64,000 bases of DNA, taken from positions 24,107-88,106 of the forward strand of contig BLSF01000103.1 of assembly GCA_012862575.1 (NCBI GenBank), written 5' to 3'. Made by a program: the position numbers and the translations under genes. The stretch comes from Parietichytrium sp. I65-24A. Its lineage: Eukaryota; Sar; Bigyra; Thraustochytrida; Thraustochytriidae. Below, piece by piece: positions 1-64,000 of this stretch. Under the pieces are notes generated by a model. That model saw only the letters and a program-made list of their open reading frames with translations. It was not told the DNA's origin and searched no databases. The stretch's first letter is position 1, and each line of letters starts with the position of its first letter.

Positions 1-229
1 GTCTCACGATGTGCTCCCCTTGCTGCTGCGAGTGCTGCTCGAGGTCTTTGAACTTCCTCTCTGCCAGCTCCCGCTGTCCCTGTGCATCCTCCAGCTCTTT
101 GCCAAGCCGTTTCGAGGCCTCTTGCTCTTGCGCGAGAGATCTTCGGATGGACTCCACATCGAAGGCCTGCTGTTCGGCCTGGAGCACGGCCTGACGAAGT
201 TGGCCCAAGAGGCCGCCATCTACGTCCAT
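1..229 (-). CDS. 5' end of a coiled-coil protein gene (partial)
   Basis: An open frame starts at an ATG whose complement is at 227-229 and runs off the left edge without a stop. About 76 residues are visible, beginning MDVDGGLLGQLRQAVLQAEQ. The segment is rich in E, Q, K, A and L with heptad-like spacing, so it reads as the start of a long coiled coil. No family can be named from this much sequence. Other frames over the same bases give arginine/serine-rich products and are shadows. The gene is divergent from the coding region that starts at 1357. Confidence is moderate because only the N-terminus is visible. Confidence 0.55.
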   Translation of the reverse strand, partial: MDVDGGLLGQLRQAVLQAEQQAFDVESIRRSLAQEQEASKRLGKELEDAQGQRELAERKFKDLEQHSQQQGEHIVR

Positions 230-1356
230 GCCAGGCCCGCGGCTTGCCCGTTCCCGGCCTGTGCATGCAACGATTGTCAGCCAATTATTCGCTGTGCTCT
301 GCCCTGCTCTGCTGGGAGATATGAATGGGTATTGGGTTTGGAGGTCGATGGATAGGCAAATGGCAACGCCGTGGCTCAAGCCCGGGCTCCTCGGAGAGAG
401 AGCCGCACGCGAATGGTCAATCAATGATGGAAGCTGGATGGAGACAGAAACAGAAATAGAAATAGAAATAGAAACAGAGAGAGCCGAGAGCGTTGAGACC
501 GTTCTCTGCCTTGTGTGCACTCGCACCATCGCACTCACTGATGATACACTGATGATACTCGCTGTCAGTGCAGTATTCGAGTAGGAGACTAGGAAGCAGC
601 TACCTCCGTATAGTGAATATTCTAGAGAACAATCTCAAGTTCCATGTTTTTGTCCGTTCAATCAGCTCAACTCAGGCTCAGTCTCGGCGGCGCGGGGATA
701 CTGCTAGAGTAGCTTGTAGCTCTCTGTCGCCAGTGGAGTAGGAGTGTTCGTTCGTTCAGAGTCAATGGCGTGCCAGAGGCTGTGGAGAACGTGAGACAGG
801 TTCGATGTTGAACAAGTTGAAGTTGAGCGAGCTGAATAAGAATATATGGATATGTATATGGCGTGTGTCCCTGAGTCTCTCCGGGTCTTCCAAGCAGCCA
901 CTCTGGAAGCTCGCCTTGGGATATATTCTTTCCTTTGTGCATTGTAAGTGTTATAGTAGATGTGAGCCGCAGATCGATTGTCGGGCGCAGCTCCAGGGTC
1001 AATTGAAAAGTGTTTTTTCCACCCCCGCCGAATGAATCCCGAAAGCTGCAACCAAACAGTCAAACCGGAGCACACTAGAGCTAGAAACACAAATCCGAAA
1101 AGAGGCCAGCTCGCTGAAGAGCTCTAGCATTAATAGATAAGCTCCAGTCGAATTTTCTAATTCCAATTTTGTCTAGCAGCGCAAGGCCTGAATTGTTGGG
1201 GAGGCACGGTCCAAATCACGGTTTTGACTTGTGCGAAGAGGAGCCAAGGGGTTCCCAAAAGTGACGGGACCTGTTGCCAATGAAACCTTTGGAAGAGCGT
1301 GGTCAAGTCACACGAAAAAGCAGGAGTGGCGGTCGCACGCGCTTGCTTTCGCCGTG
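230..1356. other. Intergenic region between divergent genes
   Basis: This 1.1 kb holds the shared upstream region of the left-edge gene and the EF-hand-like gene. It contains a short AGAAAT-type simple repeat at about 441-485. Small frames on both strands lack family resemblance and mostly lack ATG starts. I see no RNA gene. Confidence 0.5.
441..485. repeat. AGAAAT simple repeat
   Basis: Imperfect 6-base units (agaaat and agaaac) run purine-only on the + strand between the two divergent genes. Confidence 0.7.
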
Positions 1357-2523
1357 ATGCCGCCCGCGAAAAGGCGGGTGAGAGCCCGTCGAGCGGACAG
1401 AGCCTTGCCTCAATTGCAGCCACAAGTCTCCAGCGAGTCACTTGATGAGCTCGTCGAGAAAGTCCAAGCCAGCTCCTTTGCGGCGCGCTCCGAGCTTGCC
1501 ATCAAACAACAAAATCAACACTCAAAGAAACAGACTGCGATTCCCTTCGATCCTCTTGACCCTTTTGCTTTGCTCCACGCGTCTCGAGAAATTCGGCAAA
1601 AACCATTCCTGAGGCCGGAGGACCAATTTGTTCCTCACGTCGATGTCAGTGCTGTGGAATCGCTCGTCCCTATTACTTATAAAGCAGCGCTGCGAGATGC
1701 TCGCCAGCTCGAGTTGGAGGCTAAGCAGCAAATTCATATCGAGCAGGACAGAGCGCAACGGCGAAGTGCACTTCGAAAAGAGAGGAAGCAGCATTTAGGG
1801 GAGAGAAAGAAAATGCAAAGAAAGCAGCAAGACCGCTCTGCAAGACAAGAACAAATAGGAGCGTCGCAACTTATTCAGACTGCAGCAGCGAATGTGAAAT
1901 ACCTTTTCAAGGAATTCCGTGAAGCAGATCCTAAGCAGTCGGGTTTCGTCCCGAAGCAAGTCTTTCTGCAAATCATCCAGAAAATCTCGACCAAATGCAA
2001 GTGGAGAGCCAAAGACATTGACAAACTCACAGAGGCCCTATTGCAAGGAACAATTGTAGATTATCGCCCGATCCTTTCCGGCGAAACTTCAGGAAGACTT
2101 CGAAAAGAAACTTTTGGCGAACCAGGTCATACCTCCAGCGCACCCGAACTCTTGCGTCGAACGATTCAGAATCAGACCACGGAGCTGAACGACCGCCAAT
2201 TGCGACATAGCTTTGCGTCCCAAAAATACAAAGATACCAAGCATCTCATCCGGCCAGGAACCGGGGCAGACGGCTTTTTCCCGGACGTTGAAAGATTTCA
2301 GACGACAGCCCAATCTCCTGCAGCGGAAAGTAAGTGGGAAACCCAGTTTGCCCTTCGAAGAGATAGGAGCCTAAGCAAAGCGCACTCCGTTGACAGGTTT
2401 CAGAAACGTATTAGCGATTTCGTTGCAGGCAGAGAAAAGATGAATGAGGAGCGACGCTTGGGAAGGGAAGCTTCTCTTTCTCACCAAAGAGAGCTGTACT
2501 TGTCAAGACTCTCATTCTATTGA
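1357..2523 (+). CDS. Coiled-coil protein with degenerate EF-hand-like segment
   Basis: The frame is open from 1231, but that position is GTG. The first ATG is at 1357, giving 388 residues starting MPPAKRRVRARRA. The N-terminus is basic and could act in nuclear or cytoskeletal targeting. A charged coiled coil rich in Q, R and K spans about residues 110-165. Residues about 178-212 look like an EF-hand; the loop DPKQSGFVPKQV has D, S and G in place but lacks the final acidic residue, so calcium binding is doubtful. The C-terminal third is low complexity and basic. I do not recognise an orthologue. The mix of coiled coil and weak EF-hand is common in ciliary and basal-body proteins, but this is inference only. 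It converges on the TM2-domain gene. Confidence 0.7.
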   Translation: MPPAKRRVRARRADRALPQLQPQVSSESLDELVEKVQASSFAARSELAIKQQNQHSKKQTAIPFDPLDPFALLHASREIRQKPFLRPEDQFVPHVDVSAVESLVPITYKAALRDARQLELEAKQQIHIEQDRAQRRSALRKERKQHLGERKKMQRKQQDRSARQEQIGASQLIQTAAANVKYLFKEFREADPKQSGFVPKQVFLQIIQKISTKCKWRAKDIDKLTEALLQGTIVDYRPILSGETSGRLRKETFGEPGHTSSAPELLRRTIQNQTTELNDRQLRHSFASQKYKDTKHLIRPGTGADGFFPDVERFQTTAQSPAAESKWETQFALRRDRSLSKAHSVDRFQKRISDFVAGREKMNEERRLGREASLSHQRELYLSRLSFY

Positions 2524-3022
2524 ATATATTTCTGCGATGAATTGGTTTCTTAGTGGTTTTGTTTTTAAAAGTGTAAACTGTGTATATCTTTAATAATATT
2601 TCGATTTGTGAGCACCTCTTCACCGCACGCACGAGTCGATGCCGTGTATGTTCGTGTCCCGGCATTCAGTCGTTACAGCGAGTGCTTGTATTGCGAGGAC
2701 TTCGCATACCGCGAGCAGGAAGAAAATGAAGTGCGCAATCCATTTAGATTCGAGTTTAAATACAAAGAAGACTTGTATACTATTGAGCTCAACACCCCTG
2801 TTCATTGATCTCCGTAAGCTCTTTGGGAGCCGAGTTCACAAAGAATGGATTGTGCCCCCTCTACCAAACTAACAGGACTATATTTAAAAAAAGCAAAGAC
2901 ACAGCACGCCAATGTGCCAAACAATAACATGACAAACAAATCCCCAAACTTGGGATCGCTCGAATATGCCCAATTTATACAAATCAATTGCCACGCACAA
3001 ACTTCTCTCAATTTCCCAGATA
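2524..3022. other. Convergent intergenic region
   Basis: This 499 bp holds the two facing 3' ends of the EF-hand-like gene (+) and the TM2-domain gene (-). It is A/T-rich near 2535-2600, as expected for 3' untranslated sequence. Small frames here are not convincing and I see nothing else. Confidence 0.5.
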
Positions 3023-5728
3023 TTACACCGAGAGGCTCGCGAGTTCAATCTGTCCATCTCCAGCTTGTCCGCTATTCGAAGATCGATCTTCGGGGCGCGT
3101 TTGGCCCTCGCGGTCGAGGTCTTCAATCCTCTTTTGTACCAACTGGCGGAGCCGGAATCCATCTGCAATCCAGCCAATCCCGAGCAAGCCAAGAGTGCAC
3201 ATGTACAAGTAAAACATCTTCTTGTCGCCCAGGTAGAGATAGTGCATGCCAAAAAGCCCGCCCGGCATCCACAGCAAGTAAGTGTCCAGTAGTGTTGGGT
3301 TTCGGCAGTCTGAGAAAGCACTATAGGTAATGCGATGCTCATACATATTCGATAAACGACATGAGTCCAGAAGCCAGCCACTTCCCAGAGAAGCCAAAGA
3401 GAAGGTGTAATACAAGCCCCATTTCGTGTTGCCCAGAGCGTAACGATGTCCGCCAACGAGGCCGAGCACCGACCAAACGAGGTACGTCTCTCCTAACGTG
3501 CACTCAGATCCTTCCTCATTCCTGTTCACACGATTGACCAGAGACGGCAGCCTAACCAGGTCATAGACCCAACCGACGAGGAATAGACCAAGAGTGCAAG
3601 CATAAAGAGTCCCCCAACCGTACCGGTTGAGATAAAAGTGATGGCCGCCAAAGACACCCGAAAGAACGCAATAGACGTATGCTTCACTCAAACGGTAAAC
3701 TGGACTGTGCGCAATGCGGTCTTCCACGATCAGAGGGTGAACAGGCACAGTTGGGTCGTAGCCAGCAAGTGCCGGAGGGCTTGAAGAGACATCTTGTTCG
3801 AATGTGCCCTGAGACCCCGTCCCAGCACCTTGCATCTCCTCAAACGCTGGCGCACTTGCCGGCGCAGACAGTGTGGAGCTTCTAGTTGGGGAACGTGAAG
3901 GAGAGTGCTCCACTTGTGCCTTAGAAGACACTTTGCTTCCCTTTGGCGAAACCAACGCAATTGCGGAGTTGGCTCTGGCGCTCTGCGAGCTACTCTCCCT
4001 AACCTCAACGCCACGAAAGGCAGCTTGATCAGAACTAGTTTTGCGGATGGCTTGAGAAAGGCCAGAGGACGCATCACCGGGAGACTTTGAAGATGCCATG
4101 GCTTCCTCTGAAATTGCCAAGTTCCTTCTCACTTGGTGCGCCAGATCGGAATTTGGCTTTGCCTTAAAGTTCGGGTCGTCGGGCCTGATGCGTTTCCTCA
4201 TATCTTCATACTCGTCCGCCTCGTGCAAGCTATCCAGTGGACTGCCAACTGAGCTTTCAGAAGCAGGCTGCATATTTCTCCGCTTCTTCGATTTTGAATG
4301 CGATGATTCCCCTGACTCTGAAGCACTCCCAGATTTCTGCATCGTCTCAATTTCGCGTGCTAGAGTACGAGTGCTAGCAATTTGAAAGTAATGTGTTTCC
4401 GCGTTCGACAAAATACGGAACCCATCACCCTCCTTCACAGCACAAATTACTTCAAAAGTATACTTCGGAGCAAGGTTCGGTCTGTCCTTTGGTCGTCTCT
4501 TTTTGGAGAGCTCTACGGTTAGCTTCCAACAGCTTGCATTGAAGGTGATGAGCCGACGCGTCGACGTTTCCAAGCTGGTCTTTCCCAGAAGGCAGTGTGC
4601 CTTTAAACTATTAAACTCCGAAGGAGATAACACCATTCCTCCCGCCAGACTCGTGCTCTGCCCGTCGTCGGCTGCCAGATTTATCCTAGCTAAAGCAATC
4701 ACTTCCAGCTCACTGACATCCACTCCGTCGAGAACGGCCTTCACCGGGCCGCTGCAAGTTCCTCCCCCACTGATCTTGTGTTTCAGATCCTTTACCCTCA
4801 CCAAATAATAGTCTCCAAACTCCGGGCAGAACGGGAAGCACTGTAGGTTCTTCCTGTCGTTGCGCCAGTACTTTGTGTGAAAAGGAGTAACGATACTCAC
4901 ACGGAAACCTTGCAGGGACGGACTTGCCGGTGGGACAGTCTCAACTGGGATCCTGTAACCGAAATCGGTTTCGATTTCTTCGTGCTTGGTCGGGCTCTGT
5001 CCATTAGGAATGTGGGCATGATCGTGTCCGTAGGTGTAGTCTTGAGAATGTTCCCAAACGTCTCGTGAAGGTTCCTGTTGAAATCGCGTCGCTTCTACCC
5101 CTCCAGCAGCGGGGAACAGCATTGCTGGATCGTGAAGATCCTCATGTTTAACGGGAGGCAGACCTGTGGGGTGAAGATAGGGCTCAGAGGTCTGGCTTCC
5201 GGAAGGCATGTAGGAGGCGGCCATACTTCTGTCGTCGTACATCTCCTCCGGGTAGTAGGCGTGATGTCCATTCATCTTGTTGTTGCTGTTCCGCGTGACC
5301 TCGTCGATTGTCAGATCAGGCACATGTTCAGGAAACGCGCCGCTGTTCCCGGACACTGGAATCCGATCACCGTTGTGAAGCCCTGGGTCGGAGTAGTGGT
5401 GGTATTCGTGTGTGTGCCCATTGTAAGGCAGTGGTCTGTCGTCGTACGGAATGGCAAAGTCCATGTCATGTGTTACCTCGTAGTCCAGCGACTCCATGAA
5501 TCCGTCAAGCGAGTCTGTCTCTTCTTTGATGTGTACTCCGTTTCCAGTGTCTGCGCCTTCCGCGATAGTTTGCAGCTGATACCCGTCGTCTTGCCCTGGA
5601 GACATGACGTGCGTACCAGAGTCGGACGCGCTCGTCGCGCTGTTGTAACCGGAACTGTAGGGAGAGAACGGCGCATCCAGGGGCGAGAAGAGCACCTCTG
5701 GCAAGTCGTCAAAGTCAACTCCGTCCAT
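3023..5728 (-). CDS. Putative membrane-tethered regulator with three C-terminal TM2 domains
   Basis: The frame extends upstream to a GTG, but the first ATG is at 5728, giving 901 residues. Residues 1-270 are acidic, proline- and histidine-rich and disordered, with sumoylation-like motifs (IKEE near 67, VKHE near 193). Residues about 272-462 form a compact folded region that I cannot assign; its position and basic patches (KKRRPKDRP) suggest a DNA-binding or other nuclear domain. A basic cluster KSKKRRN (about 478) looks like a nuclear localisation signal, and a Ser-rich linker follows. From about 681 there are three tandem TM2 domains (about 681-733, 742-795, 812-862), each with paired hydrophobic helices, GxxGxHxxYL-type turns and a D-x-x-R motif. 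TM2 proteins are membrane proteins of poorly known function. Nuclear signals plus membrane repeats recall membrane-bound transcription factors such as MYRF, but homology is not shown. Confidence 0.8.
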   Translation of the reverse strand: MDGVDFDDLPEVLFSPLDAPFSPYSSGYNSATSASDSGTHVMSPGQDDGYQLQTIAEGADTGNGVHIKEETDSLDGFMESLDYEVTHDMDFAIPYDDRPLPYNGHTHEYHHYSDPGLHNGDRIPVSGNSGAFPEHVPDLTIDEVTRNSNNKMNGHHAYYPEEMYDDRSMAASYMPSGSQTSEPYLHPTGLPPVKHEDLHDPAMLFPAAGGVEATRFQQEPSRDVWEHSQDYTYGHDHAHIPNGQSPTKHEEIETDFGYRIPVETVPPASPSLQGFRVSIVTPFHTKYWRNDRKNLQCFPFCPEFGDYYLVRVKDLKHKISGGGTCSGPVKAVLDGVDVSELEVIALARINLAADDGQSTSLAGGMVLSPSEFNSLKAHCLLGKTSLETSTRRLITFNASCWKLTVELSKKRRPKDRPNLAPKYTFEVICAVKEGDGFRILSNAETHYFQIASTRTLAREIETMQKSGSASESGESSHSKSKKRRNMQPASESSVGSPLDSLHEADEYEDMRKRIRPDDPNFKAKPNSDLAHQVRRNLAISEEAMASSKSPGDASSGLSQAIRKTSSDQAAFRGVEVRESSSQSARANSAIALVSPKGSKVSSKAQVEHSPSRSPTRSSTLSAPASAPAFEEMQGAGTGSQGTFEQDVSSSPPALAGYDPTVPVHPLIVEDRIAHSPVYRLSEAYVYCVLSGVFGGHHFYLNRYGWGTLYACTLGLFLVGWVYDLVRLPSLVNRVNRNEEGSECTLGETYLVWSVLGLVGGHRYALGNTKWGLYYTFSLASLGSGWLLDSCRLSNMYEHRITYSAFSDCRNPTLLDTYLLWMPGGLFGMHYLYLGDKKMFYLYMCTLGLLGIGWIADGFRLRQLVQKRIEDLDREGQTRPEDRSSNSGQAGDGQIELASLSV

Positions 5729-6050
5729 TGCGCCAAGAGCTGACCAGCCACCCGCCACCCAGCCGCACGAAAGGAGGCCAAAGCCAAGTCGGACCAGCTA
5801 CAGGTCACCAACACCAAAGTGGCAACAACAACTTTCCTTCACCTAAAAGAGCAGCCCCTCGGTCCCCACTCCCGTCCGTAGCCCGAACCTGAACTGCCGG
5901 AGTGAATAATGTGCAGTGCGACCAAGTAGACCAAGTAGACAGGTGTTCCCTTGGCCCTTTGGCACTTGGCCCGTGTCAAAAAGCGGCGAGCAGAGCTATT
6001 GTCGCAGGCTCCTCCGTTCCTACACTGGCTCAGCTCGCGTGCCCCTCACA

Positions 6051-6110
6051 GTTTCCTCTTTCTCCTCTTTCTCCTCTTCTCTTCTTCTCCTCACTCACTC
6101 ACTCACTCAG
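6051..6110 (+). repeat. Pyrimidine tract (CTTCTC and CACT repeats)
   Basis: The + strand is almost wholly C and T for 60 bases, ending in CACT tetramers. Such tracts are common near transcription starts, but a promoter role here is inference. Confidence 0.6.
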
Positions 6111-6613
6111 TCGAGGTGGTCGCTCTGCGCACTCTGCGCACAATTCGTGTCAGACGGTGGGCAACTTTGGGCTAGCTAGCTTTTTCCCTTCTCCCTCTTT
6201 TCCCTCTCGCGAAACTTGTACATCAGGAATTGAGTCACACGCTTCGCTCGGCTTCCTATTGTTCGCTAACGCACTCTGTACATGAAGGTGAGTAGCACAC
6301 TATGCTAGGTAGCGCATTTTATAAGGCTGCGGTAGTGGGGGTTAGCGACGGCCACTAGTTACTCTACGACGCTATTAATAACAAATAGCGCGGCACTATG
6401 GTCTGCTTCTACTGAAACTAATTGAGCATGCTACTAGCTAGCTAGTAGCCAGTCATACCGTGATAGGTGTGGTATGGGCCATCTCAGACACACCACAACC
6501 GACACTCAGGCTCCGCGGCCTTGTCAAACACTCACATGAAGAACTCGCACATTACACATACAGCAATTGGAGTTCGTTGTCCACGTGGGCATGGACATGA
6601 AACTGCTGAAACA

Positions 6614-6653
6614 CGCTGGAACCTGCTGGAACCTGCTGGAACCTGCTGGAACC
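6614..6653 (+). repeat. 10-base tandem repeat (acctgctgga)
   Basis: Three exact copies and flanking partial copies of a 10-base unit lie in the intergenic region upstream of the lactonase gene. Confidence 0.8.
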
Positions 6654-7063
6654 CACGGATCTCGCGAATCTTGACGGTCAAGCGACAAACAGCAAGCATA
6701 CTACTGTTACTATAGAGCCCTATTATAGTAGATATAGTAGCTCTTTAATAATAAGCTAGAGTACTAATGAACGCTATATACGTTCATTGTCCGATTACCG
6801 CCCTATTAATAGCTAGCTACCTGAGATACCAGAGTACCGGCAGTGCGACTGTAGCCTTTACGAATGCTTTTGATACTACTTTAGAGAGCTACTGATGAGT
6901 ACAACTAGTAGACGGCTTGGAGAGAGTGGGAAGGTAAATGGTACTCAGTACTCAGTATCCTGATGTACCACTCAGTATCTTGGAATTTGTTGGTCCTGTG
7001 GGGTCTGTGATGGTCTCTGGGGTTACTGGGGTTAAAGTTTGGGTCATTTGTTTGGGATCATTC

Positions 7064-7112
7064 GAGTCAGAGTCAACAGAGTCAACAGGGTCAATAGAGT
7101 CAACAGAGTCAA
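7064..7112 (+). repeat. 9-base tandem repeat (agtcaacag variants)
   Basis: About five imperfect copies of agtcaacag lie about 120 bases upstream of the lactonase start. A GAAGAGTGT-type stutter follows at about 7136-7175. Confidence 0.75.
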
Positions 7113-7230
7113 CGCGAAACTGTGGTCTGCAGAGCGTAAAGAGTGTGAAGAGCGTGAAGAGTGAAGGGTGAAGAGTCTAAAGTCGGTGTGCTGCATTGGC
7201 TTGCGAGGAGAGGACAAGATTCAGGCGTCG

Positions 7231-8710
7231 ATGCAGAGGACATTCTTCGTTGGAAGCTGTAAGTTGGCGGCAATTATGTTTGGTTCGGTCTTCGTCGCTT
7301 GATTGACCAGCGTCGGTCGATACGGACAGATGGGACCTCCTTCCCGCACGTGGAGGGCAGAGGGAAAGGGGTCTGCGCGTACAGGTTTGCAGGGCGCGGG
7401 GCTGAAGGCGTAAGTCTTCTGGATACGCTGAAATGGACCGCGGAAGAAGAAGGCCTTCCGCGCAACCCGACCTATTTGGCGCTGCATCCCTCAATCCCGG
7501 TTCTCTACGCATCCGACGAGAGCCTGGGAACTGGTAAAGTGTTTGCAATTGCTTTTGATCGCGAGACTTTGAAAATGACTGTCCTAAATCACGCGAGCTC
7601 CCAGGGACCCTCCTGTGCGCACGTTTACATCAGTGAATGTGGGAATGTCCTATTTGCTGTAAACTACGGAGGGGGGCCTCTGTTGAGCTTTGCGCTGGAT
7701 CCGGATTCAGGAACTATTACTCGCACCTTGTCTGTCGTAACAAAGCCATTCTCTGTTGAATTCTTCCTGCAGGGTCCGAATGAGACCCGGCAAGAAAAAC
7801 CCCACCCGCACCAGTGCGTGGCAGTTAGTCTCGCCAGAAAACTTGAACTCTTCTCGGACGAAGCAGAAGAGCAATCTGGCAACACGGATGACTTGGATGA
7901 CTCGGCCTCGATTGCGATAATTAACAGCGGAGTTTCGGGAAAGGCCGAAAGCCCTGCAACCACAAAGCTGGCGCTCTCCAGCGTCTCTCTCTTTGTTCCT
8001 GACTTGGGCTCGGACTGTGTGCACGTTTTCTCGCTCACGGAATCTGGGAAAGTTGGCGGTGCAGGTTATTTTGACATGCCCGCTGGAAGTGGTCCGCGAC
8101 ATCTTGCGTTTCACCCCCAGGACACTTCCCGGTTGTTTGTGCTATGCGAGTTGACGTCCGTGCTGGTATCTGTCAACCTTGACAAAGTTCAAGCCAAGTC
8201 GAGACCAGCCAAGAAGAGAAAGCTAGAAAGTTCGTCGAATGATTGCTTACAACATGTCGACCAAGTCATCTCTACGATCAACGGCTCAACCGAAGCGAGT
8301 GAAGAGCGCGTAACCTCGGCTGCTGCCATTACAATTCACTCTGTAAGTTTCTATCTCGACTCAGACGGCGGAAGAGGAGGGGGACGACGTCGCCTAACAT
8401 ACTTTACGATTATTTACCATTCCAGAATGGGCGCTTTATTTACTGCTCCAATCGGGTCGTCGGGGCGAACGGCACCGTGGCACTTTTCCACTTTGAAAAC
8501 GGTCAACTCTCCTTTAGAAAGTGCTTTGACACCTTCGGCGGCACCCCGCGCGAAATTAAGCTCGAGCCCTCCGGGGCACAGCTTTATGTTTGCAATCAAG
8601 ACACCGACTCAATTGTAATATTCGATATTGACCAGGAGACTGGGGAACTCTCCGAACAGTTTGACACCTTTACGACTCCGACGCCAGTTGCTTTGGCATT
8701 TTGCCACTGA
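7231..8710 (+). CDS. Lactonase-family beta-propeller (6-phosphogluconolactonase-like), three exons
   Basis: I read three exons: 7231-7258, 7330-8342 and 8426-8710, total 441 residues. Exon 1 is only 28 bases (MQRTFFVGS plus one base). Intron 1 starts GTAAGT and ends GACAG; intron 2 (8343-8425) starts GTAAGT and ends TTCCAG. Both junctions keep the frame, and the joined start FFVGSY followed by GKGVCAYRF is the usual lactonase N-terminus. Other family signatures are NPTYLALHP, FAVNYGGG, GSGPRHLAFHP, GGTPREIKLEPSG and a QDTDSIVIFDID ending. The fold is a seven-bladed propeller of the YbhE/muconate-cyclase type; bacterial members hydrolyse 6-phosphogluconolactone in the pentose phosphate pathway, but substrates of eukaryotic members vary. 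A lysine-rich insert (about residues 304-345, with PAKKRK) is longer than in typical members. It faces the armadillo/LamG gene tail to tail with 246 bp between them. Confidence 0.9.
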
Positions 8711-8956
8711 CACGCATCTGAAAAGAATGGAGACAGGATGAAAACTTTTGCATTCTGCCGACCTTGCCAATGATTTCGCGTGAGGCTTTCTATGACTGTC
8801 ACTCTCACCCCATAATGCGTTGTTTACAATTTTCTGAATCTACACACTCTAAAGGTGCTAATTTGACGCTCCCTTTCTATAATATTCCAACCAAGCCAAT
8901 CAAAAGCAGCTGGCTCTCTGAGAAACAGGAAACTCGAGACGGTGTGCCCGGCCTCT

Positions 8957-11900
8957 TTATTGCATTTTTGCCAAGGCGTATTTCAGCAGCGCAGAAGTAA
9001 TTTTGCGCTGCTTTGACGCAACCTCAACAGAGCCCCCCGACGGCATCGTGCTGCACGGCTCGTGAGCAAGAGCTATCATTGTGTGCAATGCGCCGCTTGC
9101 AATTAGATGCAGAGAATTTTGCCTCTCAGACATGATGTTGAGGATCACCTTGGCGGCAAGCATTTGAACGTCAATCCTTCCAGAGTTCAGCACCAAACTC
9201 AGCGACCGAGCAAATAGTTTCCCAATGTTTTCCCTGGCAATTTCATGCATCAATCGCCTTCCGGCCTCCCATGGACGACGATTTAACATGTTTCTCGCAG
9301 GGGTACCAGCTAAAACGCTTGGTGAGATTGGGCGTCTGTACAATCGCAGATCCGCGAGAACATAGTTCGGATGAAAGGAGGAATCGAGCGCAGGGTTGTT
9401 CCCAACCATCGCGACACACGACCCCGCAACGTTGCACGTGATTTTGTCCGCCTGCGGAGTGTGGTCCACAAAGTACGATATGTGCCCTCCCTCGCAGCGG
9501 ATGGCCACATGGTGCCAGCCGCGGTCCAGTCTGTCTATAGCGATGCCGGAACCGTGCCAGATATAGTCCAAATCGGCACGCTCCGGGCGATCAAGAGTTA
9601 AAGTTGACAAAAAGGCATCAATAAAGCTCCTTTCCTCAGATTCGCTCGTCTCATAAGCCGAATTACCTTTTTGCAAAACTCCAAGCTCCAGTCCATTGGG
9701 AGTTTCGAGAAGAGCAACCGGATGGCTCCCACAGCTCGAGTACAGGATGGTCCGCACGGCCGTCTGGGGTTGACCAGGTGACCTGGAAGGAGCCTCGTCT
9801 TCTTCTGGTGACTGCTCTTCCGAAACGCTCGGATCCTCGCGAAGCTCCCTGATCCAAAAGCTTACAGTCCACCCAGCAAGAGAGAACTGCGAAGTGTCCT
9901 CGCACAATTCTCCATTCGGCCCAACAATCGCATTGTGTACGGCGACACCGTCATGCGTTGTGGGAAACAGAACACCCCAAGGAAGTTTGCTCGGTACAAT
10001 CTGAGAAGTGCACCCTTTCAGATTAGCTCGAAGAGGATGCACTGGGTTGCCCACCATCTCGGAAAGGGAGGTGGAGAACACACCTTGACTCGTCTCATGC
10101 ACTCCCGCCGTGTCGATCTGCAAGCTCCCAAGGTTGTCAAACTTCAAACGAAGCGCTAATCCATGATCCCTCTCAAGCCCAGTGGGGCATGACAGCTGAT
10201 ATAAAAGGTGCATTACTTCCCGCACATACGCAAAATTCTGCCCCCCTTCGTGAAGAAGATGCGCAACGAGTGCAGAATTGAGTTGGGCCAAAAAGTTTTC
10301 GTCCCAAGGGATATCTTGCGATGTATTTTTGCTATCTCCCTCACCCTTCATGGACCTCCAGACAACATCCCAGCCTAAAAGTTGTACGGCCAACCTCTCT
10401 ATAGAAATGCATTTGGCAAGAATGTACTCGTCGGCGAACTGATCGGCGATTTGGCGAGCGAACGCAGTCCATTCGCATATTGTTCCTAATTTGGACTCAA
10501 TTTGCTGCGCGTAGACCCCACGCACATCTTTATTCACTGTTTGGGCAACGTTTTTGCTCTCTGCGGACCAAGCATTGCTAGAGCCACCAAACAAGTTCGC
10601 GTGTAACTCCTCCGAGGAATTCTCTCCGCTTGTTGAAACAGATTCCCCGTCAACTTTGTGTTTGAGCAGACTAAGCTGGATAAGAGCCTTGCCAAGACTA
10701 GCCTCTACGAAAGCAGCCAAGGTCGCAAAGTTAGCGTGCTCGACGTACGCCCCGAGAAGCGGTCTGGGAAGCGAGGGGTTTGTGGTTAGGAGCAAGTCTT
10801 CCGGAACAGAAAGATTCAGAGGGCCACCAGCCTTGGTTGTCGTTGTGAAGAAAGAAAGCATACCTTTTAAAAGAGGCTCGTTCTCGCCGTCAAAGATTTC
10901 GGAGCACGAAGCAAGCGTGCTCAAAACTCGGGAGCATAGATGCAAAATAACGGAAGCGTGCCCACTGGCAACCTGAGCACTTTCTGAGAGTTCTTCACCT
11001 TCGGACTGGGCAAGCTCATAGCCCTGACAGGCCAAGTAGCTTTGAAAAGCACCTTTGACTACTGGGGAAAAGAAAGGGCTTAAAGGCTGCATGTATGCAG
11101 CTGTCCATCGATTTCGGAGAAGAAGAGACGCAAGGGCAGTTAGAGCAAACTCAACAGCTGCCAGTTTCAAATGCATGCCGTGGGCTCCTCGCCCTGCCGC
11201 AGATTCGGCGCCATCGATATCAAACCAGTTCTCCGTGCTCAACAGCATTCGGACCTCCGGAAGCAAAACGTCCGACACGATTTGATCCACCGGGATTCTA
11301 GCATCCATTTCATCTTTTAAGGAACCAAAGTACTCGGACAGTCTTACAATGACACGCCCGCGATACATAGCATGCCTCGATTGCCACTGCGAAATGTCGT
11401 CTTTCGACGCGTGCAAGTGCGCAAAGTTTACTCCCGGCCCACCTCTAGAGAAGGACTCCACAAGAACGAAGTGACATAGCAAGTGACCTCCCGCGTTCAC
11501 CAAAGCTGGTAGCCCTTCCTCCAGCATCGCTAAATGCAGCAAAAATTGCGCTACCAGTACGCGGAGGAAATCAGCGTCAGCAGCTGGAAATCGCCCAAAC
11601 TGAGTAAAGCACATCAGCCCAACGTCCGACAATGATCGTGTATTCGGTATATTTTGGAGAAGGTGCAACATCCTCTCGTTCCTTGAGCAAACGGTCAAAA
11701 TGATTAGGAGATCTGCAATTGAAGTCACGCTCCATGCTTTGCAATGGTCTGGATATGAGCCAAAATATGTGTCCACCGCACAAAGAATGGAATTTATCAC
11801 GGATTGCCCATTTACCACAGTCGTCTCAAGGCTGTTGTAGCACATGTTTGGGTTGTGTTGGACAAGCAATCTCAGACAAATAGTGGCCGCAGAGCGCGTA

Positions 11901-12706
11901 TTCTGTGCGGAACCGTTTCTAAATATGATAGTACCCAAGTGCTCCACGAGTCCCGCAGAGAGCATCAGCTTTTGCACAGAAAGATGTCCAGAAAGCCCCA
12001 CGAGGCAACAGAGCGACACGAACTGCAAGTTAGGATTCAGCGAGAGGCTGTTGCTGACTAAAGCTTCGATCACGGGGCCTAAAAGGGGCGTATCTCGGAT
12101 TTTCTCCGCATCACCGGGCCGAGCCAAGAGCAGGCACAGGAGTACAGTCACGTGAGTTACCACTTCGGAGCTGCTCGAAAGGAATAACGGCATCAGTGAA
12201 GATAACAAGTCACAATGCGCGAGCAGAACCCTGTTCACTAGAAATGACTCAGGGGGGTGAATCAAGTCTTGAAATGGAATGAGGTCCTTTATAGTCCAAA
12301 CGCTCCTTCCACCTGACATCAGAGCACAAAGAAGTTGAGTAGAACGGAGCTGCAAGTCCTCGTCATTGCTTTGTTGCAAAGAGGCAAGAGCCTTGACAAA
12401 ATCCTGGAGGTTCTCATCCGACCAGATCCACTCAATCCGCTCTTTCTCGGAGCAACTTTGATGAACGAGCTCGACGGCGCGCTTTAATATCTGCGACTTT
12501 GCGACTCGGCTCAGATTCCCTTCATTCAGCTTTCTCCAGTTGGCGAGGAGCTCTCGAAGCTCCACCTCATCGTGTGTCCTAGAGCCGGCCGAGAGCGCTT
12601 GCACTCGATCTTGCATTGCGTAGCCCAAGAATCCGCCATGGCTCTCTTGGGCCAAGCGCGCGCCAGCCGGAGCAGAAGGCGAAGCTGCAGTAGGAGTGTT
12701 CCCCAT
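8957..12706 (-). CDS. Armadillo-like helical protein with ConA/LamG domain (neurobeachin N-half-like)
   Basis: One 1,249-residue frame starts at ATG 12706. The N-terminus MGNTPTAAS fits the N-myristoylation pattern (G2, small residue at position 6), suggesting membrane attachment. Residues about 60-900 are helical repeats of armadillo/HEAT character, with many Leu-rich helices. Residues about 945-1130 form a concanavalin-like LamG sandwich: FAGWTVSFWI-type start, RGWHHVAIR, YFVDH and ADLRLYRRPI. A short helical repeat segment ends the protein. The order armadillo, LamG, armadillo matches the N-terminal half of neurobeachin/LRBA/BEACH proteins, but no PH, BEACH or WD40 part follows and the frame ends cleanly. 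It may be a truncated relative or an independent combination. A role in vesicle traffic or membrane scaffolding is inference. Confidence 0.8.
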   Translation of the reverse strand: MGNTPTAASPSAPAGARLAQESHGGFLGYAMQDRVQALSAGSRTHDEVELRELLANWRKLNEGNLSRVAKSQILKRAVELVHQSCSEKERIEWIWSDENLQDFVKALASLQQSNDEDLQLRSTQLLCALMSGGRSVWTIKDLIPFQDLIHPPESFLVNRVLLAHCDLLSSLMPLFLSSSSEVVTHVTVLLCLLLARPGDAEKIRDTPLLGPVIEALVSNSLSLNPNLQFVSLCCLVGLSGHLSVQKLMLSAGLVEHLGTIIFRNGSAQNTRSAATICLRLLVQHNPNMCYNSLETTVVNGQSVINSILCAVDTYFGSYPDHCKAWSVTSIADLLIILTVCSRNERMLHLLQNIPNTRSLSDVGLMCFTQFGRFPAADADFLRVLVAQFLLHLAMLEEGLPALVNAGGHLLCHFVLVESFSRGGPGVNFAHLHASKDDISQWQSRHAMYRGRVIVRLSEYFGSLKDEMDARIPVDQIVSDVLLPEVRMLLSTENWFDIDGAESAAGRGAHGMHLKLAAVEFALTALASLLLRNRWTAAYMQPLSPFFSPVVKGAFQSYLACQGYELAQSEGEELSESAQVASGHASVILHLCSRVLSTLASCSEIFDGENEPLLKGMLSFFTTTTKAGGPLNLSVPEDLLLTTNPSLPRPLLGAYVEHANFATLAAFVEASLGKALIQLSLLKHKVDGESVSTSGENSSEELHANLFGGSSNAWSAESKNVAQTVNKDVRGVYAQQIESKLGTICEWTAFARQIADQFADEYILAKCISIERLAVQLLGWDVVWRSMKGEGDSKNTSQDIPWDENFLAQLNSALVAHLLHEGGQNFAYVREVMHLLYQLSCPTGLERDHGLALRLKFDNLGSLQIDTAGVHETSQGVFSTSLSEMVGNPVHPLRANLKGCTSQIVPSKLPWGVLFPTTHDGVAVHNAIVGPNGELCEDTSQFSLAGWTVSFWIRELREDPSVSEEQSPEEDEAPSRSPGQPQTAVRTILYSSCGSHPVALLETPNGLELGVLQKGNSAYETSESEERSFIDAFLSTLTLDRPERADLDYIWHGSGIAIDRLDRGWHHVAIRCEGGHISYFVDHTPQADKITCNVAGSCVAMVGNNPALDSSFHPNYVLADLRLYRRPISPSVLAGTPARNMLNRRPWEAGRRLMHEIARENIGKLFARSLSLVLNSGRIDVQMLAAKVILNIMSERQNSLHLIASGALHTMIALAHEPCSTMPSGGSVEVASKQRKITSALLKYALAKMQ

Positions 12707-13055
12707 TTGAACTTCGTTCGAGGCTGAGAGGTCGAGAGCACAGTGTCAGTGTCTTCAATGGCGCGAATGACAACCGCAAGCTGTCCTGAGCATGTTCACG
12801 TATCTGCCGTCTGCTCCACGACAGCGAGACCGCCGAGCAAATTTGGCAGAGTGACGAGTGCAACGAGTGCAACGGCGAAGAGATGGCATCAGTGAGTGTC
12901 TCACCATGTCTCACCCTCTCCCACTAACTCAATTTGTTAGTACCAACTGTGTAGTGTATACGTTCGTACACGCACTCTACTCTAGTCTGCTAGTAGTGTA
13001 CTAGTGCACTTGCAGGTTTCTACCCTGTCAGAATGATTGATGATTGCTTGAATTC
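12707..13055. other. Intergenic region
   Basis: This 349 bp lies upstream of the armadillo/LamG gene and downstream of the Rab GDI gene (both -). It includes CTAG-containing sequence (about 12975-13010). Nothing else is recognised. Confidence 0.5.
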
Positions 13056-14483
13056 TTACTTTTTTGCCAAAATTGAAAGTGACTTTTCGAGGAGATTCTG
13101 AATATCAGACATGGAAGACTCAAAGTGCGTCGTTGCGTCTGCAGACTTGGCAACCAAGATGCCCTGTGAGCCAATTGAATTTTCTGGGTCAAGATATGCT
13201 TCGTTGACGATGTCAAATCGCTTGATGAGAGATTGCTGTGAACCGAGAAGCTCCACCGCCGGTTGAAGCTCCTCAAATGCCGAGCTGCAACTCGTTTCCC
13301 GGACTGTGGAGCAGATCGCGACGAACATCCCCTTGGGGCAGACGCTATGCTCGCTCGAAAGTATGGTCATATAGATCTGCTCGGATTTTCCGGGGACCTG
13401 ATCTGAAGGAACAATGACTTGTGCCGAGGACTCTCCGCTCGGAAGACATTTGGGTTTTGCATTGAGCAGAAGGATCGATCGAAGAATCTCCACGCCCGGC
13501 CCAAGGTTTACGCCTTTCACTTTTTCAAAAGCTGCTGCATAGGAAGGATCACTTATTAGGACACGGCATCGAGCAACTTGAGCTGCTGCAGACACCTCCA
13601 CACCAGCGCTGTTGGCCAGAACCCGGACAGACTCCACCTGACTCCGAAGAATAAAGCTTGCACCATAAAGTGCTGCTCTCCTCGAGCATGCTTCCGCGAG
13701 GCTGCCGACACCATACGATGGATAGACGAAAGGGGACTTGCCGTAAGCCATGACGGACTTGGCGTAGATTTTCAGCGCTCGAAGGGTGTCCACAGCAGGG
13801 ACATTGTCATAGTCGTCGCGAGAATATAAAGCCATTGCACGGATCAAAAATTTCGTCGTTTCGGAGTTCAGTCCGTTCGACTGGAACAGTTCTTCTGTAG
13901 ACATTTCCTTCAGGCTAGCAACTTGCTCTGAGAGCTTTCCCTCGTGCGGATCCTTCCCCTCAGAGCCATCTCGGGTCTCAACTTCTGCATCGTCTTCCAG
14001 GTATTTTTTTATAAATGCGCGCAACTTTCTCTTTTGGAGCATTGTGACAAGAGGGGTTTTGGCAGCCTCAACAGAAGTGGAAGGAACTTTGTGCAGTTTT
14101 CCTTTCTGTGTCACATAGCTCCCGTCCACGCGTCTCCACTCCAAGTACTCGGACGCACTAGTGTCCAGCAGAGTCTGCACGAGCTTCCCTCGAGCGAGCA
14201 CCAGTTTAGGAGCCACGTCCACGGAGAATTCAGAATCGCGAAATCCCGAAGTGCACTCAGACGCGCTCTGGTTGGTCAGCTTTTCAAGATCGCTGAGACG
14301 TAGACTTGCGCATTGACCACCGTAGAAATCATTTTTGTCGAGAACGAGGCAGCTGTACCCTTTTTCTTGAAGCATCAGTGCGAGAATGCACTGCTTCATG
14401 TCTGTTCCCAGGAGGATCACGTCATACTCACCATCCGCTAGAGTCCCGCTCTTCTCCTCATGAAGGCCATCCTTGCTCTCCAT
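13056..14483 (-). CDS. GDI1: Rab GDP dissociation inhibitor (GDI/REP family)
   Basis: A single 475-residue frame starts at ATG 14483. Family features are YDVILLGTDMKQC (21-32 region), DKNDFYGGQCASL, FSVDVAPKLVLARGKLVQ, a GKLHKVPST element, the block YSRDDYDNVPAV followed by YGKSPFVYPSYGVGSL, and a C-terminal CRVLISDPSY segment. These follow the order of the conserved regions of GDI, which extracts prenylated GDP-bound Rab proteins from membranes and recycles them. Compared with usual GDI (about 445 residues), this one has an acidic insertion after the RAFIKK segment. The first motif is GTDMKQC rather than the usual GTGLTEC, so the protein is divergent. A Rab escort protein is less likely because the long REP insertion is missing. 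It is divergent from the antiporter gene, 690 bp away. Confidence 0.9.
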   Translation of the reverse strand: MESKDGLHEEKSGTLADGEYDVILLGTDMKQCILALMLQEKGYSCLVLDKNDFYGGQCASLRLSDLEKLTNQSASECTSGFRDSEFSVDVAPKLVLARGKLVQTLLDTSASEYLEWRRVDGSYVTQKGKLHKVPSTSVEAAKTPLVTMLQKRKLRAFIKKYLEDDAEVETRDGSEGKDPHEGKLSEQVASLKEMSTEELFQSNGLNSETTKFLIRAMALYSRDDYDNVPAVDTLRALKIYAKSVMAYGKSPFVYPSYGVGSLAEACSRRAALYGASFILRSQVESVRVLANSAGVEVSAAAQVARCRVLISDPSYAAAFEKVKGVNLGPGVEILRSILLLNAKPKCLPSGESSAQVIVPSDQVPGKSEQIYMTILSSEHSVCPKGMFVAICSTVRETSCSSAFEELQPAVELLGSQQSLIKRFDIVNEAYLDPENSIGSQGILVAKSADATTHFESSMSDIQNLLEKSLSILAKK

Positions 14484-15173
14484 GCTTCCTCGTACTACTC
14501 CTCGTCCGGCGTTTGTTTACTGTCGGTCTCGAAACAACTCCTTTGAAAGAGGACTCTTGCTCAAGAAACTGCCCGAAAACGTTGCTGACCACCGCCAAGG
14601 CGGAGCGCTGCTGCCGATGGCGTGGATTCTCAACGCGCGATGTTCCACCCGAGGTGCACAGTGTCTGTCTCCGCAAACCGCTCTCACAGTCCGAGTCCGA
14701 GTCTTGTTCACGGTGAACGGATATTCACAGTGAACGCTAAACCCAACGTTATGTCTAGTCTAGCTAGCCTAGATTGTAGTAGAGCGGAAAACACGAGACA
14801 GACTCTGAAGACTCAGGTTGTAGTATTGTCTGTATAGACTAGAGCTACTAGCCAGAGAAATAGTTGGCTTGTGGAGATTGTGGAGACAGCAAGGTTTGAA
14901 GCACGTAAGCAAGGAAAGCAAGGGCTCAAGGGCTCGGCGCCTTGAGGCTCTGTGAAGGGCGCGCTTGCTTGCAATCCGATAAGAGTTCGAAGAGGCTTGC
15001 CTCGTGCGCTTTGAGTAGAGCTTGGAAGCTTCCGAAACGGGTTTCTTTGCTGGGGCAAGCGGAGGGAACCGAGCTCGCTTTTCGACTCGGAACTTGAGGT
15101 GATCTGACAAAGTGCTCCAAAGCCACGAACTGCCGCAGTGCACATCGCATGAGCGGCTAGTCACAGCCAAGCC
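14484..15173. other. Divergent promoter region with CTAG-rich patches
   Basis: This 690 bp lies between the starts of Rab GDI (-) and the antiporter (+). It contains overlapping CTAG/GCTAGC palindromic sequence at about 14752-14776 and 14834-14852. Small frames in it lack family resemblance. I see no RNA gene. Confidence 0.5.
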
Positions 15174-17129
15174 ATGTGGGACCTTCCTCCAGACTACCTC
15201 CTGTTGCTGCGCGTATCGTGCTTTGGTACATGTCTGTGGTTAGGAGGGAAGGTTTTCTGGAGAATCGGACTCCCATCGCTGCTCGGGGAGATCCTAGTGG
15301 GGGTAGTGTTGGGTCCAAATGTACTTGCTGTGGTGCCGGCGTTCACCAACTCGGGTAACTCTGCCTGTCAGATGCTTGGCCAGCTTGGAGTTGGCTTCTT
15401 GCTGTTTGAGTCTGGAATGGAAATGGAATTGAAGACTCTCTTGAAAGTTGGTCCCAAAGCTGCAATCATTGCCGTGATGGGAATGGCGATACCGATCGGG
15501 CTCACTTTAGTGATCTTCGTGTACGCCTATGAAATCAGTGCAATGCCAGATGCGTTTGCGGCTGCGTGTTCTCTTGCTCCAACATCTGTCGGAATTGCAG
15601 TCGCCATGCTTTCAGGAAGAAATCTGGTCAGCTCCACACTTGGGCAGACCATCGTGGCGGCTGCAGCCATTGATGACGTTTTGTCTCTTGTCATTCTCAT
15701 TGCTTTGGTCAATGTCAACGGAGGCGGTGGTGCAAGTGCAATAATTGTGACTCTGATCGCTGGTGTTGGATTTCTTGCTGTGGGGGTAGGAGTGCTGGGG
15801 ATGTGGCTACTCCCAAAACTAAAACTGAAGACTGTGGTAGAAGAGGAATGGATTGTCTTTGGGATGCTAGCTGTTCTTGCTGCCATGAGCTGCGTTGGCG
15901 CTTTGATCGGGTCCCCATTGCTCGGCGCTTTCATTGCGGGGACCTGGTTCATCAATCGCACCGGGCCATTACAAGCTTGGAAAAGGAACTGCAAACTGAT
16001 TTCCAACGGTCTATTGAGGTTTTTCTTCGGGGCTGTGATTGGCTTTGCAATTCCGGTGCAACAAATGTTCAATGCAAAAGCTTTCAGCAAAGGATTGCTT
16101 GTCGGCATGCTATGTGCAATTCTGGGAAAACTTTTTGTCGGAGCGATTGCGACCCACCTCACTAGGGTGGAGAGGGTGGCTCTTGGCGCAGCGATGGTTG
16201 GCAGGGGAGAGCTCGGCTTTTTAATTGCCAGCATGTCTCTATCCAACGAGCTCATCACATCTGATATTTTTGCAGTCATCGTATGGGCCTTGGTGTTGGC
16301 GATTTTTTTCTCGTCACTGATGTTTGAGGGCGTGATGAAATATATGGAGTCAGGAAACTCGTCTTGTTTGGGAAAGATTCCAGGTTTGCGTGGCAACCCA
16401 AAGGAGGACAGCGAATATCAGCCAGACATCGTTGAGCTCTCAAACATCGCGACTGCCACAAGCTCCTGTGTCCTCATTTGCTGCGGTGAAGGTAAAGCAT
16501 TTGACGGGCCAAGTAAAGCTCGAGCTTTAAAATGCGTCCTCGAGACTCTCCTCGAAGTAGTTTTGAAAGTTCTCGAGGATGGCGTTGTTGTCGCAAACGC
16601 TGACTTTATCCTTGATAGGCACTCGAGATTTTGCTGGCGCATCACTTGTGAAGCTGGAACGCTAGCTCTGGCAAAGACGCAATGTGAGAGCATAAAGTCT
16701 AGTTGCGAGGGCCAGGCGAAAGACTTGAGTTCGCTAGAGAATGTGACGTTTTCCGTGCATACTGATGCTGAAAACTCTGACAGAGCAGAGGTGCCCATGT
16801 CTTCTCGCGAGCAGGGGGGCAGCTTTTCCCAATCTAATCACAATCACGTGTATCAAGTGCAAGTTCTTGTGCCATCTGCCGCAAGGCTTCCACAAAACTC
16901 ACAAGACCCCTCCGGTTCATGGCAGCTCGCGCTAAGAGATTATGAAGAGGAGCATGCACTGCCTGAAGAGATGAAATATGTTTGTGGTATCTTGAAGGTT
17001 TATGGGAGGAGCTTGACAGAATCGCAATACCAGAGTATCAGCCAGACGCTGGATCAGCACTTTGTAATTCGAGAACTGTTTGAGCTGCAAGATACAGCAA
17101 AGGAGATAGTGGACTTGACCGTTATGTAA
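15174..17129 (+). CDS. CPA2-family monovalent cation/H+ antiporter (Kef/Nha type)
   Basis: The 651-residue protein starts at ATG 15174. Residues about 5-390 contain 12-13 hydrophobic segments. CPA2 signatures are LGEILVGVVLGPN (first re-entrant region), LLFESGMEM, SLAPTSVGIAVAML, and AAAIDDVLSL with the paired aspartates that bind the cation and proton in this family. GAAMVGRGELGFLIA is another conserved block. Residues about 395-651 are a soluble tail without a recognisable RCK/TrkA-N domain, so regulation probably differs from bacterial KefB/C. The protein likely exchanges K+ or Na+ for protons at a plasma or organelle membrane; ion and location cannot be read. AATAAA overlaps the stop region, and the next gene converges with only 74 bp between stops. 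Confidence 0.9.
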   Translation: MWDLPPDYLLLLRVSCFGTCLWLGGKVFWRIGLPSLLGEILVGVVLGPNVLAVVPAFTNSGNSACQMLGQLGVGFLLFESGMEMELKTLLKVGPKAAIIAVMGMAIPIGLTLVIFVYAYEISAMPDAFAAACSLAPTSVGIAVAMLSGRNLVSSTLGQTIVAAAAIDDVLSLVILIALVNVNGGGGASAIIVTLIAGVGFLAVGVGVLGMWLLPKLKLKTVVEEEWIVFGMLAVLAAMSCVGALIGSPLLGAFIAGTWFINRTGPLQAWKRNCKLISNGLLRFFFGAVIGFAIPVQQMFNAKAFSKGLLVGMLCAILGKLFVGAIATHLTRVERVALGAAMVGRGELGFLIASMSLSNELITSDIFAVIVWALVLAIFFSSLMFEGVMKYMESGNSSCLGKIPGLRGNPKEDSEYQPDIVELSNIATATSSCVLICCGEGKAFDGPSKARALKCVLETLLEVVLKVLEDGVVVANADFILDRHSRFCWRITCEAGTLALAKTQCESIKSSCEGQAKDLSSLENVTFSVHTDAENSDRAEVPMSSREQGGSFSQSNHNHVYQVQVLVPSAARLPQNSQDPSGSWQLALRDYEEEHALPEEMKYVCGILKVYGRSLTESQYQSISQTLDQHFVIRELFELQDTAKEIVDLTVM

Positions 17130-17203
17130 TAAATGCTCATGACTTTCGGAGAAGCAAATTGCCGGGGCGGGAAAACGCAAGCTAAATAAAACCAAAAGTG
17201 CAA

Positions 17204-18289
17204 TTAGGGCAAGGCAGCCACGAAATATATGCAGGTGATATTTCGCTGTTCCATCTGCCCACTGACTTGCTCGAATACGCATGGATGTAGCGTTTCCTCA
17301 ATAAATTGAAATCCCAAGTGCGTGATGACAGGTTTGAGCAGGTCCCAGGACAACTGCAAATCTCCAAAGTTTGCATAAGGGTAAACAAGAGGACCGTCAT
17401 TGACCCAGATTCTTGTCTGGGCATGGCCACACTCATCGGACAGTTCCCTCTCCACGGCTCCTGAATGCAGAATAGATTTAATAGCGGCGCTAAACTCCAC
17501 AGGATCACCCGCGTCCAAGAAAAAATTTGTGACCACAATATCTGCGCTCTGTGGTGCCTGGGTTGGAAACGTCCCGACCATATAGTCAAAGTCGACGTTC
17601 GATCTGAAGAGGTCTACATCAGGGACAGCCACGGCGCGAAATCGATCTTGACTGGCTTCCCAGTTATTACTGATGTGCAACGCAGGATAAATAGATCTTG
17701 GGCCTTGAAGTGTGGAGATATATGATACCATTTGCCCAAGAACCGGGTCGATCTCTACGGCGATTGCCTTGAATCGAGGCGAAATAGAGGCAATTTCGTA
17801 GGCCAGTCTGCCAAGGCCAGCTCCAGGAACCAAGACCTGGAGTACAAGTTCCTCGCTATCTTGTGAAAAAGAATCCTTGAGATATCGAATGATACGGCCC
17901 ATCGACTGGTCCCGAAGTTCTTCCCCGTCTCTGCTCCAGTGTCTTTGCAACGACAAAAGCACGGAGGCGATAGTGTTTGCATCTGAGAGTGTTGATCGAG
18001 GCGCTCCCATTGTCGAAACGATATACTCGTTGAAATCTGACACGAAATCGTCGTTCGCATCAAGAGCTCGCGTCATACCCTCCCCATCGCCGCACCAGTC
18101 CTCCAACGAGTAGTCTGGAATAGCCTCGAAGAGCGCCTTGTGTGCTAAACAGCCAGCCTTGAGCTGGTCACGCACCAGGTCTCGGTAGCCTACTTTCCCG
18201 CCGACCATGCCAAGTCCTGACAGAGCTGAGCTGAGCACTATCAGGCGAAGCAGCTTTGGTGCGAGCATCATGCTTGAGGAGCTGGCCAT
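17204..18289 (-). CDS. CARNMT1: N2227/carnosine N-methyltransferase-like protein
   Basis: The frame opens upstream at a GTG (18382), but the first ATG is at 18289, giving 361 residues. The SAM-binding motif VLVPGAGLGRLAYEIA lies at about 153-167, followed by an acidic loop (AVEIDP). DIVVTNFFLDAGDPVEF and RIWVNDGPLVYPY match the active-site blocks of the N2227 family. Eukaryotic members methylate carnosine or related histidine-containing molecules, giving anserine in animals. With the ATG start, residues 9-28 are hydrophobic and could be a signal anchor, which is unusual for this cytosolic or nuclear family. The extra 31 codons before the ATG (NWFELGEEKKRALEA) also look plausible as coding, so a 5' exon or non-ATG start is possible. 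Convergent with the antiporter, divergent from the SET gene. Confidence 0.85.
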   Translation of the reverse strand: MASSSSMMLAPKLLRLIVLSSALSGLGMVGGKVGYRDLVRDQLKAGCLAHKALFEAIPDYSLEDWCGDGEGMTRALDANDDFVSDFNEYIVSTMGAPRSTLSDANTIASVLLSLQRHWSRDGEELRDQSMGRIIRYLKDSFSQDSEELVLQVLVPGAGLGRLAYEIASISPRFKAIAVEIDPVLGQMVSYISTLQGPRSIYPALHISNNWEASQDRFRAVAVPDVDLFRSNVDFDYMVGTFPTQAPQSADIVVTNFFLDAGDPVEFSAAIKSILHSGAVERELSDECGHAQTRIWVNDGPLVYPYANFGDLQLSWDLLKPVITHLGFQFIEETLHPCVFEQVSGQMEQRNITCIYFVAALP

Positions 18290-18826
18290 TGGCCGACTTG
18301 CAATGTTTCTCAAGCCGGAGGAGTCCTCAACCGCCTCCAGAGCTCTTTTTTTTTCTTCTCCAAGCTCGAACCAATTTATCACAACCTTTTTCTTGCATCA
18401 CGATCAGTTCGATCAGTAGTAGTACTCGGGGCATGCTTAGCATGTAACATCTCGTAGTTGATAGGACCAGCTACTTGCAGAAATAGGAAGTAGGATATAG
18501 GAAAACATAGGATAACTAAGGTTGTCATTTTCGAGTTGCTTGTGCCTGACAACCACACGACATCACACACGCCTGTGTCGCCTGTGTGTCACTGTCACGT
18601 TTGTCCATATCTGTCCCCGGCCACACCCAGACCCACACACCCACACACCTGCGAGTGCGGAGTGGGAGTGCGGAGAGTGGAGAGCGGAGAGCGGAGAGCG
18701 GGACCCTCGATTTAAAAACCGGTGTTCGACGCGCGGACTGCCCAGGCAGAGACTTGTCTTCGAGGGCCGAGTGAATCCACCCACTGCAAGTCCTGGCAAG
18801 ATCGCAGTGAATATTCCAAATTCAAA
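18290..18826. other. Divergent promoter region
   Basis: This 537 bp separates the N2227 and SET genes. It contains a G/A-rich stutter of gagagcg units at about 18653-18701 and CA-rich sequence just before it. If the N2227 gene starts further upstream, part of this belongs to that gene. Confidence 0.5.
18653..18701 (+). repeat. GAGTGCG/GAGAGCG short tandem repeat
   Basis: Seven-base imperfect units lie about 130 bases upstream of the SET-gene ATG. Confidence 0.6.
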
Positions 18827-20362
18827 ATGACGGAGGCCGTCAAAAGAGCGCGCACCGAAGTGCCTGTGTTGGAGGGCTCTGACGTTGAAGCTTTCGAAGG
18901 CTGGCTGCGAGACCGCGGCGTGTGGTGGGACTCCCGCTGCGTAGAGCTGACGCGCGACCCTGCCAAAGTGATACACGGGCTTGGTGTGGTCTCCAAAAGC
19001 ACAATCAAGAAAGGCAAAGTCCTCTTCAAGATACCCCGTGCTGCTTGCTTCGGTGCGAGGACACAAGAAAGCGGGGAACAGAGTGCTCAAGACGATGCAA
19101 TATTGAGCGACACGCAGAAAGACCATGTATTGAGGCTATTCCAAGTCTTGCAGAGAGACGACGCCACCGAAAATAGCAATTTGTCTGGCTGGGAGCCTCT
19201 TGTGCGGACACTACCTGATATTGACAGCTTTCGCGAGCTGCCGTGGCTGTGGGAAGATGGTTTGCAAAGGTTCAAAGGCACAGAGTTGGAGGAGGTGATA
19301 AGGGTGAAGCAAGAGAGGCTCCGGGCTGAGTTTGAGGAAGTCAAATCGCAGCTCAACATTAACTTCGAGACCTACTCTCGTGCTTGCGGTGTAGTCCTCT
19401 CGCACTTGAACCCGTGGTTCGGAACCTGCGTGGCCCCATTCGTGTACATTTTGAACTGTTCAAACCGGAACCGTCCCAACGTGGAGTTCGAAGAATCGAT
19501 ATCGCGCGGCGAAGCTGAAATTGTTGGCCAGGCCATCAGAACTATTAAACCGGGAACGGAATTGACGCAGGCTTACGGGGACGAAGTTAGCGCTGCAGAG
19601 CTGATTTATCGCTGCGGGTTCTGTTTGGATGATGATGTCAAGTTGCACGACGTAATTAGTTTCACATTTGACCAAATTTTCCGTATTGCAGCAGAAAATG
19701 GTACGAGTCAAGGTGCAGAAGTGAATACAGCGTTGGAAACCATCGGGCTTTCGAAATTCGAAGTTCTCAAGTCCTCGGGCATAATGCAGGAGTCCCCGTG
19801 GGATGGGATGGAACAAACCTTCACGATAGAGATCTCCGCAGACAAACTGAAATGCTCACTTGGCACTCTTGCAATCGCATGTTATGTTTTTTCTCTAGCC
19901 CCTGCAGATTGGGCTTCTGTGTCAGAGCAAGTCCAAGCCTCGAGCGTCACTCTTTTACGCGATCACGAGGGTTGTCTGGATGAAATGGATTGCTCCGCAA
20001 TTGCGTTATGTTCTGCGATCTTTCATCCTGCCCCAAAAGGAGGAGTGGCATCTCTTGTGGAAATTTTGCGTCAATGTCGCAGCTCCCAGTGTTCCGGTGA
20101 GAACGCAAATTGTGAGGACGGCTCCGATGACGGGGAAAACGAGGACGAAGATCTTTGGGAGCTTCTAATTCCAGAATTGGAATGCAAGTCGTTGCAAGGT
20201 GCAGGTCCAATGGCGATGGCGCTCCTCCACCGCCGCAAAACTTTGCTTGAGGAGAGCCAATCGCCAGATCCCAATTCCCTGGACTCGAAGTTGCGGCTTC
20301 GAGAACTACAAATTTGTGACTTGGCGAGCAAGTCGCTGGCAGAAATGGTCTCCATTTCTTGA
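18827..20362 (+). CDS. SET-domain protein lysine methyltransferase (SETD6/RKM/LSMT type)
   Basis: The first ATG is 18827 (the frame upstream begins with GTG), giving 511 residues. GLGVVSKSTIKKGKVLFKIP (about 51-70) is the first SET block. APFVYILNCSNRNRPNVEF (about 203-221) is the SAM-binding block, and TELTQAYGDEV with AELIYRCGF (about 244-265) holds the catalytic Tyr250 and the end of SET. The layout, with a long helical insert between blocks and a C-terminal helical domain, matches the Rubisco-LSMT/SETD6/RKM group that methylates ribosomal proteins and other non-histone targets. The usual NH pair of the SAM site is N210-C211 here; the second SET gene in this window has a normal NH. Activity is therefore uncertain. 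An acidic stretch near 430-445 (DDGENEDED) is unusual. Confidence 0.88.
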   Translation: MTEAVKRARTEVPVLEGSDVEAFEGWLRDRGVWWDSRCVELTRDPAKVIHGLGVVSKSTIKKGKVLFKIPRAACFGARTQESGEQSAQDDAILSDTQKDHVLRLFQVLQRDDATENSNLSGWEPLVRTLPDIDSFRELPWLWEDGLQRFKGTELEEVIRVKQERLRAEFEEVKSQLNINFETYSRACGVVLSHLNPWFGTCVAPFVYILNCSNRNRPNVEFEESISRGEAEIVGQAIRTIKPGTELTQAYGDEVSAAELIYRCGFCLDDDVKLHDVISFTFDQIFRIAAENGTSQGAEVNTALETIGLSKFEVLKSSGIMQESPWDGMEQTFTIEISADKLKCSLGTLAIACYVFSLAPADWASVSEQVQASSVTLLRDHEGCLDEMDCSAIALCSAIFHPAPKGGVASLVEILRQCRSSQCSGENANCEDGSDDGENEDEDLWELLIPELECKSLQGAGPMAMALLHRRKTLLEESQSPDPNSLDSKLRLRELQICDLASKSLAEMVSIS

Positions 20363-20938
20363 TCAAGTTGATCTTTTGATCAAAAGTCTCACACTACTAC
20401 TATTACTCTCTGCCGCAGACCATGATCCAACGCCAATATGGCAGAGGGTACCACTGTTTCCACTACCGTTTGCTTATCTTGAGGAGTTTTCTCGAATAAT
20501 GGCGTTTTCCATACACTTAACGAACGGTACGGGTATTGATAATCCAACGAAATTGCTCTGAAATTTGTCTTGACAACTGAACGATGTGACGTTTGTCCTA
20601 GCTAGCCTAGCAATAATCAGACTGTGAAGGCAGAACTTCTGAATTCTGAAGTTCTGAATTCTGATTTATTTTATTCTGAGTTGTGAACCGATGTACCGGT
20701 AACGAGTAGTGACACAAAGAGTAAAGCCAGCTCTAATTCCATTTCTGAATTTTAGGTTCTCGATTTCTGATTCGAATTCTACATTTTCATGGGAATAACA
20801 GAGGTTTTGCAAACTCAATAGTAGGGTTTCCAACTTCCGTCTATTTTTTTACAAAACAATAGAAGTAAATTTCCAGAATGCTTTTGGTGATCAGCTTTTC
20901 AAAAGCTTCAAAGGCAAAACCGCAACAAGATACACGCA
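20363..20938. other. Intergenic region
   Basis: This 576 bp is AT-rich. It holds a palindrome next to the SET stop codon (20373-20386), a CTAG patch (about 20597-20610) and repeated TTCTGAA words at about 20636-20665. No gene is supported. Confidence 0.5.
20373..20386. repeat. Perfect 14-base palindrome after the SET stop codon
   Basis: cttttgatcaaaag reads the same on both strands and starts 11 bases after the TGA at 20360-20362. A second TGATCAA lies between, so the 3' untranslated RNA could form a short hairpin. Confidence 0.7.
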
Positions 20939-21328
20939 ATGACGTCGCAGTCGAGCACGGAAGCCCCAGTGGATGAGCTCTTTCTAGAGGTCAACGAGGC
21001 GCTTCCCAAGCGCCAAAGTGGGCGGGGACGGCGCCATATGGCGGATCGCGACCGAACGTCTGCGCAGACAGAGGAGGGTGCACAAGCGCTGCGAGTGGAA
21101 GACTTGTTTGAACAGATTGACGAGCCTCCGCCAGAACCAACGCCAAAACCACAGACTGGCCCTGAACTTCCACCAGGCGTTGTCCTGAAACCAACGGAGC
21201 AAACTGGCGCACAAAAGCGCATTCGAGGTGACCCTGACAACCCCGATTTCAGAAAGCGTCCTCGCAAAACGTATTCAGATGAGGACAAGCGACGTATCGC
21301 CGAGGCTGACGCGCGCGNAGTAGGATAA
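20939..21328 (+). pseudogene. Hypothetical charged protein fragment interrupted at an ambiguous base
   Basis: From ATG 20939 an open frame of about 126 residues runs to the single n at 21318 and meets a stop three codons later. It is proline- and charge-rich (DEPPPEPTPKPQTGPEL) and ends in a basic block (KRPRKTYSDEDKRRIAEAD) that would suit a nuclear or DNA-binding protein. Its base composition is more GC-rich than its surroundings. A second frame continues with basic residues past the n (IKQGRKGFGILDES). It may be the start of a real gene broken by an assembly join, or a relic of a mobile element. No family is recognised, so confidence is low. Confidence 0.35.
21318..21318. other. Single ambiguous base (n)
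   Basis: The one n at this position interrupts an open frame and sits where base composition changes, so it may mark a poor assembly join. Confidence 0.9.
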
Positions 21329-22698
21329 AACAAGGGAGGAAAGGATTTGGAATTTTGGACGAAAGCACTTGCGCGCGAGCAAATCGGCCAATCAGAAATC
21401 GCTAAGACCTCCTATGGAGCGCGTTCTTCGAGGCGTTCAAGAAGTTCAAGATCTGCGCTCGACGTACAGACACTCACGCTAAACATTAAGAGCCCATTAC
21501 GTCATCTTCTTTTTGAGTCTGGAAGAATTCTCTCCAAGCTCCCACCCACCTGCTTAGCCACTCTTATGCTCCCCTACACGAGAAAATTGTAGTAGTTACT
21601 AGCATTGAAGGGAAGCTGGTTTGCCTTACATGGAATGTAGGGGATCCCTGCAATGGCGTGCATAAGAGCGTTTATCAGATACTTTAATCCTCCCTGGTGG
21701 GGAAAGGATCGTGAGAGCCCGCTAGTGGATCCTACGAAGAGAGGTATGGTACAGAGGGTAGGGAGGGTGCACTCACAATCCGAACTTTGATGACTTGTCT
21801 CCAGAACAGAAGAATTCCAGAGACTACTGCGACCTAGAGATATCTGCTGAGACTGCTCCCTGTCACGCCCCTCTCTCACTCTAGCTCGGCCACTAGCATC
21901 CACTATCACCCAGTAAGCCCTCCGATAGAGTATCTATCTGTCTGTCAAGTCGCCTCCGTGGTATTCCATAGTCTCCTTTGTCCGCATTGCAAATCTGGAG
22001 TGTGGGCAAAGTGGAAATAAAGAGCTCGGAGCATCTGCGCGAGAGGGGCGGTGGCCTCAGGCTAGACAGGAGAAAGGGAGAGTCGTCGCTGACGCCTTTG
22101 CGTTCGCCGCTTCACCGCTTCACCGCGGACATCGCGAATCATTGCCCATCACTGCACGCAGAGCTGCGCACATATTGCACTGGTGGCGTACTGCCTTTTG
22201 GGGCTGATTGGCTTCGCTTCTGCTCTACAGAGCCCTATTCAACTGTCCTTTCTCTCCGCGCTCAACGCCTTCGGCGAGCTTTTGGGCCAGAAAAGTTGCG
22301 CGATCTCACCCTCTCGCCTCAAGGCGTCGAAAGAAGCGCTCTTTCAAGGCAGTTTCGTCGTCGAGCGCAAGGCAAGCCGCGGAAAAGCTTGTCCGAACAC
22401 AAAGAACAAAGGAACGAATACCTTCTTGGCCGTTTTTATTAGGGATTCTAGTAGATATCCGATTAGGTCTTGGTCTGGGACATTCGTTCTCCATTTCGGG
22501 ACATTGTGCGGTTTCGCCACGTTTCTATCTTTGCTCCACATCAACTTTCTCCCCGCCTGAGACCTAGTTGGGGAGCTGTGTCTGGGTTTTCGAGCAGTCC
22601 CGCATTCTGGTTCAATCGCGAATCTCCTTGCTGCTCTTTGAAGTCAGTCTTCCAAGTCCTCGAAAGCTTGGTGGAACGACTTCTGGCCGTGCCACCAG
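21329..22698. other. Region without a supported gene, upstream of the kinase
   Basis: About 1.4 kb with several short frames but none with family resemblance. It probably holds the promoter and perhaps a missing first exon of the downstream kinase gene; an acceptor-like CCACCAG at 22692-22698 would lead in frame into the kinase. Confidence 0.4.
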
Positions 22699-22839
22699 AG
22701 AAAAATTACAAGCTTCACGATCTCCCCCGCGGTGAGGGACGCAATCGCCAAAGTTCAAGGTTCGAAGACGGACTCGTCATCCAGAGTTCTACCCCCAAAG
22801 CTCTACAGATTTTTTGTTGGGCTGTACATCTTGGAAAAA

Positions 22840-23922
22840 ATGTTGGTAGTTTCCTCGAGCATCTCCACCGACGGGCTGTTGAGCCTTGCTCGCGGAGACG
22901 CTGGCGTGCAGGCCTTTGTTCACGCCGACGCTAGCCGAGATCTGGACTCGCACGGATTTGCGAACTTTGAGGAAGAACAGCGCATCTCCGGAGTCGTCTC
23001 GAGCCAACAGCCTTCTCCCCGTGGCTTTGACGCCAAGAACCTAGATTCGATCGAATTGCTAAAAGATCTGGATGTTTCAAGTGCGGAGCCAGCGGCCAAT
23101 GGCACCGGTGGAGTCTATTTCATCCGCACCAAAGACGAGTCTCGGCGTGTAGTCTTCAAGCCTGCTGAGGAGGAGAATGACACCACAGGAGGGGAAGGTT
23201 TTCTCAAAGAGTTTGCTGCTTACACGGTCGACAATGGCATCGCCGGCGTCCCTGAGACCACGATTGCTGTACTGCCTCTGCATGGCAGAGAACAGCAAAT
23301 TGGAGCCGCACAGGCGTTCGTGGAGGATAGCGAAGACGCCGAGGACTTTGGCCCCGGTGTTTTCCCTGTGGACGACATTCACAGGATCGGAATCTTGGAC
23401 ATGAGGATCCTAAACTGTGACCGCCACAGCGGCAACATTATGCGGCACAAAGCCACGGGGAAATTGACTCCAATTGACCACGGCTCCGCATTTCCTTCGG
23501 CGTTCTCCGGGCAACTCGGAAATATTTCTTTTGAGTGGCTCCAATACCCTCAAGCTAAGCAGCCGTTTTCTCAGGAGCTGTTGAACTCGGTAGAGGAAAT
23601 CGATACCTTTGACGATGTTCTCAAGCTTCATTCCATTGGGCTGGACGAGGGCGCACAGCTCTCGACCTGGATGAGTACCACACTGCTGAAAATGGGAGCA
23701 AAGCGTGGACTCACCCTCTTCCAGATCGCCTCCTTCTTGCAGCGTAGCGGAGATCGATCTCAGCCTTCTGCTTTAGAGGACATGTTCCACGAAGCTACTC
23801 AAGTGACCATTGACGAGGCTGGAGCTGATTTTTTTCAGGTTTTTGTGGCGTTGGCTCGCGCAGCCATTGATGCCATTGTTGTAAATGATGAGTTGTCAGG
23901 GTGCGAAGGTGATTTGGATTAA
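22840..23922 (+). CDS. Phosphatidylinositol 4-kinase gamma-like kinase (PI3/4-kinase fold)
   Basis: The first ATG of the frame is 22840, giving 360 residues. NGTGGVYFIR (about 87-96) is the glycine-rich loop and VVFKP contains the ATP-binding lysine (about 107). GVPETTIAVL and FPVDDIHRIGILDMRI lead into the catalytic loop LNCDRHSGNIM (about 191-201, Asp194). LTPIDHGSAFP holds the metal-binding aspartate (about 213). FEWLQYPQAKQPF follows, as in plant PI4K-gamma proteins. Some plant members phosphorylate proteins rather than lipids, so substrate is open. Plant members carry ubiquitin-like domains before the kinase; none is seen here. The frame stays open and coding-like upstream to about 22638 without an ATG, so the true N-terminus may lie in an upstream exon joined near 22699. 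It faces the Wss1-like gene tail to tail with 197 bp between them. Confidence 0.85.
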   Translation: MLVVSSSISTDGLLSLARGDAGVQAFVHADASRDLDSHGFANFEEEQRISGVVSSQQPSPRGFDAKNLDSIELLKDLDVSSAEPAANGTGGVYFIRTKDESRRVVFKPAEEENDTTGGEGFLKEFAAYTVDNGIAGVPETTIAVLPLHGREQQIGAAQAFVEDSEDAEDFGPGVFPVDDIHRIGILDMRILNCDRHSGNIMRHKATGKLTPIDHGSAFPSAFSGQLGNISFEWLQYPQAKQPFSQELLNSVEEIDTFDDVLKLHSIGLDEGAQLSTWMSTTLLKMGAKRGLTLFQIASFLQRSGDRSQPSALEDMFHEATQVTIDEAGADFFQVFVALARAAIDAIVVNDELSGCEGDLD

Positions 23923-24119
23923 CTCTGGGGCTCTTTTTGTAGAGGCGGCCTTTACTGCTGGTTTCCAGCATAGATCGCGGAGTTAATCACTTTTCCACAC
24001 TAGTCGTCAACCCGGCAATCTCGAGCTGTATCTACTTGCACTTTTCCCTCTTGTTTTAATTTATTTCCTGAAAGCTAAAAATAATGATTGTACACACTTT
24101 GTAATCGTTGTTCACTTAT

Positions 24120-25202
24120 TCAGTCACACGTGGTCAGATCAAGGACGGTAGGCTTGATTGTGGTGGACTTGTCTTCTTCCACAATTTTGACTCGCTTAGT
24201 TTGCCTTGCTGAGTCATTCAGGTCAACAACCTCTGCAGGCCCACCTCCAGTTGCTGCTTCCCGTTCTGGAGTAGCGCTGGCGCCCTGTACCCTTGGGCGA
24301 AGACAGGTCTCGCAGGTCTCCAGTATCTTTTCATTTTGAAATGTGCAATGCTTGCACTGCCATGCACGAAACGCGCTGTCTTTTCTAAGAGCTTCCCGGC
24401 AGCTACAGGCTTCACACTCTGTCTTACTTCTTGGATTCAGCAACGTGCAGCGAGGACACACCCACTCTGCATTTTCTGTTTTCCGGTCTGTCTTTCGAGA
24501 GGCCTCAGGGTTTTGGTGCTCATCGGGCTCAATAACCTTATGCCCATTCGAAACGGTCAAACATGACCCGCTTTCCCTTAATCTAGCCTCCGCTGCCTCG
24601 CGGACATTTTCCTTCCAGGTTCGCAGCGGGTTTGAACTTTTCCCCAGTGCGAGTCCCGAGCCTTGGAACAGCTTGCGCCTTTGTGCCGCAGCCGCCAAAA
24701 GACGGCGACGCTCAGCCTGCGTCGTACCGGGCGCTTTGCCGCCCAATTGCTGGCCCTTCCCTACAAACGCGGGCCTTTGCGGGATCCCAGCCGAGGAAGA
24801 AGATGACGATGAGAACCTTGCGCCGCCCTCAAACTCATCCCAAAGCTGGTCCAGCATCTTGTAGAAATCCGCGCTATGAGCTGAATGCACATTGTGCACC
24901 AACTCGTGCAGCAGTGTTCCAACACAATTGACCCACTCCAAGAATGTGTTATTGTTTCGGCGAAGACGAATAAGGATTTTCGCGCCTTTATTGCAGTTCA
25001 TTCCGAGGAGGCCATCATTCTTGGGACAGAACTCTTCCAGCTTCGGCACCTTCCAGCCATGTTTGAGCATCACCGGTTCCACCGCCTTAGCCAACTGCGT
25101 CAGAATGTCCATAGCACGGTCACTCTCAGGCCTGCTCTTCAGAATACGTAAAGCGCCAAACTGTCCCACTCCCACGGCTGCACCAGAACCTGAAGTTGCC
25201 AT
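24120..25202 (-). CDS. WSS1: Wss1-like WLM metalloprotease with two RanBP2 zinc fingers and SUMO-binding motifs
   Basis: The first ATG is 25202 (an upstream GTG opens the frame), giving 360 residues. The WLM protease domain spans about 15-125 and has the zinc motif HELVH at 99-103 with the third ligand His109 (HExxHx5H pattern) and catalytic Glu100. Two RanBP2-type zinc fingers follow in the C-terminal half: WVCPRCTLLNP...CEAC and WQCKHCTFQNE...CETC, each with four cysteines. The tail has VVDLND and TVLDLT, which look like SUMO-interacting motifs. Wss1 in yeast and SPRTN in animals digest proteins crosslinked to DNA; Wss1 is guided by SUMO and Cdc48. The same role in the nucleus is likely here. 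One or two zinc fingers vary among relatives. Confidence 0.9.
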   Translation of the reverse strand: MATSGSGAAVGVGQFGALRILKSRPESDRAMDILTQLAKAVEPVMLKHGWKVPKLEEFCPKNDGLLGMNCNKGAKILIRLRRNNNTFLEWVNCVGTLLHELVHNVHSAHSADFYKMLDQLWDEFEGGARFSSSSSSSAGIPQRPAFVGKGQQLGGKAPGTTQAERRRLLAAAAQRRKLFQGSGLALGKSSNPLRTWKENVREAAEARLRESGSCLTVSNGHKVIEPDEHQNPEASRKTDRKTENAEWVCPRCTLLNPRSKTECEACSCREALRKDSAFRAWQCKHCTFQNEKILETCETCLRPRVQGASATPEREAATGGGPAEVVDLNDSARQTKRVKIVEEDKSTTIKPTVLDLTTCD

Positions 25203-25994
25203 CACCTTCTGGAGAGAAATTCCAGTCGGACATACTCTATAGGAGAGAATTGGTTCGCGTCCCTTGGAGGGAGACGAGCAAAACAAAGAAGGTGGGGTGG
25301 GTGGGCTCACACTGTTTAAAAAAACAAAGAAAACGTCCGCTCTCTTGCTGTGTGCACCTGCGCCGGTGAGCTGAAGCGCGGTCCTAGTCTCGTGGCTTTA
25401 GCTCAGGTCGCTGTGCGGACGACTGTGAGACACACTGAGAAACGCTGACACCCCGAGGTACTTTAGCAGCGATTACTATCGGTTAGTACCTGTGAGAGCT
25501 AACGCACATTAGGCGGTTTCCGTGCCACAGTAGCCATAGTTGCCATAGTAGCCACAGTAGCCATAGTAGCCATAGTAGCCACAGTAGCTACAGTAGCCAC
25601 AGTAGCCACAGTAGCCACAGTGCAAGAGCTGAGTGCGAACTCAAGCGCGAGTACCCGAGGACACCGCCAAAGCCCTCAAAGTCTGAGCACGGTACTCGCA
25701 CTGATTGACTTGTAGCGTCTACCGCTAATTTCGCTGTGGTTCCCGAAAACAAGGGCGTCTCCCAAGAGTAGATGAGTCTGCAAGACGAGGGCCTCGTGGG
25801 TTTGGTGAACGAAAGCCGTCGGGGAGGCACTTTGGAGCCTGTCTTGACCGGTTAAAGGTGGGATTGTGCCAGGAATCTTTTTTTTTGTGCCTTCAAATCA
25901 ATTCATTTGAAGACTATACATCAGGTGAAGGGAGCCGCAAAACCAACGATCGGCTTTGGCAGGCACAAACTTCACAGACTGGCAAACTCAAGGC
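25203..25994. other. Divergent promoter region with minisatellite
   Basis: This 792 bp lies between the Wss1-like gene (-) and the TMTC-like gene (+). It contains a 9-base minisatellite at 25523-25620 and a T-run at about 25880. Antisense frames through the repeat are artefacts of the repeat itself. Confidence 0.5.
25523..25620 (+). repeat. 9-base minisatellite (gccacagta variants)
   Basis: About eleven copies of a 9-base unit (gccacagta or gccatagta) run without interruption between the two divergent genes. Confidence 0.85.
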
Positions 25995-27842
25995 ATGCGT
26001 GCGATCCCCGCGGCGCTGTGTGCAAGCGCACTAGCAATCGGCACGTACTGGGATCTGGACTGGCTGAACGGAGAGTTTGTTTACGACGACCACGGGACTA
26101 TATTGAATAATGCTGCGCTCCGCGAGGGGTCTTGGCAAGAGCTGTGGAGCGTTGACTTTTGGGGTTACCCGTTAAAATCGGAAAAAAGTCACAAATCATT
26201 CAGACCCATCACGTCAATGACCCTGAAAGCTAATTTCTTGCTGGAGGGAACACAGAGCACATTTTGGTTCCACGCTGTGAATTTGTGTCTGCACGCTCTT
26301 GTTTGCGCTCTTGCCACATTGTTGATTTCGCTGGTGGATTCGGACGCCTGGATTCCTTTGCTGACGGGGGTTTTGTTCGCCATGCACCCCGTCCACACCG
26401 AAGCTGTTTGCCACATTACAGGGCGCGCAGAGTTGCTCATGAGTGTCTTTTATATTACTGGTATCATTTCTTACTTGCTCATTGCGGAAGTGCTCGGCAG
26501 GCGTCGTCTTTACTCGGCTAAGGGTTCGTGTACAGCATGCCTGATTACTGGCTTATTCATGTTGCTCTCTGTTCTTTCCAAGGAGACCGGGATCACACTC
26601 GGAATGTCCGCTTGCCTACTTGACTTTTGTAGGGTTGGACTGGCTCCCGCGCATCTTTGGCGATTGTTTCGTCGCCTTCCAGATTCTGCGACCCAAAAGT
26701 CCGCCCGGGAAGATGCCAAATTTTTCGTAATTCGTGCTAGTATCTTGGCCGTTTTGACAGCTCTTCTCGCTATTTGGAGACTGCGCGAGAACGGAAACAC
26801 TTATGCCAACATCTCAGAAAAGCAAAACCCGGCCGCATTCGCTACGAGCCAATTCACACGAGTTTTCACTCTGAATTTCGTGTACTGCTCGTACCTATAC
26901 TCCCTTCTGATTCCCCACTCCCTAAGCTGCGATTGGTCTGGTGATAGTATTAGACTCGTGGAAAGCTATTCTGACATTCGCATCATCCCGATTTTCGGGC
27001 TCTGGCTCTTCGTGGCGCGTCTATTAAAGGCGACCCTCTATGACGGCTGGAAGCAGCTTTCAGCGATGACAAGATCATCTTTAATAGGAGGGATCGGTCT
27101 TGGGTTTTTCCCGTTCCTGATGTCTTCGAGTTTGCTGGTTCCTATCGGCTCCATGAAGGGTGAGAGATTCATGTACCTACCAAGCCTCGGCTTTTGCTTC
27201 CTGGTGGCAAAGTCGGCTGTCCACGTTTCGCGCAGGCTAAATTCCGAAAGTTTTATTCACAGCGGGCTCGACAATCGCATTTGCATTGCCATTACAGCAC
27301 TTTGCATTCTATATCGAGTGCAAGTTGCGGAGCGGAGTCATGCATGGAGTAGCACTTTTCGACTTTGGGAGTCTGCATATGCGGTGAACCCAAGTAGTGA
27401 GCACACTCGGTACAATTTTGGCCTCGAGCTGATCAAGGGCAACAAGCATCAGGAGGCGCATGACATACTGAAACCTCTCTTGGAACAAACTCCTTTCGAA
27501 TTCGCCACGAGATACCTCCTCGCAACAGCTCTGAAGCAGCTAGGCAGGTGTGACCTGGCCATGCGATATGTCGACGAAGGACTGGCTCTTCTGGTGCAGA
27601 AGAAAACAAAGATAACCTCCGAAATATCCGCAGCTGACATCACGCCGAGGCAGCTAGTCGCGCTGAAACGAGAGGATCTGGAGCACGACGAGAGTCTCAT
27701 GTATACGATGAAGTCGTACTGCTCAACTAAATTTCAGGACATGGTGAGCAACGTGCAAATCGCTTTGAAACTTTCCCCACATGATTCCCAAGCACGTGCC
27801 CGGGCCCAGGAACTGGTACGGCTAGGTTCATACCAGACCTAG
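25995..27842 (+). CDS. TMTC: TMTC-like ER protein O-mannosyltransferase with TPRs
   Basis: The frame opens at a TTG (25956); the first ATG is 25995, giving 615 residues with an N-terminal signal anchor. VYDDHGTILNN (29-39) carries the paired acidic residues of GT-C enzymes facing the ER lumen. SHKSFRPIT (65-73), HPVHTEAVCHITGRAELL (131-148) and FVYCSYLYSLLIP with LSCDWS (DUF1736-type block) are hallmarks of TMTC1-4. About ten hydrophobic segments span residues 5-440. The C-terminal part has TPR-like helices (AVNPSSEHTRYNFGLELIKG, then ALKQLGRCDLAMRYVDEGL). Animal TMTC enzymes attach mannose to cadherin-type beta-sandwich domains. This copy is shorter than human ones, which have more TPRs. The giant beta-sandwich protein in the same window could be a substrate type, but this is speculation. 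Confidence 0.9.
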   Translation: MRAIPAALCASALAIGTYWDLDWLNGEFVYDDHGTILNNAALREGSWQELWSVDFWGYPLKSEKSHKSFRPITSMTLKANFLLEGTQSTFWFHAVNLCLHALVCALATLLISLVDSDAWIPLLTGVLFAMHPVHTEAVCHITGRAELLMSVFYITGIISYLLIAEVLGRRRLYSAKGSCTACLITGLFMLLSVLSKETGITLGMSACLLDFCRVGLAPAHLWRLFRRLPDSATQKSAREDAKFFVIRASILAVLTALLAIWRLRENGNTYANISEKQNPAAFATSQFTRVFTLNFVYCSYLYSLLIPHSLSCDWSGDSIRLVESYSDIRIIPIFGLWLFVARLLKATLYDGWKQLSAMTRSSLIGGIGLGFFPFLMSSSLLVPIGSMKGERFMYLPSLGFCFLVAKSAVHVSRRLNSESFIHSGLDNRICIAITALCILYRVQVAERSHAWSSTFRLWESAYAVNPSSEHTRYNFGLELIKGNKHQEAHDILKPLLEQTPFEFATRYLLATALKQLGRCDLAMRYVDEGLALLVQKKTKITSEISAADITPRQLVALKREDLEHDESLMYTMKSYCSTKFQDMVSNVQIALKLSPHDSQARARAQELVRLGSYQT

Positions 27843-27957
27843 GCCCTGAGGATCAACGTCTCCGTTGTCGTGCAAACCAGAGGCCCCATCCACTCAGTGA
27901 CATTGGTCGAACAAACATCGTGAAACTTGAAGTGTGATTCTCATCACTTCTGGCTCT
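27843..27957. other. Short flank left of the assembly gap
   Basis: This 115 bp follows the TMTC stop and ends at the gap. Nothing is recognised in it. Confidence 0.5.
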
Positions 27958-28443
27958 NNNNNNNNNNNNNNNNNNNNNNNNNNNNNNNNNNNNNNNNNNN
28001 NNNNNNNNNNNNNNNNNNNNNNNNNNNNNNNNNNNNNNNNNNNNNNNNNNNNNNNNNNNNNNNNNNNNNNNNNNNNNNNNNNNNNNNNNNNNNNNNNNNN
28101 NNNNNNNNNNNNNNNNNNNNNNNNNNNNNNNNNNNNNNNNNNNNNNNNNNNNNNNNNNNNNNNNNNNNNNNNNNNNNNNNNNNNNNNNNNNNNNNNNNNN
28201 NNNNNNNNNNNNNNNNNNNNNNNNNNNNNNNNNNNNNNNNNNNNNNNNNNNNNNNNNNNNNNNNNNNNNNNNNNNNNNNNNNNNNNNNNNNNNNNNNNNN
28301 NNNNNNNNNNNNNNNNNNNNNNNNNNNNNNNNNNNNNNNNNNNNNNNNNNNNNNNNNNNNNNNNNNNNNNNNNNNNNNNNNNNNNNNNNNNNNNNNNNNN
28401 NNNNNNNNNNNNNNNNNNNNNNNNNNNNNNNNNNNNNNNNNNN
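27958..28443. other. Assembly gap (486 n)
   Basis: The stretch is all n. Its right edge is a 7-base tandem repeat, so the gap probably reflects an uncollapsed or unsequenced repeat array. Any long frames drawn across it are meaningless. Confidence 0.98.
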
Positions 28444-28496
28444 AGCAAGAAGCAAGAAGCAAGAAGCAAGAAGCAAGAAGCAAGAAGCAAGAAGCA
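28444..28496 (+). repeat. 7-base tandem repeat (agcaaga) at the gap edge
   Basis: Seven or more near-exact copies of agcaaga end 11 bases before the ATG at 28507. The array enters the gap, so its true length is unknown. Confidence 0.9.
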
Positions 28497-28506
28497 GAAA
28501 AGCACG

Positions 28507-30194
28507 ATGGGCTCACCGAGCAAAGAAAGGTTTTCCCGGGCCGAGGTGGCCAAGCACTGCAAGCCGGACGACTGCTGGCTTATCATCGACGGCAGGGTGT
28601 ATGACGTCTCGCGGTTCGCGGGACTCCACCCCGGCGGCGAGGAAATTCTCCTCAGCATTGGCGGGACCGACGCGACGGAAGACTTTTACGGCTTACACCG
28701 TCAGAGTGTGTTGGACAAATTCGGGCCGAGACTGCTAGTAGGCTACACGGACGACGCGGAGAGCGCTCAGGAAGACCAGACTCGCGACGCAGAGCTTTCC
28801 CGATGGGGGGAAATCTCGCAAGTGCCATACGCAGAAACCTTCGCGTGGAGGGGGCTAAAGTCCCCATTTCACGACGAATCGCACTTTCGCTTCAGAAAGT
28901 ACGTGCGCGAGTTTTACGACAAACACGTCCGCGAGATCGCCATCGAAAGCGAAGAGTCCAACGAGCCGGCGACTTTGGAACTCATGCAAAAAGTCAGCCA
29001 AGCAGGGCTGCTGCACACTAGGCTTGGGCCTGGCCCGCATCTCAAGCTCCTTCCAATGCCTTGCGGTCTTTCACCGGAGGAATTCTCGTACACGCACGAG
29101 AAGATCCTTCAGGAGGAGACTGCAAGGATCCAGTGCCCAGGGTTCCTTGACTCGATGTTCGCAGGGTTTAATATCAGTGCCCCGCCAATCATAAACTATG
29201 GAACTGACAAGATGCGCAGAGAGATCCTCCCAGACATCCTAGCTGCCCGAAAGCGATCTTGCCTCGCGATCACAGAAGCATTTGCGGGTTCTGACGTCGC
29301 TGGCCTGAGGACCACGGCTACGAAAACCCCAGATGGCAAGCATTATATTGTCAATGGGACGAAGAAGTGGATCACCAACGCAACATTTGCTGACTACTTT
29401 GTTACAGCAGTCCGCACAGGAGGCCCCGGTGCCGGCGGTGTCTCCATGTTGCTAATCCCAAAATGCGAAGGAGTTCGTGTTAAACTCATCAAGACCGCGT
29501 ACAGCAGCTCTGCAGGAACAGGCTACGTCATCTTCGAGAACGTTAAAGTCCCCGTGGAAAACCTTATGGGCGGCGAAAACAAAGGTTTTGGTCTCGTGAT
29601 GGCAAATTTCAACCATGAGAGATACGTGATCGCTGTGAGTGTGATTGCGATGTCAAGAAATGTAAGTTGTCGCTTTGGACTGGTTCGGAGTCAATGATTG
29701 GTGTACAATTCTAACTTTGGATTCGATTGCCCAACTTGCAACAATAACAACTCTCTTCTCCCTTTCATCAGGTCGTGGAAGAGTGCTTCAAGTGGGCTTC
29801 GCAGCGGAAGGTTTTCGGAAAGCCTTTGATGAGCCAGTCAGTAATTCGCGAAAAGCTTGGCAGAATGGTGGCCGCAGTCGAAGCAATTGACGCTTATGCG
29901 GATCTCATCACGTACCAGATGAACAATCTTTCGTATGCAGAGCAATCCAAGCTTCTTGGCGGCCCAATTTCGCTCCTCAAATTTCAAGCTACCCGCACTG
30001 CGCATCTTGTGGCTGACGATGCAGTACAGATCTTCGGGGGACGAGGTGTTACCCGCGGTGCTATGGGAAGAGTCGTCGAAACTTTTGCGCGAACCTACAA
30101 ATTACCAAGCGTTTATGGAGGAAGTGAAGAAATTATGGTTGATCTTGGCGTGCGCCAAGCACTGCGTTCATATCCAAGAAATGCAAAATTGTAG
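28507..30194 (+). CDS. Cytochrome b5-acyl-CoA dehydrogenase fusion, two exons
   Basis: Exons are 28507-29661 and 29772-30194, total 525 residues. The 110 bp intron starts GTAAGT and ends TTTCATCAG; the join gives SRNVVEECFKWASQRKVFG, a normal acyl-CoA dehydrogenase helix. Residues 6-80 are a cytochrome b5 domain with haem ligands His41 (LHPGGEE) and His64 (YGLHRQS). Residues about 120-525 are the dehydrogenase: LAITEAFAGSDVAGL (FAD and substrate loop), KKWITNATFADYF, FGLVMANFNHERYVI, QIFGGRGVTRG and YGGSEEIM. The usual C-terminal catalytic Glu is Gly here (YGG), while HER earlier supplies a Glu in the place used by long-chain and isovaleryl enzymes. It probably oxidises acyl-CoA and may pass electrons through haem. 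Fusions of this type occur in fungi. No peroxisomal PTS1 is seen (C-terminus NAKL). Confidence 0.92.
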
Positions 30195-30502
30195 ACTTCA
30201 CTTTTCTTCGGAGGTGCGTCGTTTTCTGTGGTTACAATCTTTTCCGGTACGGCCATCGGCGGAAAAGCTCTCAACAAACGTGTAAAAATCAAGGCGTCCC
30301 AAAAAGAATCTGGAAGCATCAATTTTCGCATCACATACATCTTTTTATATATTTCGATTTAAAAAAAAAATACGTTCAAGTCGGGTTAAATTCTCTTGTA
30401 GTATTCAGTGCGTTTCCAGGTAGCTCTAGCTATAATCTCACTTTCGCCTTGCGACACACCACAGACAAAATTATACAGAATTTAGAAAAATTTATCACGT
30501 CC
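30195..30502. other. Convergent intergenic region
   Basis: This 308 bp lies between the stops of the dehydrogenase (+) and the cyclic-nucleotide-binding gene (-). It is AT-rich with an A-run at about 30361-30370. Nothing else is seen. Confidence 0.5.
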
Positions 30503-32407
30503 TCAGCCTCTGATGCCCTTTTCAGAGGGCTCCATCTTCGGCACCCGCCTCCTGTGGGATTGAGTGGAGCCCGCTCCCACTGGAGACCGCTTCAGAGATG
30601 GCGGGCAAGGAGCACGGATCTTTAGGTCTTCCTTCTGGGCAGCAAGATGTCGCTGAAATTTTGGGAGGTTCATATCTTGGAAAAGCCCTTGCTTTTCTTT
30701 CTCCCATTGGATCTGATTCAAAAGTTTTTGGCGGACAACGTCTTCAGCTAGACACTGCGCGCGCATCGCCGCAAAACTCAAGAGTTCTTCCACGTTCGTC
30801 CTGTCTGTGAACCGGAAAAAATCTGAAATCCGCACTGCGAGGATCTCGGAAGCGCGCTCGGACACCATGCTAGCGCTATATACTTCGCTTGATTGGGAGC
30901 CCGGCCCGAGTCCGGCACTACGTTCGAGAGGCTCGGAAGTGCTAGGCTCTTCTCCGCTCTGTTCTTCCTGTGGCTTTTGAGGTTGTCTGTCGGAATCTTT
31001 GTTCTGGAGGTCGCTTCCATTTGCGTAAGACGAAAATTTCTTGAAGTTCTTCAATGCCAAGAGGCCATTCTCGCCGAAAAATCCCCCGCGTTTCATATAT
31101 TCGACATCCACAAAACAAGAAACAAGCTTGCTACATCGCTCCGCTGTCACCGAATCACCGGGGCATGATGACTGGTTCTGAGGGCTCGCAATTCTCTTGA
31201 TCAACCTACACGACCCCTTCTTTACTATGTACAAATGACTAACGGCATCCCCTTGCTTGCAAACGACAAAGTTTGCAGGCACTTGGACAACCTTACAACT
31301 CTTTACAAGGCCCATCAATTTGATTCGGTCCCAGGTCGAGAAGTATGGTAGACGGGCGAAACATGAAATCTTTTGATTCATGTCCCGCGTTTGAAGGCGC
31401 CTCAAAATCATTCGGTAGTCGTGCTTTGCTATGACAAGGAACTCGCAGCTTTCCCTGGTGACAATTGTTGCGCTTCGAGGCTCGTCGTTGGCGAGAGCCA
31501 GCTCGCCAAAGCTTTGACCTGCTACAAGCTCATTCGCGGCGACTTCCATATTGCTCTCGCTAATATGAATTGTAACTCTGCCCTGCAAGATCACGTAAAA
31601 GTAGACCCCTTCATCACCTTGCTTGAAAACGACCATGTCAGGATCATAAGAGATGTATTTCATCACCCTGCAAAGCTCCAGTCGTACCGATGGCGCCAGG
31701 TTTTGAAAGAAAGCGTCATTCTGAACGAGCTCTTCCAACGTATTCAAGTCCGCCACGCTCCTTTCCGCTGGAGACTTTTTGGAGAGAATGTTGATGCATT
31801 TGCTTCTCAGAAGGGAGTTTCGCAAATCAGATAACACGTAACCGCCACCGCCACCGCCATCACAATCAAATTTAGCTGTGCCAACAAGGGCGTTTTGAAA
31901 CAGCTCCAGAGCCTCCCTCCCGTCGCGTGTTCCGTTAAGCAGTGTGTCTCCAACTAGCTTTGTAATCGGTAACTTTCTCTGTTCCATAGGGACCGGGCGA
32001 TGCTTTTCCAAATTCTGGATTGCTGCTTCCTCGATGAGAAACGCCTCAAGCCCCACTTGGCTCGCCCTCGCACGCAAATTTCTGTCTCTCGAAAGCTGAA
32101 GCAGTGGACTCAGTTCATTTCCATCACCATGAAATCCCATTAGCTTTACAACCTGGAGAGAATGCATCACCTTGGAATAGGCTTCCTGCCATTTCTTCCG
32201 GGCTGCTTGTTTGGCGAGGGTAAGCCTGACTTGTTTCCCATTATTGTTTTTCCTTGAGCGTTGCGCATCTAGTGCAGTCAAAGAACTTCTTCCAGACGCG
32301 TGTATTTGGGGTTTTGACACACCGCCTTCACCTGATAAACTGGAGTTGTGACTTGCCTCAAACGTTGTCTTTGAGCGCTTTGCGCGCTTCGGAGGCCCTA
32401 AATCCAT
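30503..32407 (-). CDS. Protein with two cyclic-nucleotide-binding domains
   Basis: One 634-residue frame starts at ATG 32407. The N-terminus is basic (GPPKRAKRSK) and may be a nuclear signal; residues 1-220 are charged and helical with a poly-Gly run (about 183-189). The first cyclic-nucleotide domain spans about 232-335 and has an intact phosphate-binding cassette: FGELALANDEPRSA, with Glu302 and Arg311 for ribose and phosphate contact. The second domain (about 352-470) has FGENGLLAL but no arginine at the key place and carries an insertion, so it probably does not bind nucleotide. The C-terminal third is disordered. There is no kinase, channel or GEF domain, so it is not PKA holoenzyme as such; the tandem order recalls PKA regulatory subunits and solitary cNMP-binding proteins such as CNBD2. 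Function is unknown. Confidence 0.85.
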   Translation of the reverse strand: MDLGPPKRAKRSKTTFEASHNSSLSGEGGVSKPQIHASGRSSLTALDAQRSRKNNNGKQVRLTLAKQAARKKWQEAYSKVMHSLQVVKLMGFHGDGNELSPLLQLSRDRNLRARASQVGLEAFLIEEAAIQNLEKHRPVPMEQRKLPITKLVGDTLLNGTRDGREALELFQNALVGTAKFDCDGGGGGGYVLSDLRNSLLRSKCINILSKKSPAERSVADLNTLEELVQNDAFFQNLAPSVRLELCRVMKYISYDPDMVVFKQGDEGVYFYVILQGRVTIHISESNMEVAANELVAGQSFGELALANDEPRSATIVTRESCEFLVIAKHDYRMILRRLQTRDMNQKISCFARLPYFSTWDRIKLMGLVKSCKVVQVPANFVVCKQGDAVSHLYIVKKGSCRLIKRIASPQNQSSCPGDSVTAERCSKLVSCFVDVEYMKRGGFFGENGLLALKNFKKFSSYANGSDLQNKDSDRQPQKPQEEQSGEEPSTSEPLERSAGLGPGSQSSEVYSASMVSERASEILAVRISDFFRFTDRTNVEELLSFAAMRAQCLAEDVVRQKLLNQIQWEKEKQGLFQDMNLPKFQRHLAAQKEDLKIRAPCPPSLKRSPVGAGSTQSHRRRVPKMEPSEKGIRG

Positions 32408-34123
32408 TCAATCCTCTTGTCTTCACACTGTTTGGCAGCCAACTATCTTCAGAAGAATCGCGTTGCAAAAAAATTGGAGGCCGTGCACAGGCAGCCTTGT
32501 GAGGTATCGGTCGAGAGGCAGCCAAACGCACTGGCCAGTCAAGGAAAGGAATGCGAACTGCACGTTTGATTTGGAGTCTTTTCTTGCTGAGCTTGGGGCG
32601 GGCACACGTTTCGCCCGAACACCAACGCCCTTCTGAGTCTCTTCTCTATCTCCTTCAGGCGACGACCTTTGCAACCTGCGCTCGCCGGACGCGCCCCGCC
32701 TGCCTTGACTCAAACCTTGTCAAGCCATTTCAAGCCCATGAAGCCCTGTCTGTGATGCGGAGTTTTGCAATTCTTACGGTGGTGTTGCGAGAAGCCGTAA
32801 TACACCTTCGCGCCAGATGATTGACATCGCATTTACGCCAAATCATAATCCACCAAAACTATCCGCGCAACACAATTCCTTGTACGCTAATGTTGGTTAC
32901 GTTTTTACTATCAATGAGCAGCTAGCTATCGTACTGAGCCGTGCTCAGTCGCTTCTATCGATAGATTTGTACAGTTTGTTAGAGTTTAGAAAAATTGCAA
33001 TTTTGATGATTTCTTTCACTGTTCAGAACATTGTTCAATGCTATCTGCACGTTTCTTGAGCAAAATCTGTACACAGAGTACTGGCGCTGAGCGTACAGAT
33101 ACCCATTGAAACCTCAGGCTAAGCAAGTCTCATCGAATTCAAGTGCTTTGTTAAATTAATTAACACCATCGAAAAATAAAATCTCGTGTAATAGCCTGTA
33201 CTACTGTTACCAGCATAGGAAGTGTAGGGTTCACGGTCGAAAAATAAAATCTCGTGTAATAGCCTGTACTACTGTTACCAGCATAGGAAGTGTAGGGTTC
33301 ACGGTCGATCACATAGTACATTGGTAAGTCGAATTCTAATTATCAAATTTTGATTTATTGGCCACTTGTCAATCCACGTCTTCCAAGTCACCAATAATAG
33401 CCAAATCTCATGGAAACTCACGCTGCAAATCACGTCCTCTATCTTGGCAGAGGTTCATAACGCTGTTCGGAAGCTGGGGTAGTAGGCGAACGACAGTGAG
33501 AAGCTGTAACCCCTGCCATAGTGGGGTGGGGAAACACCTGGACGAGCCACTGACGGGCTGAGCAATGCGAAAGCAAGGAACTTGAGACGAGCCTGAAAAA
33601 ATGTAGCTTACTGGAGAAACTTGAAGTCTTTTGAAAATAGATGTGGCGATCTTGCATACTAGACTAGACTGTCGATCAAAATGTCAATTAAACTCACGTC
33701 TTCTGAAGAACATGACTTGGCAATGTAGGAGGGAAGAAAAGAAAGTCATGAATTGTGCATGAATGGCCCAGATGCACCGGAAACCAAGCCGTCAAATCAG
33801 AACAGGCTCAGAATGCAATTGTCGCAGGAAGGTGGGTTCCATCAGATCTCACGAATGGTGATGGAGACGCACACGAGTGTACGTACTCCTGCATACACGC
33901 CATCCTCATGCATGCACAAGGGCACTCCTCCGTTGCTTTGTGCGAACGTGGTGGTCGGATTCCATCTACTTCTCGAAAGGGCTGCCCAACATACTTTGTG
34001 TTTGCTATTTTGTGTCCTCGATGGCGGCATGTCAAAGAGACATGGTTCTAGACCTCTTTCTGATCAAGGATGGTGGATGACGTTGAACTGCGGAAAAAGG
34101 GGGCTGTGAACGACAAAAACTTT
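32408..34123. other. Gene-free region with a 68-base tandem duplication
   Basis: This 1.7 kb lies between the starts of the cyclic-nucleotide gene (-) and the stop of the Cgr1-like gene (-). A head-to-tail 68-base duplication is at 33170-33305. Short frames, including one at 32551 with a hydrophobic start, have no family resemblance. No RNA gene is recognised. Confidence 0.5.
33170..33305 (+). repeat. 68-base perfect tandem duplication
   Basis: Copies 33170-33237 and 33238-33305 are identical as read, each starting cgaaaaataaaatctcgtg. Perfect identity implies a recent duplication or an assembly artefact. Confidence 0.9.
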
Positions 34124-34765
34124 TTACTTGGAATAAACTGGGACGAACTGTACATTACCTTCCTTGTCGACCTGCGTTTTGCGGATCGCGCGAAGCTGCT
34201 TTTTAGACATCTTCTTGACCTTTTCTGTGTTCTTAATAACTTGCATGCGAGCATTCTTGAACTCATTCTCGGCCTTGCGCTTGCGCTTCTCAACCTTCTT
34301 CCTCTTGGCCTCCTCGTCAGCAAGCTTGCTGCGCTCTCGCAGTTCAGACTCAAACTCCTTCACATCTTTCCGTTTCTTCCGAAGCTCCATTTTCTTCTCC
34401 CAAGTGGTGCTGCGGCTCTTTTGTGACTTGTAAGTGATCATCGAGAACTTCTCCTCCTGTACAGGTTTCCACCAGCGGCGGCTGGCTGGAAGCGATCGGA
34501 TTTGGGCAGCTGGATTTTCCTCGTCCACAAAAGCAGTCATCTTCACTCTCTTCGAGGAGGTTGGAACCTCAGCGGAGTCGACGTCCGCAGACACTGGCTC
34601 AGGCTCCTTCGCCACTACTTCACGAGAGCGCTTGGTACCTGTCGATTTTCCCTTGGCACTCGTTCTTTGAGTGGAGTCCTTCGCAGGAGTACTGGCCACC
34701 TCCACATCCGTGGCAGGTGCGGCAGCTTTGCCCCCACCGACTGACTTTGAGCGTTTTCCCGCCAT
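34124..34765 (-). CDS. CGR1: Cgr1/CCDC86-like nucleolar rRNA-processing protein
   Basis: The first ATG is 34765 (an upstream GTG opens the frame), giving 213 residues. The N-terminal half is Lys-, Ser- and Ala-rich and disordered (MAGKRSKSVGGGK). The conserved C-terminal region runs from RRWWKPVQEEKFS through TTWEKKMELRKKRKDVKEFE, the basic coiled coil EEAKRKKVEKRKRKAENE, and VIKNTEKVKKMSKKQLRAI. This order (W-K-x5-F/S, then TSW-x-KKM, then basic helix, then VI.N..K.KK..KKQLR.I) is that of yeast Cgr1 and human CCDC86. Yeast Cgr1 is needed for pre-rRNA processing and 60S assembly in the nucleolus. Fibrillarin, another nucleolar factor, lies 3 kb away, but the genes are separate. Confidence 0.88.
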   Translation of the reverse strand: MAGKRSKSVGGGKAAAPATDVEVASTPAKDSTQRTSAKGKSTGTKRSREVVAKEPEPVSADVDSAEVPTSSKRVKMTAFVDEENPAAQIRSLPASRRWWKPVQEEKFSMITYKSQKSRSTTWEKKMELRKKRKDVKEFESELRERSKLADEEAKRKKVEKRKRKAENEFKNARMQVIKNTEKVKKMSKKQLRAIRKTQVDKEGNVQFVPVYSK

Positions 34766-35266
34766 CCTGAACGAAGCTGGCGCAGAGAGAGAGGCAATGC
34801 CCTTGCCCAGTTTCTCGCACACGAAGACCTTACCACGAGAGCCCCCTGGTACCTTTGAAGCCCAACTCAGCGCTGTCCAGCGAAAGTAAATTGCGGTTGT
34901 CTAGTTGTCTCGTTGTCTCACTCTCGATTCTCTCGATACTCTCGATGGCAAGAAACATGGTCGCACAACCAGTGAATCGTTTCCTAGTCTCCACTACGGC
35001 GCACTGCTGGAAACCTCCGATGCTCTTGAGGTCCTGCCGACCTGTATAGCACGCCTTACCTTCCTTACCTCGTAATAATAGAGACTCATAGAATAGCGTG
35101 CTTCTGACCGTGACTTACGATTTCTCTCTTCGATGGCAATGTGGGTAGTATAGTAGAGACTACTTGACGTTTAATAAGCTCGAGAAGAGGAGCGAGTGAG
35201 GGCTCCACTCCGAGTCGTTTTTCTCGTGCTTGTCGTTTGGAAAAATCGAATTGGCGGAAAATAATG
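34766..35266. other. Intergenic region
   Basis: This 501 bp lies between the Cgr1-like start and the SET-gene stop (both -). It has short TCTCGAT-type repeats near 34920-34945. Nothing else is recognised. Confidence 0.5.
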
Positions 35267-36355
35267 TCACAGCCGATCGGTATCCCCAGGAGCATTGGTG
35301 ACGAGACACTGGCTGTCCTCGACAAAACGCGAATGGAGGGCTTTTAGGCATGCAAGCTCTCCTCGAAGAAGCGGCTCAAACTTGTGACCATCAGGGTGGT
35401 CAAGAACCGACTTCAAGGACAGCTCTGTTGCGCTAATACTTTCCTCCACTTTTTCAACAGATAGAGATTCTGGCCATTCGGTACCATCCTGCTGCAGATG
35501 TACCTTGAACCCCTCCAGTACAGCATAATCAAGCGGATTATTCTGAATAGAGAAGCCGTAGTTGAGGAGAAGGTCCGCATTGCTTTTAGAGCCGTAGTTG
35601 ATGCAGATCTCTTCGCCCGCTCCAACCTGAGTACCGGCAACCAAAGCTATGAAGGGCTTCTCCTGGCCATCGCCATCGTGAAATTCAGACCTTAGCGTGT
35701 GTATGCTCCCGGGCCGATGATTCAAGCTGTCCAGGTAGGGGACAAGAGCACAAGTCTTCTGAGGTTTGCCTAAGCTATTTAAAGGTACTTGCAACGCTCT
35801 GCTCCAGTACATCTGGTAAGCCCACCAGAAGTCAGCCCAACTTACTTGGAACCTGCTAAAATCGAGGGACTCATATGTTGCCTTTGCTTCAGTGACTTTT
35901 GCTGTGAATCGTTTCGCGAGATGATGGTTGGATCCCAGAACGGCGCCAACTACTTCTGGTGAAGGTATGAAATCTGCTCTCTCGGGTAAAATGGCCAGGT
36001 ACTGGGCGTACATTGACACCCTGCTGTCGCGCTCCCTGTTGCCTTTCACGTATGCAAGCGCGCAGACCACGGGTATTGCTTCGGCATGGGGTGTCTTGTG
36101 TTTAAAAAAGGGGTTTTTACTGACGAAACCCTTTGACTGAAGCAAGTCCCAAAGCTCTGGGACCCGCTCACATGTACAGGAATCTATAATGAGATGTGCA
36201 GGTAGACTCAAGATTTGATCCCCTCCAGAGAATCCGCTCTTCGAAAATCCCCCAACGCCTTTGGATTCTAAAAAGCTAAAGTCTATTAACTCCGTGCCTG
36301 TGCATCCGCTCTCCTTTAACCATAGCTTGAAAGCTGCAAGATCTCCCGGCCCCAT
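35267..36355 (-). CDS. SET-domain protein lysine methyltransferase (SETD3/LSMT/RKM type)
   Basis: A 362-residue frame starts at ATG 36355. The first SET block is degenerate around SKGVGGFSKSGFSGGDQIL (about 31-49). VPYLDSLNHRPGS (about 205-217) is the SAM block with intact Asn212-His213, and EEICINYGSKSNADLLLNYGF (about 248-268) contains the catalytic Tyr254 and the end of SET. A helical substrate-binding domain follows, shorter than in plant Rubisco LSMT. Relatives methylate lysines of ribosomal proteins and other cytosolic targets, or actin histidine in SETD3. Substrate cannot be read. This copy keeps the NH motif that the SET protein at 18827-20362 has lost. Confidence 0.88.
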   Translation of the reverse strand: MGPGDLAAFKLWLKESGCTGTELIDFSFLESKGVGGFSKSGFSGGDQILSLPAHLIIDSCTCERVPELWDLLQSKGFVSKNPFFKHKTPHAEAIPVVCALAYVKGNRERDSRVSMYAQYLAILPERADFIPSPEVVGAVLGSNHHLAKRFTAKVTEAKATYESLDFSRFQVSWADFWWAYQMYWSRALQVPLNSLGKPQKTCALVPYLDSLNHRPGSIHTLRSEFHDGDGQEKPFIALVAGTQVGAGEEICINYGSKSNADLLLNYGFSIQNNPLDYAVLEGFKVHLQQDGTEWPESLSVEKVEESISATELSLKSVLDHPDGHKFEPLLRGELACLKALHSRFVEDSQCLVTNAPGDTDRL

Positions 36356-37281
36356 GAGACGGATAGGTTTCTAGGCCAAACAAACGTAGCACAACTAGTC
36401 CACTGACGAAGACTTGCCGGTGAGGGGTTTTCTTCAAGATTGTATCGCCACGTTCTTGTGCTGCATGAGGTACATACAGCTGTTGAGCGCGGTCGAGCGC
36501 AGGTGAGACGCGTGACCCTAATCTGTTCGACTGAAGCGCGCAGTAAACCCACCGAACTACCCTTTTGCCAAGCCGACAGTGTCCGGAATCTGTTCAGTGT
36601 TCTCACGCTTGCACCGCTGGTACTCGAGTACCGTTACACCGAACGTTGACTCAGTACTCAGGTGGTCACTGTCACTGTTTGTTCAGATCTGGTCTTTCAG
36701 GACTTTCAGGTTGCTAAATCTCAGCTCTTTCAGCTCTTGGCGAAGTGGTCTCGCAGATTCTCTCTACTATTCCCTACTGGTACCAAATTACTGAATTCTG
36801 ATATAATCTCCCAAGTGATCCGTGTGCTACGGGGGCGGTAATTGGATATAGCTTTGAAGAAAGCCATTACCATAAATATAACATAAACTCTAGAGCCAGG
36901 AAGTTCTTCAGTACGGTTCATCAATGTTCATCAGTCTTCGCTAGAGAAAGACTTGGAGCCTATTCCGTACTACAGTACCATTTGATGAAACCTCATGACA
37001 GTATCCTAGCCCCAAGTTCTGAAGGGTAGATATAACGCTAAGAGATCCTTATAAGTTCTCGAGTTAAGCCATCATACAGGTCAGTAGCGAACAGAATCGA
37101 TCCTTCAGAGGAACCCAAATGGGCGGGAGGGTGCCGACAGGTTTGATTGGTTGGCGAAGATAGGCAGAGATGGTTGGCTGGTGGAAGCTTGGATTGTAAA
37201 TTGTAATGTGCACTACAATAATAGCGCCCGCATGCCAAGAATTCCAAGTTTACACGAGCTCACCTGCGATCCATTTGGGTG

Positions 37282-37314
<33 letters not shown>

Positions 37315-37709
37315 AGAGAAAATGAAAGAGAGAGAGAGGCAGGGAAGATGAAAAATGAGAGAGACCAAGCAGGGAGGGAGGGAGAGAGAGAGAGAGAAAT
37401 TGAGGGCGAAAAGATGAAGGAAGACATGATTATCCTAAAGCAACCTCTATGACGGGCTAGGTAGGCTCGGCGAACCAACCAAGTTGACTCAAGTCGGCAT
37501 AGGCTCCCTTATAGAGGCGGATAGTCTTCTGAGATCTCCTAAGAGCAGAGAGCGTGGAGGGCTAGAGTAAAAGAGGAGAGAGAGCAGAGAGAGCAGCAGC
37601 AAGTAAGCAAGGAAGCAAGCAACCAAGGAAGCAAGCAAGCACCCTTCGTCGGCAGCCAAGAGGCAGCAGAGAGAAGAGCACCGGACGAGCAGTTCGCAGT
37701 AGGCCAGCG
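36356..37709. other. Divergent region upstream of fibrillarin, with purine-rich repeats
   Basis: This 1.35 kb separates the second SET gene (-) from fibrillarin (+). From 37280 to the fibrillarin ATG the + strand is strongly purine-biased, with GA microsatellites (37280-37400) and AGCAAGCAA units (about 37600-37650). Small frames in it lack support. Confidence 0.5.
37280..37400 (+). repeat. GA microsatellite
   Basis: Long (GA)n blocks at 37280-37308 and 37381-37396 are linked by A/G-rich sequence, upstream of fibrillarin. Confidence 0.9.
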
Positions 37710-38654
37710 ATGGCTTTCACCCCTAGAGGCGGACGCGGAGGCGGCGGAGGCGGCCGTGGCGGAGGCCGTGGCGGCTTCGGCGGCGGTGGTCGCGGAGGCG
37801 GTCGCGGCGGATTCGGCGGAGGCGGCCGTGGCGGTGGCCGTGGTGGCGGCCGCGGAGGCGGTCGTGGCGGTGGCCGTGGCGGCGGTCGCGGAGGCGGTCG
37901 TGGAGGCGGCCGTGGCGGCGGCCGTGGTGGCGGCCGCGGAGGTGCAAAGGTTACGATCGAAAACCACAGGCACCCAGGTGTTTACGTCGCAAAGGGCAAG
38001 GGTGATGTGATCGCAACCAAAAACTCCGTTCCAGGCAAAGCTGTGTATGGCGAGAAACTCATCAAAGTCGACGGCGAGGAGAAGGTAGAATACCGCGTTT
38101 GGAACCCTTTCAGAAGCAAGATTGCCGCAGGTATCATTGGTGGCTTGAAGGAATTGTACATTTCCCCTGGCGATAAAGTCCTTTACCTTGGCGCTGCGTC
38201 CGGAACCACTGTCAGCCACGTTTCCGATATCGTCGGACCTACTGGTGTTGTCTACGCCGTTGAGTTCTCCCACCGCTCTGGGCGCGATCTCATCACCATG
38301 GCTAAGATGCGTACAAACGTAATTCCAATCATCGAAGATGCTCGGCAGCCAATGAAGTACCGCATGCTCGTCGGAATGGTCGACACTATCTTTGCTGATG
38401 TTGCACAGCCGGATCAGGCTCGTATTGTTGCCCTCAATGCTCACTCTTTCTTGAAAAACAACGGCCACTTCATAATTTCTATCAAGGCAAGCTGCATCGA
38501 CTCGACTGTGGATCCTGGAACAGTTTTTGTCAGAGAGGTCAACCTGCTCAAGAAGGAGCAGTTTAAACCAAAGGAGCAGCTCACTCTCGAACCTTTTGAG
38601 CGTGACCACGCAATTGTTGTCGGAACTTACAGACCAAACAAGAAAGGCGAATGA
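37710..38654 (+). CDS. NOP1: Fibrillarin (box C/D snoRNP 2'-O-methyltransferase)
   Basis: The 314-residue protein starts at ATG 37710. Residues 1-79 are a glycine/arginine (GAR) domain of RGG repeats, typical of eukaryotic rather than archaeal fibrillarin. The methyltransferase part starts at about 80: [12 protein letters not shown], the SAM motif [14 protein letters not shown] (about 158-171), [14 protein letters not shown], and [13 protein letters not shown]. The catalytic tetrad Lys137, Asp230, Lys259 and His300 can be placed. Fibrillarin methylates rRNA 2'-hydroxyls guided by box C/D snoRNAs, and also glutamine on histone H2A in yeast and humans; it acts in the nucleolus. No intron is seen. 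A long antisense frame over the GAR part is an artefact of the GGN repeats. It converges on the giant gene. Confidence 0.98.
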
Positions 38655-39145
38655 AGAAGTTGAATTGACAGACAGTGAACCCCATCCCCCCTCGCAAAAA
38701 AAAGACAAAACAGTTGTATTTCCTTTCCATTGCATGAATCTTGAGACCTCTGGTTATGATGTGATGTGTTGTTTAATAGTGCATACGAAGCCTCCAGAGC
38801 GCCTTTGTTATCCTCTCTCTTTCACTTAACATCTTGTGCTGTGCTTCGTCAAACAAGTGCATGTTCAAGACGAGGCATGGGTTGTGATGTGATGTATACG
38901 CGCATTAGTTCGAAACATTCATCGCACTTTTCTTTCCCCTTCTTTCTCCGGCTTTAGGCAAGGCTTTGTCATAATCATTCGAGCACTACCAGTCGTAAAC
39001 AATGCGAAAAAGGATCAAATAAAATTTCATCGTGAACGACCGTATGAAAGTGCAATTAAACATATACTTTCGTGCTGCGACGATTTTGAGTCGCAAAACA
39101 ATCGGCGCTATATGCTGCTATGAGGACTCTGAGCTTCTCTCACTC
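38655..39145. other. Convergent intergenic region
   Basis: This 491 bp holds the 3' ends of fibrillarin (+) and the giant gene (-). An AATAAA is at about 39018. I see no extra exon that would extend the giant protein. Confidence 0.5.
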
Positions 39146-41470
39146 CTATTGCGCGGAGACTGCCACGCGAGCCCCCCGGCTATCAAGAAGCTTCCCAGTC
39201 TTTTCAAGCTCGCGAACTCTAGCCTGAGTTGCCAAAGCTAATAGAACTTTTACTTTTCCTGTGCCCAACTCAATACGTTTCAAGGTTCCAAAACGCTCAA
39301 CTACGTAGATATAATCGCCGCTCAGCTTAAGATGCTGTGGCCAAAAGATCGCGCCCTCTCGAGAGTTGGCGAGAACTTCCATTTTGCCTCCGCTCAACTT
39401 TATTCGCGTGATCGTATTCGCATTGCTCTCTGCCCAGTACAGGTATCCACGCTTTCGAAGACTGGTGGTCGAATCGTTAAGCTGGATCGCCAAAGCTGTG
39501 ATTCGGCCTTGCGACGAAACGCGAGCGATCTCCTTCCTCGATTTATCCAACAGATTAAAGCGTATTATCGCGCCTTCTTCTGCGACATAGAGCTCCTGTC
39601 TTGCAATATCGATCGCGAGCCCTATGGGTTGCCTAAATGATCCAGCCACCGCAGTATGTATCAACTTCCCCGACGTTGATGAGACGGGCCAGTCCACTGC
39701 AATGATGCGGCCACTGTTTCGCAGGCTTGCGTATAATATCGAGCAATCCGGTGAAAACAAAAGCGCCGAAGCAATGTCCTCCTTGAAATCTATCGACTGA
39801 ATTTTACTGGAAAACTCCCCGGACTCCACCTGAGCATGCTTGACCTGGAACTTTTTCGCATCGAACCAGGCAAGTGTTTTGGTTTCTTCACACAGGGCAA
39901 GGGACTGCGGAGCTCGCGACGCGACATCCACTTGTACCGTGGAAACCACAGGGTCTGGAAGCTCCTTTCCGTCCCTCTTCCCTAGCACTTGCACTGTCTC
40001 GGCATTGATTATGGAATTCCCTCCCGTGGCCGCAATAAAGTTGGAAAGCACCAATCGCCTCAGCGTACCCTTCAGGTCGTCACGAATCTCGCAAACCAGC
40101 TCCTCCGAAGAAACGAACTCCTCCAAAACACAGGTCCGGTCAAGATTTGGAACCTTTATGGACGCTATATCGAACTCGCCACTGCCAAAACGCTTTCCCC
40201 AGATCCTCAACCGAATTCCTCCGCTCTCTAGCACCTGAAATTTCTGACTCTCCAGTGCGCTATCACTAGATGAAGTTGCTATCTCAGATCCATCCGACAA
40301 GTACACGTCTCCGCCGGAGCTTATTTCCAATCCGTTGAAGTTGTGCAAATCAATTGCACTTCCTTCGGCATATTTTCCGGCGTTATTTGCATTGTGAAAT
40401 TCAGAAAACTTTCCACTTTGCTGAAGACCCTCCAGGCGTTCGATACCGAATCCAACCTGATCTAGAAGGTGGGAAGGCACTTGCTTCAGCAGCGTTGCAT
40501 CTGTATCCGGCAAAGCCTGAGCACCGCTTGAGCTGAAAATTCGAATTGCGCGGACGATTGAGAACTCTCGCGAGGAGTATGTAACTCTGCGCAAAACTTT
40601 GTCGAAGACGCAGGGCACCTGTTTCCAGCCGCCTACGTCCAACTCGTTGGAAGTCTTCATGCACATAAAGTCTTCGCCGTCTGAGGTGACATCAAAAGAC
40701 ATTGAGACCTCCTTTTCGAATGAATGTGGTGAGAGGAGGTGACAGTCGGACGCAGATGTGCGAGCGCTATTCGACATTGCCACAAACACGCAATCGTAAA
40801 CGCGGGCCTGGACCGTTGCTACGACATCAGTCACGGCACCAGCCGGTACCGTTACGGTCAGCCCACCAGCTGTGAGAAGCCCTCCCGAAGATCGGCTGAC
40901 CTCCTGGGAAGTGTGTTGGGATGATAACGATTGGATACCTTCCAACACATTCTCGCGAAGAGATGGATACAAGTTTACAATCTCAGGGGCGATACTCGCT
41001 GGAACAGCAACCAAGGTGCCTAGGTTTGTCGCTCTCAGATCGCTCAGAAGCGTCAAAGTGTCTGCAACAAGCAACACGACCGCACCCCAGTCCTCGCGGA
41101 CCAAATCAACTTGGAGTACTCCAACCAGCACATCTGCCGCATACTCCGGTAAAGATTGGACCAAAGAACGCGCAATGCCTCGGTATAACGAACTGCTTGC
41201 ATTTGTCGCAATCGACGCGATCGTTTCGACGTAGTGTGACTTTTCGGCATCTTCTAACGCGAGGACCAGAGTTTGCGAAGCTTGCGCCAAGACCACAAGT
41301 TTGACGACATCAGAGTCTTCAGCTAGCATCAAGTCACCAAACAAGCTTGGGTCCACGATTACCCCGGAACCTTCGCTTATCGTTTCAAGCAAGGTGGTGA
41401 CCGAGTCCGAAAGTGTCACATTTTCCAGGTCCACAGATGTGTAGTCTGTTTCATTCAGACTATCCTCGTA
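39146..41470 (-). other. Post-GPS soluble tail of the giant protein: helical, ZU5-like, TIG-like, YWTD/NHL propeller
   Basis: About 775 residues follow the GPS. GGLTVTVPAGAV resembles the start of a ZU5 domain. GGIRLRIWGKRFG followed by CVLEEFVSSEELVCEI (about 40090-40240) resembles an IPT/TIG domain. From about 39930 to 39240 there are propeller repeats: ALLFSPDCSILYASL, QPIGLAIDIARQELYVAE, RGYLYWAESNANTITRIKL and QHLKLSGDYIYVVERFG. No hydrophobic stretch is long enough for a membrane helix. The chain ends ARVAVSAQ. Confidence 0.65.
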
Positions 41471-44400
41471 CGATGGCAAAGTGCTGAAATCCGTCAAGTG
41501 CGTGCAACAGCAGCGAGTGAATGAACTGTCGGGCTGTGACACCGTTGTACATCCATCCGAGCTCCACGCCCTCGTTGATTTATTCCAATAAACGCACCGA
41601 TTCTCTACGATGGAAGAGCAAGAGGCTGCGGTTACTGGGAGCTCCATACATATCTTCTCCGAAGCATTGCTGACCACCAGCTCTTCACCACTTGATTGGT
41701 CATACAGCGTGATACTTGCCACCTCCGCGGTCAGGCCACCACCGCAAGCCATGTCGCTGCCACTATCTGTCTCGCTTTCGTATGGATTTTCACCAAAGCT
41801 GTTCATCTCGATTTCCACGACTTGCGCGTCAGAAAACCCTAGCGCGCTTCCGGAAGGAAATTCGACCGCTTGGCCGCCTTTGCCGGCGCTAGTGTCCGAA
41901 GAGGACGAAGGCAACGCCAAAGAACCTAAGCTCGATCCAGTTCGACGAGCAAAGGAGACTTTCAAACTACTTTGATCTGACACGAAAGCGTCCTCGCCCG
42001 CTTCAACATTTTGGAGAATTGCTTTCCTCAATGCGGAAACGCTACTCTTCACAAGCTTCAAGACAGTGTCTGTTTCGTTCAAGTGTGTTGTCGTCGCATT
42101 TCCTTCAAATTTGAACTTGGACATCACATTTGACAAAACCTGCACAACCTTGTGCCCAGTGTTCTCCTCCACCTTCAGGTTATTGAGTGATGAAGTTTTT
42201 GCAAGACTTTCCACCAAGTTGAGCACTTGGACAGTGTCATTTGTTGACATTGTGCTCTGTGCATTACTCAGCTCCCGAACAACTTCCATCGAACCATCAA
42301 TCACCTGCGCAGACGGCTCACTGCTCTTACTTATAGAATCCACCACTGAGAGTATTTGCGTTTTAGAAGATTGGAGATCGTCTTCTGTGATACTTTGGGC
42401 ATTGCGGCTCAGAGCGCTGCTCAGGATAAGTGACTGTTGCAAAATAGTCTCTGTATCAAGCGAGCCGGTAGACATGCTCTCCTGGAGCGCTTGGCCTTCC
42501 AGAGCTATTTCGGATACAGCAAATGTTCTCTGACTGACTTCCACTGAGCGTAAGATGCTAGTTGTCGCTCCATAGCGATCTGCAACGTATACCTTTACAT
42601 AATTTACGCCCGCAGGCAAATAGAACGTTCCGCGTGACGACTTTCCGAAAGGACCAAGTGCGCTTTCTTCGCCGCTCTGAGAAATTCGCGCAAACCGGTA
42701 TTGAAGAGGCATATGAGAGCTTTCGTCCACCCACCCTTCACATTGGATCGCAAATGGCGTACTTAACTCCTCACCGGTGCTCGGCGAAAGCTCACAGCTT
42801 CCTAAACGAGGGGCTTCGTTCGCAACAAACTCGATCTCTGCATATGAAATGTTTGTGCCTTCGTTGTAAGCCTCGCTCAACCGAAAGCGGTATTGGACGC
42901 CTGGAGTTAGAACATTGCCTCGAATGACCAAAGTGCTTTGGGTGAGAGGGGTGCTAAAATAGCTCTCTTGCAGGACATTTCCCGAGACAAAAGCTGAGTT
43001 TGGAATATCACCGTCCACCTGCGCCCAGAGCAGACTTGGAGTAGCACTCGATGAACGGCCGCGTAACACAAGCCTTTCGGAAGGGTTGATGTACGGCAGG
43101 TCCTCCGAAAGCAAGCAACTCTCGCCACATTCGATCGGATCTATGCTGACTTCTGGAGGGCTTCCTTCCAATGTCTCTACATATATTTGGGCCCGTGCTT
43201 CTCGGCCGTCTTTCTCAACCTTTACGCTGAAAACGTACACCATACCAGGACTTAGCTTCGTCGCCAGAACTGTCATGTTCGCACTCCTTTGTGTCGACAA
43301 ATCCAGTGCACCGCTGGTCTCTGCGTCGACACACTGTTTAGAATCGGTGTCGGTCTCAAGAATGCAAGACCATGAGAAATTCAGGAGACTCTCTGATTCC
43401 CCGTCGGGGTCATAAGAGGAAGACGCGTCCAGGAGGAGGTCCCTATCCAATCCGTGTGTGACCCTCCTTCCTTTGGAGATGGAAGCAACGAGTGAGCTTT
43501 GCTCTATCTCTACCAATACAGGACGAGAGGTAGCGCTGTACACTAAATCTCCCTTGGTCACTTCAACCTTGGCTACAAAACGAAAACTTGAGAGCGATGG
43601 GAAAGAAGCACCAGATATGGTCAGAGAACGACTACTTGTATACAAGGCATCATTCTTGACAAGAACTAAAGTCCCAAGGTCCGTACTCATGGTGACGCTG
43701 TTGTCGGCCCACGTTGCTGCGGTGGCGTCTGTGTACCAGGTGTACGTGAAGGAGGTGATCGTCTCGTTTCCAGTTTGATCACAAGGCATGAATTCGCCCT
43801 TGGCCCGCAAGGTCAACACCTCCGATTTGAAAAGGCTTACCAGGGGCGCTCCTTCGATTTCTACGATCGGAAGCGCACCACTTTCTCTGGTTACCACAAT
43901 AGAAGCAGCGTCTGAGTGCATTCCCCAGTTGGTTAATTGAACCGTGAAATTGTACTGTACATCAGCTTCAAGCAACGAGGAATTTATGGTAGCAATAAGG
44001 TTGTCATTCCGCTCGAGGAGAAACTCTTGAAGTGTCTCGAACAAAGCGTCATCAACAACTCCCTCTGCAGACACGCTCCACCCTATCGACCCTCGCACAC
44101 CTAAAACGGAAGTGCTAGCATCCAAAACAAACGTTTGAGTTCCACATCCAACTTTCGAAGGACCGCTCAGTGACGAAATTGGATCCGGAACCTCACCTTT
44201 TACTGACAACTCGGTGGCAGTTTCTTGCATGAAGTCACCGGTATACCCGGCAGCCGTCAAAATACTTCCATCCAACCAAATGTAATGCCCAGGCTCTATT
44301 AGAGCTTCATGGCCAACGTAGAGGAGAAGCACAGTAGCACTCTTCCATCGGCAATGGGTGTCCGATTCGAGGCCAGACCACCCCAACGCGATGCCCACTT

Positions 44401-47400
44401 CTAAAATCGTATCACTTTTATTCGTTGAACAGTCGCCAGTCTCTACGCCAAAAGCAAGGTCGGTACACGTTGGACGGTTTGTATCTTTGGAAAACTCGAT
44501 CTCAATTACATCTCCAACCTGCAAAAATTGCGCCCTGGTGACCACCGGGGCAGACGTGTGGCTAGACTCTGTGACGGTGACTGCAACGTCCCTCACAAAC
44601 ACGCACGGACATGCTACACTGGAGGAGCTGAGGCCAACGTCCATCTGTTGAACAAGATCAGCTTCAACAGAAGATTCCATTTGCTGCAAAGCCCTGTACA
44701 AGACTTGTTCAAATTCAAGCCCGTAGGCCATCAGAACAGCGACGTATTGCATTATTTCCTCACACCCATAAGTGCCAGTGCTCGCTCGCATGTCCATATC
44801 GTAATTTGGGTCTACGTCACTCGACGAGTGATGCTCTATTGTCACATTCAGCAAATTGCCTGCACTACCTTCCCAGACCAGGTCTTTACTTGGTCGGATT
44901 ACTACATTCTGTGCAATTTCCCAGCTTGCCTCATCAAAGACGAAAGTCTCTGGCTCAATCGTGACCTGCTCAACCATGATAGTTTCGAAAGATTTATTGC
45001 CAGAGCACGGGTCTATCCAAGTTCGGGTGATTGGGACCGGTGCGGAAGAGGCAGATACGAGCACAGTCCCAAGAGGCTTCGATGAAAGCCTCACGGAGTA
45101 CATCGCCATGTCGTCTTGAACATCTTCATCCAAGGCAATGACTTCCCCTGATGTATTGATTTGGACCGCCGCCAAGTCGTTATCAAATGACGTGAAATTG
45201 AGATCTATTTCGTCGATCGCTTCCCCGTTCAAAAGAAGCTTCAAGCGCCAAGTTTCTCGCCTGACTGGGGTGGGGTCTTGAATGTCGTCATCAAAGCTGG
45301 GTACAGAAAATTCTATCTCACGGCTCCAATCCTGAACCTCTCTGGAAACGTTGTACACGAAAGTTGATGTGTTGAGAGGCTGCTCCCCCCAGTGCATCTC
45401 CGAGAACCCGAGCTGAATTTGCAAGTCGGCCGTCGGCTTTGAGGTCAAGCTCACATTGACACGCACCTCTTCCCCTTCGACCAAGAAGTATTCAACCACG
45501 TCTGTGTTGATACCTAGGATGTCATCGTCGAAAATCCCAACCTCAAAGTCTTCAAGTCGAGAGCCAGATGCTTTGAGTTCGCTATATGCCGAGTCTTCAG
45601 ACGTTTCCACAGTGTGCCAGAGACGAACTGATCTTGAGTTTGGTCCTGCGTACTCGTCATTTGTAACCGTCACGAGAACGGTTTGAGCTTGAGACCAATT
45701 CGAAGGGCCAAAATGAAGAGTATTTGGATCAAAGACCAGATGGCTGACCGCAAGATTGCAGTCAAGTTCCTCGTCGTACGAAATGCATTCGATTGTGGAG
45801 TCACAAGCCAAGCCCCAATCCATCATCCCAGTAACTGTACTTTGACACACCCCTTTTTGCGATCGAGGAACAATCACCACAACACCCGTCGGCTCCGAAG
45901 TGAGCGAAACAGTATAGTTCGCAAAGCCAGTTCCCTCGTCCAGCTCAAGTCTAGTTGCATTATTTTCGAGCTCAAGATGGGTCACATTAAGGCCTGCAAC
46001 GTCGTTGTCGATGATTGTAACGCGAAGCTCTTTGTCATACACGAGCCGCCCAAAATCCTGGTGTTCAACTGTCAAAGAATGTATAATTTTGACCTCCCGA
46101 GTACCCTGGGCAATCTCATCACTCGGGAGATTGTAGTGCACAGGGAGCGGCTCCCCCAGGAACTCGTATCCAATTTCGTACTCGATTGGGTTGACTGTCC
46201 CGTTGAAGTCCACGCTGCCTTCTTCAGGCTTCGATATTGTCAGCATAATCGTACCATTCAGAGTCTCTGCGTCAAAGTCGATATACAGCGAATAGGTTGC
46301 AACTGCATTCCCATCGTCCACTTCACCGAGAGTTAGAAAGGCAGGCTCAAACTCAAACTGGCCAACGCTGTATGTCGGTAAAAGCGTTGGTGACGCTGTG
46401 GGTGCTTCAGATGGGCTTTGTGTTGGGGTATCTGTTGGAGCACTTGTTGGCGAAAGAGTTGGAGATGCCGTTGGGATATCTGTCGGGCTGCGAGTTGGGG
46501 AAACAGAAGGTGCCGCTGTAGGTGCCTCGGTGGGATGGCTCGTTGGTGATGATGAAGGTGACTCCGTTGGCGCTTCTGTAGGTGATGATGACGGTGAAAG
46601 CGTGGGGTCACTTGTGGGCTCATTCGTTGGTGACCAAGTTGGTCCTGCTGTCGTTGGGGATCTGCTTGGTGTGACTGTTGGCTCCAGGGTCGGCGAGACT
46701 GTTGGCTCCAGCGTTGGGGCTTCCGTGCTTGGCGCTTCAGTTGGTGACATGGTCGGAGAGGAAGAAGGCTGGGCAGACGGCTGTGCTGTGGGAGCTTCCG
46801 AAGGAGACTCTGTGGGGGATTCCGTCGGGATAAGCGTTGGCGAAGAACTTGGGACAACAACTGAAATTTCGCTGGAGAGAAGTTCAGCTGAGCCTGGCGC
46901 TTCGCTATTCGACGCACTCAATACCACTCTAGTGCTCTCAGAAACTTCCAAAAGTAACAATTGCACGAGGAACGAGCCATCAAACTGCGAGGTGACATTA
47001 ACTTCCCATGAGGACTCGGGTATCGGCTCCAAATTATCACTTGATACGTCCCATTTGACTGCAACATTGTCTGTTATGCGATTCTCATAAAGGTCTTGCA
47101 GAGACAGCGAACAGTTGATCGTAACGCCAATCCAACCATCCGAGTCGCACAGTAGTGTAGAGTGAGCTACTGCCCAGCTGTCTGGCACAACACTCATCGC
47201 AAAAGATCCAATCTCGAAAGTGCCGTATGTGATGACCAACGAGGCTGGCCCCGCAGATGACAGTACCCCAACAAGACGGTAGAGACCATTCGAGATGTAA
47301 CTGACCTTGAGAGTGTCAATCTTCGAGGCATTGCCATCTTGGATGCCGATGGCAGGAAGCTCGAATTCGTTCCCGCTAAGGCTGCCATTCACATCTCGTG

Positions 47401-50400
47401 CAGTGAGAAGTATACTGAACATTTCGCCAGCAACAAGTGTCTGCGAAGCTGGCTCTTCCAAAGTTGCATTGCACAGCGCAGGCTCAATGCTTCCCGGCGA
47501 AACGTCCACGGATTCTGAAAAATCATTCAAGGACACAGTCAGTTCACAATTTGACGTACACGTCTCGGAATGGAGTTCATAGAGTCCCACAATTCCTCCG
47601 GATTTCTTGACTTCGTAAGACTGGGTTCCCGATACGCTGTTCTCAACCGAGAGTAAAGTCGTCATATTCTCTACTTCACCTAAAGTGTTTCCGGCCAAAT
47701 TTCCAAGCTCGTCTTCAAAATACAAGGTACACACCAGTGAGGCATTCGTTACCGTTTTTTGCGGGCAATCCATTTCACGTAATTTCACTGGTTCGAGCGG
47801 CAGTACCTCCATCGATACAGATTCTCCAATCACTGAATTAGACGCCCCGTAGTATACGGTGACGGTGCCCACCCCTGAAAGAGTCGAGTTTTCAAATAAT
47901 AGCACATAACATTGGCTCTCGTTTGACATTGTCGAGTTTGGTGCCAGCTGCGTCAGCGATTGATCCGAAGAGCTTTGCACAGTCGTCATTGACCCTGATA
48001 ATCCAAGACCACCAGTCTCGCTCCAGATGGGGTTGCCGTACGCATCACTCAGCTTGATGCAGCAACTCACTTCACTCCCGGCGACAACAGTAGGGCTACT
48101 CGCATTCCTGCCTCCACACGTGACCTCACTATTGAGGGAGTTCACAGATCCCGCAACTACCGTTACGGTGTGCCCTTCGCTCATCTGCACACCTGCCAAG
48201 ACTCCCATCAAATTTACCGACGATGCAATAAACAGACTTAGACGAACAGAATAGATGCCGGTGGAAACGAACTCCACCGCATTAATAGTGGTGCTCTCAT
48301 CACCGATTATTCTGATACCATACACATCCGACTCGTTGCCACTTTGCTCTCCAGAAGAGTCTTTAGTGAACACTGTGCACATCATGTCCTCTCCTGCTGT
48401 GACCTCATCAGGGCAAATCATAGTGGACTGGGTCGCGCTAATTAAGCTTTGAAAAATGTGTACAGTCCAGGTTAAATTGGTTGCTCCTGCGACCATCAAA
48501 GTCACCTCGACCTCATTGGGTGCCGACCCGGACTCCAACCAAACGACTATTTCTTCACTTTCCAAAAACCAGCTCCAAGCGTCCAGGATATCCTTGCTAG
48601 AGTTAGCACCATTTGTGGTCAAGCTCAGCAAGGCTTCGTACCCTTCTGTCGACGGGTTTCCAAACGAGTCACTAGCAGAAATATAACAAGGGAATGTCGC
48701 GTTAATTGGTGCGCTTTCCACGCAATGCATTGCAACCGACTTCGGATCCAGCTGACCAGGTCCAATGGCCAAAGTTCCCTGGTATAACAAACTTGATTGG
48801 TACGAAATCTCCACACCCAGGTCTGCAAAGGAAGTATTCGAGAAAAGTACAACGGAGAAAATCCCGGTCTCGTTTCCGTACATGACATCCACCTCAATGG
48901 CGCTTACACCCCCAGACCCCTGGAGTACGACTTGAAAGGCGTCCAAGTCTGCTTCACTACCGGATGGATTCCCGCTTTCATCCCTCGCGTACAAGATGCA
49001 GTTAACAGGGAGTCCAACAGTTCCGTCTGCGCAAATCGCGGAGCTCTCTTCTGCAGCAATAGGCCCAGCCTGAACAGTAACAACCGCTGGTGTCACATCC
49101 TGAACAGTGGCATCGGACAAAATCCTCCTTCCAGACACCCCAAGAAATTTCACTTGATACATACTTTCACCAGCCGTATTAGCCAGGGCCCCGCTCGAAA
49201 AGACACCTCCAGCAAAGTGTGTATTCAGCGCTGATTGGCGATCTTCGGTGTCAAGACCTGACAGGTTCGTTGCATGGGCAGGAACTAGGGACACTGCAAT
49301 GGCACCAGCTTCATATGCTTCACCGACGATGGACCCATCCGCACCGTAGCTCACCGTAGTACAGGTGATTCCCCCACCTGCAACTGCGTCTTCTGAGCAA
49401 AACGCTTTGGAGTTTTGCGGGTTTACCTTGCCTTCTAGAATTTCTATGTGAGCGGGCTCTGAATTTTTCCCTGCTATCACCAGGGTCACTTGAATCCCTC
49501 CCAGTTGCAACGGGGTTACATCGTCAAATGCGACAATGAAGACTCCATCCGACAACCGCTTGGACACTTCCAGAACTCCAAGCAATGGAGAGATGGACGG
49601 GTCCGCAGTATTCGTTGCGACGGCTTGCACGACTTCCAGGAACCTGTCGTCCGTGATGACGTTCGAAAAGGGATCGACTAGGCTCAATTCGCAGAGCAAA
49701 GGTGTTGCATATGGATGGCTCAAAGGACATGACAATGTTGAGAGCATGGCAGATGGCGTAGCCGACAAAATCTCTACGAAGGCTGGGGAGCCTATTTCTA
49801 CACCGGCATACATTGCAAGGATTGTTGCATTGGATGCGCTTTCCTTCGTGGTTATCGAAAATTGGAACCTGCCCCAGCTCGACTTCGACACAGAGACGTT
49901 GGCGAATCGACTTCCAACCAGCGCACCTGCCTCTTCAACATGAGTGATGGATACTTGCTCCAGGTCCACATTCTGCGAAGTGGGATTTCCAAAAGCATCC
50001 CGAAACTTTGCAGCACATAAGAGTTCCGATCCGGCGACTACACTCGCAGCTTCACATGTGAAAGAAGATTTACCAAAATCAACTTCCGCTGGTTGAATTC
50101 CCAAGGTGGCGACCGTCAACCCGTTGAGGGAAATCAGGGCAAAGCCAATGCCCTCAACGCCGCTATAGGTGGGAGTGAATGAAACTGCAAATTTCCCTGT
50201 TGAGAGATATTGCACGGACGTTACAAGCGTCTGCCCTCCGTTATTTACCAACAAAGCTACACTTGGTCCGACCGCTGCATCTCCGACAAGCTCACCAAGA
50301 TCGGAAATCAAAGACATAGTACACGTCACGAGAGATCCGGCTGAAACTGTTTCAGTTGGGCAAACAATGAAAGACAGCTCCTCATTGAATGTGAACGGGA

Positions 50401-53400
50401 CAGCCAAAGTTGATGCGCTGGCGACTTGCTCAAGTTGATTTTCAAGAGTAGACGACGCCCCGCTAAGAGTAATTTGAACAAGTCCTTCTACCTTGGGTCG
50501 AAACGCAAGTTCCCAGGACTCTGGTCCACGAATCATCCGATATGGCACAAACTTTTCTTGGACTAAAACTTTGGCAGACAATTTTGCGTCACTTGGGGCG
50601 ACCTGGGTGTGCGTGAGTGCATTCGAATACGAATCATACAGGTAGACAAAGCATCGGCCCTCGCTTCCTACCATTACCTGGTCAGGACACTTCACATCGG
50701 TGTAATAAGGATCCACGGGCCCACCCTCAAATTCAAAGGACCTCTCTATCCATTCGTTGGCTAAGGAAGTTGCGGTATCCCGTAACGCGAGCCGCACGAG
50801 AACAGAACCAATAGTTTTGACAAACAATCTTAGTGTCAACTTGCCCTCTGAGTGGTATGTGAGCTCGCTGTGGCTCGATTCTAGCGTGGTTGCTCCGCCT
50901 TCGATCGAGATGGTGACGTCACCTACTGATTCACTTGTGCCTGCAGGATTTCCGTACCTATCCCTGAGATGGATAAAGCAAGAGACATAGTTTCCTACGC
51001 GAAAGATGTCTTCCGCGCTTGCATTCGTACTTTGCTTGACGACTCCCCCATAGAATGAGTCCGCGTCTGCGCACGACAAGTATGAGGTAGTCAAATCCGG
51101 TGAGCTAGCACCGACCGAGAAAAGAGCGACCGAGGAGTCGTACCATTGTCCGGACTGCTGAATGCTCACGCTCAATTTTGCATTCCCGCGTCTTATGGGG
51201 TCAAGCTGAAGTAGAAAGACTCCTGTGTTTCCCGAGAAATGCACACTAGCGTCGGAAACAAACCCACCATTCCGCACCTTTGCCTTAACTAGAGAGAGAG
51301 CGCTTTCGCCCCCGGATAAAGCGTTCTCCGAGGTGCGAAGCTGCAATTGGCAGGTGATTACATCACCTGCAGACACGGCAGTTTTCACAGGGCATAAGAG
51401 CTCACAGTTCTCCGGGTCAAGCTCCACCTGAGAAACTTGAATGTTCCGAATCCCTGAGGGGCCGTACTTCAATACAAGCGTACCGGGCTGGTTCACTCGC
51501 ATTGCGAATCGAAATCTGCCTATTTCACCTGCAAACTCTCGGTTTACATTCACGATCTGAGCTCCTATTGTTGCAGTCGCACTGATTCGCAAAGCATCTT
51601 CGCTGGTTTGCCCCGTTGGATTTCCGAAAGAATCCACCGCAAGGCAAGCGCAAACAAAGGAGGTTCCGGCAAAAACTGATTCCGGGCATGCAAAGGTAGA
51701 CAGTTCATAATCTACCTCTCGAAGTGGTGTCACTTGAAGAGCAAACTTCACTCCCAAGGCAGAGCCCATGTATTTCACTTGAAGCGTGGTGTTTCCCGCT
51801 TTCTGTAAAATTAGGTCGCAGGAAAACACTCCAGCTGCTGAGGTAGCTTGGACCTGTGCATCGGAGATAGAAGTTGCCCCAATCGAAAAGCTTGGAGCGT
51901 CATCTTCCGAACCAGCAAGGTTTCCAAGGGAATCCTTAGCGTAGAGGAGGCAGTTAATCGACGAGCCAGCTTCTATGGAGTTTTTTTCGCACCACAGATT
52001 GGATCGCGCAGGGTCGATAATTCCCGGCAAAACAGTGACTTCTGTGAAACTGAGACCCTCTTGGGTACCCATAGCAGCCCCGAGGTATTCCACGGATATT
52101 GTTGCCTTGCCAGTGTAGAGCGGCTGCAACTTGAACTGAAACAGGCCAGAGTATGCGAAGGTTACCTTGGACGAATTCAGGGGCAATCCAGCGTTGCGAA
52201 GTTTTGGCACCAGCATGCTCGCCAGTCCCGGATCCTCAATGAACGACCCTTCGACGTCGTACAACAAAATGCTGCAAGAGATCCAGTCTCCGGCCGTGAC
52301 AGTATCTGCGGAGCATACATGAAAAGACCGCTCAAGATCCACCTGAACGGGGATTATTTTGACTGTCAATCCAGAAGGCGCTGTTACAGTCTTGCGTGAT
52401 GCCGCCTGAGAATTCGATCCGACATACAACGCCACAGTGAAATTGGTCTCCATACTCACTGCTGGAAGGTTTATGAGCCCAATATGAGTGTCGTCACCAG
52501 GAGTTGTGCTTGAGACTTGCTCGATCACACCGAAATAGTCGCCGTACGTTGGATGGGAGCCATGTAACGTAATGTACTCGCTAGAAAGAGGTACAGGGTT
52601 ACCAAATTTATCTGCAAGTGATATGTAGCATTTCAAAAGGTTGGACTCGGAGGGGCAGGTGACTATGGACGACTCAGGGTGCACTTCCGCGCTTACAACT
52701 GTTACATATCCCTCAGGCGGAGCGCGAACTTTCCCCACTGCAAACTGCAGCTGGACTGCCCATTGACCACTCCTTTCTGCCCCATCGATTGTTGCCTGAA
52801 AACGAAACGCTCCTCCACCATCTGCCAGAGTAAGATTGGTCACCAGGCCCTCAGTTTGACCTTGGGACGAATGATACGCCGACACGTACAAACTAGAAGA
52901 CGCGGTGAGCGAAGTGATTTGGTTCGAAAAAGCATCCCGCAGATTCACTTTGCAGGGAATTGCAGACCCCGCGTCTACCGTCCTAGGACACTTGATATCT
53001 GATGCCGAGAGAGCAATTGCCCCCGCAGAGACAGATATACTTGGGCTTGCAAGTGGCAACACCTCGCTGTTCAAGAGCACCTCGACGGTCGAAGACCCTG
53101 CTCTTCGTGGTCGAAAAACAGCTTGTAGAACCCCCTCTTGTAGAACTTGAGTTCTCTCAGGATGGACCATTTGCCCAGACAAATTCATCCGAACTAATAT
53201 GGAAGAGGCAAAAAACGCCGCAGCTCCAAACCTTTTCCCGTCACTTAGCCTTGACTCAAATGTACAAGTGACAGTTGCATTTGCAGAAACCGCACTCGCG
53301 TCACAGCTAATATGAGAACTGGCCGAAGACAACGCAACCTCTTTTGCTTCAATTGTTTGCGTCAGTATCCTGCTAAGATCCTCCTTGAGAACTGCTGTTA

Positions 53401-56400
53401 CCTCGACACTTTGAGCCGTTGAAGGGAGCCAGACCCGAACCATAAGCTTCGAATCCCGAACTTCCAAGCTCCCAAACGCGAATGAACCCGTCTCCAGCCC
53501 TCTGCCCTGTACAAGCGCGCTCCTCAGCATGTCTTCGGATGCAGTGATGTTACTAATCAAGTTTTGAAACTCGTCTCGAAGAGTGAAGGTGCAGAGCACC
53601 GAGCTTGAGACATATCCTTCCTGTGGACAAAGAAAGTCTACATTTGGGCCATGCAATTGCCCTGGGTAAACTTTGAACTCGGCGGACCCTTGTACTTGCT
53701 GAGCGGTTAGACGGGCCGTTATGCGCCAGACTCCACTATTTGTTGCATTTCCAACCACAAAATAGTCTCCATCACTTGACTGAGCAATTTCCATCGCTTT
53801 ACTGGTTCCCGAAGAATGCGCTGCCACAACACTGAGTGCTTCTTTGTTGAGCCATGCTGAAGGAAGCTCGTTTGCATAACGATCCAGCAAAGTCACCTTG
53901 CATCGCACAGAGCTAGTCGCAGAAATTGAATCTTCACATGCTAGCTCCAAGTGACTGGCTACACGAAGTGGTGCAAATGTCGCCGTGAATGCGGAACCGA
54001 TTGCTTTTTTCTCGGTCTGCGTAGCTGCATAGAGAACGCGATAAAAGTATGTGGACGCTTTGGTGGGGGACATCGTCAAGCCGAAAGTCCCCTTTCTAAC
54101 GAAAGAGATCGCCATTTCGTTTGCGGTCACACTGCGCCCATCAGAGGCACGTCCAATGACTTCGAATTGTGCCAACGAGTCTTGGCCACCAACGAGTTGC
54201 CCCGTTGTAGATCTCAACTGAATAACGCAATTCACAGATTCACCTACAGTAAGGGAACCTGAATCGCATTCGAAGGTGGACAGTCCCTCATTAATTTGAA
54301 TGGGCGAAATTTGGACGGTCTGTACCCCATCACCAATAAGGACTCCAGCATCAAAGGCAGAGACTTGAAGAACCTCAGCAGTGACCGGAGAAACAAACGT
54401 CGCCTGAAAAATCCCTTGAGACCAATCGTAAGAGACCAAGGGAATAATTAGCCTGCCGGAGTTTTCAGCTCGCACTGACACCTGGAGCGCCTCAGTGTCA
54501 TTGCTAGGGTTTTTGTACTTGTCCACCGCTCTGATAGTACAGGTGACCCGCGCAGAGCCTTCTCCTTTCTCTGGGCAAACAACACTGCCCAGGGAGGGGA
54601 CCGAAATTCCTGGCAACAGATTGTATGTTGCGGAGGAGAATATTTCAGAGGAGCTGCTTAACGAGAAATTCCAGCTACCAGCGGCGCGTAGGACACCAGC
54701 ACCAAACTCAGCAAAGAGAGATGTCCCCGAGTTGCTAACCTGGACGAAGTGACTCTGTAAAGAAGTAGACGCACGAACCCGAAGTGCCGTGCTAAGCACC
54801 ACTTGGCTTGCACTGATCTTGTTTCCAAGCGCATCGCGAGCTTGCACCTCACAATGGACAGGTTCGCCACTCTTCATGTTACCACCGCCTGGCTCATAGC
54901 AATTAAGATTGGATTCTTCCCACGATGGAAGTCCCGCCTGCACAAGAAGCGGAATGGCCGGAAATGCACTATTTTCCATCGATACAAGAAGCTCGACCTG
55001 GCTGGCAACCTGCGGGGTGAATCTAATAGAATAAAATCCACTTCCAAGCTCCCCAACGTACTCAAGCGAAGCGAAGTCGTGCGGCTGAAAAACGACAGTC
55101 AGTAACTTTAAAATGGCAGAGCTGCTTATGGCCTGCCCATCGTGATCTAGCAGCCAGACCACGCACTGTGACGATATACCAGCCATCACAGTGGAGCTGG
55201 AGCATAAGACCTGCGACTTTGACAAATCGACACTAGGATTCTCGACCGTGACCTTAACAGAGCTCTCGCTACCCAGAATTGCGATTTCGAGAGTTGTGAA
55301 TGACCCAGAGTCACTTGAAGGAAAGGGTGCTGAAACATAGAATCGATCATCCAACTCGGAGTCTGCACTTGAGATCACAGGGAAGAATTCCCGCTCGTCG
55401 GCAACGCCGACAATAGAGAGTTGTCCCACATCTGTAGCCAGATTTCCGAAAGCGTCCACAGCAGTTAGCTCGCAGCGCAGTTCCGCCCCTGCATAAATAA
55501 CAGAGGGGCACAAGAGGGAAGAGTACAGCGGGCTTGCTGGCAATGCGAACACCGAAAACCTTGGCATATCACTGAACTTCGCATCCTTATACAGGGCAGA
55601 TACCTGAAACGATCCAGATTCCAGAACAACGTCCTTGCCCCAAGTAACTCGGACTGATCCGTCATCTTCGATCTGTATCTCGCTTGCCCGATAAATGCTA
55701 TTATCCGATTCTAAACTTGACATCGACACTTGAAGGTCCGCAATATACTCTTCCGTGGCGGATATAAAGTTCTCGAATCCGTCCTGGAGCATCACAAAGC
55801 AAGTGACCTGTTCTCCAACGCTTTGGCCGTCCATTCCAGCGCAATCTAGAGAACTTCTGTCCGCAGAAAACTCGCTGGGCGAAATTGATAGCTGCGTTTC
55901 CAATACCAGACTGTGCGAGATGGTAACTCGAAGTTCAAATTCGCCGGACAACGTAGAATTTAGGCCAACCAAAAACATACCAGTGCTCACGAATGACACG
56001 CTCGATGAAATGACAGCTGAGCTGACAGCATACCCCAACTGATACATTTCGACAACCATTAGCGACACCATACCTTCATCACCAGATAGAAGTCCTGCAC
56101 TGTCATAAATTCGGACGAGTGTATTGACCACGGTACCTGCCGCGGCATGGGAGCCCTCAAGCCGCCGTGCCGTGGAAAGTTGCGGCACAATTTCGATGGA
56201 ACAAAGCTCCGCGTTGGGCTCGAACTCCTCCACACCAACCGTCACAACGTCACCAACTGCCTCAGCACCGTACTGCACCACAATCTCAATACTTGTAGAA
56301 CCAGAAGGCACCTGGAGAGTGGCAATGTACTCTCCAAGCTTGTGCAATTTTGGAGTTGCGTACTTCTCCGTTGTACTGTTCGCCTTTACAATATTTCCAA

Positions 56401-59400
56401 TGAGGAATAGGGAGTCGACCAAATTGTTTGTCGGGTTTCCGAACAAGTCAAAGCAGTACAGCTTGCACGAAAGTGTGCTCTGGCTTTTCACCGTCTTAGG
56501 GCAATCTACGACGCTTTGCGACGCATTAAAATTTGTGGGGGATACACTAAACGGTACGCTGATTGCGTTGCCCCCAATCTCAACATTGGCTAAATACTCC
56601 CCTGCTTTTTGGAATTGAGACAAAGTAAGAGTCAAGGTGGACTGAGAGATATCAGAATATAGCCATTCTGATGTCACTCTGGCCCCAGAGAGAGCGTCAC
56701 TGACTGCTGTCTCAATATCAAGCGATTGAGTTGAGCTTCCATCATCGTAGCGATTCCCAAACGCATCTTGCAGAACGACCATGATGTCCAGATTCTCCCC
56801 GGCGACAACGCTAGAAGCAAGGAAGGCACTAGAACCATCTATCTTAGGCGCACCTGGGATGACGGTGAATGTCTCCGAGAAAGCCGCTTCAGTCCCATCG
56901 AGAAGAAGTGCGACTGTCACATCCCCAGCGTTGGTTAGATTGAAATTGGTACCAAACGATAAACTCTCCACATGGTAGGCACCGCTTCCTTTGGTTATAC
57001 CAGATCCTAAAGTCGCCCTTGCCGAGAATCGTGAAGAGATTCCCTCCAGAAAAGACCTCTGGGCCGAAGATCCGAGGTCTTCGAGATCAAAACTCAGAGT
57101 CTCGAGCTGAACACTAAAGAAGCATTGTAGGAGAACGGGAGCCGTAAGATCCGCACAAGTACACTGAAAGGTGCCTGCATTCACACGAACAGGGACGGGT
57201 GCGACCGCGATAACAAGTGAGGTTGTATCAGAATCCTCGTTGCGAATGAGACTTGAATTGATAGCGGCTTCGAGTCGAAAGCTAGTAGAGGTTTGGACAA
57301 CCGGGAGGTCCAAAATTCCAGCAATGCCGCCGTCAGATGTTCCGTGGGCAGTGCCCCAGACGAGTGGAGAGCTCCCATCTAATGCAAACAAGCGCAAAGA
57401 TATTTCCTTGGTCTTCACATCCTGTAACGACAGTGCATTGGAAAACCTGTCCACAAGATTCAGATGACAGTTCAGGGTACTTCCGCTTGCTGCATTCCCC
57501 GGACACGAGAACGAGCTTGTAGCAATACTCACTGGCCCGGGGGCCACTATTGTCGTGAGTGTGGCAATCTCAAGCGAATCGGCCCCATCACTAAGAAACC
57601 AAGGAAATGTGTATTCTCCTGCGGTCTCAGTCATACCTGATACCACAACTTTAGCGTCATAGCTCCAGATGGAGCCAAACCATGTTTTACTGACCTCTGT
57701 AGCAATCTCCGGACGAAATTGTGCGAACCCAAGACGTTGAAGAGTCTCCTCTGAGCCCGCTCGGTTACCCCACTCATCTTTAAAGAGCAAAGTGCAAGAA
57801 ATATCCTCTCCACTAATCACTTTGGGGGAACATGCCAGCGCAGATTTAGCCGCAGACACCTGAGCTGCCACAACGTTTGGACTGATACTCGTAGAAGTGA
57901 GATTCTGATAACGGATGTTGAGTGGCCATGTCGCAGAGTCGCCCGAGTAAGTCACTCGCAGGGATGCAGGCGAACTTACTCGTACGGCGCGAAACGAGAA
58001 TTGAAACACTCCTCGCTCAATGAATGTCACGTCCGCTACTGGAGATCCGTCCCATAAAATTAATACATTGTCAAGAATAGAGGGTTCTCCGACAGCCTCA
58101 AAATCTTCATCAACAAGTTGAACGTCACAAGAAAACACCGTTCCTGCAGTTGCAGCAGCTGTGAGCGCAGTGGAGGAGCACACTACAGCCGATGCTGCGC
58201 TGTTGACGTTCGGCTGAATCACGTCAACGCGCACCACAGGCACGGAAGCAAGAATTTGACCGTTATACAAGACATCAATGTCCGCTGTTCCCGGACGTGA
58301 AGGTGCACTTAGAGTACTTCGAAACAGTCCAGTGGTCGTTTCGCTCTTTTCGAGCGGAAACCAGCTTTCACGCTGTTCTGAGGAAGTCTCATTTGACCAG
58401 GAGCTTACATGCACAAAGAATGCCGAGCCGGTGGCCAAGCTTGAAGTCGGGTTTTGATGTGCGTCAAAAACCCGAAGCTCGCATACAAATGTTGAGGCAA
58501 CTACCACGTTAGAGTTCCCGCTTTGGCAGGAGAAAGCGGAGTAATTCAACTCCGCGACCCCAGGAAGCACTTTGAGAGCCACATCTCCAAATAAGATTCC
58601 AGCAAAGTAAGCCCTCAAGGACAGCTCGCCAGACCTGAAGACACCACCGACTTCCACTACTCCGCCCAAGTTTGTGCTCTGGTCCCAAGTAACTGCAGTA
58701 GTAGCCATGTCATCAGAGTTTTCAAAGGTAACAAAGTCCAATGTATCGCGGGACCCCGCTCGATTTCCGAAAGAATCAAAAAGCGATATGGAGCAACCGC
58801 GAAAGACATCCCCAACGCTGAACACAGAAGCCTCGCAACTCAGGTTACAGCTGAGAGGATCAATAGCCCCTGGCTGAACTGCAAGCTGAAATTGTGTTGA
58901 AAAAGGGGCTCCTTCAAAAGCAAACCCCAAAGTCTCCAACCCAGATTTCTTAGGGACAAGAGTGGCTCTGTATACCCCGCTTTGAACGTACTTCAAAGTG
59001 TAGGGGATTTCGATTGGAGTAGAGCTGAGCAGCGCGTAAGGTGCAATAGCAGACAGGAGGTTTTCATTCCCAACGTACTCACCGCTCAAGTTTCTGAGAT
59101 ATATGAGACAGTTGACGGTGTTGCCGGCCACGAGACTTCCTGAGAGAGGAAGGGTACAATCAACCGTTGATGCATTCGTAGAGATTTCCAAAGCGTTTAC
59201 CGGCACAAAAGCGGCTTCTCCGATGGATTTAGAATCGACGTATGCAAACACTTCGAGGACGCCAGCTTCTTTAGGCAGACGGTAGGTCGAATACCATGCA
59301 CCGTCGGAGCTCTGCTGCGTAAAGGCGAAGAGGGTCTGCGACCCCGCACCCGATGCAAAGGTATAATTGCCTTTTGCCACGACGCTCTCCGACTGGATAC

Positions 59401-62400
59401 TACTCAGAGAGTTTCCGTAGGAATCCCGAAACTGGAAGGCGCACCTCACCTCGGTTCCACTGATCATACTGGTGGGGCAAACCAGCGCGCTTCTGGAAGA
59501 CGACATTGTGCCAGGGAGAATATTCAGGTATCCGACCCGAGGAAGTTTTGAGCCGAGATACGAGACAGATATGGACCAATTTCCGGCGGCTCGAATGCCG
59601 GTGAAAAGAACATTGACGGTGCGAAGATTATCACTCCACACTAATGAGGACACTTTACCATTAGTAGCCCCGCTCACAGCATAAGGAAGACTAGCGCTGA
59701 ACGCGTTTGAAATGTTGGTCGCACTGACTTTGTTGCCAAAGACATCACGTGGCGTAATATAGCACAGGGGAATGGTATTTGAGCTGCTGAGATCTGCAGA
59801 AACCGAAGAGCACGAAACGTCTGTTCTCTGGATACTTATTGGCCCAGCACGGACTTGAAAGCTCGAAGAGGAAATCTCCAGAGCCTCTCCGCTAGCTTCG
59901 GCAAATTTCAATGACGAAACCAGCGTCCCGCTAAACTTTGGAACGAAAGAAGTGTTGTAGGTCCCAACACGAGCGTAAGTAATGTTGAGCGCTTCGGTTA
60001 GACCGCCACTCCGGATCTGCCAAATGAGTTGCCTGCCCAGTGAAGAATCTCCAACTAAACTCCCGGTCTCATCGCGGGCGTAGAATAAACACGAAACCGA
60101 TTCCCCTGCAATGATCCAGTCTTGGTGAGAGCACGCCCACTTGGACATCCCTATCGATATCTTCACGGGAATCACAATCACTTCCTTACTTGAAGAACTG
60201 GAACCAATCGGAAGTCCATTTAGACTAACACTGACACTCATGTTACCCCCCGATGCCGGCGCAATGATTTGCGCCACCAACTGAGAGTCCAGATACTTTA
60301 CCGTGCCGATAATTTTCTCTCCGCTGGTGAACACTGAGGTCGCCGCAAGCCCAGTTGAGTTCTGTAACACCTGGTTGGAGAACGCGTCCTTTAGGGTGAT
60401 GACACATTGTAAGACCGCTCCTCCAGAGACAACAGATGGACACTGAAACAAGCTATGTGTCGAGGATGGCTGTGCAGCAGAAATGGTGATTTGAAGTTGG
60501 CTACGGGTGAGGTTGAATGCCTGCCCCCCCAAGGTCGGCACACTATTGTAAGTCCCAGCCTGAGTGATGTTACGAAAGGTTACATAGGCATCAGCGGTCG
60601 CCGATTCCTCGGATGCCCAGCTAAACGCCATCCCCGACTTGCTCAAAGTGGGTTGATTCCAAGAGATTGTCTGGAGAATGCTCTCATCAGCTTTGGCTTT
60701 ATTGCCGTACTTGTCTTTGAAGGTGATTCCACATTTGACTTGGTTCGACTCAGAAGCAACAAATGCAGAAGTGGGGCATTTTATTATAGACATCGATGCA
60801 TTCGCTTCACCGGAGATGAAATCAACGTGAACAGCAGGGGCGAGGAACTCTGGCGAAAACAGAGAACGGAGAGCTATCTCGGCAGTTTGCGCGAAGTGCG
60901 ATGTTAAGGTGAGACCGAACAAGCCCAAAGACATAAAGGCGATTTGGCTTTCTGGCTGCGGGCCAGCGGTGACTACGACAGTTTCAAGGGCTTCAACGAG
61001 AGCCTCGGTACCCACCAAGTCGCCCTGGTCATTTCTAAGCGTTAGCGTACAGTACAAATGTTCATCTACTGAGTGCTGAGATTCCCCTGAGGAAGCCGCG
61101 CAGAGAAAGGTTGAAGCATTTTCAGACAACTGTAGCGGAAGAGCTGTAATGACGTCCATGTTTTGCGCAATGCTGAGATATGTAGTGCTTAGTAGAACAG
61201 TTGCGGTGTAATTTGACACCATGTAAGGAACTTTCCAACGAGCCACGAAAGTAGCGCAAAACGAAGACCCGGTGCTTAAAGCAGCGGGTATTGGGCCATA
61301 AGAGCACGAGCTCTCAAGACCATACTCGATCGTGTTTGTCAATGGGTCGATCAAGGCTATTCTCGCGCTGTGATCCTCGTCTCCTGCCTCAACCAAATAG
61401 CCATTCAATTGCCCAGTGCCAAGCAGCTGGGAAGGATTGCCGAACGCGTCTTTCGCAGCAATATAACACCTGGCTTCGGCCCCAACATAAATTTCTTCAA
61501 CGCAGGCAAATTCAGATGCCAATGCGGACACTTCGCCGGCGTCTACTCGAGCGTATATCTCTGCCCTGTTGCCGCCTTTCACGACTTGTCCATCGAGATA
61601 CGCCTTCACCGTCCAATTGCCGTGAATTTCGAGAGGGCCAAGTCTTGCACTGGTGTCTGTTGCCTGGGCTGGCTTGACAACGACAGCATACCCCGTGAGA
61701 GTGTGGCTCGCAACAAAGCGGAGCTGAAAGTCGCTAGAGCCATCGACGATATTTCCGTATGGATCTGTCGTCTCCACAATACAGTCCAGATGCTCACCCG
61801 CAAAGATTGACAACTCGGGGCCTCCAGCACATTCGAGGATGGAGTTCTCCGCAGAGGGTGCAGAAGCCTCGACGTGGAGGTCTATTTGGTTTGAGTCCAA
61901 TGTCGAAGGACCGAGTGTAATCGTTGCAGCAAGTTGTGCCTCGCCAGCCCGGGTCAGCTGTGTGTACACTGAGTAGAACCCGGCCTCATGATAGAGCATG
62001 TTTTGATCGCTCTCAAAAACATCGCCTTCGTTTGTGATCAGGATTGCAAGCGCGCTCAAAAGTGTCTCATCTCCAGCGAGTTGTAACTCGGAGTTGTAGA
62101 CAGATATGGTGCAATTGACGCCACCGCCAGCTACAACAACTACCTCGTTGTGACATGTTAATTCTATGTGATGCACGACAAATGGGATCACTTCGACTCG
62201 GAAGAATGCCGAATTCAGTGCTTGGTTGTCGAGGAGAACTTCCACTGTTACATTACACGCCAAGTAAGGAGCATCAAATGTGATTGCCAAGCTTTCCACT
62301 CCAGGCACCACTCTCCCAACGCTAAAGTCTTCGCCCCAGGCTGCAGAGCCCTGAAGTGCGCCAAAATTGAGGGTAGAAAAGCCAAACTTGTCAGCAAGCT

Positions 62401-64000
62401 GAACCTCGCAAAAGAATGCTGCTCCTCCTGACGCGGTAATGGGACAGCTGAAAGTACTTTCCGATGGCAAAGCGCTTCCGGCCACTAAGGTAATCATGGC
62501 AAACTCGCTGAATGGCACGGCATCGTAGGTTCCAAGCACTTGAAGTGTACCCAAATATTGACTCTGCCACGACGTTTCAGCAAGAATGACTCCGTCACTT
62601 TCCAAAATCTCAACAGGGAGGACGACCGGTGCATTTTCTCCTAGAACAATGCCAGAGAGACCAAATTTGTGCCTGTCTAGATCCTCAAGGGGAATTTCAT
62701 TTCCATACTCGTCACGAACATAAAGTTCAAGCTGGAACACATCCCCTGCAGCTATCAATCCAGATTTGCTGTCACCAGAAAGGCTCGCTCCAGAATGCGA
62801 GGCGCTCGGCTGGTCGTGGGTGACCTCGTAGGAAACTGATGCTGTTTTCAAGGCCAGCTCTCCGAAATAGACTTGCAGTGTCAGCTGCCCAGAAACTGTC
62901 GGAGCGAAATCGAAAGAAAAATAGCCATTGTACCCGTAAAGTATAAATCGTACACCTTTCGATCCCCGTTTCCGGACTTTGAGATCACAGAGAGAGCAGA
63001 GGTCACCGAATCGTCTCCTACATGACCACCTTGAGTATTAACGAGTTCAATCTGGCATGCAACAGGACTGCCTGCAACAACTAATGTGGAGAGGTTTTTG
63101 TCGCAGGTCAACGTTGAACGAGAGGAGTCTAGATCGACTTGGCTCACCCCTATTTTCACCGGGGATCCGCCAAGCGACACACCCTTTCTGTCAGTCACAG
63201 ACAGCGTGAAGTTTCCAGGCAAATTATACCGAATCTGAACCAAAGTTGAGGCTGATTGGTTGGTTCCGGAAACAATCTCTGGAACCTGAGCTTGGCCAGA
63301 CTCTACATGCACTGCGTACATGATGACGTCAGACAGCTCGTTTATGGCATTCCCAAATGCATCATACAGAGTTAGTGTGCAGATCGATTTTGTGAGAGCC
63401 AAAACCTCCGTTGCGCATTCAACGAATGAATTCATGGGAGAGAGGGCAGCAGGTGATATTGAAAAAGTCGTCCGAAGGCTCTCCACTACAAGAGACTGAA
63501 TGTACAAGGTCGCCGTCCACGATCCAGACTCAAAGGGGAGGAACGCAAAGACATACTCAGCGCTACTTTCGTTTTGGGGTGATAAAACCAATCTCTGACC
63601 AGAAGAACCCAGAAGCTCTAGTTGAAGGGTGCTCGCGTCGACAGAGAACGAATCAGAAAGCGTTGAGATGAGAGTTGCAGTTATACTCATCCTTTCTCCC
63701 GCAAGTAGAGAACCGCCTGGATTGACCCACAATCTCGACATCTCCAGAGAAAGTTCAGCAGAGAGAGTTGGCGCGGTTGTTGGCGATGCCGTCTCGCGCT
63801 CTAAATTCAAGCACCCAACATCCGTCGCGTTGCCACTGCAATAGTCCATCACATACTCTTTGCACGCCTCTGAGTTTACATCCTCGATACACTTGTCAAA
63901 CTGGCAAGGAGATCCATCTGCTGTTTCGTTGAATGGGCACATGTCCACTTTGGAAGCAGTCGGTGCGCTTGTATGAATTGGTGACATTGTTGGCCACCGG
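39146..64000 (-). CDS. Giant secreted multidomain surface protein (Ig/filamin-like repeats, REJ, GAIN/GPS, beta-propeller), partial, with one frameshift
   Basis: The gene enters from the right edge and ends at 39146, coding for more than 8,280 residues without a detectable intron. The frame changes once, near 62933-62935. Domain order from the visible N-terminal side: Cys-rich segment; about 52 Ig/filamin-like repeats of roughly 108 residues; PTxSP linker; four Calx-beta-like repeats; PKD/REJ-like region; helical GAIN-like region with GPS; TIG-like domain; YWTD/NHL-like propeller. Paired cysteines in most repeats and frequent NxS/T sites indicate a secreted, glycosylated protein. No transmembrane segment is seen in the visible part, so it may be a cell-wall, scale, ectoplasmic-net or adhesion component, or be anchored at the unseen N-terminus. 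REJ plus GPS recalls polycystin-1 and sea-urchin REJ proteins, but the membrane channel part is missing. No orthologue is recognised. Confidence 0.85.
41470..42540 (-). other. GAIN-like region with GPS autoproteolysis motif
   Basis: Helical, Ser-rich sequence (LQQSLILSSALSRN, VVRELSNAQSTMS) precedes a beta-rich part ending in the GPS: CVYWNKSTRAWSSDGC, then CCCTHLTDFSTL. Two tryptophans, four or more cysteines and the HL-T cleavage tripeptide (codons at 41492-41500) are all present. In GAIN domains the bond between L and T is cut by the protein itself and the two parts stay joined. Confidence 0.75.
42540..44200 (-). other. PKD/REJ-like region of the giant protein
   Basis: Beta-sandwich segments with PKD-type features occur here: CGTQTFVLDASTSV, RDLLLDASSSYDPDG, SERLVLRGRSSSA and a final PAGVNYVKVYVADRYG. 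This order upstream of a GPS matches REJ modules in polycystin-1 and sperm receptor proteins. The match is by pattern only. Confidence 0.6.
44770..46366 (-). other. Calx-beta-like repeats of the giant protein
   Basis: About four repeats of 110-140 residues end in DND-, DDD- or DND-type acidic turns (VTIIDNDVA, VGIFDDDIL, FTSFDNDLA) and contain YTVSLTSEPTG, VNVSLTSKPTA and YSVRLSSKPLG. This is the usual Calx-beta pattern, often calcium-binding. Confidence 0.65.
46370..46855 (-). repeat. PTxSP-type low-complexity linker in the giant protein
   Basis: About 160 residues are almost entirely S, P, T, E and A in units such as SPTESPTEAPS and SPTLSPT. Such linkers are common in secreted proteins of stramenopiles and are likely heavily O-glycosylated. 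Antisense frames over this segment are repeat artefacts. Confidence 0.9.
46865..63745 (-). repeat. Array of about 52 Ig/filamin-like protein repeats with period three
   Basis: I counted 49 repeats in the frame below the frameshift and three above it. The common core is C-P-x(5-9)-AG-x(3)-V-x-C, then L-x-D-x-FGN, then a G-x-[YF]-x(3)-F strand and a PG- or AG-ending strand. Every third repeat lacks the D-x-FGN turn and has G-x-LVG(D/N)xxL instead. Units are too diverged to appear as DNA repeats. Confidence 0.8.
62931..62940 (-). other. One-base frameshift in the giant gene
   Basis: Above this point the frame reads GDRKVYDLYFTG and then meets a stop at 62881. Below it the adjacent frame reads YNGYFSFDFAPTVSG, which is the next strand expected in the repeat. 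The change falls at a CCC run (62933-62935 on +). No intron fits. Confidence 0.8.
63746..64000 (-). other. Cys-rich and PT-rich segment at the visible N-terminal side of the giant protein
   Basis: Coding runs through the window edge (RWPTMSPIHTSAPT). A short segment with six cysteines follows (MCPFNETADGSPCQFDKC, then ACKEYVMDYC and VGCLN), then SPTTAPT, then the first Ig-like repeat. The PT motifs at the edge suggest another linker continues upstream. Confidence 0.6.

What the first reader, a model, noticed from the sequence alone, without database searches (positions are those of the whole stretch)
39146..64000. Intronless gene of more than 24.8 kb coding for a giant multidomain surface protein
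One reading frame, broken only by a single-base shift, covers the last 25 kb and still continues beyond the window. Other genes here have introns, so the lack of any in 24.8 kb is striking. The domain set (Ig/filamin-like array, PTxSP stalk, Calx-beta, REJ, GAIN/GPS, TIG, propeller) is one I do not recognise as a named family.
Basis: partly seen in the sequence, partly recalled or inferred. Interest (0 to 1): 0.85.

Follow-up and report, generated by a model that had tools for sequence, protein, structure and literature searches.

The report
Giant intronless Ig-rod adhesin-like gene
A protist genome carries a gene with no introns coding for a probably secreted protein of at least 8,300 amino acids, a rod of 52 Ig-type domains ending in a sperm-receptor-like self-cleaving module; a sister gene keeps 45 of those domains in the same order and adds a membrane anchor.

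Summary
One minus-strand frame of 7,963 codons (39146-63037), coding-like in every 500-codon block, continues after a single-base shift near 62,929 to base 64000. That base is the end of contig C103, not just of the window. C65 very probably holds the start: a signal peptide and Cys unit ending in the same 46-bp motif. A fibrillarin gene bounds the 3' end.

The protein (at least 8,284 aa, 880 kDa) has Cys-rich unit(s), 52 Ig domains in an A-B-C triplet cycle, a Pro/Thr/Ser stalk, REJ, a GPS with a canonical HL|T site, and an LRP-type propeller. No transmembrane helix was found. Calx-beta and TIG were not confirmed.

A paralogue on C38 (6,234 aa, one exon) shares signal peptide, Cys units and 51 Ig domains, and has a transmembrane helix. 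45 consecutive domains match one to one (27% identity, no gap over 21 aa). This argues strongly against a repeat-driven join in the array. The Ig domains fold like FdeC/invasin and filamin, and match Chlamydomonas FUS1.

Being intronless is less special than claimed: many neighbours are single-exon, and another frame has 16,052 codons. Most likely this is a long secreted adhesin with an autoproteolytic base; gamete recognition is plausible but untested.

The parts
39146..63037 (-). main open frame of the giant gene (7,963 codons plus stop at 39146-39148)
62884..63999 (-). 5' part of the same gene in the neighbouring frame; runs off the contig end
62920..62935 (-). single-base frameshift point inside Ig repeat 3; probably a sequencing/assembly slip 1 kb from the contig end
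   Evidence: Ig-repeat residues continue on both sides
63808..63939 (-). CPF-type Cys-rich unit; 46 bp of it recur at 93% at the end of contig C65
46862..63750 (-). array of about 52 Ig-like domains (about 108 aa each, conserved Cys pair), A-B-C triplet supercycle
46370..46861 (-). Pro/Thr/Ser-rich (PTxSP) stalk
   Evidence: (PF04886)
   Evidence: negative
42491..44008 (-). REJ domain
   Evidence: (4e-69)
41477..41599 (-). GPS motif of a GAIN-type module; predicted cut HL|TDF, new N-terminus at about 41494
   Evidence: (PF01825, 7e-11)
40523..41437 (-). unassigned region after the GPS (helical, then ZU5/GAIN-B-like by eye)
   Evidence: no match
39917..40225 (-). possible TIG domain, by eye only
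   Evidence: no match
39149..39916 (-). C-terminal YWTD/SGL-type beta-propeller
   Evidence: SGL 1.7e-6; LRP4 3.5e-8
37566..38654 (+). convergent single-exon fibrillarin gene that bounds the giant gene's 3' end

Best explanation
A single-exon gene for a secreted, very long adhesin-type protein. Shown from sequence: a signal peptide (if C65 is the 5' part), Cys-rich unit(s), a rod of about 52 Ig domains with a conserved Cys pair, arranged in about 17 triplets, a Pro/Thr/Ser stalk, REJ, a GPS with an intact HL|T site, and an LRP-type propeller, with no transmembrane helix found. Inferred: the rod (about 200 nm if each domain adds about 4 nm) holds the Cys-rich tip far from its base. The GAIN-type module cuts itself, leaving an N-terminal fragment of about 7,500 aa (counted from the contig end) non-covalently held by a C-terminal fragment of about 780 aa. 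The propeller end docks on a membrane partner; the transmembrane paralogue on C38 or the three REJ 5-TM proteins are candidates. Order of likelihood for the role: general cell-cell or cell-substrate adhesion, then gamete recognition.
For: Frame and coding signal. Signal peptide plus Cys unit on C65, reading towards its end and sharing the 46-bp motif at the start of C103. REJ 4e-69 and GPS 7e-11, with His-Leu-Thr as in cleaved adhesion GPCRs (consensus in PMC13197933). Propeller matches LRP4 at 3.5e-8. Ig triplet model pLDDT 90.4; best structural match the FdeC adhesin, Z 19.6, rmsd 5.9 over 289 residues, then invasin, InvD and filamins; sequence profile hits FdeC 7e-34 and FUS1 4e-15. The paralogue has the same Cys head and rod plus a clear TM helix. 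45 domains are collinear over 4,700 aligned residues with no gap over 21 aa, so rod length has been conserved.
Against: No expression, localisation or binding data. The C65-C103 join is inferred, not assembled. Ig rods of this type also serve structural, non-adhesive roles (filamin, S-layers). GPS cleavage is predicted from the motif only. How the protein is retained at the cell is unknown. A second fold job for the C-terminal region failed (pLDDT 31.5).
Confidence: 0.6

Rival explanations
1. A gamete-recognition protein: the FUS1/GEX2-like Ig rod binds the partner gamete and the REJ-GPS base is the trigger, as in sea-urchin REJ proteins.
For: Array matches Chlamydomonas FUS1 (4e-15) and the GEX2 Ig domain. 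REJ and GPS present. Ectocarpus has a male-gamete REJ-GPS protein with 6-7 TM (PMC4700764). CFAP74 on C65 implies a flagellated stage.
Against: The same profile hits bacterial FdeC far better (7e-34), so the Ig match is not specific to gametes. The fusogen HAP2 was not found, though that search had no positive control. REJ is also in non-gamete polycystins.
Confidence: 0.25
2. A structural component of the extracellular coat, scales, ectoplasmic net or flagellar hairs, in which the rod is a building strut and not a receptor.
For: Rod length conserved between paralogues; no membrane anchor; filamin and S-layer Ig similarity.
Against: REJ-GPS and propeller are typical of receptors and ligands, not of struts. 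The OCM3 match lies only in the low-complexity stalk.
Confidence: 0.2
3. Assembly artefact or two genes joined: the array and the REJ part belong to different genes, or the C65 start belongs to a third paralogue.
For: The gene runs off a contig end, has a one-base shift 1 kb inside it, and the paralogue has the rod without the REJ part.
Against: One uninterrupted frame and uniform coding signal across the rod-REJ boundary; no DNA self-similarity in the array; paralogue array collinear. For C65, the Cys-unit search found only C65, C103 and C38.
Confidence: 0.07

Closest known systems
Bacterial inverse-autotransporter/invasin adhesins (FdeC, invasin, InvD)
   Same: Rod of Ig domains of the same fold; best structural and sequence match of the array
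   Different: Those are beta-barrel-anchored bacterial proteins; here a eukaryotic signal peptide, a conserved Cys pair in each domain, about 52 domains, and a REJ-GPS end
Chlamydomonas FUS1 / plant GEX2 gamete adhesion proteins
   Same: Filamin-like Ig domains detectable by profile (FUS1 4e-15; GEX2_N family)
   Different: FUS1 is a single-pass protein far smaller than this; no REJ, GPS or propeller; the match is not specific, as FdeC scores better
Polycystin-1 / sea urchin REJ / Ectocarpus Esi0130_0068
   Same: REJ followed by a GPS with HL|T-type cleavage site
   Different: No transmembrane helices after the GPS; the end is a propeller; a 52-Ig rod precedes the REJ
Filamin and titin
   Same: Long ordered Ig arrays; titin also has super-repeats of domain types (from general knowledge)
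   Different: Those are cytoplasmic and intron-rich in animals; this one is secretory and single-exon

Membership tests
REJ-GPS (polycystin-1-like) receptors | REJ domain | tested here: met
   PF02010 4e-69
REJ-GPS (polycystin-1-like) receptors | GPS motif with cleavable tripeptide | tested here: met
   PF01825 7e-11; HL|T present; cleavage itself not testable here
REJ-GPS (polycystin-1-like) receptors | transmembrane helices directly after the GPS | tested here: not met
   No TM-like hydrophobic segment in the frame after the GPS, and fibrillarin follows within 0.5 kb; three other REJ genes of this genome have five candidate helices there
FUS1/GEX2 gamete adhesion proteins | FUS1/GEX2-type Ig domains | tested here: met
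   FUS1 4e-15; GEX2_N in 10 of 29 triplets
FUS1/GEX2 gamete adhesion proteins | single-pass transmembrane anchor | tested here: not met
   present only in the C38 paralogue
FUS1/GEX2 gamete adhesion proteins | gamete-specific expression and role in attachment | not testable with these tools
   no expression data
Invasin/FdeC-type Ig rod | linear array of invasin-type Ig domains | tested here: met
Invasin/FdeC inverse autotransporters | N-terminal outer-membrane beta-barrel | tested here: not met
   N-terminus is a signal peptide plus Cys units; rests on the inferred C65 join for the window gene, direct for C38

The most novel reading that the evidence does not exclude
A two-gene system of matched-length giant rods: a secreted, self-cleaving REJ-GPS form without a membrane anchor and a membrane-anchored sister without REJ-GPS, whose 45-domain register has been kept since duplication because the two rods pair side by side or face each other across a fixed gap of about 200 nm.
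Probability: 0.2. Interest if true: 0.75.

Novelty: new variant of a known kind. Interest (0 to 1): 0.58.

Why it matters
A GAIN-type self-cleaving site without a following membrane domain would separate the module's chemistry from its usual receptor role. A domain register held over 45 Ig repeats at only 27% identity is unusual, since repeat arrays commonly gain and lose units; it suggests selection on exact rod length. The gene pair also gives a testable case of very large single-exon genes in a protist.

Tried and rejected
An intron at the frameshift: the sequence on both sides encodes the conserved part of the Ig repeat, so it is not intronic. A tandem GAIN domain after the GPS: profile comparison gave probability 0.3%. 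Calx-beta and TIG: no match in Pfam or NCBIfam; Calx-beta also none in the PDB by sequence. Flagellar-hair protein: the OCM3 hit covers only the PT stalk. Thraustochytrid marker PfaA: not over its cut-off, and light-harvesting proteins not found, so the lineage stays open. 18S search failed or found nothing. HAP2 not found, uninformative. Fold of the C-terminal 763 aa without relatives: useless model.

Full report
Observation. The minus-strand frame 39146-63037 has 7,963 codons without a stop. Upstream, the neighbouring frame is open to base 64000. The frames meet near 62,929, within an Ig repeat whose conserved residues continue on both sides. A 38-nt GT-AG reading there is possible on paper, but it would remove the most conserved part of the repeat. 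The simplest reading is a one-base slip 1 kb from a contig end. Codon usage trained on neighbouring genes scores the claimed frame positive in all 16 blocks of 500 codons.

Ends of the gene. The window is G000:C103:24107-88106 and the contig ends at 88106, so the gene runs off the contig. On C65, the minus strand reads into the contig end with a signal peptide (MRSGAIPVCFGLLLWVSG), a Cys-rich unit and the start of a second one; its last 46 bp match C103 at 93%. The linkers next to the shared motif differ, so the two ends are probably neighbouring units of a near-identical array. The C38 paralogue has such units as 222-bp repeats at 93%, which is the kind of sequence that breaks assemblies. The join is inferred. 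At the 3' end a single-exon fibrillarin gene on the plus strand stops 0.5 kb away, leaving little room for further exons.

Anatomy. The assembled part is 8,284 aa and 880 kDa. A profile made from the repeats finds about 52 Ig domains of about 108 aa. Similarity peaks at lags 3, 6, 9 and 12 in this array and in the paralogue's, so the unit of the rod is a triplet. A model of one triplet, made with 29 aligned triplets, has pLDDT 90.4. Its best structural match is FdeC (Z 19.6, rmsd 5.9, 289 residues), followed by invasin, InvD and filamins. By sequence profile, FdeC (7e-34) and FUS1 (4e-15) are the only hits better than 1e-10. Then follow a PT stalk, an unassigned region, REJ (4e-69), a GPS (7e-11) with CTHL|TDF, an unassigned region and a propeller related to LRP4. 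No hydrophobic segment resembles a transmembrane helix.

Paralogues. C38 carries a 6,234-aa single-exon gene with signal peptide, seven Cys units, about 51 Ig domains, PT stalk, one strong TM helix and an acidic tail. Domains 8-52 here match domains 7-51 there one to one: mean score 31.7 bits on that diagonal (domains 2-52), against 19.5 (maximum 25.5 in 5,000) when partners are shuffled within the same triplet position. The block aligns over 4,700 residues at 26.6% identity with no gap over 21 aa. So no domain has been gained or lost there since the duplication, in either gene. At the N-terminal end the register is less clear. Three other genes (C38:266k, C10, C35) have REJ followed by five hydrophobic segments; the GPS is clear by profile on C10, borderline on C38 and not listed for C35. 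They resemble the Ectocarpus REJ-GPS protein with 6-7 TM (PMC4700764). The window gene therefore looks like a fusion of the giant-rod type with the REJ-GPS type, minus the membrane part; the direction of the fusion is not known.

Introns. The striking feature is size more than the lack of introns. Neighbouring GDI, Na/H exchanger and fibrillarin genes match most of their domain in one frame, and a frame of 16,052 codons exists on C4 (open over the 18.9 kb examined).

Mechanism. Shown: domain content, order, motif for self-cleavage, conserved register, missing TM helix in the window gene. Inferred: secretion, cleavage, docking through the propeller, adhesion. Gamete recognition is a reasonable special case (REJ, FUS1-like Ig), but the Ig match is better to a bacterial adhesin, and there are no expression data.

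Novelty. Each part is known; the combination, the missing membrane anchor after a canonical GPS, and the conserved 45-domain register between a secreted and an anchored giant are not something I found described in the papers searched. That library holds only part of the literature.

Noticed in passing
L049, L051, L052 (G000:C4:762000-780899): Part of an open frame that the genome search reports as 16,052 codons, with PA14 and filamin-type domains; if one gene, a 48-kb single-exon gene for a protein of roughly 1.7 MDa.
   Followed up: partly
L044, L045, L046: Three REJ genes in frames of 1,881-2,869 codons with five hydrophobic segments after the GPS region; the one on C35 (L046) has an N-terminal multicopper oxidase fused to REJ.
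   Followed up: partly
G000:C66:8562-22499 (not fetched): A 5,583-codon frame with repeated ketosynthase-type matches, probably a multimodular polyketide or fatty-acid synthase in one exon.
   Followed up: no
window 37726-37942: GC-rich period-12 repeat coding a glycine/arginine-rich part of fibrillarin.
   Followed up: no
window 33169-33308: Perfect 68-bp unit in 2.1 copies; not examined.
   Followed up: no
L004 (C65:1809-4439 and 5642-10000): ABCG-type transporter (probably with an intron) and CFAP74 next to the putative gene start; CFAP74 implies a flagellated stage.
   Followed up: partly
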